A DNA stretch of 64,000 nucleotides, taken from NCBI RefSeq assembly GCF_004379255.2, contig NC_056045.1:12303593-12367592 (forward strand), read 5' to 3'. Positions 1 through 64,000 of the stretch are shown here, piece after piece. The translations under genes and the position numbers were made by a program. Under the pieces are notes generated by a model. It had not been told where the DNA came from, made no database searches, and saw only the letters and a program-made list of their open reading frames with translations. This DNA comes from Salvia splendens. Taxonomy: Eukaryota; Streptophyta; Magnoliopsida; Lamiales; Lamiaceae. The stretch's first letter is position 1. The number at the start of each line of letters is the position of its first letter.

Positions 1-2
1 TA

Positions 3-1124
3 GGTCTTATAGATTTTAGAACTGCCTTTTCTATAAGGACTCATGAAGAAACTAGAAGTATCATGCGCAAGTCAGAAAGCTTTCCTCTCCTCAATAAAGA
101 TTCTATAAAAAAATATATAGAAAAAGGCCATAGGTATGCCCATTTTGGTCTAGCCCAAATTGCTGTCAAACCTTTAGTCCATATAGGAGTCGACACACCC
201 ATTTACCTAGCTTTGAGAGACAAAAGACTTAAGAAATACCAAACTTCTATCTTAGACATGGTCCAAACTAATATTTGTAATGGCCCAATATACTTCAACT
301 GCTCCCCGAACTTTTCTGTTGATCTGACAGACCCTATGATTTTAGAATCCCTTGTGCTTGACATTCAGATACATGGAAATGAGTTTCATAATTGCAAAAA
401 TTTTGCTGTCATGTTCAGAGTCTACCTTAGGCTTATGTCTTCAAATTTGAACCCTAAATTTAGTAAGAACCCTTTTGTGAAAGGAGAAACTATTCTCTTA
501 CAAGTAGATGCTGAACAATCCACAACATACACTCCTAAACGTCTTAAATGGAATCAAATGACAATTCCAAGTCAGTTTCTTATAAAAGAACCTCAAATCC
601 CCAGGGACATTGAAATGAGAGAACCATCTCAAATAATTGAAGAACCTGATGCTACTGTAACAGTCAAATTTGATAGGACAAATTCTTTCTCAAACTACAG
701 AATCAATAGAAGCTTTAGATATGAGGATAGTAGAGCTTCCTGTTCAGATATTCCTAGTCCTTCCGAGAGAAACTGGACGTTCAAAACACCTATACCACAG
801 TCAAACTCCCCGGTTGAAGAAAATATAGGTGACCCTTACTCACCCACTAGAAGTACTATGGTCATAACTCTTAATAAAGAATTTACACCAGATATGGAGT
901 ATTTGAATAAAGAATTAAGTTCTCCTTTTTACAAAGAAAAAGAAAGATGGTTTAACAAATTATATAATAAGATTAGAAGCAAAATAAAGAAGGAATGGAC
1001 GAATGAAATGAAAAGAATAAAATCTAACTTTCTTTTATATGATTTTATAGCAATATACCTCTCTTCAGAAGGATGGTATGATTGTTTTAAAAACCTACCA
1101 TTGAAGTTAATTCAAGTCTTATAA
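3..1124 (+). pseudogene. Caulimovirid movement protein domain, copy A (5' end outside the window)
   Basis: This is the N-terminal part of the viral polyprotein, a 30K-superfamily cell-to-cell movement protein that would act at plasmodesmata. The frame is already open at base 3, so the Met at 63 is internal; copy B shows the true start lies about 150 bases further upstream. Family marks are GVDTPI, residues 42-47 counted from the Met at 63, and GPIYFNC at 74-80, followed by a beta-rich stretch. Downstream is a charged linker rich in Lys and Glu. A run of A near 1090 is one base shorter than in copy B. This shifts the frame and produces the stop at 1122-1124. Confidence 0.8.
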
Positions 1125-1204
1125 AAAAATGGTGTTTGTCAAATAATGGTACTATCATTTCGGCAGTTCATCCTCCTTTTCAATCTTTAAAAATTCAAAC
1201 TTAA

Positions 1205-2392
1205 AAAGGTGAAATTATTGCAGACCCTTTTAAACAAACTAAAAAGCCTAATGAAAAAAATACTGCTGAAAATGAAGAATTACAAAGAATTATCCAACTG
1301 AATAATTATTCAAACCAAATTCTTAAAACTATTGCTAACCAATTAGATACTATTTCCACCAAGAGCCCTTCACCCGTCAAACAGAGTATCCTGAATGATA
1401 CTTCTAGACCTTTTTTCAGAAGTAATGATATTTTTAGAAATAAGAATGTAACTTTTAACCCAAAAACAGAAAAATTATTAACAAAAATTTCTGAAAAACT
1501 TGGTGAGCCAAGTACCTCTAATACTAATGTCATCAAAGAAAATCATGAATCAATTTCTGAACAAGCAAGTTGTTCTTCTTCTGATACGGAGAATTATTCT
1601 GTTGAAAAATTAGAAGAAGTTTTCAAAAAGTCTGATAACTCCCCCATTAAGATAAACAGGATATTTAAAGGAAAAAAGTTTAATAGTAACAAAAATTATT
1701 ATAATAGACCTTCACCCGCAGATATGCTTTATGAAGAAAGAGGACAATTTCATAAATCTAGTTACGACGGAAATTCAATAACAGAATGGAACATAGATGG
1801 AAAATCTGAGTATGAAATCCTTAATACTTTGCAAGATATGGGAATGGCAAAGATTGCTTATAGGTACAATTGAATTTCTGAAAGAGAAGCTTGCATCCTT
1901 CTTGTTAATGGTTTTACTGGTCAATTAAAAAATTGGTGGGATAATGCTTTAGATCTTGGAAGCAAGGAACAAATTTTAAGCCATGTTGTGAGTATTGAAG
2001 ACCAAGACGGAGAAATAAAAGAAACAAGCGATGCTTGTGATTTCCTTGTAGTCACTATTTCAATGTATTTTATAGGAAACCCGAGAGAAGAGTATAACAG
2101 TTCTTCCATCGTCCTGACCAATCTTAGATGCCCCTCCTTATCTGATTATAGATGGTATAAGGATGTCTTCATAACCCAGGTTCTTAAAAGAAATGACTGT
2201 AATCAAGCTTTCTGGAAAGAAAGGTTCATTGCAGGATTACCCAAACTTTTTAGTGAAAGAATAATACAAAAAATCAAAGATGATATAGATTCTGAGAATA
2301 TTCCTTTTGAAAATAATTGCTTTCGGGCAATTATTTGCTTTTATCAAGAAAGAGAAAGGTTCATTGCAGGATTACCCTATGCATGGAAATAA
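1205..2392 (+). pseudogene. Caulimovirid coat protein domain, copy A
   Basis: The capsid segment of the polyprotein. One frame runs from 1205 to 2392 with a single internal TGA at 1871-1873, where copy B has GGA. The N-terminal third is Ser/Lys/Asn-rich. The core has the Trp pattern of plant pararetrovirus capsids: EWNIDGKSEYEI near 1786, then GFTGQLKNWWDNAL near 1914, and later YRWYKDVF and WKERFIAGLP. A stretch near 2354-2377 repeats bases from 2218-2241 and is absent from the same place in copy B. It diverts the frame near the C terminus and gives the stop at 2390-2392. Confidence 0.75.
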
Positions 2393-3113
2393 ATATACAA
2401 AACAAATACAGAAAAAAAAAAGAAAGAGAAAAGTGAATTTGGATGTTTCTGTGAAATGTTTGGAATTGAAAAGATTGAAGCCCCTTCTTCTAAGATTAAA
2501 AGGAAGACTAGGAAGATTAAAAAAAGAATCACAAAGGTCTGAATATAAACCTTATAAAAATAAATTTAGAAGAACAAAACCTAAAAGAACTTATAAACCA
2601 ACCAATGATAAAGGAAAAAATGATATAAAATGTTGGTATTGTAAAAAATTAGGACACACTGAAGACCAATGTTGCAAGAAAAAGAAGAAGAACATTAGAC
2701 TAATAGGTAAACAAATCAATAATCTTTTAAGAGAAAAGGATAACTCTTCTAACTCAGAAAGTGAGTCCGATTAAGAAATAGAAGAGATGCTAGATACCTC
2801 TGACGAAAGTGATTATCATATTAGTATTGAACATGGAAAAGATATTTGCAAAAATTGTATCCACGTCATTTCTAAAGAAAAGAAAGTAGTCATCTTTGAT
2901 CTTATCCAAGAAATCTCAGATACCGATATAAGGGATAATTATCTTAATAAGTTAAAAGATTTAATACTTGAAGAACCTTCTACTTCTAAGAGGATAAACA
3001 TCAATGAACAATTTAGTTTAAATAAACTTTGGGATAAATATCCCTATCAAAGCATATCTAAACAAATAACAACCAAAGACCTCCAAAGTGAAATTAATAG
3101 CCTTAAAAAATAA
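2393..3113 (+). pseudogene. Caulimovirid CCHC zinc knuckle and linker, copy A
   Basis: Basic C-terminal end of the capsid region with one nucleic-acid-binding knuckle, CWYCKKLGHTEDQC (Cys-X2-Cys-X4-His-X4-Cys), at about 2632-2673. Lys/Arg-rich segments flank it. An in-frame TAA at 2772-2774 interrupts the reading, where copy B has CAA. The same frame then continues through an acidic Ser/Glu/Asp linker to 3113. In Caulimoviridae this knuckle binds pregenomic RNA. The region from 3114 to 3314 has further small breaks. Confidence 0.75.
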
Positions 3114-3314
3114 ATTAATAAAGAATTTTATGAATTAAAAGAAAAGGACTTTGAAATAGAGACAAGACTCCCTATTATTGAAAATAATAAATAAATTGAT
3201 AACCGGAAGAATCTTGATCCAGAAAATAATTCTATAAAAGTTATCCGAGAAATTGAATACCAAAAATGGCATGTTAATATCACTCTTGCGGTTAATGACT
3301 ACAAAACCAGTATT

Positions 3315-3731
3315 ATGGCCTTGGTGGATTCAGGAGCAGACCATAATATTATCAGAGAAGGTATCGTTCCCACTAAATATTGTGACAAATCCAAAGAAAA
3401 ACTTTATACTGCTAATAATAACCTTTTAAAAATCAAATACAAACACTCCAAAGCTCATATTTGTAACAATGGGTATTGTTTCAAGAATATCTTTACTATT
3501 GTTGAAGATATCACATATAATATGATTCTTGGAACACCTTTCCTAACTCAAATTTATCCTTTCTATGTCAATGATAGTGGTATTACCACCAAAGTTCAGG
3601 GAAGAGAAATAAATTTTAAGTTCATCTCTCCCATTAAGAAGCAAGAAATTCTTAATCTTCAGAATAACTCTATATTCAGACAAATTAATAATATTACCCA
3701 AAAACAAAAACAAATCCAGATCTCTGAATAG
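3315..3731 (+). pseudogene. Caulimovirid aspartic protease domain, copy A
   Basis: Retropepsin-like protease that cuts the viral polyprotein. The active-site loop is ALVDSGADHNII at the start of this frame, with DSG as the catalytic triplet. The second family mark, MILGTPFLTQIYPF, falls near 3520. The frame runs straight into the deletion joint at 3711-3715, so protease is followed directly by a late piece of reverse transcriptase. The stop at 3729-3731 lies in that piece, where copy B has a Lys codon. Confidence 0.75.
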
Positions 3732-4128
3732 GATAGATATAAAACAGCTTTCATAGTTCCTTTCGGACATTATGAATGGAATGTCATGCCTTTTGGGCTA
3801 TAAAATGCCCCCTCCGAATTTCAAAAAATTATGAATGATATCATGAATCCTCTTAGTCATTTTAGTATTTATTGTCTATATCGACGATATTTTAATCTTT
3901 TCCCAAGATATTGATCAACATATCAAACGTTTAGACACTCTCTTAAAAATCATAGAAAAAAATGGATTAGCTATATCCACCCCCAAATTAAAACTATTTC
4001 AAACCAATATCAGAATTTTAGGACATGAGATTAGCAAAGGAACTTTCAAACCTATCAGCAGGTCGATTTCTTTTACAGACAAATTCCCCGATGAAATAAA
4101 AGATAAAAATCAATTACAAAGATTCTAA
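3711..4128 (+). pseudogene. Caulimovirid reverse transcriptase, copy A, N-terminal half deleted
   Basis: Only the second half of the RT is left. YKTAF, GHYEWNVMPFG and APSEFQKIM are readable. A stop follows the MPFGL motif where copy B has Lys. Four extra bases near 3868 shift the frame just before the YIDD catalytic site, which survives only in another frame near 3880-3891. Against copy B, 439 bp are missing, and the joint is at a caaat direct repeat (3711-3715). The first catalytic Asp segment is lost, so no active RT can come from this copy. Confidence 0.8.
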
Positions 4129-4134
4129 GGATGC

Positions 4135-4735
4135 GTGAATTACATTTCAGACTTCTTTCCTAATCTTAGGGAGACTTGTAAACTTCTTTATCAAAGGCTT
4201 AGGAAAGACCCCCCTAATTGGACAGAGGAACACACTAATATTATCAAAACCATAAAACAAGAGGTAAAAACTCTTCCATGCTTAGGCATCCCTAATCCAG
4301 AAGCCTTTATGATCATAGAAACAGATGCCTCAAATCTAGATTATGGAGGAATTTTAAAACAAAAAATTAATTCAAAAGAACAATTAGTTAGATACCACTC
4401 TGGAATCTGGAATAATACACAGATGAATTATTCCGTTATCAAAAAAGAAATTTTATCCATAGTTTTATGTATCTCAAAATTTCAAGATGTCCTTTACAAT
4501 AAAAAATTCTTACTCAGAATAGATTGCAAATTAGCAAAAGAAGTTCTTACAAAAGATGTTTAAAATATTGTTTCATAACAAATATTTGCCAGGTGGCAAG
4601 CTATTCTTTCTGTTTTTTATTTTGAAATTGAATTTATAAAAGGAGAAAATAATTCTCTACCTGATTTTCTAACTAGAGAATTTTTACAAGGGAACAATGA
4701 TGGACTCAACAAGGAAGAAAATACAAAGTGCTAAA
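4135..4735 (+). pseudogene. Caulimovirid RNase H domain, copy A
   Basis: RNase H of the type 1 fold, which degrades RNA in the RNA-DNA hybrid. Counting from 4135, likely catalytic residues are Asp64 in ETDAS, Glu105 in KKEIL and Asp130 in RIDCK. A fourth Asp lies in LPDFLTRE, near 4660. Two stops, at 4561-4563 and 4576-4578, interrupt the C-terminal part. The apparent start at 4135 is a GTG inside the RT-RNase H joint, not a true start. The frame ends at 4733-4735 and overlaps the ATG of ORF2 at 4697 by about 39 bases. This region is absent from copy B, which ends just before it. Confidence 0.75.
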
Positions 4736-5032
4736 GACTATGAAGTCTTCTCTTCAAAACCTACCTCAAAAGCCCTTGTTTCACCCTCAACTCCTGTCAC
4801 TCCTCAAAAATCCAATCAAATTATCCCAAACAGATTCTCTCCAATCCAAAATATACCGGAAATTCCTTATAAAATAGTCCTTGCTTCAAACCTACCAAAA
4901 CCCACTAATATCCAAATCCCAAACACTCCTGAAGTATACAAATATACTTCCAAAGATTGGCATGATGATTGTGGGATGACTACTTTTTTCTGAATATCCA
5001 GCGAGTCTTTCTCAAAAAGATTTTATCAAAAA
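4697..5032 (+). pseudogene. Caulimovirid ORF2, 5' part, copy A (cut by retrotransposon)
   Basis: Second ORF of the pararetrovirus, function unknown. It begins at an ATG overlapping the end of the RNase H frame. The first 90 or so residues are rich in Ser, Pro, Thr and Lys and look disordered; then comes EVYKYTSKDWHDDCG. A frameshift near 4990 moves the reading to another frame, and the LTR retrotransposon starts at 5033. The rest resumes at 27284. I cannot assign a function. A second ORF of unknown role is known in florendovirus-like genomes. Confidence 0.6.
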
Positions 5033-6335
5033 TGTGACAACCCGAACTTTTGGTGTTATAAATGTAAGAAGTGACGGCTAAATATGTATATGTCCCTCTT
5101 TTTCCCAACTTTAAAAATATATATATAATAAAAAAATAAATAAACTAATTAATAAAAGAATATTATTTTTTTTTTTTCAAGAATAGCTTTGATGAGTCAA
5201 GAGTAGGTTATATTAGTCATTTTGTTGACTAATCAAAGCTAAGAATGCAGGCTTGATTAGTAAATAGTACGTGTCATGAATTGTACATAAAAGATACCAA
5301 TGAACACTTATATATATGTATGTGATCTTCTGTTACACCTCTTTGAGGTTTTAAAAAAAAAGAGAGAGATTACACCACTTCATAAAATTCACATCTACAC
5401 TAAAACATACGCCGGGTTTTGACGTGAAACAAGAAGCAACACAAAGAAGGGAGATTTACGAAGAAAGTAACGACGGAAAACGAAGGATCTTTTCCTAATA
5501 GTTGGAAAGTAAATAAGGTGAGCTTTCCATCCTACATACTAATGTGGATAAAAATCGCAAAGTAATTTCGAGATTTGTTATGGTGAAAATCCAAACTCAT
5601 GCTCGTCAATGTTATTGTCCCGTCAGAAATGATTTATGCCTATCTGCCTTGGTTATGCCAAATATGTTATAATCGAATTCGGGTTCAAGTAAGGCCGCAA
5701 ACCTTGCTTGGACTAGTGTACACAAATGGACCGTGAGCCGTTGGCCGGTCATGTGACCGTCGTGGAAGGTGGCCACCTTCCCGGTACACAAATGTTAAGA
5801 TATGGCAAATGAACTTAGACCGCGGTTGAACATAGAATTTTAGCAAGCTCAGGCCTTTTAAGTAAAAAAAAAAATCCATGAGTGTTGCTGTAATGATGTG
5901 ACAATATTTTCAAATATATAATTGTATTTTTCGGCATTGTGTTCACTGAGTACTCCTGTACTCAGCTCTGTATGTATTTCTAAACGTGCAGGTTGAGCTG
6001 CAAAACGGTGAAGCAAGGGGGTTGAGAGAAAGTTCTTTTGAGTTGATCTAGTAAGACCTCCGAGGTTTATGTCTCTATACATGAAACTGTGTTGTTTACT
6101 TCCGCTGTGAAAACTATAACTTCAAATCCTATTTTGTATCATAACGCTATCCTTTGATCCTATATTACTCCTACTCAAGTATTTCAGGATGTATACATGA
6201 TATTTTTATAATTTCCGTCTGAATTTGTACTTGTTATTACTTATCCCTTTTTCCTCATCCCCACTTCTCTTAACCCTCCCCTTTTAGTCACGAATTTTTT
6301 GTACTATACTATCCATAGGTAGTGCGGCCGTGACA
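5033..6335 (+). repeat. 5' LTR of the outer retrotransposon
   Basis: 1303 bp, TG...CA ends, near-identical to 25984-27283. By eye I count about five substitutions plus homopolymer changes. A TATA-like run at 5309-5317 may be the promoter. It carries GGCCGGTCATG and other GC-rich patches near 5740-5780. Confidence 0.92.
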
Positions 6336-6338
6336 GAG

Positions 6339-6350
6339 TGGTATCAGAGC
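6339..6350 (+). promoter_or_regulatory. tRNA-Met primer-binding site of the outer element
   Basis: TGGTATCAGAGC lies three bases (gag) after the LTR end and is an exact match to the usual plant tRNA-Met site. Bases 6351-6766 are an untranslated leader with nothing else recognised. Confidence 0.92.
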
Positions 6351-6766
6351 AAGTTCTTTTCTGCCCTGAACCTGAGTGTCAATTTCTTTTCAATTCTCTG
6401 TCTAGACTCTTTCTACTACACTGTAAGGTGATCAACTCTTAACACTCTCACCTATCGCACTCAACCAGAAGAATGATTCAAAGGCCAAGTTATGTAATTA
6501 AGGAAAGGAAAGAATAAAGAACGAGAAATCGGGTCAAAGAAGGAAATAAGTTATAACCATCTTTCGCTTTTCTAAGCGAAAAAAAAAAAAAAACAATAAA
6601 TGGAGGATTAAAACAAGTAGAAAGCAACCAAGTAACAAAAACTTAAGTAGGGAATCTGGAGGCAATAAGATATTATCATACCTTTCCATAATTTATTTTA
6701 ATATCATAGATATACATAGACTTATTTGGCGCGGAGAGATGTGAATTGATGAATGTTTTACTGTAG

Positions 6767-7336
6767 ATGGCCCCTTTTCGATTTACTGCTAGGATGAGAA
6801 CGTCACCGATACAAAGCCCAGAAGATATAGTAGAAGAATATGAGGAATGTGCTATGCGCTTTAATGAAGATCTAGGAGAATTTCTTGCTCGGTTCGGCAA
6901 GCTCTGGAGACGGGCCCATCGGTAGGCCAAGCTCTGGAGAATTTCTTGCTCGGTTCGGCAAGATCTAGGGGTTGATGATATGGACGGGATTTCACGACTT
7001 GTTAGTCTACTACCTTCTACTTGGCAGCGATGGGCGAAGATGATCTCCAGGGATTATATTTTCTATCGTAGGCCACGCTTTGTGTACACAGGTGATTTCC
7101 TCCACTTCTTAGGGGAAATTCAGTTGTGTTACACTGTGTACGGACATGCTCCTCTAGGGCCATATATATTACCCGGTGACCCCATCCCAGCAGGAGGATC
7201 CATACTTCCGGATCAGCCGAGTATCGTGCCTGGTATGATGCCACCTTCTCCTTGGCCCGTTACTCGAGCACATAGGGCACGATATGAGGCTGAGGCAGGC
7301 CCGTCACGACCACTGCCGGATGAAAGAAGGTGGTCA
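6767..7336 (+). pseudogene. Pre-gag ORF of the outer element, 5' part
   Basis: Extra ORF between the primer-binding site and gag, homologous to the minus-strand ORF at 15884-16486. The ATG at 6767 directly follows an in-frame TAG, which fixes the start. The N terminus is MAPFRFTARMRT; residues 41-48 are ARFGKLWR, matching ARFETLWR at residues 41-48 of the inner ORF without gaps. A 61-bp-spaced duplication (6875-6901 and 6936-6962) and a TAG at 6923-6925 break it. The frame reopens to LLPSTWQRWAKM, a domain shared with the inner ORF (LMPDNWESWLET). The inner element enters after 7336; the same frame resumes at 20557. Function unknown; possibly a gag-like or chromatin-related accessory protein. 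Confidence 0.65.
7332..7336 (+). other. Target-site duplication, left, of the inner element
   Basis: ggtca, identical to 20552-20556; five bases is the size typical of Ty3/gypsy integrase. Confidence 0.85.
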
Positions 7337-7345
7337 TGTCACATA

Positions 7346-7678
7346 GCTATTACAACATCATAATCATAAACATAGCACATGCTCAAGGTATTATGTCAAT
7401 CATGCTCGTATAACCATTCCATTACAACTCATCCTCATGCATATCATTCACTCCCATGCATAAACTTGTCAATGTCATATCATATCATCATACATTTTCA
7501 TGCACTACTCTTCCATACTTCCAACAATTTAAACATACCTCACTTTCATCGGTTGAGCGTGATGCCTGGATGTTGAGCCTTCATGACACTTCTAGTCAAA
7601 TAAGGGTTCACTAACTTAGACTTAAAGTGAAAGAAGACTCTCGGACCAGAGCGAAAGAACAAAGCTCTGATACCACTC
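7346..7678 (-). repeat. Duplicated leader and primer-site tail beyond the 3' LTR of the inner element
   Basis: 333 bp matching 16760-17092, the leader next to the 5' LTR, including the primer site (7664-7675 on the plus strand). It lies outside the 3' LTR, where host target DNA should begin. With the LTR-end stub at 7337-7342 it suggests a remnant of a second internal region and a third LTR. Confidence 0.85.
7664..7675 (-). promoter_or_regulatory. Second copy of the tRNA-Met primer-binding site, in the tail of the inner element
   Basis: TGGTATCAGAGC on the minus strand beyond the 3' LTR, inside the duplicated leader. It is not expected in a simple LTR element. Confidence 0.85.
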
Positions 7679-10600
7679 TGTCACGACCGCCCATACAAGG
7701 GGTACCACAAACGCGGCGATCGTGACCGACATGCATGGATTTCAATTAAAAAAAAAACTTAATTAATTTTGAAGAAAGGAAAACAACTTAGTTTAAAGAT
7801 TTTAACGTTATTATTTTTTTGAAAGGACATAAGATAAAAGAATACTTTTAAAAAAAAGGACAACGGAAAAGTTAGACTTAAGAAATACATCAATTAAAAG
7901 TTTAAGTAAAACACGCATTAAACTTAAATCTCAGAGAAAACCATTTTCAAAAGACAACGTAGATGCACGTTTAAAACCTAACACCACCATACATGTTCCA
8001 ACACCAAAACGAAAAGCTTAAGATCTTAAGACATAAATTAAAACATAGCAGCGGATAAAAGGGTTCAAGGAGAGTCAAGGATCACGCCTATGTATGACGA
8101 CACAACGTATCCTAAGTTCTCTAGCCAGCTCAACATCCACCGCAACATCCCGCTCAACCTGCAAAATTTTAAAAAGAAATTGCAGGGCTGAGTACTTGTT
8201 GTACTCAATGGGCTCATGCCGAAAATATTTATCAAGTTATGTCATCCATACCAGTGATCTCGAGTTTTATACGCAGTAAAGAAAAATATCACGAGAACAC
8301 AAAGAGTTTCATAGACTGGCCAGTCAAATAATCTCCCCACTTTTCACATCAATCCAACAATCACAATCACAGTGCGACGAAAGTGTGGCCACACTATTCG
8401 CCCACGAGACCGGCCGACTTGCAAGGACGGCTCACGATCCCACCAGTGTACACAGCCCGATAGGGTTTACGGCCCTACTCGGACCCGAATTCGTTTCACA
8501 ACACAGCCATATAGCCTAACGGAGTAAACTCATACGAACTAGGCATCAGGCACACAATCTCATAACAAAAACATCATGGCATGACATAACAGTTAAACCA
8601 CCCTTATATCTCCACATAATATTTTTCGGAAAAGTAAAGAGGTTTGAAAAGAAAGCCCACCTCGTTCTCTTAGCAAAATCACAACCCAACTTAGCAACTC
8701 TCGATCCTCGAGTTCACGAAAATACAACACCCTTGTCAACGACAACACAAGTCAGCCTCACACAAAAACATACTACTATGCATGTCCTATCGCTTCACTC
8801 TCATTGTTCTCATCAATCCCAAAGCCCAACATACATCACAAGGGTATAAAACACACGTAACACATTTCAACTTATCGCAAGTGATTTCAACATTTAAACA
8901 CGTTCCTTGCACATACATGCATCATATAGCACTTTTAAACTTGAAACTAAGTGTCATTTAATCAAGGCAGAAAACTGGCAGAATTGCGCGACCGTTTTGT
9001 AAAAATCACTTTAAATTCACCCGACCTCAAAACATGCTAATTTTTTGGTCACGATACAGAGGACACATTCAAGTTCATCCATGAAAATTTTCATATCGAA
9101 ATCACGTCATTTAGTCAGTCATATCACATATTGAACTCTCTGGTCGGAACATACGATTTCCGACAGTATTGCGCAGTTCATTTGAAAAATTCACCATAAT
9201 TTCATACGATGCCCAAAAAGGCTGAAAATTTTACACAATACAGAAGACACATCAAATATTCATATCGTTCAAGAATTACATCAATCGGAGTTCATTTGGT
9301 CAGTCAAACAGAAAACGAAACATTCATGACGAGAACTCGCGTTTCTGGCAGATTTGCGCAGTCGACTTCAAACATTTATTAAAAATTCATTTTTCGATAA
9401 AACAGGCTGAAATTTACACGAGACACCGAAAACATCTTGAAGTTTACTCAGTAAAAATTTCGTAGCAAAATTCGTTCGTTTGATGCGTCGACTACAGATC
9501 ATAAGTCACTGGTCGAGCATCACAGAATTCTGGTTCAAATCCGAAAATAGGGTTTTTAAATTTCCACAACGAAAACACCGATTCTTCATGCTCGAAAACA
9601 CATCATCATGCTTACACATTCCTCAAACACATATTTGCATACCAACTCATATTTTTCACAATTATTTCGATCCAATCACATGTGAATTCAACCAACAACG
9701 CAAAACCAAACAAGTTCATACGAACATACAATTCCCTCCCGTTAAAACTTTCGATCTATCGAACCTACGCTCTCTACATGCATGTAGGACTCAAAACATG
9801 GTTCAAAAACGGAAGAGGAGTAGAAGTGAGCAATTATACCTTCCTTTGGCAAAAACCAATCGGTAGAAGCGAAGAACAAGGCGATTCGTCGGAGATTCTT
9901 GAAGGAAACTCCAATGGATGCAAGAATAAGCTTGAATGGAGGTTTTTGGAGATGGGAGAGTGGGGAAGAAGGCAAAACCGTGTGGGAGTGAGGGTGAGGA
10001 GAGAGTGGCGTGAAAAAGAAATAGTGGCTAGGGTTAAGGCTTTTAATATTTATAGTCTAGGTTAAAATCCCACACCTAATGAATTAATTAAATTGTGGGA
10101 GGAATAAATTAAATAAAAATCTCCCAATTAGAGCACAAAGTAGGCGTGCATAATGAGGGGGGGGTTTAATTCAATATTTGCTTATTTAATAACAATGAGA
10201 TATAGCAATATTTACTTGGAGAGAATATTCATAAATTAGGAAATAAAGGTGAATATTCCATAAACAAGGGAACAAAAATAAATTAAATCTCCAAGTAGGA
10301 ATTAATGTGGTGGGGGCCGAGAATTTCAAGAGGAAATTTGTACAAGGAAATTATTTAAATCCCCAATTAAATAGAATAGGATTTAAATTTGGTAATTCCT
10401 TTATGGAAAAAGGCTCCCATAAAAAGGCAATAATTAATTAAATTCCCACAAGGAAAATAAGTGCCTAGGGGCGTGTGATATGGAGGAACAATAGAAGAAA
10501 AATATTCACATCCTCAATTAATTAGGCATAGGAATTTATTTGAATAAAAAGGGATCCCACAAATTAGGAAACAAATAAATTACTCTCCAACTTTATTGGA

Positions 10601-11135
10601 GGGGGCCGAAATTGATAGGCTAAATAGCCAAGGAAAAATACCCCAACTCTCTATTTATTTTGGGTGAAGAAATAAATTATCACATGATTTAATTGGATTA
10701 AATTCAAAGGAAGGGAGTCAATAAAGCACCAATTAATCAAGGGATTAATTCATTCTCCTATAGGAGATTTTCGAAAACTCCCAAGGAAAAATAAAATGGA
10801 GTTCGAATTTCTTGTAGTATAATTTACGGTCCATGGGTTTGGATTTAATTTGGATTAAAGTCCCAAAATAATTTAATTAAATCCACAAAAGAAGTACTAT
10901 CTCAATAATTAGGAAGGGCCGGATATTTCAATAAATTGACTTGAGAAAGAATAAATGCATGATCCTATTAATTATTTCCCCATATTGGAATGACATAAAG
11001 TCTCAAGCTCATCATTCACATTAACCATGACAATTTATTTCACGCAAAGCACTTAATCACATAAAATCAAACGTTTCAAAATTCCAAAATTCCAATAACA
11101 TAATAAAAAGGGTCACAAAAGTTTGGGATGTTACA
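7679..11135 (-). repeat. 3' LTR of the inner retrotransposon
   Basis: 3457 bp, near-identical to 17093-20551. In minus orientation it starts TGTAACATCCCAAAC and ends GGTCGTGACA. A minus-strand TATA box CTATAAATA lies at 10047-10055. ORFs in it (for example 9480-9866) have no recognisable domain and are not called. The 10060-11100 part is AT-rich with many short AATTAATTAAAT-like repeats. Confidence 0.92.
10047..10055 (-). promoter_or_regulatory. TATA box in the 3' LTR of the inner element
   Basis: CTATAAATA on the minus strand, followed downstream by a pyrimidine-rich leader. The same site in the 5' LTR (19460-19468) would start the genomic RNA. Confidence 0.5.
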
Positions 11136-11147
11136 TCCTTCCCCTCT
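11136..11147 (-). promoter_or_regulatory. Polypurine tract of the inner element
   Basis: AGAGGGGAAGGA on the minus strand, directly before the 3' LTR. Confidence 0.85.
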
Positions 11148-11153
11148 AAACAG

Positions 11154-11172
11154 AAATTTCGTCCCGAAATTT
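11154..11172 (-). promoter_or_regulatory. Hairpin after gag-pol of the inner element
   Basis: AAATTTCG, three bases, CGAAATTT between the gag-pol stop and the purine tract. Counterpart of 25946-25964. Confidence 0.6.
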
Positions 11173-11179
11173 AATCGTC

Positions 11180-14100
11180 TCACATAAACAGCTCGGGAAA
11201 CTTTTCTTTCATCTTATCTTCTAACTCCCACGTAGCTTCTTCGGGGCCATGGTGCTTCCACAACACCTTCACGGACGCTATCGACTTGTTTCGTAGCTCT
11301 TGTACCTTTCGATCTAGGATTGCTTCGGGCCTTTCCTCGTAGCTCATGTCGGGGGTTAGGATCACTTCCTCTTGGTGAATCACATGTTTGGGGTCAAACA
11401 CGTACTTGCGCAACTGCGACACGTGGAACACGTTATGCACGTTTCCAAAGCTGGGAGGTAACGCCAAACGATACGCTACAGGACCTACTTCGTCGATGAT
11501 CTCGTACGGTCCCACAAAACGCGGTTTCAGCTTGCCCTTCACTCCAAATCTCACAGCTCCTCTCGTCGGGGACACTTTCAAGAACACTTTGTCACCAACG
11601 TCGAATTTGATTTCCGTTCGACGTACGTCCGCATACGACTTCTGTCTATCTTGAGCTTCCTTGATCCTTGCGCGGATTTGATGCACAATTTCAGTCATCT
11701 CCTTTATAGCATCGGGCCCTAACATCTTTCTCTCGCCGACTTCATCCCAGTAAAGTGGGGATTGACACTTCCTGCCATACAAGGCTTCGTACGGGGCCAT
11801 ATCGATCGTCGCTTGATAGCTATTGTTGTAGGCGAATTCAACCAAAGGTAGAACCGTTTCCCAACTTTCCCCTCGATCTAAGACGACAGCTCGCAACATA
11901 TCTTCAAGTGTCTGAATCGTCCTCTCTGATTGCCCGTCCGATTGCGGGTGATAAGCAGTACTAAAATTCAACTGTGTGCCCAATTCGCGTTGCAAACTCA
12001 TCCAAAACTTTGATGTGAACTTCGTATCGCGGTCGGATACAATGGTCTTTGGCACTCCATGCAATCGCACAATCTCGTTCACGTAGAGCTTTGCTAGTTT
12101 GTCCGCGCCATAAGTAATCTTAATCGGTAAGAAGTGCGCGCTTTTAGTAAGTCGATCAATGATCACCCAGATCGCAGTGTTGCCCTTCGGTGACCTTGGC
12201 AAACCCGTCACGAAATCCATAGCTAGATGCTCCCACTTCCATTCAGGAATTTCGAGCGGTTGCAGCTTCCCATATGGCCGTTGGTGTAAGGCCTTCACTT
12301 GTTGGCATGCTAGACATCGTTCCACAAAAGACGCTACGTCTCCTTTCATTCCATTCCACCAAAACCGTTGTTTCAAATCCCGATACATCTTCGTGCTTCC
12401 GGGGTGTGCGGTGTAAGGCGTGTCGTGCGCTTCACTCAAAATCTCCTCTTTTAGCACCTCATTGCTCGGCACACACAATCGTCCATCGTACGTCAAGGCA
12501 TTATCCGCCTCCTCACGGTAATGATCAAGCTCCTCGGCTCGCACCTTCGCACGTAACTCCTCCAACTTTCCATCACGTCGCTGGGCTTCTATGAGCTTGG
12601 TCCTCAAATCTGGCTCAATCACTAGCGTCGCCAAACTTGCACCTACTGTCTCGGGCGCTTTTACTATCTCCAAACTCATCTTGTCGAACTCGTGAATCAA
12701 CGCTTCCTCTTGCGTTAGGAAATAAGCTAGTTGAGGTTGGTTCTTCCTACTCAAGGCATCGGCGACCACGTTCGCCTTGCCCGGATGGTAATTAATACCG
12801 CAGTCATAGTCCTTCACGACCTCTAACCAACGCCGTTGTCGCATGTTTAGCTCCTTCTGCTCGAAGAAGTACTTGAGACTCTTGTGATCCGTATAGATTT
12901 CGCATCTCACTCCATAGAGATGATGTCTCCAAATTTTCAGCGCGTGCACCACTGCTGCTAACGCCAAATCATGCGTCGGAAAATTCAACTCATTTGGTCT
13001 CAACTGTCGGGAAGCATATGCTATCACCTTCCCATCCTGCATCAACACGCATCCTAGTCCTACTTTTGACGCGTCCGTGTAGACGGCGAAGTCCTTGTCG
13101 GGTTCTGGTACCGCTAGGACTGGTGCTGTAGTCAATTTCTCCTTCAACAGTTGGAAACTCGCCTCGCACTCTGGCGTCCAAACTACCTTGATTCCCTTCT
13201 TTAGTAGTTGCGTCATCGGTCTCGCAATCTTAGAGAATCCTTCAATGAAGCGTCGATAATATCCCGCCAATCCCAAGAAACTGCGGATTTCACTTGGCGT
13301 TTTCGGTGATTTCCAATTCTGTACGGCCTCGACCTTTGCTGGGTCTACTTGAATCCCATTTGCCGTCACAATATGACCAAGGAAGTTCACTCGAGTCAGC
13401 CAAAACTCACACTTACTAAACTTGGCATAAAGTTTCTCTCTTTGCAACGTTTCCAACACTGTTCGTAGGTGCTGTCCATGCTCCTCCTCGTTCTTCGAGT
13501 ATACCAACACGTCGTCGATGAAGACTAACACAAACTGGTCAAGATACTCGTGGAAAACTCGGTTCATCAAGTCCATAAAAACGGCTGGGGCGTTGGTCAG
13601 ACCAAACGGCATCACGACGAACTCATAATGGCCATAACGAGTGCGAAAAGCAGTCTTAGGCACATCCTCTCGTCGGACCTTTAGTTGATGATACCCTGAT
13701 CTCAAATCCATTTTCGAGAATACGCCCGCTCCTCGAAGTTGGTCAAACAAGTCGTCAATCCTTGGCAGTGGGTACTTATTCTTCAAAGTCATCTTGTTTA
13801 GCTCACGATAGTCGATGCACATTCTCATCGTTCCGTCCTTCTTCTTAACGAACAGAACTGGCGCTCCCCATGGTGACACACTGGGTCGAATGAAACCCAA
13901 GTCCAACAGTTCCTGCAACTGGACCTTCAACTCGGCCAACTCCTTAGGGGCCATTCGGTATGGCGCCTTTGATACTGGCGCTGATCCTGGTTCTAAATCA
14001 ATGGTGAACTCCACCTGTCTGTCGGGTGGCGGTCCTGGTAAAGCTTCGGGGAACACCTCGGGAAAATCTCGCACCACTGCCACGTCTTCCACCCTCAATT

Positions 14101-15655
14101 CTTTCTTTTCTTCCCCATTCAAGTATACCAGATACGCCGGACGTCCTTTCCTTATCATCGTAGTTGCTTGCAATGCGGAGATTATGGAGGTTCGTCGGTT
14201 CATGGAGATCCCATACAAGATAGTCGGCTCTTCGCCCGGGGCTTGAAAGGAAATCTGCCTCTGTTTACAGTAAATCGTTGCGTGGTTCTCGGTAAGCCAA
14301 TCCATTCCCAAAATTATGTCTACGTTCTCCAAAGGCATAACGTGCAAGAGATGGGCCACTACTTCTAGTTCTCCTAACACAAACTCTATGTTCGAGCAAG
14401 TTCTCACAATATCAATCAATCCTCCAACCGGTGAGGACACATTCAAACTCGATTCAAGCATAGCAGTAGGGAGTTCTAAGGCATTCACACATGACATGGA
14501 AATAAAAGAATGCGAAGCACCCGTATCAAACAGCACAATAATAGGCAGTTGTTGGAGCGTTCCCATACCTGCCAAATTTTCCTTGTCCTTGATGGCTTGG
14601 GGTTCCTTCCCTTGATTCCCCTTGAGTGCATATGCCCTTGCTTGCTGTGGGGCCACTTGTCGGATTGGTTGAGGCTGCTGTGGTGGTCTCTGTCCTTGCC
14701 CATTCTTCACTCCACTTTTGTTATTGTTTGGGCATTCTCGAGACATGTGCCCGTTTCCACCGCAGGCATAACACCGAATGCCTCCAACTCGGCACTCCCC
14801 AACATGATGCTTGGAGCACCGATTACAGTAGGGTGTTCTCTGTGGGTTTCCCCTCTGTTGTGGCACAATTTGGCGCCCATGATTCTGTGGTTGCCGAAAA
14901 GTGGAGAAACGCCTCTTGTTGTCAAAAGAAACTCGGTTTCCCTCCCATTTCCTCTTTTCTCTAAAGTTCGCTTGGGGTGCAGATGGGGTAGGGTTTGTTG
15001 TCCTCTCATTCTTGGGCAGTGCTTCCTCCACATCTAAGGCACAGCCCAGCACCTCGGAATAAGGAATTCCCCTCCGACTAGCCACTGCGACCCTTATCTC
15101 TGTCCTAAGGCCAGAACGGAACTTCGCGGCCATCTTCTCGTCTGTATCCACCAATTCTGGCGCATAGCGAGTCATCTCACATAGGGCGCGGTCGTACTCT
15201 GTGACCGTCATACTTCCTTGCTTCAACGTGTGGAACTCCACTACCTTCGCCCGCCGATAACTTTCCGGAACATACTTGTTGTACACCTCTTCCTTAAAAT
15301 CCTCCCAAGTAAGCGCCTCACGGCGAGCGGGGTCCATGGTTCTCTTCTTTGTTTCCCACCAAAAGTCAGCGGGTCCTGTCAGCTGATAAGTCACGCAGGC
15401 CAGGCGTTCTCTGTCCGTGCATCCCATGAACTCAAAGATACGCTCAATATCGCGCACCCATGCCTCCGCCTTCGGGGGCTCTCCCAATCCATCAAACTTA
15501 GGTGGGTTCTCTTTCCGAAAGGCTTTGATGTACTCCCTTTCGTTTGGTTGGGGTAGAGGTGGTGGTGGAGGCGGGGGTGGATTGCCGACACTTCCTTCCG
15601 TCTGCTCCCCCACATTGTTCTCCACACGCGGACCACGTCTACGTCTCGGGGGCAT
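11180..15655 (-). CDS. Intact Gag-Pol polyprotein of the inner Tekay-like element (1491 aa)
   Basis: A single open frame starting [10 protein letters not shown]. Order by residue: Pro-rich N terminus 22-40; gag domain about 50-215; CCHC knuckle [14 protein letters not shown] 295-308; protease DTGA 377-380; RT about 565-730 with Asp650 in [12 protein letters not shown] and the pair Asp714-Asp715 in FIDD; RNase H about 850-970 with Asp861, Asp923 and Asp967; integrase zinc site His1077, His1084, Cys1114, Cys1117; integrase catalytic Asp1147, Asp1208, Glu1244 (35 residues between the last two); GPY motif 1382-1384; chromodomain-like end about 1441-1490 ([19 protein letters not shown]). No frameshift separates gag from pol, as is usual for Tekay. 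All catalytic residues that I can check are present, so it may be active. Confidence 0.95.
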
Positions 15656-15883
15656 GTTGATCTAAAACACAGGTTAGCACCGTTGTGAGTACATCGTTAT
15701 TAAAACATCATCGCTTTCATGCACGCGTACGATACGATAAAACACAATTACTTAAAAGCACGTGAAGAGGGAAACTTCCATAAACAACGTGGAAAGGAAA
15801 AACAAAAGCATTCGTTCGGAAAACAAAAAGGTGCTACTTCCACTGTCTTAACAACTTAAGGAAAAGAAAACAACATCACACAT

Positions 15884-16486
15884 CTATCTAGTGCTAATAT
15901 CCTCTTCCGGGTCTTCTTCCTCTTCCGGGTCCTCTTCCTCTTCTACGTGGTACTCATCAATCATACGGAGATCTTCTTCGTCATCCATACTATCATCCGT
16001 GTTAACATCCACGTAGTCATCTTCAAAACCCGGGACCATGCCTTCTTGTGGTACGGCTTCTCTTACTGCCGTTGGTTTAACCTCGATCACATCTTTGTCT
16101 TCCCAAAAGGTCTAATCTTCTTCTTTCTCTGTCGATGGTGGTCGCTCGGAACATGAGTCAATCAAAGCACAGGTTAAGGCCTTTAGAAAACCTTTCATGT
16201 CGCCGGCCATCATCTGGTTTCTTGGTTCGTACCACGTGAACCGACTGGCTGTTGTTTCCAACCAAGACTCCCAATTGTCGGGCATCAACTCAATTAGTCT
16301 TCTTATGCCACCATAGGCCGTTACATGGTACCCGTAGACATCTCGCCATAGGGTCTCAAAACGGGCGACAACCTCTCTCAAAGCCTTGCCTTCCTCTCTC
16401 TCATAGTGGTCGTAATCGTAAATCGCTTGTCGCATTCTAGCACTATACTGACTGCTCTTAAGCGCGGTTTGTTTCGTTCGTACCAT
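15884..16486 (-). CDS. Pre-gag ORF of the inner element with histone H3-like N terminus
   Basis: Extra ORF between leader and gag. The ATG (16486 reading left) directly follows an in-frame TAG, so this Met is the first possible one. The N terminus is M then VRTKQTALKS, 8 of 10 identical to the histone H3 tail ARTKQTARKS, with H3 Lys4 and Lys9 positions kept. Residues 41-48 are ARFETLWR; LMPDNWESWLET follows near 70; both are shared with the outer pre-gag ORF. A TAG at 16112-16114 ends 124 codons. The same frame then continues to 15884 with a strongly acidic tail (EEEEDPEEEEDPEED). Whether the stop is a mutation or is read through is not visible. Bases 16487-17077 are leader, and 15656-15883 are spacer before gag-pol. 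Function unknown. Confidence 0.65.
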
Positions 16487-17077
16487 CTACGCGGAGACGA
16501 AAATTTCTTTTAAAACACCAAATTGTATTATTGTTTGAAAAAAGTTGTTAAGTTTGTCGCGTAGTTCGAAAGTTTGTCGTTGTCTTAACGTTTCATATCT
16601 TTGCATGCTATCGTTGTAGTATTTTCGCGCATAAAACACATTTAGCAACATCACTTAGTTCATACACACAAGTATTCATGCCATATCGGTATCACCTTTG
16701 CACATAAAATACATGTCTCAATTATCATGCCAATCATACTTGTACTTCCACGAAACCATGCTATTACAACATCATAATCATAAACATAGCACATGCTCAA
16801 GGTATTATGTCAATCATGCTCGTATAACCATTCCATTACAACTCATCCTCATGCATATCATTCACTCCCATGCATAAACTTGTCAATGTCATATCATATC
16901 ATCATACATTTTCATGCACTACTCTTCCATACTTCCAACAATTTAAACATACCTCACTTTCATCGGTTGAGCGTGATGCCTGGATGTTGAGCCTTCATGA
17001 CACTTCTAGTCAAATAAGGGTTCACTAACTTAGACTTAAAGTGAAAGAAGACTCTCGGACCAGAGCGAAAGAACAAA

Positions 17078-17089
17078 GCTCTGATACCA
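17078..17089 (-). promoter_or_regulatory. tRNA-Met primer-binding site of the inner element
   Basis: TGGTATCAGAGC on the minus strand, three bases (gag) after the 5' LTR end, the same spacing as in the outer element. Confidence 0.92.
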
Positions 17090-17092
17090 CTC

Positions 17093-20000
17093 TGTCACGA
17101 CCGCCCATACAAGGGGTACCACAAACGCGGCGATCGTGACCGACATGCATGGATTTCAATTAAAAAAAAAACTTAATTAATTTTGAAGAAAGGAAAACAA
17201 CTTAGTTTAAAGATTTTAACGTTATTATTTTTTTGAAAGGACATAAGATAAAAGAATACTTTTAAAAAAAAGGACAACGGAAAAGTTAGACTTAAGAAAT
17301 ACATCAATTAAAAGTTTAAGTAAAACACGCATTAAACTTAAATCTCAGAGAAAACCATTTTCAAAAGACAACGTAGATGCACGTTTAAAACCTAACACCA
17401 CCATACATGTTCCAACACCAAAACGAAAAGCTTAAGATCTTAAGACATAAATTAAAACATAGCAGCGGATAAAAGGGTTCAAGGAGAGTCAAGGATCACG
17501 CCTATGTATGACGACACAACGTATCCTAAGTTCTCTAGCCAGCTCAACATCCACCGCAACATCCCGCTCAACCTGCAAAATTTTAAAAAGAAATTGCAGG
17601 GCTGAGTACTTGTTGTACTCAATGGGCTCATGCCGAAAATATTTATCAAGTTATGTCATCCATACCAGTGATCTCGAGTTTTATACGCAGTAAAGAAAAA
17701 TATCACGAGAACACAAAAAGTTTCATAGACTGGCCAGTCAAATAATCTCCCCACTTTCACATCAATCCAACAATCACAATCACAGTGCGACGAAAGTGTG
17801 GCCACACTATTCGCCCACGAGACCGGCCGACTTGCAAGGACGGCTCACGATCCCACCAGTGTACACAGCCCGATAGGGTTTACGGCCCTACTCGGACCCG
17901 AATTCGTTTCACAACACAGCCATATAGCCTAACGGAGTAAACTCATACGAACTAGGCATCAGGCACACAATCTCATAACAAAAACATCATGGCATGACAT
18001 AACAGTTAAACCACCCTTATATCTCCACATAATATTTTTCGGAAAAGTAAAGAGGTTTGAAAAGAAAGCCCACCTCGTTCTCTTAGCAAAATCACAACCC
18101 AACTTAGCAACTCTCGATCCTCGAGTTCACGAAAACACAACACCCTTGTCAACGACAACACAAGTCAGCCTCACACAAAAACATACTACTATGCATGTCC
18201 TATCGCTTCACTCTCATTGTTCTCATCAATCCCAAAGCCCAACATACATCACAAGGGTATAAAACACACGTAACACATTTCAACTTATCGCAAGTGATTT
18301 CAACATTTAAACACGTTCCTTGCACATACATGCATCATATAGTACTTTTAAACTTGAAACTAAGTGTCATTTAATCAAGGCAGAAAACTGGCAGAATTGC
18401 GCGACCGTTTTGTAAAAATCACTTTAAATTCACCCGACCTCAAAACATGCTAATTTTTTGGTCACGATACAGAGGACACATTCAAGTTCATCCATGAAAA
18501 TTTTCATATCGAAATCACGTCATTTAGTCAGTCATATCACATATTGAACTCTCTGGTCGGAACATACGATTTCCGACAGTATTGCGCAGTTCATTTGAAA
18601 AATTCACCATAATTTCATACGATGCCCAAAAAGGCTGAAAATTTTACACAATACAGAAGACACATCAAATATTCATATCGTTCAAGAATTACATCAATCG
18701 GAGTTCATTTGGTCAGTCAAACAGAAAATGAAACATTCATGACGAGAACTCGCGTTTCTGGCCGATTTGCGCAGTCGACTTCAAACATTTATTAAAAATT
18801 CATTTTTCGATAAAACAGGCTGAAATTTACACGAGATACCGAAAACATCTTGAAGTTTACTCAGTAAAAATTTCGTAGCAAAATTCGTTCGTTTGATGCG
18901 TCGACTTCAGATCATAAGTCACTGGTCGAGCATCACAGAATTCTGGTTCAAATCCGAAAATAGGGTTTTTAAATTTCCACAACGAAAACACCGATTCTTC
19001 ATGCTCGAAAACACATCATCATGCTTACACATTCCTCAAACACATATTTGCATACCAACTCATATTTTTCACAATTATTTCGATCCAATCACATGTGAAT
19101 TCAACCAACAACGCAAAACCAAACAAGTTCATACGAACATACAATTCCCTCCCGTTAAAACTTTCGATCTATCGAACCTACGCTCTCTACATGCATGTAG
19201 GACTCAAAACATGGTTCAAAAACGGAAGAGGAGTAGAAGTGAGCAATTATACCTTCCTTTGGCAAAAACCAATCGGTAGAAGCGAAGAACAAGGCGATTC
19301 GTCGGAGATTCTTGAAGGAAACTCCAATGGATGCAAGAATAAGCTTGAATGGAGGTTTTTGGAGATGGGAGAGTGGGGAAGAAGGCAAAACCGTGTGGGA
19401 GTGAGGGTGAGGAGAGAGTGGCGTGAAAAAGAAATAGTGGCTAGGGTTAAGGCTTTTAATATTTATAGTCTAGGTTAAAATCCCACACCTAATGAATTAA
19501 TTAAATTGTGGGAGGAATAAATTAAATAAAAATCTCCCAATTAGAGCACAAAGTAGGCGTGCATAATGAGGGGGGGGGGGTTTAATTCAATATTTGCTTA
19601 TTTAATAACAATGAGATATAGCAATATTTACTTGGAGAGAATATTCATAAATTAGGAAATAAAGGTGAATATTCCATAAACAAGGGAACAAAAATAAATT
19701 AAATCTCCAAGTAGGAATTAATGTGGTGGGGGCCGAGAATTTCAAGAGGAAATTTGTACAAGGAAATTATTTAAATCCCCAATTAAATAGAATAGGATTT
19801 AAATTTGGTAATTCCTTTATGGAAAAAGGCTCCCATAAAAAGGCAATAATTAATTAAATTCCCACAAGGAAAATAAGTGCCTAGGGGCGTGTGATATGGA
19901 GGAACAATAGAAGAAAAATATTCACATCCTCAATTAATTAGGCATAGGAATTTATTTGAATAAAAAGGGATCCCACAAATTAGGAAACAAATAAATTACT

Positions 20001-20551
20001 CTCCAACTTTATTGGAGGGGGCCAAAATTGATAGGCTAAATAGCCAAGGAAAAATACCCCAACTCTCTATTTATTTTGGGTGAAGAAATAAATTATCACA
20101 TGATTTAATTGGATTAAATTCAAAGGAAGGGAGTCAATAAAGCACCAATTAATCAAGGGATTAATTCATTCTCCTATAGGAGATTTTCGAAAACTCCCAA
20201 GGAAAAATAAAATGGAGTTCGAATTTCTTGTAGTATAATTTACGGTCCATGGGTTTGGATTTAATTTGGATTAAAGTCCCAAAATAATTTAATTAAATCC
20301 ACAAAAGAAGTACTATCTCAATAATTAGGAAGGGCCGGATATTTCAATAAATTGACTTGAGAAAGAATAAATGCATGATCCTATTAATTATTTCCCCATA
20401 TTGGAATGACATAAAGTCTCAAGCTCATCATTCACATTAACCATGACAATTTATTTCACGCAAAGCACTTAATCACATAAAATCAAACGTTTCAAAATTC
20501 CAAAATTCCAATAACATAATAAAAAGGGTCACAAAAGTTTGGGATGTTACA
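17093..20551 (-). repeat. 5' LTR of the inner retrotransposon
   Basis: 3459 bp; by eye about eight to ten single-base differences from the 3' LTR. The minus-strand TATA box is at 19460-19468. LTRs of several kb are usual for Tekay/Del elements. Confidence 0.92.
19460..19468 (-). promoter_or_regulatory. TATA box in the 5' LTR of the inner element
   Basis: CTATAAATA on the minus strand, at the same position as in the other LTR; likely promoter for the element's transcript. Confidence 0.5.
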
Positions 20552-20556
20552 GGTCA
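20552..20556 (+). other. Target-site duplication, right, of the inner element
   Basis: ggtca directly after the LTR end gatgttaca; partner of 7332-7336. Confidence 0.85.
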
Positions 20557-20988
20557 CCATTGAGGTGGTCACCAGTGAGGATCCCTGAGGCCCAGACACC
20601 TATGGAACATGCTACAACGACAGACACTTCAGCAAAGAGGCACAGACAGGGTAAGGCCCCAGCTTGTACTCTTACCGACTTGAACAATCAGCCATGTACG
20701 GTGGGTACTGATCGTTTACAGCCTCTATCCACGACCCCGCGCGTATCTCCAGCTGAGGGGACTTCTCCGGTCTCTGTTTACCACCCACCGACTTCAGAGG
20801 AGCTCAAGTTTAATGCTTGGATATTTAGTCATTTTGATGAGATGACTCGTGGACGATATAGGCCAGGAGGGAGTCGTATGACTGCCATCGTCATTAGCAG
20901 TTCTGATGATGAAGACATTGAAGAAGAGCCAGAAGAAGATATGACCTGCAAGTCAGAAGCCAGTGTCACGAAACCTACAACACCTTAG
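20557..20988 (+). pseudogene. Pre-gag ORF of the outer element, 3' part
   Basis: Continues the frame of 6767-7336 exactly once the insertion and one copy of the ggtca duplication are discounted. It is Thr/Pro/Ser-rich, then has EELKFNAWIFSHFDEMTRG, then a short acidic tail (SSSDDEDIEEEPEEDM), and ends at TAG 20986-20988. The acidic tail parallels the Glu/Asp-rich end of the inner ORF. Bases 20989-21411 separate it from gag and hold no feature that I can support. Confidence 0.65.
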
Positions 20989-21411
20989 TAGTAAAGTAGA
21001 TGTGATCACTGTACTTATCCGAAACAGACCCGCTGTGAGACTGTTCGGTTATGTGTTTTTGTTTTGGGTGTAGTAGCTACTACTTTTGTATGATGTATAT
21101 ATGGGTACATGTATTTCATGTTTAGGTCTTGACGATGTTTTGGATAGTATTGTGATGCTTGTAAAACTATATCTTGTACAAAAAAAAAAGTCCTCTTGGT
21201 TATCCAAAAGGCAATTTTCACATGTATATACATATATGTTCATATTTTCAATGACTCCCTATCCTTATTGTTATTATTGATTCGATTGTATTGTTGAATA
21301 ATTTTAATCTGACACAATACAAATAGCGTTATTTAGTTATTTACTAAATGGTTTTATCCCATATATATATACACGTAAAGCCTTATAAAAAAAATGTTTT
21401 GTCAATTTAGA

Positions 21412-24400
21412 ATGCCACCAATGAGGATTGGGCGACCCCGAGGGAGAGGGAGAGGAAGAGGAATTGGAGTAGTGCCACCACCCGAACATGAAGAATTTGA
21501 GGAACAACGTGAAATAACTCCACCACCCCCACCACCTCTAGTATCAGATCGAAGAAAAGAAGAGATTTTCCTGAAACAAAAACCACCAATATTTGATGGT
21601 ATGGGTGATCCTACGGATGCAGAAACTTGGATACGCACAATTGAACGCATTTTCAACTTATTTCACTTCACATATCCAGAGCGCTTAATTTGTGTGCCTT
21701 TCCAATTAAAAGGGTCGGCAGATTACTGGTGGGAGGCACGCAAAAAAATAATGGGGGCTCAAGAGTTAACTAATATGACCTGGGAGCAATTCAAGGAAGG
21801 ATTCTATGAGAAATATATTCCCAAAAGTTACCGGAAGAATAAGGAAATGGAATTTTATAATCTGAAACAAGGGAGGATGTCAGTAACAGATTACGAGCGT
21901 ATATTCACTGACATGTCCAGATATGCCCCGGATCAGGTTAACACAGAGGAAAAATTGGCTGAAAAATTTTGTGGTGGGTTAAGACATGAAATAAGAATGG
22001 CACTGGCAAGCCATGGTGGATTATCTTATTCTGAATCTCTTCAACGAGCGCTTGCCATTGAGTCAGCAATGCCAGTAGAGAAACCTATGCCTAGTGTACC
22101 ACCGCCACGTGCTCAAATTCAAAGTCCAGGAGACAAAAGAAAGTGGGATGGTAATCAAACTCAGTGTGAACAAAAGAAACCATGGTATGGCCAAGATCGT
22201 GCGCAGAACTTTCCAAGACAGCTCACTTTCAATTCAGCGGGAAGCCGACCAAGTCCCATTCCATGCTCCAATTGTAACAAGATACATAATGGGATATGTA
22301 GAGCCGGGACTGAAGCTTGTTATAAGTGTGGTAAAATTGGTCATTTTGCAAAAAATTGTCCAACCAAGTCTTATGGAAGGGGTACAGGACCCTATCCACT
22401 AGGACAACACTCCCAGCTACGGGCGGTAAATGTACAACCTCAGAGAGGTCAGCAACAACCCCCACGATGTCTGCAACACCATCAACTGAGGCTTCCAACA
22501 CAGGCCAGGGCCTACGCACTGAGGCGGGAGCAACCTGAGGGAGAAAAAGGAAATCTGGCAGGTATGGCCATGCTACTTGACATACCTGTCATTTTATTAT
22601 TTGATACTGGAGCTTCACATTCTTTTATATCGGACTCTTGTGTTGATACCTTGAGACTGACAACTGAACCAGCTGAATATAAAATCAAGGTAACCTCACC
22701 CGTCGGAGGAATTATAGAAATCACTCGAACTTGCTCGAACATAGAAGTCTTATTGGGGGAACATAGGATCCTAGTTAGTAATTTGAAGGTCCTGAAAATG
22801 TGTGATGTTGACCTTATACTAGGAATGGATTGGTTGGCTGAAAACCATGTCACCATCCAATGTAAAGAAAGAAAAATTTTCTTTCAAAACACAAGCGAAG
22901 CACTAGCACGTTTCTATGGGGTCACCATGAATAAACGACAATCCATAATCTCTGCCTTACATGCAGCAACATTAATAAGAAAAGGGTGTTCCGCTTACCT
23001 CGTTTACCAGAACGAGGAACATAAGAAAAAAATGGAAATCGGGGATGTGAACGTCGTGCGTGAGTTTCCAGACGTGTTTCCTGATGTTCTACCTGGGTTA
23101 CCACCTGATAGACAACTGGAATTTAACATTGATTTGGAACCTGGATCTGTCCCAATATCGAAAGCACCATACCGGATGGCGGCAAAGGAATTGGGAGAAC
23201 TCAAGATACAGTTACAGGAACTCATGGATCTAGGCTTTATCAGACCTAGCACTTCACCATGGGGAGCTCCTGTACTCTTTGTCAAAAAGAAGGATGGATC
23301 GCTAAGAATGTGTATTGACTATCGGGAACTGAACAAGCTAACACTTAAGAATAAATACCCATTGCCGAGGATAGACGATTTGTTCGATCAGCTCAAGGAT
23401 GCTAGGGTATTCTCCAAAATGGATTTAAGATCCGGCTATCACCAGTTAAGGATTCGACCAGAAGATGTACCCAAAACGGCTTTTCGCACCCGATATGGTC
23501 ATTATGAATTTTTAGTAATGCCTTTTGGATTGACTAATGCCCTTGCTGTATTTATGGATCTAATGAATCGCGTATTCCATCCCTATCTGGATAAGTTCGT
23601 CTTGGTCTTCATAGACGACATACTCATCTACTCGAAGGGTGTAAAGGAACATGAAGAACACCTCAGAGTTGCATTAGAAACCTTGAGGACTGAAAAGCTC
23701 TATGCAAAATTTAGCAAATGTGAATTTTGGCTAAATGAGGTGAACTTCCTTGGACATGTGGTAACTGCGGAAGGCATTCGAGTGGATCCGGCAAAAGTGG
23801 AGGCTATACAAAACTGGAAACCACCAACCACCCCTAGTGAAATTCGAAGCTTCCTTGGGTTGGCCGGCTACTACAGAAGGTTCATTGAAGGTTTCTCCAA
23901 GATTTCTAGGCCAATGACGCAACAACTTAAAAAGGGCATCAGGTTTGTGTGGACATCAGAATGCGAACATAGCTTCCAACTGCTGAAGGAAAAATTAACA
24001 ACAGCTCCGGTGTTAGCAGTCCCTGAATCAGGAACAAGCTATGTAATTTACACAGATGCCTCAAAGAATGGGTTGGGTTGTGTGTTGATGCAAAATGAGA
24101 AAGTAATTGCTTATGCGTCACTACAACTGAGGCCCCAAGAGATGAATTACCCGACACATGATTTGGAATTAGCCGCGGTAGTACATGCTCTGAAAATATG
24201 GAGGCACCACCTTTATGGAGCTCGATGTGAGATTTTCACTGATCATAAGAGTCTCAAATACTTCTTTGAACAAAAGGAACTGAATATGCGACAGAGAAGA
24301 TGGCTGGAATTAGTGAAAGATTACGATTGTGGCATAAACTACCACCCAGGCAAGGCTAATGTGGTAGCTGATGCTCTTAGTCGAAAATCTTAGCAGTTAG

Positions 24401-25937
24401 CAGTGGTGATCACTCAAGAAGAAGAACTATGGCGAGAATTCAACAAAATGGGGCTGGAAGTAGTGCAACCACATGAAACAGTGGAAGCGAAAATTGCCAC
24501 CTTAGTGATGGAACCAGATTTGAGAACTCAAATTATAAACGCACAAAGACAAGATGACATCATGGAAAAGATTCGAGAAAAAGTACGATCTGGTGATGGA
24601 AAAAATTTTAAAGAAGAAGCAGACAATGCTCTCACCTTCGATGGGAGAATCTGTGTGCCAAATAATGATGAGCTCAGAAATAAGATTTTGAGTGAAGCTC
24701 ATGACACACCGTATACTGCCCATCCAGGGAGCACTAAGATGTATCAAGACTTGAAAAAGAAATTTTGGTGGGATGGTATGAAAAGAAGCGTTACCATGTT
24801 CGTGGAAAGATGCCTAGCATGCCAGCAAGTTAAGGCATTGCACCAACGACCTCATGGGAAATTGCAACCTTTAGAAATCCCTGAGTGGAAATGGGATCAT
24901 ATAACAATGGACTTTGTAATAGGTCTGCCTAAAACCAAACGAGGAAATACTGCTATCTGGGTTATCGTTGACCGCCTTACCAAGTGTGCTCATTTCATTC
25001 CCATTCATATCACTTATGGGTCAGAGAATTTAGCTCAGTTGTATGTCCAAGAAATCGTACGTCTACATGGAATCCCGATAACAATCACCTCGGATCGAGA
25101 TCCGAAACTCACCTCAAGGGTTTGGAAAAGCTTGCAGAAGGAACTGGGCTCAATACTAAATTTTAGCACAGCATTTCATCCACAAACGGATGGACAGTCA
25201 GAAAGAACGATTCAGACCCTAGAAGATATGTTACGAGCAGTCATACTGAATAGAGGAGGTAGTTGAGAATCCGTTTTGCCTTTGCATACAACAATAGCTA
25301 CCAGGCGACCATTGATATGGCACCATACGAGGCATTATATGGAAGAAAGTGCAGATCGCCACTTTACTGGGATGAAGTTGGTGAAAGAAAAATGCTAGGT
25401 CCAGATTTGATAAATGACATGATTGAGATCGTGAGGCAAATTCGATTGAGAATCAAGGAGGCACAAGATCGGCAAAAGTCTTATTTCGATGCACGTCGGA
25501 CGGAGTTGAAGTTTAACATCGGAGATAAGGTGTTTTTGAAGATATCTCCTTCTAAAGGGATAACTAGGTTTGGAATCAAAGGAAAATTGAAGCCACGTTT
25601 CATCGGGCCTTACGAGGTTCTTGACGAAGTAGGTCCGGTGGCATATCGTTTGGCATTACCACCAAGCTTGGGAAATGTACACAACGTGTTTCATGTGTCT
25701 CAACTCCGGAAATATGTTTATGACCCGAAGCACATAATCCACTATGAAGAGGTTAGTCTAACACCAGATTTAAACTATGAAGAGAAACCTATAGCTATCC
25801 TTGATCAAAAGATACAACAGTTACGGAATAAGTCAATATCAACAGTGAAAGTTTTGTGGAATCACCATGGACAAGAAGAGGCAACATGGGAGTTAGAGGA
25901 GAAAATGAGAGAACAATACCCAGAAATGTTTATGTAA
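21412..25937 (+). pseudogene. Gag-Pol of the outer Tekay-like element (two stops and a frameshift)
   Basis: Start taken at [11 protein letters not shown] (21412), which matches the [10 protein letters not shown] start of the inner gag-pol; an ATG 18 bases upstream is also in frame. Order: Pro/Arg-rich N terminus, gag domain ([11 protein letters not shown] to KIMGAQ), CCHC knuckle [14 protein letters not shown], protease [13 protein letters not shown] with FIDD (near 23617), RNase H ([10 protein letters not shown]), integrase with HHCC and DDE motifs, GPY motif and a chromodomain-like C terminus ([19 protein letters not shown]). Breaks: TAG at 24391-24393 just after RNase H; TGA at 25264-25266 where the inner element has Trp; and loss of about 10 bp near 25275 between TTTG repeats. 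It cannot encode a full Pol. Confidence 0.9.
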
Positions 25938-25945
25938 GAAACAAC

Positions 25946-25964
25946 AAATTTCGGGACGAAATTT
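25946..25964 (+). promoter_or_regulatory. Hairpin after gag-pol of the outer element
   Basis: AAATTTCG, three bases, CGAAATTT: an 8-bp perfect stem between the gag-pol stop and the polypurine tract. The same hairpin lies at 11154-11172 in the inner element. Confidence 0.6.
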
Positions 25965-25969
25965 TTTTT

Positions 25970-25983
25970 GAAGGAGGAGAGGA
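25970..25983 (+). promoter_or_regulatory. Polypurine tract of the outer element
   Basis: GAAGGAGGAGAGGA lies directly before the 3' LTR, as expected for plus-strand priming. Confidence 0.85.
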
Positions 25984-27283
25984 TGTGACAACCCGAACTT
26001 TTGATGTTATAAATGTAAGAAGTGACGGCTAAATATGTATATGTCCCTCTTTTTCCCAACTTTAAAAATATATATATAATAAAAAAATAAATAAACTAAT
26101 TAATAAAAGAATATTATTTTTTTTTTTCAAGAATAGCTTTGATGAGTCAAGAGTAGGTTATATTAGTCATTTTGTTGACTAATCAAAGCTAAGAATGTAG
26201 GCTTGATTAGTAAATAGTACGTGTCATGAATTGTACATAAAAGATACCAATGAACACTTATATATATGTATGTGATCTTCTGTTACACCTCTTTGAGGTT
26301 TTAAAAAAAAAGAGAGAGATTACACCACTTCATAAAATTCACATCTACACTAAAACATACGCCGGGTTTTGACGTGAAACAAGAAGCAACACAAAGAAGG
26401 AGATTTACGAAGAAAGTAACGACGGAAAACGAAGGATCTTTTCCTAATAGTTGGAAAGTAAATAAGGTGAGCTTTCCATCCTACATACTAATGTGGATAA
26501 AAATCGCAAAGTAATTTCGAGATTTGTTATGGTGAAAATCCAAACTCATGCTCGTCAATGTTATTGTCCCGTCAGAAATGATTTATGCCTATCTGCCTTG
26601 GTTATGCCAAATATGTTATAATCGAATTTGGGTTCAAGTAAGGCCGCAAACCTTGCTTGGACTAGTGTACACAAATGGACCGTGAGCCGTTGGCCGGTCA
26701 TGTGACCGTCGTGGAAGGTGGCCACCTTCCCGGTACACAAATGTTAAGATATGGCAAATGAACTTAGACCGCGGTTGAACATAGAATTTTAGCAAGCTCA
26801 GGCCTTTTAAGTAAAAAAAAAATCCATGAGTGTTGCTGTAATGATGTGACAATATTTTCAAATATATAATTGTATTTTTCGGCATTGTGTTCACTGAGTA
26901 CTCCTGTACTCAGCTCTGTATGTATTTCTAAACGTGCAGGTTGAGCTGCAAAACGGTGAAGCAAGGGGGTTGAGAGAAAGTTCTTTTGAGTTGATCTAGT
27001 AAGACCTCCGAGGTTTATGTCTCTATACATGAAACTGTGTTGTTTACTTCCGCTGTGAAAACTATAACTTCAAATCCTATTTTGTATCATAACGATATCC
27101 TTTGATCCTATATTACTCCTACTCAAGTATTTCAGGATGTATACATGATATTTTTATAATTTCCGTCTGAATTTGTACTTGTTATTACTTATCCCTTTTT
27201 CCTCATCCCCACTTCTCTTAACCCTCCCCTTTTAGTCACGAATTTTTTGTACTATACTATCCATAGGTAGTGCGGCCGTGACA
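25984..27283 (+). repeat. 3' LTR of the outer retrotransposon
   Basis: 1300 bp, same ends as the 5' LTR. It follows a purine tract and is followed directly by resumed caulimovirid ORF2 sequence. Confidence 0.92.
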
Positions 27284-28152
27284 AGAAATCACTTTCCAAA
27301 TCCTTCCCAACTTTGGGAATCTGATGATCGTTTTAAAGATCAAAAGTATTATGAGTTCATTCTAGTGGACTCTGATTCAGTGGAAATAACTCACAATTAC
27401 GATAGATCTAAAGAGATTGAATACTCAAAATGTGTTATCAAAAGAGTTCATACTCCTACCACTTTTGGTGGTCAAAGTGAATTCAAAATGTTCCCAGTTA
27501 ACCACCCAGCTCAGGGGTATAATTACATTGATTATAAGAATGCTTGGTTTAGAGCTTTTTTAGTTAGACCCTTCAACCACTCTTGGTTCATAACTTTCCA
27601 CCACAACTGTGATAAACAACCTCCCGTCTGGTTTGTTGATTGGTGGAGAAAAATGGGGTCTTCTATCCAAATTCTTCATCTTCAAATTCAAGAAGGTTTT
27701 AATGTCTTTGCAGAGTTTTCGACTCTAAAAAATTATAAAAAGCTCATCATCTTCCACGCTGAATTCAAAATTCCTTGGATTTTTGCATGAGATTTCAATT
27801 TTGAGAAAATTTATCCAGACCCTACCCTTATTCTCTGACAAGGGTCTATAAAGTCAAATGGTGGGCGAGGTTCCAAAATCATATTGGAACTGAACTGGCT
27901 GTTAGACATTTTTTAAGCACTGGTGAAAAAGTGATTTATCAAAAAAATGATAAAGGAAAAGAAAAAACAGAAACAGCCAAGAAGGCCAACAGTTCAGGAC
28001 AGAAAATTGATAGTTATATGGACCATCTTCCAGATAATATCAAGAAAGAATTCTTTGAATATCTGGCGCAAAACTCTGTTTCTTCAAGATCAAAATCTGA
28101 AGAATCCGTCTCCTCAGACCCTATTAGGGATCAAGACCCTTATAACTTTTAA
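27284..28152 (+). pseudogene. Caulimovirid ORF2, 3' part, copy A (resumes after the retrotransposon)
   Basis: Continuation of ORF2. The frame is open from the insertion edge to a TGA at 27788-27790. Further stops follow, and then another frame carries VKWWARFQNHIGTE (near 27850) and an acidic Ser-rich tail ending at 28152. The middle has many aromatic residues (WFVDWWRKMG, YKNAWFRAFLV, SWFITFHHNC), suggesting a folded domain. An apparent start at 27278 is a GTG in the LTR end and is not real. No family known to me can be named for this domain. Confidence 0.6.
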
Positions 28153-28238
28153 TATCTCTTAATTTTCAGGAAAATAGCAATCAAAGAGGAAAAAAAAAGA
28201 AGAAACAAAATTATCCATATAATGCTTGCTGCACAGAG

Positions 28239-28487
28239 ATGCCATTAAGAAAGAATTTTGGTCATGAAGTCAGAAGATTAGAAGAAGAAATCAAAAATCA
28301 AGAAAGAAAGATCAAGGTCTTCTATGAAATCCGAAGAAGTAGAGAAAGAATTTCTGGATTTATCAGATTCAAGGAAGACCATGAAAGAAAGATGAGAACT
28401 ATCGAAGAGCTTATTCAAAGGAGAATCAAAATCATCAAAGAACGCAAAAGAAGGATTCACATCATCCAAATCATACTAGCTGCCTAA
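28239..28487 (+). CDS. Small basic coiled-coil ORF at the 3' end of caulimovirid copy A
   Basis: An 82-codon ORF between the end of ORF2 and the viral promoter. It is almost entirely Lys, Arg, Glu and Ile in heptad-like spacing (VRRLEEEIKNQERKIKVF near the start, KIIKERKRRIHIIQIIL at the end), so it predicts as a basic helical or coiled-coil protein. Caulimoviruses encode a small virion-associated protein with an N-terminal coiled coil and a basic C terminus; this ORF could be an analogue, or it could be the tail of ORF2. The start is uncertain, as the frame is open upstream. It is the only viral ORF here without an obvious break. Confidence 0.4.
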   Translation: MPLRKNFGHEVRRLEEEIKNQERKIKVFYEIRRSRERISGFIRFKEDHERKMRTIEELIQRRIKIIKERKRRIHIIQIILAA

Positions 28488-28666
28488 TCGAAAGATTGTC
28501 AGAATATTTGCCACAAAAGACAAAAGTTTTATCACAATTTTCCAAGAGTATACTAAAAGTCAAGAGTTATCATCAAAGGTGTCCACCACTTCCCAAGATG
28601 ATAAGCACGTAGTATTTATTGTAATCTTTTGCAATATAATATTATGTAATAATTAACTTTGTAGCT

Positions 28667-28675
28667 CTATAAATA
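28667..28675 (+). promoter_or_regulatory. Probable pararetroviral TATA box
   Basis: CTATAAATA sits about 180 bases after the last viral ORF and 400 bases upstream of the primer-binding site, where the pregenomic RNA promoter is expected. Confidence 0.6.
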
Positions 28676-28867
28676 GCTTGTAAATTAAGGAGAAAGGGCA
28701 CACCGGTCTTAGAGTTTTTAGACCATTGCTCTCTTCCTCCTCCCTCTGTAACCCTTGAAGTTTTTAAGCCACAAGTTAGTTTTCAAAACTCATACTTTGT
28801 TTTATTTAGTATCTTTCATATTGCCTAGTTTATCATGCTTAATCAGTACACCATCCAAGTGGAGTCC

Positions 28868-28988
28868 ATTTTGCTATACTTGCCTAGCTGCAAGATGATC
28901 TCGGTGGATTTTTCATTGGATTTCAATGTTGTGGAAACCATTTTGATATACTTGCCCAGCTGCAAGATGATCTCGGTGGATTTTCCAT
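28868..28988 (+). repeat. Two-copy direct repeat in the viral leader
   Basis: Bases 28868-28918 and 28940-28988 are near-identical (period 72). Both contain CTTGCC(T/C)AGCTGCAAGATG and ATCTCGGTGGATTTT. The only differences I see are a few single bases. The pair lies about 80 bases upstream of the primer-binding site. Confidence 0.85.
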
Positions 28989-29070
28989 ACGTTATTTACC
29001 TGTCATCATACCTCTTCATTCATATTTCTTATTCAAATAACAGAATAATTAATCTGGGATTGATTCAATT

Positions 29071-29083
29071 TGGTATCCGAGCC
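29071..29083 (+). promoter_or_regulatory. tRNA-Met primer-binding site opening caulimovirid copy B
   Basis: TGGTATCCGAGCC differs at one base from the usual TGGTATCAGAGCC, the complement of the 3' end of plant initiator tRNA-Met. It defines position 1 of the viral genome by convention. The one mismatch may have arisen after integration. Confidence 0.8.
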
Positions 29084-29329
29084 ATTTCGATGGCGGTAAT
29101 GTATATTAACCGGTGTTCTATGTTTACTTGTCATGTTACTCAAAGCAGAATAGGTAAGGACTATTTTAGATCTGAATCTAGTAAAAGAAGCGTTGGAATT
29201 CAGGATTGGTAAACTTGTAAATCGGTTGGTAAGCCTTGAATTTAGGTGTTCCACGTATAGTGTTCCCCTTCGACCAGCTTCTTTCTACTAAAACAGATCC
29301 TTTTTAAACCCTTATCCCTCTGTTTGTCC

Positions 29330-30677
29330 ATGGCCAGTAAATTGGTAAATCTGTTAAGACCCAAAACTGAAAAGAAATATGATAAAAATATTGTTTCCAG
29401 TAATGAGATTCATGCACCCATTAATTACTTAGATTGAAGTATCCCTAAAGAAAAGGTTGAAAATTTTTATAAAATAGGTCTTATAGATTTTAGGACTGCC
29501 TTTTCTATAAGGACTCATGAAGAAACTAGAAGTATCTTGCGCAAGTCAGAAAGCTTTCCTCTCCTCAATAAAGATTCTATAAAAATATATAGAAAAAGGC
29601 CATAGGTATGCCCATTTTGGTCTAGCCCAAATTGTTGTCAAACCTTTAGTCCATATAGGAGTCGACACACCCATTTACCTAGCTTTGAGTGACAAAAGAC
29701 TTAAGAAATATCAAACTTCTATCTTAGCCATGGTCCAAACTAATATTTGTAATGGCCCAATATACTTCAACTGCTCCCCGAACTTTTCTGTTGATCTGAC
29801 AGACCCTATGATTTTAGAATCCCTTGTGCTTGACATTCAGATACATGGAAATGAGTTTCATAATTGCAAAAATTTTGCTGTCATGTTCAGAGTCTACCTT
29901 AGGCTTATGTCTTCAAATTTGAACCCTAAATTTAGTAAGAACCCTTTTGTGAAAGGAGAAACTATTCTCTTAAAAGTAGATGTTGAACAATCCACAACAT
30001 ACACTCCTAAACGTCTTAAATGGAATCAAATGACAATTCCAAGTCAGTTTATTATAAAAGAACCTCAAATCCCCAGGGACATTGAAAGGAGAGAACCATC
30101 TCAAATAATTGAAGAACCTGATGGTACTATAACAGTCAAATTTGATAGGACAAATTCTTTCTCAAACTACAGAATCAATAGAAGCTTTAGATATGAGGAT
30201 AGTAGAGCTTCCTGTTCAGATATTCCTAGTCCTTCCGAGTGAAACTGGACGTTCAAAACACCTATACCACAGTCAAACTCCCCGGTTGAAGAAAATATAG
30301 GTGACCCTTACTCACCCACTAGAAGTACTATGGTCATAACTCTTAATAAAGAATTTACACCAGATATGGAGTATTTGAATAAAGAATTAAGTTCTCCTTT
30401 TTACAAAGAAAAAGAAAGATGGTTTAACAAATTAGATAATAAGATTAGAAGCAAAATAAAGAATGAATGGATGAATGAAATGAAAAGAATAAAATCAAAC
30501 ATTCTTTTTTATGATTTTATAGCAATATACCTCTCTTCAGAAGGATGGTATGATTGTTTTAAAAAACCTACCATTGAAGTTAATTCAAGTCTTATAAAAA
30601 ATGGTGTTTGTCAAATAACGATATATCATTTCGGCAGTTCATCCTCTTCTTCAATCTTTAAAAATTCAAACTTATAA
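29330..30677 (+). pseudogene. Caulimovirid movement protein domain, copy B
   Basis: Starts at the ATG at 29330, the first in frame after the primer-binding site. The same 30K-type motifs as in copy A follow (GVDTPI, GPIYFNC). Breaks seen: TGA at 29435-29437; loss of two A in the run near 29583, which shifts the frame; and TGA at 30240-30242, where copy A has AGA. The frame then continues to 30677. Relative to copy A the A-run near 30560 keeps the frame here, so the two copies carry different lesions. Confidence 0.8.
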
Positions 30678-30679
30678 AG

Positions 30680-31798
30680 GGGAAATTATTGCAGACCCTT
30701 TTAAACAAACTAAAAAGCCTAATGAAAAAAATCCTACTGAAAATGAAGAATTACAGAGAATTATCCAGCAGAATAATTATTCAAACCAAATTCTTAACAC
30801 TATTGCTAACCAAGTAGATATTATTTCCACCAAGAGCCCTTCACCCGTCAAACAGAGTATCCTGAATGATACTTCTAGACCTTTTTCAGAAGTAATGATA
30901 TTCTTAGAAATAAGAATGTAACTTTTAACCTAAAAACAGAAAAATTATTAACAAAAGTTTCTGAAAAACTTGGTGAGCCAAGTACCTCTAATACTAATGT
31001 CATCAAGAAAATCATGAATCAAGTTCTGAACAAGCAAGTTGTTCTTCCTCTGATACGGAGAATGATTCTGTTGAAAAATTAAAAGAAGTTTTCAAAAAGT
31101 CTGATAACTCCCCCTTTAAGATTAACAGGATATTTAAAAGAAAAAAGTTTAATAGTAATAAAAATTATTATAATAGACCTTCACCCGCAGATATGCTTTA
31201 TGAAGAAAGAGGACAATTTCATAAATCTAGTTACGACGGAAATTCAATAACAGAATGGAAAATAGATGGAAAATCTGAGTATGAAATCCTTAATACTTTG
31301 CGAGAAATGGGAATGGCAAAGATTGCTTATAGGTACAATGGAATTTCTGAAAGAGAAGCTTGCATCCTTCTTGTTAATGGTTTTACTGGTCAATTAAAAA
31401 ATTGGTGGGATAATGCTTTAGATCTTGGAAGAAAGGAACAAATTTTAAGCCATGTTGTGAGTATTGAAGACCAAGATGGAGAAATAAAAGAAACAAGCGA
31501 TGCTTGTGATTTCCTTGTAGTCACTATTTCAATGTATTTTATTGGAAACCCGAGAGAGGAGTATAACAGTTCTTCCATCATCCTGACCAATCTTAGATGC
31601 CCTTCCTTATCTGATTATAGGTGGTATAAGGATGTCTTCATAACCCAGGTTCTTAAAAGAAATGACTGTAATCAAGCTTTCTGGAAAGAAAGGTTCATTG
31701 CAGGATTACCCAAACTTTTTAATGAAAGAATAATACAAAAAATCAAAGATGATATAGATTCTGAGAATATTCCTTTTGAAAATATTACTTTCGGGTAA
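30680..31798 (+). pseudogene. Caulimovirid coat protein domain, copy B
   Basis: Same domain as 1205-2392. From 31193 to 31798 the frame is clean and includes EWKIDGKSEYEI, GFTGQLKNWWDNAL and YRWYKDVF. Upstream, single-base losses near 30886 and 31003 break the Ser/Lys-rich N-terminal part. The frame ends at TAA 31796-31798. The inserted piece found in copy A at 2354-2377 is absent. Confidence 0.75.
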
Positions 31799-31837
31799 TT
31801 ATTTGCTTTTATCAAGAAAAAAGGCTTAGCCCTATGC

Positions 31838-32428
31838 ATGGAAATAAAAATACAAAACAAATACAGAAAATATAAACAGAAAGAGAAGAGCGAATTAGGA
31901 TGTTTCTGTGAAATGTTTGGAATTGAAAAGATTGAAGCCCCTTCTTCTATGATTAAAAGGAAGACTAGGAAGATTAAAAAAGAATCACAAAGGTCTGAAT
32001 ATAAACCTTACAAAAATAAATTTAGAAGAACAAAACCTAAAAGAACTTATAAACCAACCAATGATAAAGGAAAAAGTGATATAAAATGTTGGTATTGTAA
32101 AAAATTAGGACACACTGAAGACCAATGTTGGAAGAAAAAGAAGAAGAACATTAGACTAATAGGTAAACAAATCAATAATCTTTTAAGAGAAAAGGATAAC
32201 TCTTCTAACTCAGAAAGTGAGTCCGGTCAAGAAATAGAAGAGATGCTAGATACCTCTGACGAAAGTGATTATCATAGTAGTATTGAACATGGAAAAGATA
32301 TTTGCAAAAATTGTATCCACGTCATATCTAAAGAAAAGAAAGAAGTCATCTTTGATCTTATCCAAGAAATCCCAGATACCGATATAAGGGATAATTACCT
32401 TAATAAGTTAAAAGATTTCATTCTTTAA
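31838..32428 (+). pseudogene. Caulimovirid CCHC knuckle and linker, copy B
   Basis: Lys/Arg-rich region with the knuckle CWYCKKLGHTEDQC, then the Ser/Glu/Asp linker. It is open where copy A has a stop (2772). It ends at TAA 32426-32428, where copy A reads GAA. Bases 32429-32769 continue the linker in broken frames and hold no other feature. Confidence 0.75.
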
Positions 32429-32769
32429 GAACCTTCTACTTCTAAGAGGATAAACATCAATGAACAATTTAGTCTAAATAAACTGTGGGATAAATATCCC
32501 TATCAAAGCATATCTAAACAAATAACAACCAAAGACCTCCAAAGTGAAATAATAGCCTTAAAAAATAAATTAATAAAGAATTTTATGATTTAAAAGAAAA
32601 GAACTTTGAAATAGAGACAAAACTCCCTATTATTGAAAATAATAAATAAATTGATAACCGGAAGAATCTTGATCCAGAAAATAACTCTATAAAAGTTATC
32701 CGAGAAATTGAATACCAAAAATGGCATGTTAATATCACTCTTGCGGTTAATGACTTCAAAACCAGTATT

Positions 32770-33354
32770 ATGGCCTTGGTGGATTCAGGAGCAGACCATA
32801 ATATTATCAGAGAAGGTATCGTTCCTACTAAATATTGTGACGAATCCAAAGAAAAACTTTATACTGCTAATAATACCCTTTTAAAAATCAAATACAAACT
32901 CTCCAAAGCTCATATTTGTAACAATGGGTATTGTTTCAAGAATATCTTTACTATTGTTGAAGATATCACATATAATATGATTCTTGGAACACCTTTCATA
33001 ACTCAGATTTATCCTTTCTATGTCAATGATAGTGGTATTACCACCAAAGTTCAGGGAAGAGAAATAAATTTTAAGTTCATCTCTCCCATTAAGAAGCAAG
33101 AAATTCTTAATCTTCAGAATAACTCTATATTCAGACAAATTAATAATATTACCCAAAAACAAAAACAAATTGGTTTTCTAAAAGAAGAATTACCTTTTCA
33201 ACGAATTGAAGACCAACTTAGAACTCCTAAGATCATTTCAAAGATTAAGGAAATTGAAAACAACTTTGTCAAACGAGTTTGTAATGAAATCCCTAATGCC
33301 TTCTGGGATAGAAAGCACCATGTCATTGAATTACCTTATGAAAAGGGTTTATAA
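32770..33354 (+). pseudogene. Caulimovirid protease and start of RT, copy B
   Basis: Begins ALVDSGADHNII, with DSG as the catalytic triplet, and includes ILGTPF. Unlike copy A it runs past 33166 through the RT-proximal linker (EELPFQRIEDQLRTPKII and on). The frame is lost near 33340 by a small indel just before the RT core, giving the TAA at 33352-33354. Confidence 0.75.
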
Positions 33355-34061
33355 AAAGGAGATTACAGAATTATTACATAAGAAACTTATAAGGCCTTCA
33401 AAATCTCCTTGGAGTTATTCTGCCTTTTATGTAGTTAAACAAGCAGAACTTGAAAGAGGAACACCTAGACTAGTCATAAATTATAAACCTCTTAATAAAG
33501 TTCTACAATGGATTAGGTATCCAATCCCCAACAAAAAGGATTTAATAGGAAGACTCTTTAATGCTAAGATATTTTCCAAATTCGACCTCAAGTCTGGATT
33601 TTGGCAAATCCAGATCTCTGAAAAGGATAGATATAAAACAGCCTTCACGGTTCCTTTCGGACATTATGAATGGAATGTCATGCCTTTTGGGCTAAAAAAT
33701 GCCCCCTCCGAATTTCAAAAAATCATGAATGATAACATGAATCCTCTTAGTCATTTTAGTATTGTCTATATCGACGATATTTTAATCTTTTCCCAAGATA
33801 TTGATCAACATATCAAACATTTAGACACTCTCTTAAAAATCATAGAAAAAAATGGATTAGCTATATCCACCCCCAAATTAAAACTATTTCAAACCAATAT
33901 CAGATTTTCAGGACATGTGATTAGCAAAGGAACTTTCAAACCTATCAGCGGGTCGATTTTTTTTACAGACAAATTCCCCGATGAAATAAAAGATAAAAAT
34001 ATTCTTAGGATGCATGAATTACATTTCAGACTTCTTTCCTAATCTTAGGGAGACTTGTAAA
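33330..34061 (+). pseudogene. Caulimovirid reverse transcriptase, copy B, truncated before RNase H
   Basis: The RT core is open from about 33330 to 34042 in one frame. In order it shows RPSKSPWSYSAFYV, GTPRLVINYKPLN, FSKFDLKSGFWQI (first catalytic Asp segment), YKTAF, HYEWNVMPFGLKNAPSEF, and YIDDILIFS (catalytic Asp pair) at about 33768-33794. Homology to copy A stops at about 34061 in the RT-RNase H connection, where TG-rich repeat DNA begins. RNase H and everything after it are missing. Confidence 0.8.
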
Positions 34062-37040
34062 TTTTGTTATTTTTTTTGTAGTGTGTTCAGTTTGTTTATT
34101 GTGTACGAGTGTATATTTTGTGTATAGTTTAAGTATGATGTACAATATATGTAGTGTGCATCTATGTTTGCAACGCATGTATTTTGTTTATGCGTGCGTG
34201 TGCAGCGCATGAATTTTGTGTATAATGTGTGTAATATGTCTATAATGTCTTGCATGTGTATGGTCTGTATAGAATGTGTGTTTTTTTGTGTAGTAAGCAG
34301 CATGTGCGTTGTATGTATATTGTGTGTGGTATATATACTTTGTGTGCAATTTGAACTTTGTGTTATGATATATAGTATGCATATAGTACGTAATGTGTAT
34401 CAAGTGTGTGTTAATTTTTGTTTAGTGCGTAGTATGTTCATTTTATGTAGATATAGTGTGTATGTGTTTTATTTATATTGTCTTTGTGTCTTTCTTGTAC
34501 CGTGGTTAATGTTTGTAGTATGTGCGACGTATGTATAAATTGTGTATTGTATAGTGTATAAAAAGTGTATTTTGTCTATATATTATGTGTAAAGTGTGTT
34601 GTTTTCTTTTGTGTATAATGCGTGTGGTATGTGCAATCCATTTAGCGTGTAGTGTATTTTCTTTTATGTATTTTATCGTCCATTTAATGTGTAGTGTATT
34701 TTATTTATACTATGTTTAATGTTTATAGTATGTGGTACGTATGTATAAATATAGTATTTTATATGTACATTTGTTGTATAGTATATATTAATATGTGTAG
34801 CATATGTATACTAAGTGGTGTTTCTATAATGTTTGTATTTTCTGTATTTATTTTTTGTATAGTGTGTGTGTAGTGATTGTTTAATATGTATGTGTATAGA
34901 GTGTGCGCATTTGAGTGTTGTATATACTTTGTACTTTGTGCTATGATGTATTGTATGTATATGCAGTTTGTGTTATTTTTTTATATTATGTAGTATGGTT
35001 ATGGTGTATAGTGTGTGCTTGTGTGTTTTATTTATTGTGTTTGTGATTTATTTATAACGTGTTTAATGTTTGTAGTATGTAACACGTATGTATAATTTGT
35101 GTATTTGTTGTGTAGTGTATTTTATGCATGTATTTGTAGTGCGTGTGCTATGTGTGCGTGTGTGTTTTATTTATTGTGTTTGTGTATTTTACTTATACCG
35201 TGTTTAATATTTGTAGTATGTAACACGTATGTATAAAAAGTGAATTTTATGTATGTATTTGTAGTATGTGTATTTCGTGTATAATGTGTGTAGTATGTGC
35301 AATCCATTTAGTGTTTGTGTGTTTTATTTATGTCGTGTTTGTGTGTTTTATTTATATTGTGTTTAATGTTTGTAAACAGTATGTGCCACGTATGTATACT
35401 AAGTCTAGTGTATTTATCATATTTGTATAGTATGTGCCACGTATATATAAATTGCGTGTATATTGTGTGGGCAGTGAATAGTGTCTATTTTTTTGTATTC
35501 ACCAGTATATGCATTTTTTGTGTGTTGTGCGTGGTGTTTATACTTTGTGTGCAATGTGAAAAGTGTGCTATGATGTATACATTGTCTATTTTTTTGTATT
35601 CACCAGTATATTAATTTTGTGTGTGTTGTGCGTGGTGTTTATACTTTGTGTGCAATGTGAAAAGTGTGCTATGATGTATATTATGTATATAGTGCGCAAT
35701 ATGTACCGAGTAAATTGTGCATACTGTGGGTATTTCGTGGGGGCAGTGTGTGTATTTTGTTTATACTATGTAAAGTGTGTGTATTTTGTGTGAAATGTGT
35801 GTAATATGTGCAGTCCATTTATTGTGTAGTGTATTTTATTTATACTATGTTTATGTTTATAGTATGTGGTACGTATGTATAAATATAGTATTTTATATGT
35901 ACATTTGTTGTATAGTATATATTAATAAGTGTAGCATATGTATACTAAGTGGTGTTTCTATAATGTTTGTATTTTCTGTATTTATTTTGTGTATAGTGTG
36001 TGTGTAGTGATTGTTTAATATGTATGTGTATAAAGTGTGCATATTTGAGTGTTGTATATACTTTGTACTTTGTGCTATGATGTATTGTATGTATATGCAG
36101 TTTGTGTTATTTTTTTATATTATGTAGTATGGTTATGGTGTATAGTGTGTGCTTGTGTGTTTTATTTATTGTGTTTGTGATTTATTTATAACGTGTTTAA
36201 TGTTTGTAGTATGTAACACGTATGTATAAATTGTGTATTTGTTGTGTAGTGTATTTTATGCATGTATTTGTAGTGCGTGTGCTATGTGTGCGTGTGTGTT
36301 TTATTTATTGTGTTTGTGTATTTTACTTCTACCGTGTTTAATATTTGTAGTATGTAACACGTATGTATAAATAGTGAATTTTATGTATGTATTTGTAGTA
36401 TGTGTATTTCATGTATAATGTGTGTAGTATGTGCAATCCATTTAGGGTTTGTGTGTTTTATTTATGTCGTGTTTGTGTGTTTTATTTATATTGTGTTTAA
36501 TGTTTGTAAACAGTATGTGCCACGTATGTATACTAAGTCTAGTGTATTTATCATATTTGTATAGTATGTGCCACGTATATATAAATTGCGTGTATATTGT
36601 GTGGGCAGTGAATAGTGTCTATTTTTTTGTATTCACCAGCATATTCATTTTGTGTGTGTTGTGCGTGGTGTTTATACTTTGTGTGCAATGTGAAAAGTGT
36701 TCTATGATGTATACATTGTCTATTTTTTTGTATTCACCAGTATATGCATTTTGTGTGTGTTGTGCGTGGTGTTTATACTTTGTGTGCAATGTGAAAAGTG
36801 TGCTATAATGTATATTATGTATATAGTGCGCAATATGTACCGAGTTAAGTGTGCATACTGTGGGTATTTCGTGGGGGCAGTGTGTGTATTTTGTTTATAC
36901 TATGTAAAGTTTGTGTATTTTGTGTGAAATATGTGTAATATGTGCAGTCCATTTAGTGTGTAGTATCAACAATCCATTTAATGTGTAGAGTATTTTATTT
37001 ATATTGTGTTTGTGTATTTTATTTATAATGTGTTTATGTA
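34062..37040. repeat. TG-rich low-complexity tract
   Basis: About 3 kb of degenerate TGTGTAGTATGT, TGTATTTTATTTAT and CACGTATGTATAAA words between truncated caulimovirid copy B and the macrosatellite. No gene is supported; ORFs here are Cys/Val/Tyr/Leu-only translations of the repeat. The same sequence type recurs in every macrosatellite unit after the gag fragment, so the tract is related to the array. Confidence 0.85.
34680..36947 (+). repeat. Tandem duplication of 1134 bp inside the TG-rich tract
   Basis: Copies at about 34680-35813 and 35814-36947. Landmarks such as the start of the word GTCGTGTTTGTGTG recur 1134 bases apart (ORF starts 35315 and 36449). Inside each copy a unit of about 95 bp containing TTTTTTTGTATTCACCAG is itself duplicated. 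Confidence 0.85.
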
Positions 37041-37281
37041 TAAATTATGTGTTTTATGTGTATATTTGTTGTATAACATATAAATTGTGTATTTTGTGTT
37101 AGTATTTGTAGTGTGTGCACATGTGTTGTGTCATTTTATATGTCTGCACATGTGTTGTGTTATTTTATTTGTAGTGTGTTTAATATTGGTAGTATGTATC
37201 GCATATGTATACTGAGTGTAGTGTGTACTGTGGTGGTGTGGTTAGTAAAATAATGTTTCATCAAACAAGTCACAGCTTTTG

Positions 37282-37718
37282 GATGACCGTAATTAACTGG
37301 GCCTGCCGATTTTTGGTGGGATACTAAGAGAAGGACAATGAACCCCGCACGTCGTGAGGCGCTGACATGGGATGAATTCAAGGAGGAGGTGTACAACAAG
37401 TACATTCCCATGAGCTACAGACGGGCAAAGATAGTTGAGTTCCACACCCTAAAACAAGGAAATATGACGGTGATGGAGTACGACCGTGCTATTTGTGAAA
37501 TGACCCGATATGCGCCCGAGTTAGTAGACACAGATGAGAAAATTGCCGAAAAATTTCGTTCTGGTCTTAGACACGAAATAAGGGTAGTCGTGGCCAGCAG
37601 TAGAGGAATTACATACTCCGAGATTTTGAGTTGCACTTTAGATGTGGAAGAGGCACTGCAACAACAACATAACTCTCGAGACAAGAGGAAATGGGATGGA
37701 GATCAGACTCCATATGAA
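37282..37718 (+). pseudogene. Captured gag fragment, unit 1
   Basis: Matches residues about 88-240 of the inner-element gag (from before TGPADFWW to KRKWEG). It starts and ends inside gag, lacks the CCHC knuckle, and is fused to TG-rich DNA that adds LCVLCVYLLYNI before a stop. This copy keeps Asp in WDEF and Pro in YAPELV, closer to intact gag than the others. It lacks 42 bases (the PKDEAVANPTPPTP segment). Confidence 0.85.
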
Positions 37719-37829
37719 TTATGTGTTTTATGTGTATATTTGTTGTATAACATATAAATTGTGTATTTTGTGTTAGTATTTGTAGTGTGTGCACATGTGT
37801 CGTGTTATTTTAAATGTCTGCACATGTGT

Positions 37830-39132
37830 TGTCACGGCCGCACTACCTATGGATAGTATAGTACAAAAAATTCGTGACTAAAAGGGGAGGGTTAAGAGAA
37901 GTGGGGATGAGGAAAAAGGGATAAGTAATAACAAGTACAAATTCAGACGGAAATTATCAAAATATCATGTATACATCCTGAAATACTTGAGTAGGAGTAA
38001 TATAGGATCAAAGGATAGCGTTATGATACAAAATAGGATTTGAAGTTATAGTTTTCACAGCGGAAGTAAACAACACAGTTTCATGTATAGAGACATAAAC
38101 CTCGGAGGTCTTACTAGATCAACTCAAAAGAACTTTCTCTCAACCCCCTTGCTTCACCGTTTTGCAGCTCAACCTGCACGTTTAGAAATACATACAGAGC
38201 TGAGTACAGGAGTACTCAGTGAACACAATGCCGAAAAATACAATTATATATTTGAAAATATTGTCACATCATTACAGCAACACTCATGGATTTTTTTTTT
38301 TTACTTAAAAGGCCTGAGCTTGCTAAAATTCTATGTTCAACCGCGGTCTAAGTTCATTTGCCATATCTTAACATTTGTGTACCGGGAAGGTGGCCACCTT
38401 CCACGACGGTCACATGACCGGCCAACGGCTCACGGTCCATTTGTGTACACTAGTCCAAGCAAGGTTTGCGGCCTTACTTGAACCCGAATTCGATTATAAC
38501 ATATTTGGCATAACCAAGGCAGATAGGCATAAATCATTTCTGACGGGACAATAACATTGACGAGCATGAGTTTGGATTTTCACCATAACAAATCTCGAAA
38601 TTACTTTGCGATTTTTATCCACATTAGTATGTAGGATGGAAAGCTCACCTTATTTACTTTCCAACTATTAGGAAAAGATCCTTCGTTTTCCGTCGTTACT
38701 TTCTTCGTAAATCTCCCTTCTTTGTGTTGCTTCTTGTTTCACGTCAAAACCCGGCGTATGTTTTAGTGTAGATGTGAATTTTATGAAGTGGTGTAATCTC
38801 TCTCTTTTTTTTTAAAACCTCAAAGAGGTGTAACAGAAGATCACATACATATATATAAGTGTCCATTGGTATCTTTTATGTACAATTCATGACACGTACT
38901 ATTTACTAATCAAGCCTACATTCTTAGCTTTGATTAGTCAACAAAATGACTAATATAACCTACTCTTGACTCATCAAAGCAATTCTTGAAAAAAAAAATT
39001 AATATTCTTTTATTAATTAGTTTATTTATTTTTTTATTATATATATATTTTTAAAGTTGGGAAAAAGAGGGACATATACATATTTAGACGTCACTTCTTA
39101 CATTTATAACATCAAAAGTTCGGGTTGTCACA
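37830..39132 (-). mobile_element. Solo LTR of the outer retrotransposon family, inserted in unit 1
   Basis: 1303 bp, reverse complement of the LTR at 5033-6335 with only scattered changes. It is flanked by identical tgtgt at 37825-37829 and 39133-39137. No internal retrotransposon sequence is attached. The insertion is in the TG-rich tract of unit 1; other units lack it, which confirms the boundaries. Confidence 0.95.
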
Positions 39133-39359
39133 TGTGTTGTGTTATTTTATTTGTAGTGTGTTTAATATTGGTAGTATGTATCGCATATGTATACTGAGTG
39201 TAGTGTGTACAGTGGTGGTGTGGTTAGTAAAATAATGTTTCATCAAACAAGTCACAGCCATTGGATCGTTGGGTTAAACTACATTATTCAACTAAGATGC
39301 TATATTATTAGACGAGTTACATTATTAAACTAATATGAAACATTATTTTACTAAAATAG

Positions 39360-39607
39360 TACTCCCTCCGTTCCATAGTAGTAGAGTCATTTTGCCATTT
39401 TGGTACGTTCCATAGTAGTTGAGTCATTTCCCTTTTTAGTAAAAGTCAACACATTTTCTTCTCACTTACTTTTCCCTCTCTTGTTTTATTCTCTCTACTT
39501 TTTCCTCTCTCCTACTTTATTATCTTTTTATTTAATGCATTACACACCTCTTTCTTAATCTCCGTGCCGAAAAGAAATGCCTTCACTACTATGGAACGGA
39601 GTGAGTA
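39360..39607. mobile_element. Stowaway-like MITE, unit 1
   Basis: Starts TACTCCCTCCGTTCCATAG and ends CTATGGAACGGAGTGAGTA, so the ends are inverted repeats of about 22 bp flanked by TA. CTCCCTCCGT is the Stowaway (Tc1/mariner) terminal signature. About 248 bp, no coding capacity. Confidence 0.85.
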
Positions 39608-39769
39608 CATTATTAGCATAGCTACATTATTAGACTAAAATTTTCTACGTTATTAGATGACACGTCACATTAATCTAACCATTATATCACAATATCCAAT
39701 GAACTACAATTATATTGATTTTGAACACTATTTAGTTTATGAATCTGAATACATCCTTATATCTTCATG

Positions 39770-39772
<3 letters not shown>

Positions 39773-39810
<38 letters not shown>
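39773..39810. repeat. (AT)n tract, unit 1, unoccupied insertion site
   Basis: Plain dinucleotide run at the position where units 2-5 and 7-9 carry inserted elements. Confidence 0.85.
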
Positions 39811-39815
<5 letters not shown>

Positions 39816-40253
39816 TATTTCAAACTTTTCAATTCAATAAAATAATAGAAAAAATTGAGAAAAAAATAAATCGTCAATGAGAAAGATTTTATATTCTAAA
39901 GCATAGTTTCAAATTTATCGAATTGTATTGCTTAAGTTTTACAAATCTTAAATTAGAGTTTTTAAATATGTCAGGATCAATCCTAACATATTGATACAAA
40001 ATTTTTCACTTTCCTTTTTAGTTTGTCCTACTAAAAATGTGACATTTTCATTTTTTGTAAAAATTCTTATATTAATATAAAATTTACATTTTCTTTCTCC
40101 TCTTAATACATAAAAACTAAAGTTCTTTAAATCTCATATCATTCTACAAGTGTGACATCTTTTATTGGATGGATGGAGTATTATTTAATCATGCATTCCC
40201 ATATAAATTTTGTGACGCCCCGACTTTTCCTATATCTTTTAAGTTAGTTTTTG

Positions 40254-40732
40254 GATGACCGTAATTAACTGGGCCTGCCGATTTTTGGTGGGATACTAAG
40301 CGAAGGACAATGAACCCCGCACGCCATGAGGTGCTGACATGGAATGAATTCAAGGAGGAGGTGTACAACAAGTACATTCCCATGAGCTACAGACGGGCAA
40401 AGATAGTTGAGTTCCACACCCTAAAACAAGGAAGCATGATGGTGACGGAGTACGACCGTGCTATTTGTGAAATGACCCGATATGCGCTCGAGTTAGTAGA
40501 CACAGATGAGAAAATTGCCAAAAAATTTCGTTCTGGTCTTAGACACGAAATAAGGGTAGCCGTGGCCAACCGTAGAGGAATTACATACTCCGAGATTTTG
40601 AGTTTCATTTTAGATGTGGAAGAGGCACTGCCTAAGGATGAGGCGGTAGCGAATCCTACACCACCAACACCACAACAACAACATAACTCTCGAGACAAGA
40701 GAAAATGGGATGGAGATCAGACTCCATTTGAA
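40254..40732 (+). pseudogene. Captured gag fragment, unit 2
   Basis: Same fragment with the PKDEAVANPTPPTP segment. Changes against unit 1 include NPARHEVLTWNEF and EKIAKKF; it has SFILD and TPFELCVLRV of its own. Confidence 0.85.
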
Positions 40733-41078
40733 TTATGTGTTTTACGTGTATATTTGTTGTATAACATATAAATTGTGTATTTTGTGTTAGTATTTGTAGT
40801 GTGTGCAAATGTGTTGTGTTATTTTATATGTCTGCACATGTGTTGTGTTATTTTATTTGTAGTGTGTTTAATATTGGTAGTATGTATCGCATATGTATAC
40901 TGAGTGTAGTGTGTACTGTGGTGGTGTGGTTAGTAAAATAATGTTTCATCAAACAAGTCAAAGCCATTGGATCCTTAGATTGGATCGTTGGGTTAAGCTA
41001 CATTATTCGACTAAGATGCTATATTATTAGACGAGTTACATTATTAAACTAATATGAAACATTATTTTACTAAAATAG

Positions 41079-41325
41079 TACTCCCCCCGTTCCATAGTAG
41101 TAGAGTCATTTTGCCATTTTGGTACGTTCCATAGTAGTTGAGTCATTTCCCTTTTTAGTAAAAGTCAACACATTTTCTTCTCACTTAGTTTTCCTCTCTT
41201 GTTTTATTCTCTCTACTTTTTCCTCTCTCCTACTTTATTATCTTTTTATTTAATACATTACACACCTCTTTCTTAATCTCCGTGCCGAAAAGAAATGCCT
41301 CCACTACTATGGAACGGAGTGAGTA
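41079..41325. mobile_element. Stowaway-like MITE, unit 2
   Basis: Same element; the terminus reads CTCCCCCCGTTCC, a change shared with units 3-5 only. Confidence 0.82.
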
Positions 41326-41483
41326 CATTATTAGCATAGCTACATTATTAGACTAAAATTTTCTACGTTATTAGATGACACGTCACATTAATCTAACCAT
41401 TAGATCACAAGATCCAATGAACTACAATTATTTTGATTTTGAACACTATTTAGTTTATGAATCTGAATACATCCTTATATCTT

Positions 41484-41519
<36 letters not shown>

Positions 41520-41522
<3 letters not shown>

Positions 41523-43508
41523 GAGCGTTATTCTCCTTTTCACATCTTAGATCCTTTTTCCTTCTTAATATTACGCGTTAGATCTAAGGCATCAACGGAT
41601 CAGATTGATTCTATAAAACTGGTTCCGTGTTGCATTATAGAAGGTGGTTGTATGCATTACAGGGTTATTATTGACATTTGACGGAAAAGTAACTGCCACA
41701 TTTTGGTATCTGCGAATAATGCACCACATGGTCACGAGTAATGCATATAATTGACTATATAATGCACAATATGTGAACTGCAATGCATACGAATAAGATG
41801 TACCATGTTATGATGTCTGGACACACGTTTCTTGTTTCCCCTAAGGGTTTAATAAGCTTAGGGGCTAGGGTATAGTACGTAGACACGTATGTAATCTTCA
41901 CATGGTAACGAGTAATGGATATAATTGACTATATAATGCACAATTTGTGAACTGCAATGCATACGAACAAGATGTGCTGTGTTATGATGCTTGACACACG
42001 TTTCTTGTTTCCCCTAAGGGTTTAATAAACTTAGGGGCTAGGGTATAGTACGTAGACATTACTAACAAATTATAAAACGATACGAATAATTCACCAAATT
42101 GTCATGAGTAATGGATGTTATTAACTATATAATGCACAATATGTAAACTGCAATGCATACGAATAAGATGTACCATGTTATGATGTTTGACACACGTTTC
42201 TTGTTTCCCCTAAGGGTTTAATAAGCTTAGGGGCTAGGGTATAGTACGTAGACATTACTAACAAATTGTTGTTATTGGAATATACGTATGTGCATTATTT
42301 GGTTTAGGGAGTGCATTATGTAGCTGTTAATTGTCATTATCTCAGTATATTATGCATTATTAGAGGTATTGTGTATATGGGTTAATCAACGGATTGAAGA
42401 TTACATACGTGCATTTAGTAATGTCTACGTACTATACCCTAGCCCCTAAGCTTATTAAACCCTTAGGGGAAACAAGAAACGTGTGTCAAACATCATAACA
42501 TGGTACATCTTATTCGTATGCATTGCAGTTCACATATTGTGCATTATATAGTTAATAACATCCATTACTCGTGACAATTTGGTGAATTATTCGTATCGTT
42601 TTATAATTTGTTAGTAATGTCTACGTACTATACCCTAGCCCCTAAGTTTATTAAACCCTTAGGGGAAACAAGAAACGTGTGTCAAACATCATAACACGGC
42701 ACATCTTGTTCGTATGCATTGCAGTTCACAAATTGTGCATTATATAGTCAATTATATCCATTACTCGTTACCATGTGAAGATTACATACGTGTCTACGTA
42801 CTATACCCTAGCCCCTAAGCTTATTAAACCCTTAGGGGAAACAAGAAACGTGTGTCAAACATCATAACATGGTACATCTTATTCGTATGCATTGCAGTTC
42901 ACATATTGTGCATTATATAGTTAATAACATCCATTACTCGTGACAATTTGGTGAATTATTCGTATCGTTTTATAATTTGTTATTAATGCGTACGTACTAT
43001 ACCCTAGCCCATAAGCTTATTAAACCCTTAGGGGAAACAAGAAACGTGTGTCAAACATAATAACACAGCACATCTTGTTCGTATGCATTGCAGTTCACAA
43101 ATTGTGCATTATATAGTCAATTATATGCATTACTCGTTACCATGTGAAGATTACATACATGTCTACGTACTATACCCTAGCCCCTAAGCTTATTAAACCC
43201 TTAGGGGAAACAAGAAACGTGTGTCAAACATCATAACACAGCACATCTTGTTCGTATGCATTGCAGTTCACATATTGTGCATTATATAGGCAATTATATG
43301 CATTACTCGTGACCATGTGGTGCATTATTCGTAACGGTTTCCAGCCATTATTAGATTACTATTGTACCCTCATAATGCACAAAATAGGACAAATAATGCA
43401 ACACGGGATTAATTACTCAATGTTGATCTGGACCGTCCATTTCTCTAATCTAATGGTTGATATTAAGAAGGAAAAAAGAGGAAATATAGGAAAAGGAAAT
43501 GAATACAT

Positions 43509-43511
<3 letters not shown>
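41520..43511. mobile_element. Palindromic fold-back element, unit 2
   Basis: About 1.99 kb, inserted within (TA)n, starting GGGGAGCGTTATTCTCC and ending GAATACATCCC. The two halves are inverted copies around a centre near 42338. CCCCTAAGGG landmarks stand at 41838, 42011 and 42207; their reverse complements are at 42460, 42656, 42829, 43025 and 43198. Spacings alternate between 173 and 196 bp. The ends share CCTTCTTAATAT and CCGTGTTGCATTAT in inverted orientation. No transposase ORF. Confidence 0.8.
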
Positions 43512-43545
<34 letters not shown>

Positions 43546-43978
43546 CAAACTTTTCAATACAATAAAATAATAAAAAAATTGAGAAAAAAATAAATCGTCA
43601 ATGAGAAAGATTTTATATTCTAAAGCATAGTTTCAAATTTATCGAATTGTATTGCTTAAGTTTTACAAATCTTAAATTAGAGTTTTTGAATATGTCAGGA
43701 TCAATCCTAACATATTGATACAAAATTTTTTCACTTTCCTTTTTAGTTTGTCCTACTAAAAATGTGACATTTTCATTTTTTGTAAAAATTCTTATATTAA
43801 TATAAAATTTATATTTTCTTTCTCCTCTTAATACATAAAAAATAAAGTTCTTTAAATCTCATATCATTCTACAAGTGTGACATCTTTTATAGGATGGATG
43901 GAGTATTATTTAATCATGCATTCCCATATAAATTTTGTGACGCCCCGACTTTTCCTATATCTTTTAAGTTAGTTTTTG

Positions 43979-44457
43979 GATGACCGTAATTAACTGGGCC
44001 TGCCGATTTTTGGTGGGATACTAAGCGAAGGACAATGAACCCCGCACGCCATGAGGTGCTGACATGGAATGAATTCAAGGAGGAGGTGTACAACAAGTAC
44101 ATTCCCATGAGCTACAGACGGGCAAAGATAGTTGAGTTCCACACCCTAAAACAAGGAAGCATGATGGTGACGGAGTACGACCGTGCTATTTGTGAAATGA
44201 CCCGATATGCGCTCGAGTTAGTAGACACAGATGAGAAAATTGCCAAAAAATTTCGTTCTGGTCTTAGACACGAAATAAGGGTAGCCGTGGCCAACCGTAG
44301 AGGAATTACATACTCCGAGATATTGAGTTTCACTTTAGATGTGGAAGAGGCACTGCCTAAGGATGAGGCGGTAGCGAATCCTACACCACCAACACCACAA
44401 CAACAACATAACTCTCGAGACAAGAGAAAATGGGATGGAGATCAGACTCCATATGAA
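43979..44457 (+). pseudogene. Captured gag fragment, unit 3
   Basis: Near-identical to units 2 and 4 (ARHEVL, IAKKF). Open through the fused tail. Confidence 0.85.
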
Positions 44458-44803
44458 TTATGTGTTTTATGTGTATATTTGTTGTATAACATATAAATTG
44501 TGTATTTTGTGTTAGTATTTGTAGTGTGTGCACATGTGTTGTGTTATTTTATATGTCTGCACATGTGTTGTGTTATTTTATTTGTAGTGTGTTTAATATT
44601 GGTAGTATGTATCGCATATGTATACTGAGTGTAGTGTGTACTGTGGTGGTGTGGTTAGTAAAATAATGTTTCATCAAACAAGTCAAAGCCATTGGATCCT
44701 TAGATTGGATCGTTGGGTTAAGCTACATTATTCGACTAAGATGCTATATTATTAGACGAGTTACATTATTAAACTAATATGAAACATTATTTTACTAAAA
44801 TAG

Positions 44804-45050
44804 TACTCCCCCCGTTCCATAGTAGTAGAGTCATTTTGCCATTTTGGTACGTTCCATAGTAGTTGAGTCATTTCCCTTTTTAGTAAAAGTCAACACATTT
44901 TCTTCTCACTTACTTTTCCTCTCTTGTTTTATTCTCTCTACTTTTTCCTCTCTCCTACTTTATTATCTTTTTATTTAATACATTACACACCTCTTTCTTA
45001 ATCTCCGTGCCGAAAAGAAATGCCTCCACTACTATGGAACGGAGTGAGTA
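44804..45050. mobile_element. Stowaway-like MITE, unit 3
   Basis: Terminus CTCCCCCCGTTCC as in units 2, 4 and 5. Confidence 0.82.
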
Positions 45051-45206
45051 CATTATTAGCATAGCTACATTATTAGACTAAAGTTTTCTACGTTATTAGA
45101 TGACACGTCACATTAATCTAACCATTAGATCACAAGATCCAATGAACTACAATTATTTTGATTTTGAACACTATTTAGTTTATGAATCTGAATACATCCT
45201 TATATC

Positions 45207-45244
<38 letters not shown>

Positions 45245-45247
<3 letters not shown>

Positions 45248-47236
45248 GAGCGTTATTCTCCTTTTCACATCTTAGATCCTTTATCCTTCTTAATATTACG
45301 CGTTAGATCTAAGGCATCAACGGATCAGATTGATTCTATAAAACTGGTTCCGTGTTGCATTATAGAAGGTGGTTGTATGCATTACAGGGTTATTATTGAC
45401 ATTTGACGGAAAAGTAACTGCCACATTTTGGTATCTGCGAATAATGCACCACATGGTCACGAGTAATGCATATAATTGACTATATAATGCACAATATGTG
45501 AACTGCAATGCATACGAATAAGATGTACCATGTTATGATGTCTGGACACACGTTTCTTGTTTCCCCTAAGGGTTTAATAAGCTTAGGGGCTAGGGTATAG
45601 TACGTAGACACGTATGTAATCTTCACATGGTAACGAGTAATGGATATAATTGACTATATAATGCACAATTTGTGAACTGCAATGCATACGAACAAGATGT
45701 GCTGTGTTATGATGTTTGACACACGTTTCTTGTTTCCCCTAAGGGTTTAATAAACTTAGGGGCTAGGGTATAGTACGTAGACATTACTAACAAATTATAA
45801 AACGATACGAATAATTCACCAAATTGTCACGAGTAATGGATGTTATTAACTATATAATGCACAATATGTGAACTGTAATGCATACGAATAAGATGTACCA
45901 TGTTATGATGTTTGACACACGTTTCTTGTTTCCCCTAAGGGTTTAATAAGCTTAGGGGCTAGGGTATAGTACGTAGACATTACTAACAAATTGTTGTTAT
46001 TGGAATATACGTATGTGCATTATTTGGTTTAGGTAGTGCATTATGCAGCTGTTAATTGTCATTATCTCAGTATATTATGCATTATTAGAGGTATTGTGTA
46101 TATGGGTTAATCAACGGATTGAAGATTACATACGTGCATTTAGTAATGTCTACGTACTATACCCTAGCCCCTAAGCTTATTAAACCCTTAGGGGAAACAA
46201 GAAACGTGTGTCAAACATCATAACATGGTACATCTTATTCGTATGCATTGCAATTCACATATTGTGCATTATATAGTTAATAACATCCATTACTCGTGAC
46301 AATTTGGTGAATTATTCGTGTCGTTTTATAATTTGTTAGTAATGTCTACGTACTATACCCTAGCCCCTAAGTTTATTAAACCCTTAGGGGAAACAAGAAA
46401 CGTGTGTCAAATATCATAACACGGCACATCTTGTTCGTATGCATTGCAGTTCACAAATTGTGCATTATATAGTCAATTATATCCATTACTCGTTACCATG
46501 TGAAGATTACATACGTGTCTACGTACTATACCCTAGCCCCTAAGCTTATTAAACCCTTAGGGGAAACAAGAAACGTGTGTCAAACATCATAACATGGTAC
46601 ATCTTATTCGTATGCATTGCAGTTCACATATTGTGCATTATATAGTTAATAACATCCATTACTCGTGACAATTTGGTGAATTATTCGTATCGTTTTATAA
46701 TTTGTTATTAATGCGTACGTACTATACCCTAGCCCCTAAGCTTATTAAACCCTTAGGGGAAACAAGAAACGTGTGTCAAACATAATAACACAGCACATCT
46801 TGTTCGTATGCATTGCAGTTCACAAATTGTGCATTATATAGTCAATTATATGCATTACTCGTTACCATGTGAAGATTACATACATGTCTACGTACTATAC
46901 CCTAGCCCCTAAGCTTATTAAACCCTTAGGGGAAACAAGAAACGTGTGTCAAACATCATAACACAGCACATCTTGTTCGTATGCATTGCAGTTCACATAT
47001 TGTGCATTATATAGGCAATTATATGCATTACTCGTGACCATGTGGTGCATTATTCGTAACGGTTTCTAGCCATTATTAGATTACTATTGTACCCTCATAA
47101 TGCACAAAATAGGACAAATTATGCAACACGGGATTAATTACTCAATGTTGATCTGGACCGTCCATTTCTCTAATCTAATGGCTGATATTAAGAAGGAAAA
47201 AAGAGGAAATATAGGAAAAGGAAATGAATACATCCC
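45245..47236. mobile_element. Palindromic fold-back element, unit 3
   Basis: Same element and length as in unit 2, flanked by longer (TA)n on the right. Confidence 0.8.
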
Positions 47237-47297
<61 letters not shown>

Positions 47298-47730
47298 CAA
47301 ACTTTTCAATACAATAAAATAATAGAAAAAATTGAGAAAAAAATAAATCGTCAATGAGAAAGATTTTATATTCTAAAGCATAGTTTCAAATTTATCGAAT
47401 TGTATTGCTTAAGTTTTACAAATCTTAAATTAGAGTTTTTAAATATGTCATGATCAATCCTAACATATTGATACAAAATTTTTCACTTTCCTTTTTAGTT
47501 TGTCCTACTAAAAATGTGACATTTTCATTTTTTGTAAAAATTCTTATATTAATATAAAATTTACATTTTCTTTCTCCTCTTAATACATAAAAACTAAAGT
47601 TCTTTAAATCTCATATCATTCTACAAGTGTGACATCTTTTATAGGATGGATGGAGTATTATTTAATCATGCATTCCCATATAAATTTTGTGACGCCCCGA
47701 CTTTTCCTATATCTTTTAAGTTAGTTTTTG

Positions 47731-48209
47731 GATGACCGTAATTAACTGGGCCTGCAGATTTTTGGTGGGATACTAAGCGAAGGACAATGAACCCCGCACG
47801 CCATGAGGTGCTGACATGGAATGAATTCAAGGAGGAGGTGTACAACAAGTACATTCCCATGAGCTACAGACGGGCAAAGATAGTTGAGTTCCACACCCTA
47901 AAACAAGGAAGCATGATGGTGACGGAGTACGACCGTGCTATTTGTGAAATGACCCGATATGCGCTCGAGTTAGTAGACACAGATGAGAAAATTGCCAAAA
48001 AATTTCGTTCTGGTCTTAGACACGAAATAAGGGTAGCCGTGGCCAACCGTAGAGGAATTACATACTCTGAGATTTTGAGTTTCACTTTAGATGTGGAAGA
48101 GGCACTGCCTAAGGATGAGGCGGTAGCGAATCCTACACCACCAACACCACAACAACAACATAACTCTCGAGACAAGAGAAAATGGGATGGAGATCAGACT
48201 CCATATGAA
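47731..48209 (+). pseudogene. Captured gag fragment, unit 4
   Basis: Near-identical to unit 3. The upstream codon reads GCAGAT where others have GCCGAT. Confidence 0.85.
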
Positions 48210-48555
48210 TTATGTGTTTTATGTGTATATTTGTTGTATAACATATAAATTGTGTATTTTGTGTTAGTATTTGTAGTGTGTGCACATGTGTTGTGTTATT
48301 TTATATGTCTGCACATGTGTTGTGTTATTTTATTTGTAGTGTGTTTAATATTGGTAGTATGTATCGCATATGTATACTGAGTGTAGTGTGTACTGTGGTG
48401 GTGTGGTTAGTAAAATAATGTTTCATCAAACAAGTCAAAGCCATTGGATCCTTAGATTGGATCGTTGGGTTAAGCTACATTATTCGACTAAGATGCTATA
48501 TTATTAGACGAGTTACATTATTAAACTAATATGAAACATTATTTTACTAAAATAG

Positions 48556-48802
48556 TACTCCCCCCGTTCCATAGTAGTAGAGTCATTTTGCCATTTTGGT
48601 ACGTTCCATAGTAGTTGAGTCATTTCCCTTTTTAGTAAAAGTTAACACATTTTCTTCTCACTTAGTTTTCCTCTCTTGTTTTATTCTCTCTACTTTTTCC
48701 TCTCTCCTACTTTATTATCTTTTTATTTAATACATTACACACCTCTTTCTTAATCTCCGTGCCGAAAAGAAATGCCTCCACTACTATGGAACGGAGTGAG
48801 TA
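48556..48802. mobile_element. Stowaway-like MITE, unit 4
   Basis: Terminus CTCCCCCCGTTCC; AAAGTTAACAC where the other units have AAAGTCAACAC (unit 10 AAAGTCAAAAC). Confidence 0.82.
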
Positions 48803-48958
48803 CATTATTAGCATAGCTACATTATTAGACTAAAGTTTTCTACGTTATTAGATGACACGTCACATTAATCTAACCATTAGATCACAAGATCCAATGAACT
48901 ACAATTATTTTGATTTTGAACACTATTTAGTTTATGAATCTGAATACATCCTTATATC

Positions 48959-49000
<42 letters not shown>

Positions 49001-49003
<3 letters not shown>

Positions 49004-50989
49004 GAGCGTTATTCTCCTTTTCACATCTTAGATCCTTTTTCCTTCTTAATATTACGCGTTAGATCTAAGGCATCAACGGATCAGATTGATTCTATAAAAC
49101 TGGTCCCGTGTTGCATTATAGAAGATGGTTGTATGCATTACAGGGTTATTATTGACATTTGACGGAAAAGTAACTGCCACATTTTGGTATCTGCGAATAA
49201 TGCACCACATGGTCACGAGTAATGCATATAATTGACTATATAATGCACAATATGTGAACTGCAATGCATACGAATAAGATGTACCATGTTATGATGTCTG
49301 GACACACATTTCTTGTTTCCCGTAAGGGTTTAATAAGCTTAAGGGCTAGGGTATAGTACGTAGACACGTATGTAATCTTCACATGGTAACGAGTAATGGA
49401 TATAATTGACTATATAATGCACAATTTGTGAACTGCAATGCATACGAACAAGATGTGCTGTGTTATGATGTTTGACACACGTTTCTTGTTTCCCCTAAGG
49501 GTTTAATAAACTTAGGGGCTAGGGTATAGTACGTAGACATTACTAACAAATTATAAAACGATACGAATAATTCACCAAATTGTCACGAGTAATGGATGTT
49601 ATTAACTATATAATGCACAATATGTGAACTGCAATGCATACGAATAAGATGTACCATGTTATGATGTTTGACACACGTTTCTTGTTTCCCCTAAGGGTTT
49701 AATAAGCTTAGGGGCTAGGGTATAGTACGTAGACATTACTAACAAATTGTTGTTATTGGAATATACGTATGTGCATTATTTGGTTTAGGTAGTGCATTAT
49801 GTAGCTGTTAATTGTCATTATCTCAGTATATTATGCATTATTAGAGGTATTGTGTATATGGGTTAATCAACGGATTGAAGATTACATACGTGCATTTAGT
49901 AATGTCTACGTACTATACCCTAGCCCCTAAGCTTATTAAACCCTTAGGGGAAACAAGAAACGTGTGTCAAACATCATAACATGGTACATCTTATTCGTAT
50001 GCATTGCAGTTCACATATTGTGCATTATATAGTTAATAACATCCATTACTCGTGACAATTTGGTGAATTATTCGTATCGTTTTATAATTTGTTAGTAATG
50101 TCTACGTACTATACCCTAGCCCCTAAGTTTATTAAACCCTTAGGGGAAACAAGAAACGTGTGTCAAACATCATAACACGACACATCTTGTTCGTATGCAT
50201 TGCAGTTCACAAATTGTGCATTATATAGTCAATTATATCCATTACTCGTTACCATGTGAAGATTACATACGTGTCTACGTACTATACCCTAGCCCCTAAG
50301 CTTATTAAACCCTTAGGGGAAACAAGAAACGTGTGTCAAACATCATAACATGGTACATCTTATTCGTATGCATTGCAGTTCACATATTGTGCATTATATA
50401 GTTAATAACATCCATTACTCGTGACAATTTGGTGAATTATTCGTATCGTTTTATAATTTGTTATTAATGCGTACGTACTATACCCTAGCCCCTAAGCTTA
50501 TTAAACCCTTAGGGGAAACAAGAAACGTGTGTCAAACATAATAACACAGCACATCTTGTTCGTATGCATTGCAGTTCACAAATTGTGCATTATATAGTCA
50601 ATTATATGCATTACTCGTTACCATGTGAAGATTACATACATGTCTACGTACTATACCCTAGCCCCTAAGCTTATTAAACCCTTAGGGGAAACAAGAAACG
50701 TGTGTCAAACATCATAACACAGCACATCTTGTTCGTATGCATTGCAGTTCACATATTGTGCATTATGTAGGCAATTATATGCATTACTCGTGACCATGTG
50801 GTGCATTATTCGTAACGGTTTCCAGCCATTATTAGATTACTATTGTACCCTCATAATGCACAAAATAGGACAAATAATGCAACACGGGATTAATTACTCA
50901 ATGTTGATCTGGACCGTCCATTTCTCTAATCTAATGGCTGATATTAAGAAGGAAAAAAGAGGAAATATAGGAAAAGGAAATGAATACAT

Positions 50990-50992
<3 letters not shown>
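49001..50992. mobile_element. Palindromic fold-back element, unit 4
   Basis: Same element. Private changes include CCCGTAAGGG at the first landmark, which weakens that part of the palindrome. Confidence 0.8.
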
Positions 50993-51035
<43 letters not shown>

Positions 51036-51468
51036 CAAACTTTTCAATACAATAAAATAATAGAAAAAATTGAGAAAAAAATAAATCGTCAATGAGAAAG
51101 ATTTTATATTCTAAAGCATAGTTTCAAATTTATCGAATTGTATTGCTTAAGTTTTACAAATATTAAATTAGAGTTTTTAAATATGTCAGGATCAATCCTA
51201 ACCTATTGATACAAAATTTTTCACTTTCCTTTTTAGTTTGTCCTACTAAAAATGTGACATTTTCATTTTTTGTAAAAATTCTTATATTAATATAAAATTT
51301 ACATTTTCTTTCTCCTCTTAATACATAAAAACTAAAGTTCTTTAAATCTCATATCATTCTACAAGTGTGACATCTTTTATAGGATGGATGGAGTATTATT
51401 TAATCATGCATTCCCATATAAATTTTGTGACGCCCCACCTTTTCCTATATCTTTTAAGTTAGTTTTTG

Positions 51469-51935
51469 GATGACCGTAATTAACTGGGCCTGCCGATTTT
51501 TGGTGGGATACTAAGCGAAGGACAATGAACCCCGCACGCCATGAGGCGCTGACATGGAATGAATTCAAGGAGGAGGTGTACAACAAGTACATTCCCATGA
51601 GCTACAGACGGGCAAAGATAGTTGAGTTCCACACCCTAAAACAAGGAAGCATGATGGTGACGGAGTACGACCGTGCTATTTGTGAAATGACCCGATATGC
51701 GCTCGAGTTAGTAGACACAGATGAGAAAATTGCCAAAAAATTTCGTTCTGGTCTTAGACACGAAATAAGGGTAGCCGTGGCCAACCGTAGAGGAATTACA
51801 TACTCCGAGATTTTGAGTTTCACTTTAGATGTGCCTAAGGATGAGGCGGTAGCGAATCCTACACCACCAACACCACAACAACAACATAACTCTCGAGACA
51901 AGAGAAAATGGGATGGAGATCAGACTCCATATGAA
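51469..51935 (+). pseudogene. Captured gag fragment, unit 5
   Basis: Has ARHEAL and IAKKF, with a 12-base in-frame loss that removes EEAL. Confidence 0.85.
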
Positions 51936-52281
51936 TTATGTGTTTTATGTGTATATTTGTTGTATAACATATAAATTGTGTATTTTGTGTTAGTATTTGT
52001 AGTGTGTGCACATGTGTTGTGTTATTTTATATGTCTGCACATGTGTTGTGTTATTTTATTTGTAGTGTGTTTAATATTGGTAGTATGTATCGCATATGTA
52101 TACTGAGTGTAGTGTGTACTGTGGTGGTGTGGTTAGTAAAATAATGTTTCATCAAACAAGTCAAAGCCATTGGATCCTTAGATTGGATCGTTGGGTTAAG
52201 CTACATTATTCGACTAAGATGCTATATTATTAGACGAGTTACATTATTAAACTAATATGAAACATTATTTTACTAAAATAG

Positions 52282-52528
52282 TACTCCCCCCGTTCCATAG
52301 TAGTAGAGTCATTTTGCCATTTTGGTACGTTCCATAGTAGTTGAGTCATTTCCCTTTTTAGTAAAAGTCAACACATTTTCTTCTCACTTACTTTTCCTCT
52401 CTTGTTTTATTCTCTCTACTTTTTCCTCTCTCCTACTTTATTATCTTTTTATTTAATACATTACACACCTCTTTCTTAATCTCCGTGCCGAAAAGAAATG
52501 CCTCCACTACTATGGAACGGAGTGAGTA
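52282..52528. mobile_element. Stowaway-like MITE, unit 5
   Basis: Terminus CTCCCCCCGTTCC as in units 2-4. Confidence 0.82.
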
Positions 52529-52684
52529 CATTATTAGCATAGCTACATTATTAGACTAAAATTTTCTACGTTATTAGATGACACATCACATTAATCTAAC
52601 CATTAGATCACAAGATCCAATGAACTACAATTATTTTGATTTTGAACACTATTTAGTTTATGAATCTGAATACATCCTTATATC

Positions 52685-52722
<38 letters not shown>

Positions 52723-52725
<3 letters not shown>

Positions 52726-54315
52726 GAGCGTTATTCTCCTTTTCACATCTTAGATCCTTTTTCCTTCTTAATATTACGCGTTAGATCTAAGGCATCAACG
52801 GATCAGATTGATTCTATAAAATTGGTTCCGTGTTGCATTATAGAAGGTGGTTGTATGCATTACAGGGTTATTATTGACATTTGACGGAAAAGTAACTGCC
52901 ACATTTTGGTATCTGCGAATAATGCACCACATGGTCACGAGTAATGCATATAATTGACTATATAATGCACAATATGTGAACTGCAATGCATACGAATAAG
53001 ATGTACCATGTTATGATGTCTGGACACACGTTTCTTGTTTCCCCTAAGGGTTTAATAAGCTTAGGGGCTAGGGTATAGTACGTAGACACGTATATAATCT
53101 TCACATGGTAACGAGTAATGGATATAATTGACTATATAATGCACAATTTGTGAACTGCAATGCATACGAACAAGATGTGCTGTGTTATGATGTTTGACAC
53201 ACGTTTCTTGTTTCCCCTAAGGGTTTAATAAACTTAGGGGCTAGGGTATAGTACGTAGACATTACTAACAAATTATAAAATGATACGAATAATTCACCAA
53301 ATTGTCACGAGTAATGGATGTTATTAACTATATAATGCACAATATGTGAACTGCAATGCATACGAATAAGATGTACCATGTTATGATGTTTAACACACGT
53401 TTCTTGTTTCCCCTAAGGGTTTAATAAGCTTAGGGGCTAGGGTATAGTACGTAGACATTACTAACAAATTGTTGTTATTGGAATATACGTATGTGCATTA
53501 TTTGGTTTAGGTAGTGCATTATGTAGCTGTTAATTGTCATTATCTTAGTATATTATGCATTATTAGAGGTATTGTGTATATGGGTTAATCAACGGATTGA
53601 AGATTACATACGTGCATTTAGTAATGTCTACGTACTATACCCTAGCCCCTAAGCTTATTAAACCCTTAGGGGAAACAAGAAACGTGTGTCAAATGCATTG
53701 CAGTTCACATATTGTGCATTATATAGTTAATAACATCCATTACTCGTGACAATTTGGTGAATTATTCGTATCGTTTTATAATTTGTTATTAATGCGTACG
53801 TACTATACCCTAGCCCCTAAGCTTATTAAACCCTTAGGGGAAACAAGAAACGTGTGTCAAACATAATAACACAGCACATCTTGTTCGTATGCATTGCAGT
53901 TCACAAATTGTGCATTATATAGTCAATTATATGCATTACTCGTTACCATGTGAAGATTACATACATGTCTACGTACTATACCCTAGCCCCTAAGCTTATT
54001 AAACCCTTAGGGGAAACAAGAAACGTGTGTCAAACATCATAACACAGCACATCTTGTTCGTATGCATTGCAGTTCACATATTGTGCATTATATAGGCAAT
54101 TATATGCATTACTCGTGACCATGTGGTGCATTATTCGTAACGGTTTCCAGCCATTATTAGATTACTATTGTACCCTCATAATGCACAAAATAGGACAAAT
54201 AATGCAACACGGGATTAATTACTCAATGTTGATCTTGACCGTCCATTTCTCTAATCTAATGGCTGATATTAAGAAGGAAAAAAAGAGGAAATATAGGAAA
54301 AGGAAATGAATACAT

Positions 54316-54318
<3 letters not shown>
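52723..54318. mobile_element. Palindromic fold-back element, unit 5, internally deleted
   Basis: 1596 bp. About 396 bp of the right arm are missing, with the joint near 53692 (GTGTCAAATGCATTGC). The right arm keeps three of five landmarks, at 53663, 53831 and 54004. Confidence 0.8.
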
Positions 54319-54365
<47 letters not shown>

Positions 54366-54798
54366 CAAACTTTTCAATACAATAAAATAATAGAAAAAAT
54401 TGAGAAAAAAATAAATCGTCAATGAGAAAGATTTTATATTCTAAAGCATAGTTTCAAATTTATCGAATTGTATTGCTTAAGTTTTACAAATCTTAAATTA
54501 GAGTTTTTAAATATGTCAGGATCAATCCTAACATATTGATACAAAATTTTTCACTTTCCTTTTTAGTTTGTCCTACTAAAAATGTGACATTTTCATTTTT
54601 TGTAAAAATTCTTATATTAATATAAAATTTACATTTTCTTTCTCCTCTTAATACATAAAAACTAAAGTTCTTTAAATCTCATATCATTCTACACGTGTGA
54701 CATCTTTTATAGGATGGATGGAGTATTATTTAATCATGCATTCCCATATAAATTTTGTGACGCCCCGACTTTTCCTATATCTTTTAAGTTAGTTTTTG

Positions 54799-55277
54799 GA
54801 TGACCGTAATTAACTGGGCCTGCCGATTTTTGGTGGGATACTAAGCGAAGGACAATGAACCCCGCACGCCATGAGGCGCTGACATGGAATGAATTCAAGG
54901 AGGAGGTGTACAACAAGTACATTCCCATGAGCTACAGACGGGCAAAGATAGTTGAGTTCCACACCCTAAAACAAGGAAGCATGATGGTGACGGAGTACGA
55001 CCGTGCTATATGTGAAATGACCCGATATGCGCTCGAGTTAGTAGACACAGATGAGAAAATTGCCAAAAAATTTCGTTCTGGTCTTAGACACAAAATAAGG
55101 GTAGTCGTGGCCAACCGTAGAGGAATTACATACTCCGAGATTTTGAGTTTCACTTTAGATGTGGAAGAGGCACTGCCTAAGGATGAGGCGGTAGCGAATC
55201 CTACACCACCAACACCACAAGAACAACATAACTCTCGAGACAAGAGAAAATGGGATGGAGATCACACTCCATATGAA
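54799..55277 (+). pseudogene. Captured gag fragment, unit 6
   Basis: Has IAKKF with private changes (RHKIRVVV, PQEQH, GDHTP). It is the only unit seen whole that has just a (TA)n at the insertion site. Confidence 0.85.
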
Positions 55278-55623
55278 TTATGTGTTTTATGTGTATATTT
55301 GTTGTATAACATATAAATTGTGTATTTTGTGTTAGTATTTGTAGTGTGTGCACATGTATTGTGTTATTTTATATGTCTGCACATGTGTTGTGTTATTTTA
55401 TTTGTAGTGTGTTTAATATTGGTAGTATGTATCGCATATGTATACTGAGTGTAGTGTGTACAGTGGTGGTGTGGTTAGTAAAATAATGTTTCATCAAACA
55501 AGTCACAGCCATTGGATCCTTAGATTGGATTGTTGGGTTAAGCTACATTATTCGACTAAGATGCTATATTATTAGACGAGTTACATTATTAAACTAATAT
55601 GAAACATTATTTTACTAAAATAG

Positions 55624-55871
55624 TACTCCCTCCGTTCCATAGTAGTAGAGTCATTTTGCCATTTTGGTACGTTCCATAGTAGTTGAGTCATTTCCCTTTT
55701 TAGTAAAAGTCAACACATTTTCTCATCACTTACTTTTCCCTCTCTTGTTTTATTCTATCTACTTTTTCCTCTCTCCTACTTTATTATCTTTTTATTTAAT
55801 ACATTACACACCTCTTTCTTAATCTCCGTGCCGAAAAGAAATGCCTTCACTACTATGGAACGGAGTGAGTA
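55624..55871. mobile_element. Stowaway-like MITE, unit 6
   Basis: Terminus CTCCCTCCGTTCC, as in units 1 and 7-10. Confidence 0.82.
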
Positions 55872-56027
55872 CATTATTAGCATAGCTACATTATTAGACT
55901 AAAATTTTCTACATTATTAGATGACACTTCACATTAATCTAACCATTAGATCACAAGATCCAATGAACTACAATTATTTTGATTTTGAACACTATTTAGT
56001 TTATGAATCTGAATATATCCTTATATC

Positions 56028-56030
<3 letters not shown>

Positions 56031-56088
<58 letters not shown>
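56031..56088. repeat. (AT)n tract, unit 6, unoccupied insertion site
   Basis: 58 bp of alternating AT, the longest plain run in the array. Confidence 0.85.
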
Positions 56089-56090
<2 letters not shown>

Positions 56091-56524
56091 CAAACTTTTC
56101 AATACAATAAAATAATAGAAAAAAATTGAGAAAAAAATAAATCGTCAATGAGAAAGATTTTATATTCTAAAGCATAGTTTCAAATTTATCGAATTGTATT
56201 GCTTAAGTTTTACAAATCTTAAATTAGAGTTTTTAAATATGTCAGGATCAATCCTAACATATTGATACAAAATTTTTCACTTTCCTTTTTAGTTTGTCCT
56301 ACTAAAAATGTGACATTTTCATTTTTTGTAAAAATTCTTATATTAATATAAAATTTACATTTTCTTTCTCCACTTAATACATAAAAACTAAAGTTCTTTA
56401 AATCTCATATCATTCTACAAGTGTGACATCTTTTATAGGATGGATGGAGTATTATTTAATCATGCATTCCCATATAAATTTTGTGACGCCCCGACTTTTC
56501 CTATATCTTTTAAGTTAGTTTTTG

Positions 56525-57003
56525 GATGACCGTAATTAACTGGGCCTGCCGATTTTTGGTGGGATACTAAGCGAAGGACAATGAACCCCGCACGCCGTGA
56601 GGCGCTGACATGGAATGAATTCAAGGAGGAGGTGTACAACAAGTACATTCCCATGAGCTACAGACGGGCAAAGATAGTTGAGTTCCACACCCTAAAACAA
56701 GGAAGCATGATGGTGACGGAGTACGACCGTGCTATTTGTGAAATAACCCGATATGAGCTCGAGTTAGTAGACACAGATGAAAAAATTGCCGAAAAATTTC
56801 GTTATGGTCTTAGACACGAAATAAGGGTAGCCGTGGCCAACCGTAGAGGAATTACATACTCCGAGATTTTGAGTTTCACTTTAGATGTGGAAGAGGCACT
56901 GCCTAAGGATGAGGCGGTAGCGAATCCTACACCACCAACACCACAACAACAACATAACTCTCGAGACAAGAGAAAATGGGATGGAGATCAGACTCCATAT
57001 GAA
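56525..57003 (+). pseudogene. Captured gag fragment, unit 7
   Basis: Carries EITRYELELV and EKFRYGL, shared only with unit 8, so the two are recent duplicates. Confidence 0.85.
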
Positions 57004-57349
57004 TTATGTGTTTTATGTGTATATTTGTTGTATAACATATAAATTGTGTATTTTGTGTTAGTATTTGTAGTGTGTGCACATGTGTTGTGTTATTTTATAT
57101 GTCTGCACATGTGTTGTGTTATTTTATTTGTAGTGTGTTTAATATTGGTAGTATGTATCGCATATGTATACTGAGTGTAGTGTGTACAGTGGTGGTGTGG
57201 TTAGTAAAATAATGTTTCATCAAACAAGTCACAGCCATTGGATCCTTAGATTGGATTGTTGGGTTAAGCTACATTATTCGACTAAGATGCTATATTATTA
57301 GACGAGTTACATTATTAAACTAATATGAAACATTATTTTACTAAAATAG

Positions 57350-57597
57350 TACTCCCTCCGTTCCATAGTAGTAGAGTCATTTTGCCATTTTGGTACGTTC
57401 CATAGTAGTTGAGTCATTTCCCTTTTTAGTAAAAGTCAACACATTTTCTTCTCACTTACTTTTCCCTCTCTTGTTTTATTCTCTCTACTTTTTCCTCTCT
57501 CCTACTTTATTATCTTTTTATTTAATACATTACACACCTCTTTCTTAATCTCCGTGCCGAAAAGAAATGCCTCCACTACTATGGAACGGGGTGAGTA
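57350..57597. mobile_element. Stowaway-like MITE, unit 7
   Basis: Right end GGAACGGGGTGAG, a change shared only with unit 8. Confidence 0.82.
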
Positions 57598-57753
57598 CAT
57601 TATTAGCATAGCTACATTATTAGACTAAAATTTTCTACATTATTAGATGACATGTCACATTAATCTAACCATTAGATCACAAGATCCAATGAACTAAAAT
57701 TATTTTGATTTTGAACACTATTTAGTTTATGAATCTGAATACATCCTTATATC

Positions 57754-57787
<34 letters not shown>

Positions 57788-57790
<3 letters not shown>

Positions 57791-58076
57791 AGATGATCTA
57801 AATAAGTATGTGTTTAAATCCAGAAATGCAGACCAAATCTTGGCCCTAGGATTAGATGATCTAATGGTCAATAATTAACCAAAAACACGGAAGGTCATAA
57901 TTAAGCAATTTTAGGTCATATTATAATATTTGGGTTTAATGTCATGATAAGATCGTTTTAGGTCATGCTTTGTTAGCATGACCTAAAAATTACCTAATTA
58001 TAACCTAAAAGTGACCTAATTATGATATTGTTCTGCGTTTCTGTATTTAAATCTAGTTTTGCATAGATCAAAACCC
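57788..58076. mobile_element. 289-bp MITE in (TA)n, unit 7
   Basis: Starts GGGAGATGATCTAAATAAG and ends GATCAAAACCC between TA runs. The ends form an imperfect inverted repeat of about 50 bp (TTTAAATCCAGAAATGCAG against TTTAAATACAGAAACGCAG). A perfect 10-bp stem, AGGTCATGCT with AGCATGACCT around TTGTT, sits inside. Many AGGTCAT words. Non-coding. Confidence 0.75.
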
Positions 58077-58530
58077 TATATATATATATATATTTCAAAC
58101 TTTTCAATACAATAAAATAATAGAAAAAAATTGAGAAAAAAATAAATCGTCAATGAGAAAGATTTTATATTCTAAAGCATAGTTTCAAATTTATCGAATT
58201 GTATTGCTTAAGTTTTACAAATCTTAAATTAGAGTTTTTAAATATGTCAGGATCAATCCTAACATATTGATACAAAATTTTTCACTTTCCTTTTTAGTTT
58301 GTCCTACTAAAAATGTGACATTTTCATTTTTTGTAAAAATTCTTATATTAATATAAAATTTACATTTTCTTTCTCCACTTAATACATAAAAACTAAAGTT
58401 CTTTAAATCTCATATCATTCTACAAGTGTGACATCTTTTATAGGATGGATGGAGTATTATTTAATCATGCATTCCCATATAAATTTTGTGACGCCCCCGA
58501 CTTTTCCTATATCTTTTAAGTTAGTTTTTG

Positions 58531-59009
58531 GATGACCGTAATTAACTGGGCCTGCCGATTTTTGGTGGGATACTAAGCGAAGGACAATGAACCCCGCACG
58601 CCGTGAGGCGCTGACATGGAATGAATTCAAGGAGGAGGTGTACAACAAGTACATTCCCATGAGCTACAGACGGGCAAAGATAGTTGAGTTCCACACCCTA
58701 AAACAAGGAAGCATGATGGTGACGGAGTACGACCGTGCTATTTGTGAAATAACCCGATATGAGCTCGAGTTAGTAGACACAGATGAAAAAATTGCCGAAA
58801 AATTTCGTTATGGTCTTAGACACGAAATAAGGGTAGCCGTGGCCAACCGTAGAGGAATTACATACTCCGAGATTTTGAGTTTCACTTTAGATGTGGAAGA
58901 GGCACTGCCTAAGGATGAGGCGGTAGCGAATCCTACACCACCAACACCACAACAACAACATAACTCTCGAGACAAGAGAAAATGGGATGGAGATCAGACT
59001 CCATATGAA
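58531..59009 (+). pseudogene. Captured gag fragment, unit 8
   Basis: Same as unit 7 (RYELELV, FRYGL). Confidence 0.85.
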
Positions 59010-59355
59010 TTATGTGTTTTATGTGTATATTTGTTGTATAACATATAAATTGTGTATTTTGTGTTAGTATTTGTAGTGTGTGCACATGTGTTGTGTTATT
59101 TTATATGTCTGCACATGTGTTGTGTTATTTTATTTGTAGTGTGTTTAATATTGGTAGTATGTATCGCATATGTATACTGAGTGTAGTGTGTACAGTGGTG
59201 GTGTGGTTAGTAAAATAATGTTTCATCAAACAAGTCACAGCCATTGGATCCTTAGATTGGATTGTTGGGTTAAGCTACATTATTCGACTAAGATGCTATA
59301 TTATTAGACGAGTTACATTATTAAACTAATATGAAACATTATTTTACTAAAATAG

Positions 59356-59603
59356 TACTCCCTCCGTTCCATAGTAGTAGAGTCATTTTGCCATTTTGGT
59401 ACGTTCCATAGTAGTTGAGTCATTTCCCTTTTTAGTAAAAGTCAACACATTTTCTTCTCACTTACTTTTCCCTCTCTTGTTTTATTCTCTCTACTTTTTC
59501 CTCTCTCCTACTTTATTATCTTTTTATTTAATACATTACACACCTCTTTCTTAATCTCCGTGCCGAAAAGAAATGCCTCCACTACTATGGAACGGGGTGA
59601 GTA
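59356..59603. mobile_element. Stowaway-like MITE, unit 8
   Basis: Right end GGAACGGGGTGAG as in unit 7. Confidence 0.82.
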
Positions 59604-59759
59604 CATTATTAGCATAGCTACATTATTAGACTAAAATTTTCTACATTATTAGATGACATGTCACATTAATCTAACCATTAGATCACAAGATCCAATGAAC
59701 TAAAATTATTTTGATTTTGAACACTATTTAGTTTATGAATCTGAATACATCCTTATATC

Positions 59760-59797
<38 letters not shown>

Positions 59798-59800
<3 letters not shown>

Positions 59801-60085
59801 AGATGATCTAAATAAGTATGTGTTTAAATCCAGAAATGCAGACCAAATCTTGGCCCTAGGATTAGATGATCTAATGGTCAATAATTAACCAAAAACACGG
59901 AAGGTCATAATTAAGCAATTTTAGGTCATATTATAATATTTGGGTTTAATGTCATGATAAGATCGTTTTAGGTCATGCTTTGTTAGCATGACCTAAAATT
60001 ACCTAATTATAACCTAAAAGTGACCTAATTATGATATTGTTCTGCGTTTCTGTATTTAAATCTAGTTTTGCATAGATCAAAACCC
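59798..60085. mobile_element. 288-bp MITE in (TA)n, unit 8
   Basis: Same element as in unit 7, one A shorter after the hairpin. Confidence 0.75.
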
Positions 60086-60538
60086 TATATATATATATAT
60101 ATTTCAAACTTTTCAATACAATAAAATAATAGAAAAAAATTGAGAAAAAAATAAATCGTCAATGAGAAAGATTTTATATTCTAAAGCATAGTTTCAAATT
60201 TATCGAATTGTATTGCTTAAGTTTTACAAATCTTAAATTAGAGTTTTTAAATATGTCAGGATCAATCCTAACATATTGATACAAAATTTTTCACATTCCT
60301 TTTTAGTTTGTCCTACTAAAAATGTGACATTTTCATTTTTTGTAAAAATTCTTATATTAATATAAAATTTACATTTTCTTTCTCCACTTAATGCATAAAA
60401 ACTAAAGTTCTTTAAATCTCATATCATTCTACAAGTGTGACATCTTATATAGGATGGATGGAGTATTATTTAATCATGCATTCCCATATAAATTTTGTGA
60501 CACCCCGACTTTTCCTATATCTTTTAAGTTAGTTTTTG

Positions 60539-61025
60539 GATGACCGTAATTAACTGGGCCAGCCGATTTTTGGTGGGATACTAAGCGAAGGACAATGAAC
60601 CCCGCACGCCGTGAGGCGCTGACATGGAATGAATTCAAGGAGGAGGTGTACAACAAGTACATTCCCATGAGCTACAGACGGGCAAAGATAGGTGAGTTCC
60701 ACACCCTAAAACAAGGAAGCATGATGGTGACGGAGTACGACCGTGCTATTTGTGAAATAACCCGATATGCGCTCGACTTAGTAGACACAGATGAGAAAAT
60801 TGCCGAAAAATTTCGTTCTGGTCTTAGACACGAAATAAGGGTAGCCGTGGCCAACCGTAGAGGAATTACATACTCCGAGATTTTGAGTTTCACTTTAGAT
60901 GTGGAAGAGGCACTGCCTAAGGATGAGGCGGTATGGGGTTAGCGAATCCTACACCACCAACACCACAACAACAACATAACTCTCGAGACAAGAGAAAATG
61001 GGATGGAGATCAGACTCCATATGAA
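60539..61025 (+). pseudogene. Captured gag fragment, unit 9 (frameshifted)
   Basis: Eight extra bases near 60933 shift the frame and give a stop at 60940-60942. Otherwise close to unit 10. Confidence 0.85.
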
Positions 61026-61371
61026 TTATGTGTTTTATGTGTATATTTGTTGTATAACATATAAATTGTGTATTTTGTGTTAGTATTTGTAGTGTGTGCA
61101 CATGTGTTGTGTTATTTTATATGTCTGCACATGTGTTGTGTTATTTTATTTGTAGTGTGTTTAATATTGGTAGTATGTATCGCATATGTATACTGAGTGT
61201 AGTGTGTACAGTGGTGGTGTGGTTAGTAAAATAATGTTTCATCAAACAAGTCACAGCCATTGGATCCTTAGATTGGATTGTTGGGTTAAGCTACATTATT
61301 CGACTAAGATGCTATATTATTAGACGAGTTACATTATTAAACTAATATGAAACATTATTTTACTAAAATAG

Positions 61372-61619
61372 TACTCCCTCCGTTCCATAGTAGTAGAGTC
61401 ATTTTGCCATTTTGGTACGTTCCATAGTAGTTGAGTCATTTCCCTTTTTAGTAAAAGTCAACACATTTTCTTCTCACTTACTTTTCCCTCTCTTGTTTTA
61501 TTCTCTCTACTTTTTCCTCTCTCCTACTTTATTATCTTTTTATTTAATACATTACACACCTCTTTCTTAATCTCCGTGCCGAAAAGAAATGCCTCCACTA
61601 CTATGGAACGGAGTGAGTA
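61372..61619. mobile_element. Stowaway-like MITE, unit 9
   Basis: Typical ends CTCCCTCCGTTCC and GGAACGGAGTGAG. Confidence 0.82.
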
Positions 61620-61798
61620 CATTATTAGCATAGCTACATTATTAGACTAAAATTTTCTTACATTATTAGATGACATGTCACATTAATCTAACCATTAGAT
61701 CACAAGATCCAATGAACTAAAATTATTTTGATTTTGAACACTATTTAGTTTATGAATCTGAATACATCCTTATATCTTCATATATATATATATATATA

Positions 61799-62081
61799 GG
61801 AAAATGATCAATACAAAACTTGATCTCAATACAAAATCCAGACCAAATCCTGACCATGAGATTTGACAATCCAATGGTCAATAATTAAACAAAAACACGG
61901 AGGGTCATTATAAATCAGTTTTAGGTCATATTATAAACTTTGGGTTTGAGGTCATGTTAAGATCATTTCATGTCATCCTTACTATAATGACGTAAAAATA
62001 AGCTTACAATGACCTAAAAATGACTTTTGTATGCTTGGTTCTGCATTTTTGTATTAAGAATGGTTTTGCTTGGATCAAAAC

Positions 62082-62089
<8 letters not shown>
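61799..62089. mobile_element. Related MITE, subfamily 2, unit 9
   Basis: Starts GGAAAATGATCAATAC and ends GGATCAAAACCCTACCC. It shares the AATGGTCAATAATTAA and AAAACACGGA(A/G)GGTCAT segments with the 289-bp MITE but differs elsewhere. Confidence 0.7.
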
Positions 62090-62120
<31 letters not shown>

Positions 62121-62123
<3 letters not shown>

Positions 62124-62409
62124 AGATGATCTAAATAAGTATGTGTTTAAATCCAGAAATGCAGACCAAATCTTGGCCCTAGGATTAGATGATCTAATGG
62201 TCAATAATTAACCAAAAACACGGAAGGTCATAATTAAGCAATTTTAGGTCATATTATAATATTTGGGTTTAATGTCATGATAAGATCGTTTTAGGTCATG
62301 CTTTGTTAGCATGACCTAAAAATTACCTAATTATGACCTAAAAGTGACCTAGTTATGATATTGTTCTGCGTTTCTGTATTTAAATCTAGTTTTGCATAGA
62401 TCAAAACCC
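62121..62409. mobile_element. 289-bp MITE in (TA)n, unit 9
   Basis: Same family as in units 7 and 8, separated from the subfamily 2 copy by about 30 bp of (TA)n. Confidence 0.75.
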
Positions 62410-62876
62410 TATATATATATATAAATATATATATATATATTTTCAAACTTTTCAATACAATAAAATAATAAAAAAAATTGAGAAAAAAATAAATCGTCAA
62501 TGAGAAAGATTTTATATTCTAAAGCATAGTTTCAAATTTATCGAATTGTATTGCTTAAGTTTTACAAATCTTAAATTAGAGTTTTTAAATATGTCAGGAT
62601 CAATCCTAACATATTGATACAAAATTTTTCACTTTCCTTTTTAGTTTGTCCTACTAAAAATGTGACATTTTCATTTTTTTGTAAAAATTCTTATATTAAT
62701 ATAAAATTTACATTTTCTTTCTCCACTTAATACATAAAAACTAAAGTTCTTTAAATCTCATATCATTCTACAAGTGTGACATCTTTTATAGGATGGATGG
62801 AATATTATTTAATCATGCATTCCCATATAAATTTTGTGACGCCCCGACTTTTCCTATATCTTTTAAGTTAGTTTTG

Positions 62877-63355
62877 GATGACCGTAATTAACTGGGCCTG
62901 TCGATTTTTGGTGGGATACTAAGCGAAGGACAATGAACCCCGCACGCCGTGAGGCGATGACATGGAATGAATTCAAGGAGGAGGTGTACAACAAGTACAT
63001 TCCCATGAGCTACAGACGGGGAAAGATAGTTGAGTTCCACACCCTAAAACAAGGAAGCATGATGGTGACGGAGTACGACCGTGCTATTTGTGAAATAACC
63101 CGATATGCGCTCGAGTTAGTAGACACAGATGAGAAAATTGCCGAAAAATTTCGTTCTGGTCTTAGACACGAAATAAGGGTAGCCGTGGCCAACCGTAGAG
63201 GATTTACATACTCCGAGATTTTGAGTTTCACTTTAGATGTGGAAGAGGCACTGCCTAAGGATGAGGCGGTAGTGAATCCTACACCACCAACACCACAACA
63301 ACAACATAACTCGCGAGACAAGAGAAAATGGGATGGAGATCAGACTCCATATGAA
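62877..63355 (+). pseudogene. Captured gag fragment, unit 10
   Basis: Has EITRYALELV and EKFRSGL, with private changes RRGKIV, RRGFTYS and EAVVNP. Open through the fused tail. Confidence 0.85.
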
Positions 63356-63701
63356 TTATGTGTTTTATGTGTATATTTGTTGTATAACATATAAATTGTG
63401 TATTTTGTGTTAGTATTTGTAGTGTGTGTACATGTGTTGTGTTATTTTATATGCCTGCACATGTGTTGTGTTATTTTATTTGTAGTGTGTTTAATATTGG
63501 TAGTATGTATCGCATATGTATACTGAGTGTAGTGTGTACAGTGGTGGTGTGGTTAGTAAAATAATGTTTCATCAAACAAGTCACAGCCATTGGATCCTTA
63601 GATTGGATTGTTGGGTTAAGCTACATTATTCGACTAAGATGCTATATTATTAGACGAGTTACATTATTAAACTAATATGAAACATTATTTTACTAAAATA
63701 G

Positions 63702-63948
63702 TACTCCCTCCGTTCCATAGTAGTAGAGTCATTTTGCCATTTTGGTACGTTCCATAGTAGTTGAGTCATTTCCCTTTTTAGTAAAAGTCAAAACATTTTC
63801 TTCTCACTTACTTTTCCCTCTCTTGTTTTATTCTCTCTACTTTTTCCTCTCTCCTACTTTATTATCTTTTTATTTAATACATTACACACCTCTTTCTTAA
63901 TCTCCGTGCCGAAAGAAATGCCTCCACTACTATGGAACGGAGTGAGTA
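63702..63948. mobile_element. Stowaway-like MITE, unit 10
   Basis: Typical ends; one A shorter near 63914 (GCCGAAAGAAATG). Confidence 0.82.
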
Positions 63949-64000
63949 CATTATTAGCATAGCTTACACTTATTAGACTAAAATTTTCTACATTATTAGA

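Follow-up and report, generated by a model that had tools for sequence, protein, structure and literature searches.

A histone H3-like N-terminus on the 5′ accessory protein of a chromovirus clade in Salvia splendens

As a class, the aORFs of plant LTR elements are known and unexplained (PMC7264820, in the part of the text available), as are the 5′ aORFs of Tekay elements, among them that of sunflower Tekay 13-2 (PMC11728184, available excerpt, citing Steinbauerova 2011). On the viral side, histone mimics have been described in influenza NS1 (ARSK) and in SARS-CoV-2 ORF8 (ARKS) (PMC10208167, available excerpt). An H3-like N-terminus on a retrotransposon protein was described by none of the literature matches listed in our search (titles and abstract starts, mostly open-access literature). 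One study is reportedly titled "Histone H3 N-terminal mimicry in methyl-effector interactions", a title that names mimicry as a route of methyl-effector binding. The word "histone" is absent from the available texts of PMC11728184 and of the aORF review PMC7264820. Here we describe an N-terminus of this kind: within a 64,000-nt stretch of Salvia splendens DNA (hereafter the window), the pre-gag ORF of a chromovirus begins MVRTKQTALKS, with 8/10 identity to H3 residues 1–10 and an in-frame TAG immediately before its ATG, which confirms what the initial annotation of this DNA had claimed. Across related copies, this H3-like N-terminus is a real, clade-wide feature of a known kind of accessory protein, and in one copy it reproduces H3 1–10 exactly.

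The ORF belongs to one of two nested Ty3/gypsy elements in the window, the inner one lying on the minus strand inside a plus-strand relative (Table 1). The two LTRs of the inner element are 99.7% identical (8 substitutions), and a GGTCA that adjoins its repeat at 20552–20556 recurs at 7332–7336, nine bases outside the other side; we take this pair as the target-site duplication of the inner element. Its gag-pol matches Pfam models for gag, protease, RT, RNase H and integrase, and we label the element a Tekay-type chromovirus from its architecture and the literature. Elsewhere in the window, a tandem array occupies 37274–64000, with a unit ORF (153 aa in most copies) that is a gag fragment; its units share 73–77% DNA identity with inner gag 14939–15379, and the array is, judged by this resemblance, a retrotransposon-derived satellite. 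An additional, apparently solo LTR of the outer family (37830–39133, 99.3%) adjoins satellite units, and a long direct duplication (1–4191 and 29475–34070, 97% and 93%) may represent the two LTRs of a still larger element that encloses the outer one. A search of bacterial and viral collections with gag-pol yielded little of use beyond contigs L001–L003 and a weak viral one, L004. The first of these (L001, NZ_VCHY01000050.1, a Labilibacter sediminis contig) carries a plant-type Ty3/gypsy gag-pol at 43% identity, probably as contamination, and the viral match (L004 5001–5138, 32% to residues 14–63 of the ORF, E 7e-4, with few candidates scored) is probably chance.

Table 1. Features of the nested elements, with positions counted from the first base of the window
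Feature	Position	Strand	Remarks
Pre-gag (5′ aORF) frame, inner chromovirus	16112..16486	-	124 codons + TAG; begins MVRTKQTALKSSQYSARMRQ
VRTKQTALKS, H3 1–10 look-alike	16454..16483	-	codons 2–11
In-frame TAG directly before the ATG	16487..16489	-	also in 92/97 copies, the outer element and third-family locus L072
Stop TAG, codon 125 (window copy)	16112..16114	-	in 0/39 other near copies
Remainder of the pre-gag frame past the codon-125 TAG	15887..16111	-	acidic, EEEEDP repeats; ends at TAG 15886-15884
Inner 5′ LTR (own orientation)	16760..20551	-	repeat comparison
Inner 3′ LTR	7346..11135	-	repeat comparison
gag-pol ORF, inner element	11180..15655	-	1491 aa, intact; gag, zinc knuckle, protease, RT, RNase H, integrase
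Chromodomain-like C-terminal stretch of gag-pol	11189..11329	-	residues 1443–1489; below Pfam cut-off
Outer element LTRs	5032-6335 and 25983-27283	+	enclose the inner element
Outer pre-gag frame, MAPFRFTARMR...	6767..7345	+	codon 53 is a stop; frame interrupted by the inner insertion

The match stands apart from everything else in the window, where the remaining 2,826 ATGs on both strands score 4/10 at most, and the chance of an 8/10 match to H3 is ~1e-9 per N-terminus under six-frame composition and 7e-9 under protein composition. By itself, however, the match leaves chance possible, because each window holds thousands of ATGs and there are many windows and many remembered motifs; conservation therefore had to decide. 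Residues 11–20 of the window copy are identical to H3 at 2/10 positions. The ORF contains 0 Pfam families, protein searches with the ORF alone or joined with its second half returned nothing informative, and H3 was not among the matches of a PDB search using the pre-gag N-terminus. A single-sequence structure model has a mean pLDDT of 55.7, residues 1–13 being among its low-confidence parts, and a second model (6 sequences) has a mean of 50.1, with residues 4–26 helical at low confidence; at such confidence the two models are of no help on mechanism. Past its codon-125 stop the window frame continues to codon 200, the window copy being cut short relative to its near copies, most of which continue to an acidic C-terminus. 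As a whole, the 5′ accessory ORF is mostly ~194–212 aa long, with an H3-like N-terminus, a predicted helical middle and an acidic C-terminus.

Copies were collected from the 806-Mb Salvia splendens genome by a DNA search (best 40 of 263 candidates), by a protein search (best 150 of 1579) and, with a piece of a sister family as query, from the best 150 of 1280 candidates scored. The best 150 of 1579 protein-search matches are 73–100% identical and mostly open frames of ~180–212 aa; the frame is thus a sense ORF between the 5′ LTR and gag that is conserved among copies, which places it among 5′ aORFs. For the tail we compared 100 copies (the window copy, 39 near copies, 20 at 73–85% identity and 40 found by homology to the sister-family copy L093), of which 97 were usable after L112, L113 and L135, with indels at the start, were left out; these copies are not independent, and the tail supplied 11 residues of each query (124 and 72 residues long), a mild bias. 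Among the near copies, the tail reads VRTKQTALKS in 16, VRTKRTALKS in 18 and other variants in 5, and the 20 copies at 73–85% identity keep six to nine H3 matches, two of them reading MARTKQTALKS. The initial annotation had named a lack of conservation in the first ten residues as the mark of a chance match; what we find is six to nine matches of ten in all 97 copies (6 in 6 copies, 7 in 44, 8 in 41 and 9 in 6). Restriction of the tail to near-identical copies is ruled out by the more divergent copies and by those of the sister family.

Conservation differs from position to position along the tail. Residue 1 is V in 75 of the 97 copies, A in 22 and nothing else, that is, in every copy one of the two residues that the annotation had named as allowing Met removal. 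The H3 residue is present at R2 in 94 copies, T3 in 80, K4 in 95, T6 in 95, A7 in 89, K9 in 97 and S10 in 88. Position 5 holds Q in 51 copies, R in 39 and a stop in 7, and a tree of 40 copies requires four or more switches between Q5 and R5 (one comparison kept 36 of the 40, those that are colinear). Position 8 is R in 15 copies and L in 75, with R8 found in 0/77 copies of the window's own family. An H3-tail match that exceeds chance and is conserved among relatives is what marks a histone mimic in sequence terms, and such a match is found here, without amino-acid constraint within the family.

The start of the protein seems genuine. The ATG is intact in 94/97 usable copies, and downstream of it the frame is open for 194–212 codons in 32/39 other copies, seven stopping earlier. 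In the window, the frame is also open for 55 codons ahead of the start TAG, as it would be if the N-terminus were part of a longer upstream frame, yet 33/39 other copies have in-frame stops in this stretch and only 6 are open, and this reading was rejected; the upstream stops and the open frame downstream bear out the earlier view that the N-terminus is fixed. This start TAG hardly ever changes and is shared by two other families, although the leader on either side of it is far less constant; pyrimidine content in the 25 bases upstream of TAG-ATG is 48–56%. The junction may be a splice acceptor (AG followed by ATG), a site of stop-start reinitiation or another signal. Thirteen upstream ATGs lie in the 273-nt leader (16487–16759), which makes the route of ribosomes to the pre-gag ORF or to gag puzzling.

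Likeness to H3 is closest in the sister family, whose tail reads M[V/A]RTKQTARKS and whose copy L093 shares 63% identity with the window ORF across 72 residues. The pattern TAG-ATG-[A/V]RTK[Q/R]TARK gives 21 hits in the genome and its reversed-pattern control 0; eight of nine inspected hits begin MVRTKQTARKSAQYN, and L093 begins MARTKQTARKSAQYNV, with MARTKQTARKS being H3 1–10 exactly. Nine sister-family copies, chosen by the tail pattern, have 9–10/10 H3 matches, where ~3e-4 ATGs with at least 9/10 are expected by chance in 806 Mb at window composition. In 20 sister copies chosen by homology, position 8 is R in 15, C in 3 and H in 2, and there is variation at S10 (G 7, C 1), T3, Q5 (stops) and A7. 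Farther away the likeness is lost, a third family (MAIMIHAPLRG, L072) matching H3 at 1/10 and the Salvia divinorum relative P0004 at 0/10. The distance from the start to LWR, counted by eye, is 45 residues in the inner, 45 in the outer and 44 in the third family, and from this near-equal spacing their starts are probably homologous. Families without the H3-like tail have the rest of the pre-gag protein in common with the tail families, and the tail is probably specific to a single clade, which either acquired it or kept it while others lost it. Third-family proteins P0003–P0007 are annotated in Salvia as variable charge X-linked protein 1-like and tau-tubulin kinase 1-like, among others, names that look wrong for retrotransposon proteins.

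The ORF of the outer element, MAPFRFTARMR, had been put forward as complementary evidence, on the grounds that it aligns with the inner ORF without gaps and that every H3 residue is represented between the two. Its 4/10 match and the gap-free MAFFT alignment hold up; its standing as strong corroboration does not, since the alignment has 3 identities in the first 21 residues, the gap-free pairing of residues 2–21 does not outscore shuffled sequence (P 0.41), and introducing a gap so that FTARMR pairs with YSARMR raises the score (46 vs 39, end gaps free). At least four matches have a chance of ~0.001 per N-terminus, and 3 of the 1,387 plus-strand ATGs of the window reach 4/10. The joint representation of all H3 residues accordingly weighs little, and the outer tail may reflect a faint shared ancestry with the inner one.

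Mimicry of the H3 tail by the accessory protein is, in our judgement, the likeliest single explanation, with a probability of about 0.42, and is unproven. It is favoured by the retention of the tail in the 97 copies, by R8 in most sister-family copies, by the exact H3 1–10 of L093, by the rarity of such matches under chance, by the amino acids held between families, by the contacts that a PHD finger makes with H3 (below) and by the low model confidence of residues 1–13. Close behind ranks a coincidence kept by other constraints, in which a short basic N-terminus (for nucleic-acid binding or nuclear import), or an RNA or DNA signal overlapping the start, happens to spell an H3-like peptide that the copies share by descent. 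For 47 different, colinear copies of the window's family, placed on a tree from codons 17–124, substitutions run opposite to what protein-level mimicry predicts: silent changes in codons 2–11 number 6, where 16.1 are expected (P 0.0024), and amino-acid changes number 24, where 16.8 are expected; Fisher P 0.030. In a 24-copy set, pS is 0.067 in codons 2–11 vs 0.356 in codons 17–124, and pN is 0.087 vs 0.108; 20 of the 30 within-family changes sit in codons 4, 6 and 8, each of which holds a CpG in a common form. This pattern suggests a constraint at the level of nucleotides, or else reflects decaying copies sampled in small number, and it is the chief reason for our caution on mimicry. Also against mimicry weigh the missing R8 in that family, Q5 in just 51/97 copies, the low H3 scores of the outer, third-family and S. 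divinorum ORFs, the variation of T3 alongside Q5, the non-independence of the copies, the tail within the queries, the 13 upstream ATGs and the low-confidence helix of the second model. Depleted silent sites beside undepleted amino-acid changes speak for a coincidence, as do the more basic Arg at position 5 in 39/97 copies, the nearly invariant TAG-ATG and the tail-less families that share the rest of the protein.

Between families, in contrast, the tail is better conserved than the adjacent segment, with pN 0.146 and pS 0.362 in codons 2–11, compared to pN 0.321 and pS 0.333 in codons 12–27 (77 vs 20 copies; column permutation P 0.023). The 20 homology-chosen copies were used in a repeat of this test because a first version (with a pN of 0.098 for the tail, 0.095 for codons 32–46 and 0.218 for codons 17–72) had relied on 8 of the 9 sister-family copies, all picked by the tail pattern, which biased its tail value. 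A coincidence sits poorly with silent sites that differ normally between families (pS 0.36–0.37) while amino acids are held, with the retention of positions 2, 4, 6 and 9 and of only A or V at position 1, and with the improbability of an 8–10/10 match at a fixed N-terminus, though very many ORFs were compared with many motifs. The selection analysis that had been proposed as a check on the tail hence gives a divided answer, amino acids being held between families and unconstrained within the window's family (24 changes vs 16.8).

Two further explanations appear improbable. In the first, template switching brought the start of a host H3 gene into the element, where it then drifted, with or without function, which would suit the exact H3 1–10 of L093; furthermore, the H3 start pattern has 24 additional hits in the genome, presumably H3 genes, the closest of which differs at 4/30 bases, all third positions. 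Random synonymous codings are, however, equally close in 32–40% of draws, and capture from present host H3 genes was rejected on this account; the likeness of L093 also ends after residue 10 (Q19 is the sole further identity through residue 21, by eye), and the low identity of the window copy over residues 11–20 also counts against capture. The second, a general nuclear-import or RNA-binding Tekay 5′ aORF protein whose tail has no role of its own, is about as unlikely, for although the sunflower protein has a predicted nuclear localisation and a suggested part in modulating RNA silencing (PMC11728184, available excerpt), and PKRRRLG occurs in third-family P0003 and P0005–P0007, it does not account for the retention of R2, K4, T6 and K9 beside variable T3 and Q5.

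Returning to H3-tail mimicry, we propose more tentatively, and as less probable than either of the two leading explanations, a specific form of it: that this retrotransposon lineage evolved a free, H3 1–10-like N-terminus (R2, K4, T6 and K9 held) that engages host readers or writers of the H3 tail, its own chromodomain being presumably cage-less. For mimicry as a whole, the likeliest mechanism begins with the initiator Met, which is removed when the next residue is Ala or Val; its removal here would free the N-terminus, so that a flexible end would show the H3-like [A/V]-R-[T/M]-K-[Q/R]-T-A-[R/L]-K-S. Host H3-tail proteins would then bind this tail, readers of the first seven residues around K4 being likelier than K9 readers; loss of R8 would weaken recognition on the K9 side of the H3 tail. 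Once bound, the tail could anchor the accessory protein, or the whole particle, at chromatin factors, or serve as a decoy, and the acidic C-terminus might, as speculation, bind basic histone tails or the protein's own N-terminus. Translation, Met removal, binding and benefit to the element are steps that we infer.

As to partners, a K4-side reader is likelier because, in one solved PHD finger complex, the free N-terminus is anchored and H3 residues 1–7 are contacted, T3 and Q5 included (PMC9399681, available excerpt). These two PHD-contacted positions vary among our copies, and R2, K4, T6 and K9 are the best kept. The initial annotation had also suggested that the element's own chromodomain might bind the tail. 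Seed-plant Tekay chromodomains are type II, in which the first cage aromatic and usually also the third are missing (PMC6317226, PMC3350952 and PMC3605345, available excerpts); since type II lacks the methyl-lysine cage and has no known partner, the element's own chromodomain is an unlikely partner, and the suggestion is not supported. The inner element scores 24.1 bits with Pfam Chromo, vs a cut-off of 25.1, and in a weak alignment with a PDB relative (E 0.058) its chromodomain keeps W and TWE, with HH in place of NY.

If H3-tail mimicry is real, it would show a plant retrotransposon imitating the histone tail, give a function to the unexplained Tekay 5′ aORF proteins and possibly answer how seed-plant chromoviruses with cage-less chromodomains address chromatin; if it is false, the tail is a good example of an 8–10 residue look-alike kept by other constraints. 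Compared with host histone H3, the tail is exact over residues 1–10 in L093, with no match beyond about residue 10. Like the 5′ aORF of sunflower Tekay 13-2, the Salvia frame is a sense ORF between the 5′ LTR and gag, without a Pfam domain, conserved among copies and partly disordered; the sunflower protein is ~400 aa and proline-rich, whereas that of Salvia, at ~200 aa, starts like H3 and ends in an acidic stretch (PMC11728184, available excerpt). Like influenza NS1 and SARS-CoV-2 ORF8, it presents a short H3-tail motif on the protein of an element or virus; the viral motifs are four residues long, that of NS1 being C-terminal, whereas the Salvia motif, known at the level of sequence, spans 8–10 residues at the extreme N-terminus of a plant retrotransposon protein (PMC10208167, available excerpt).
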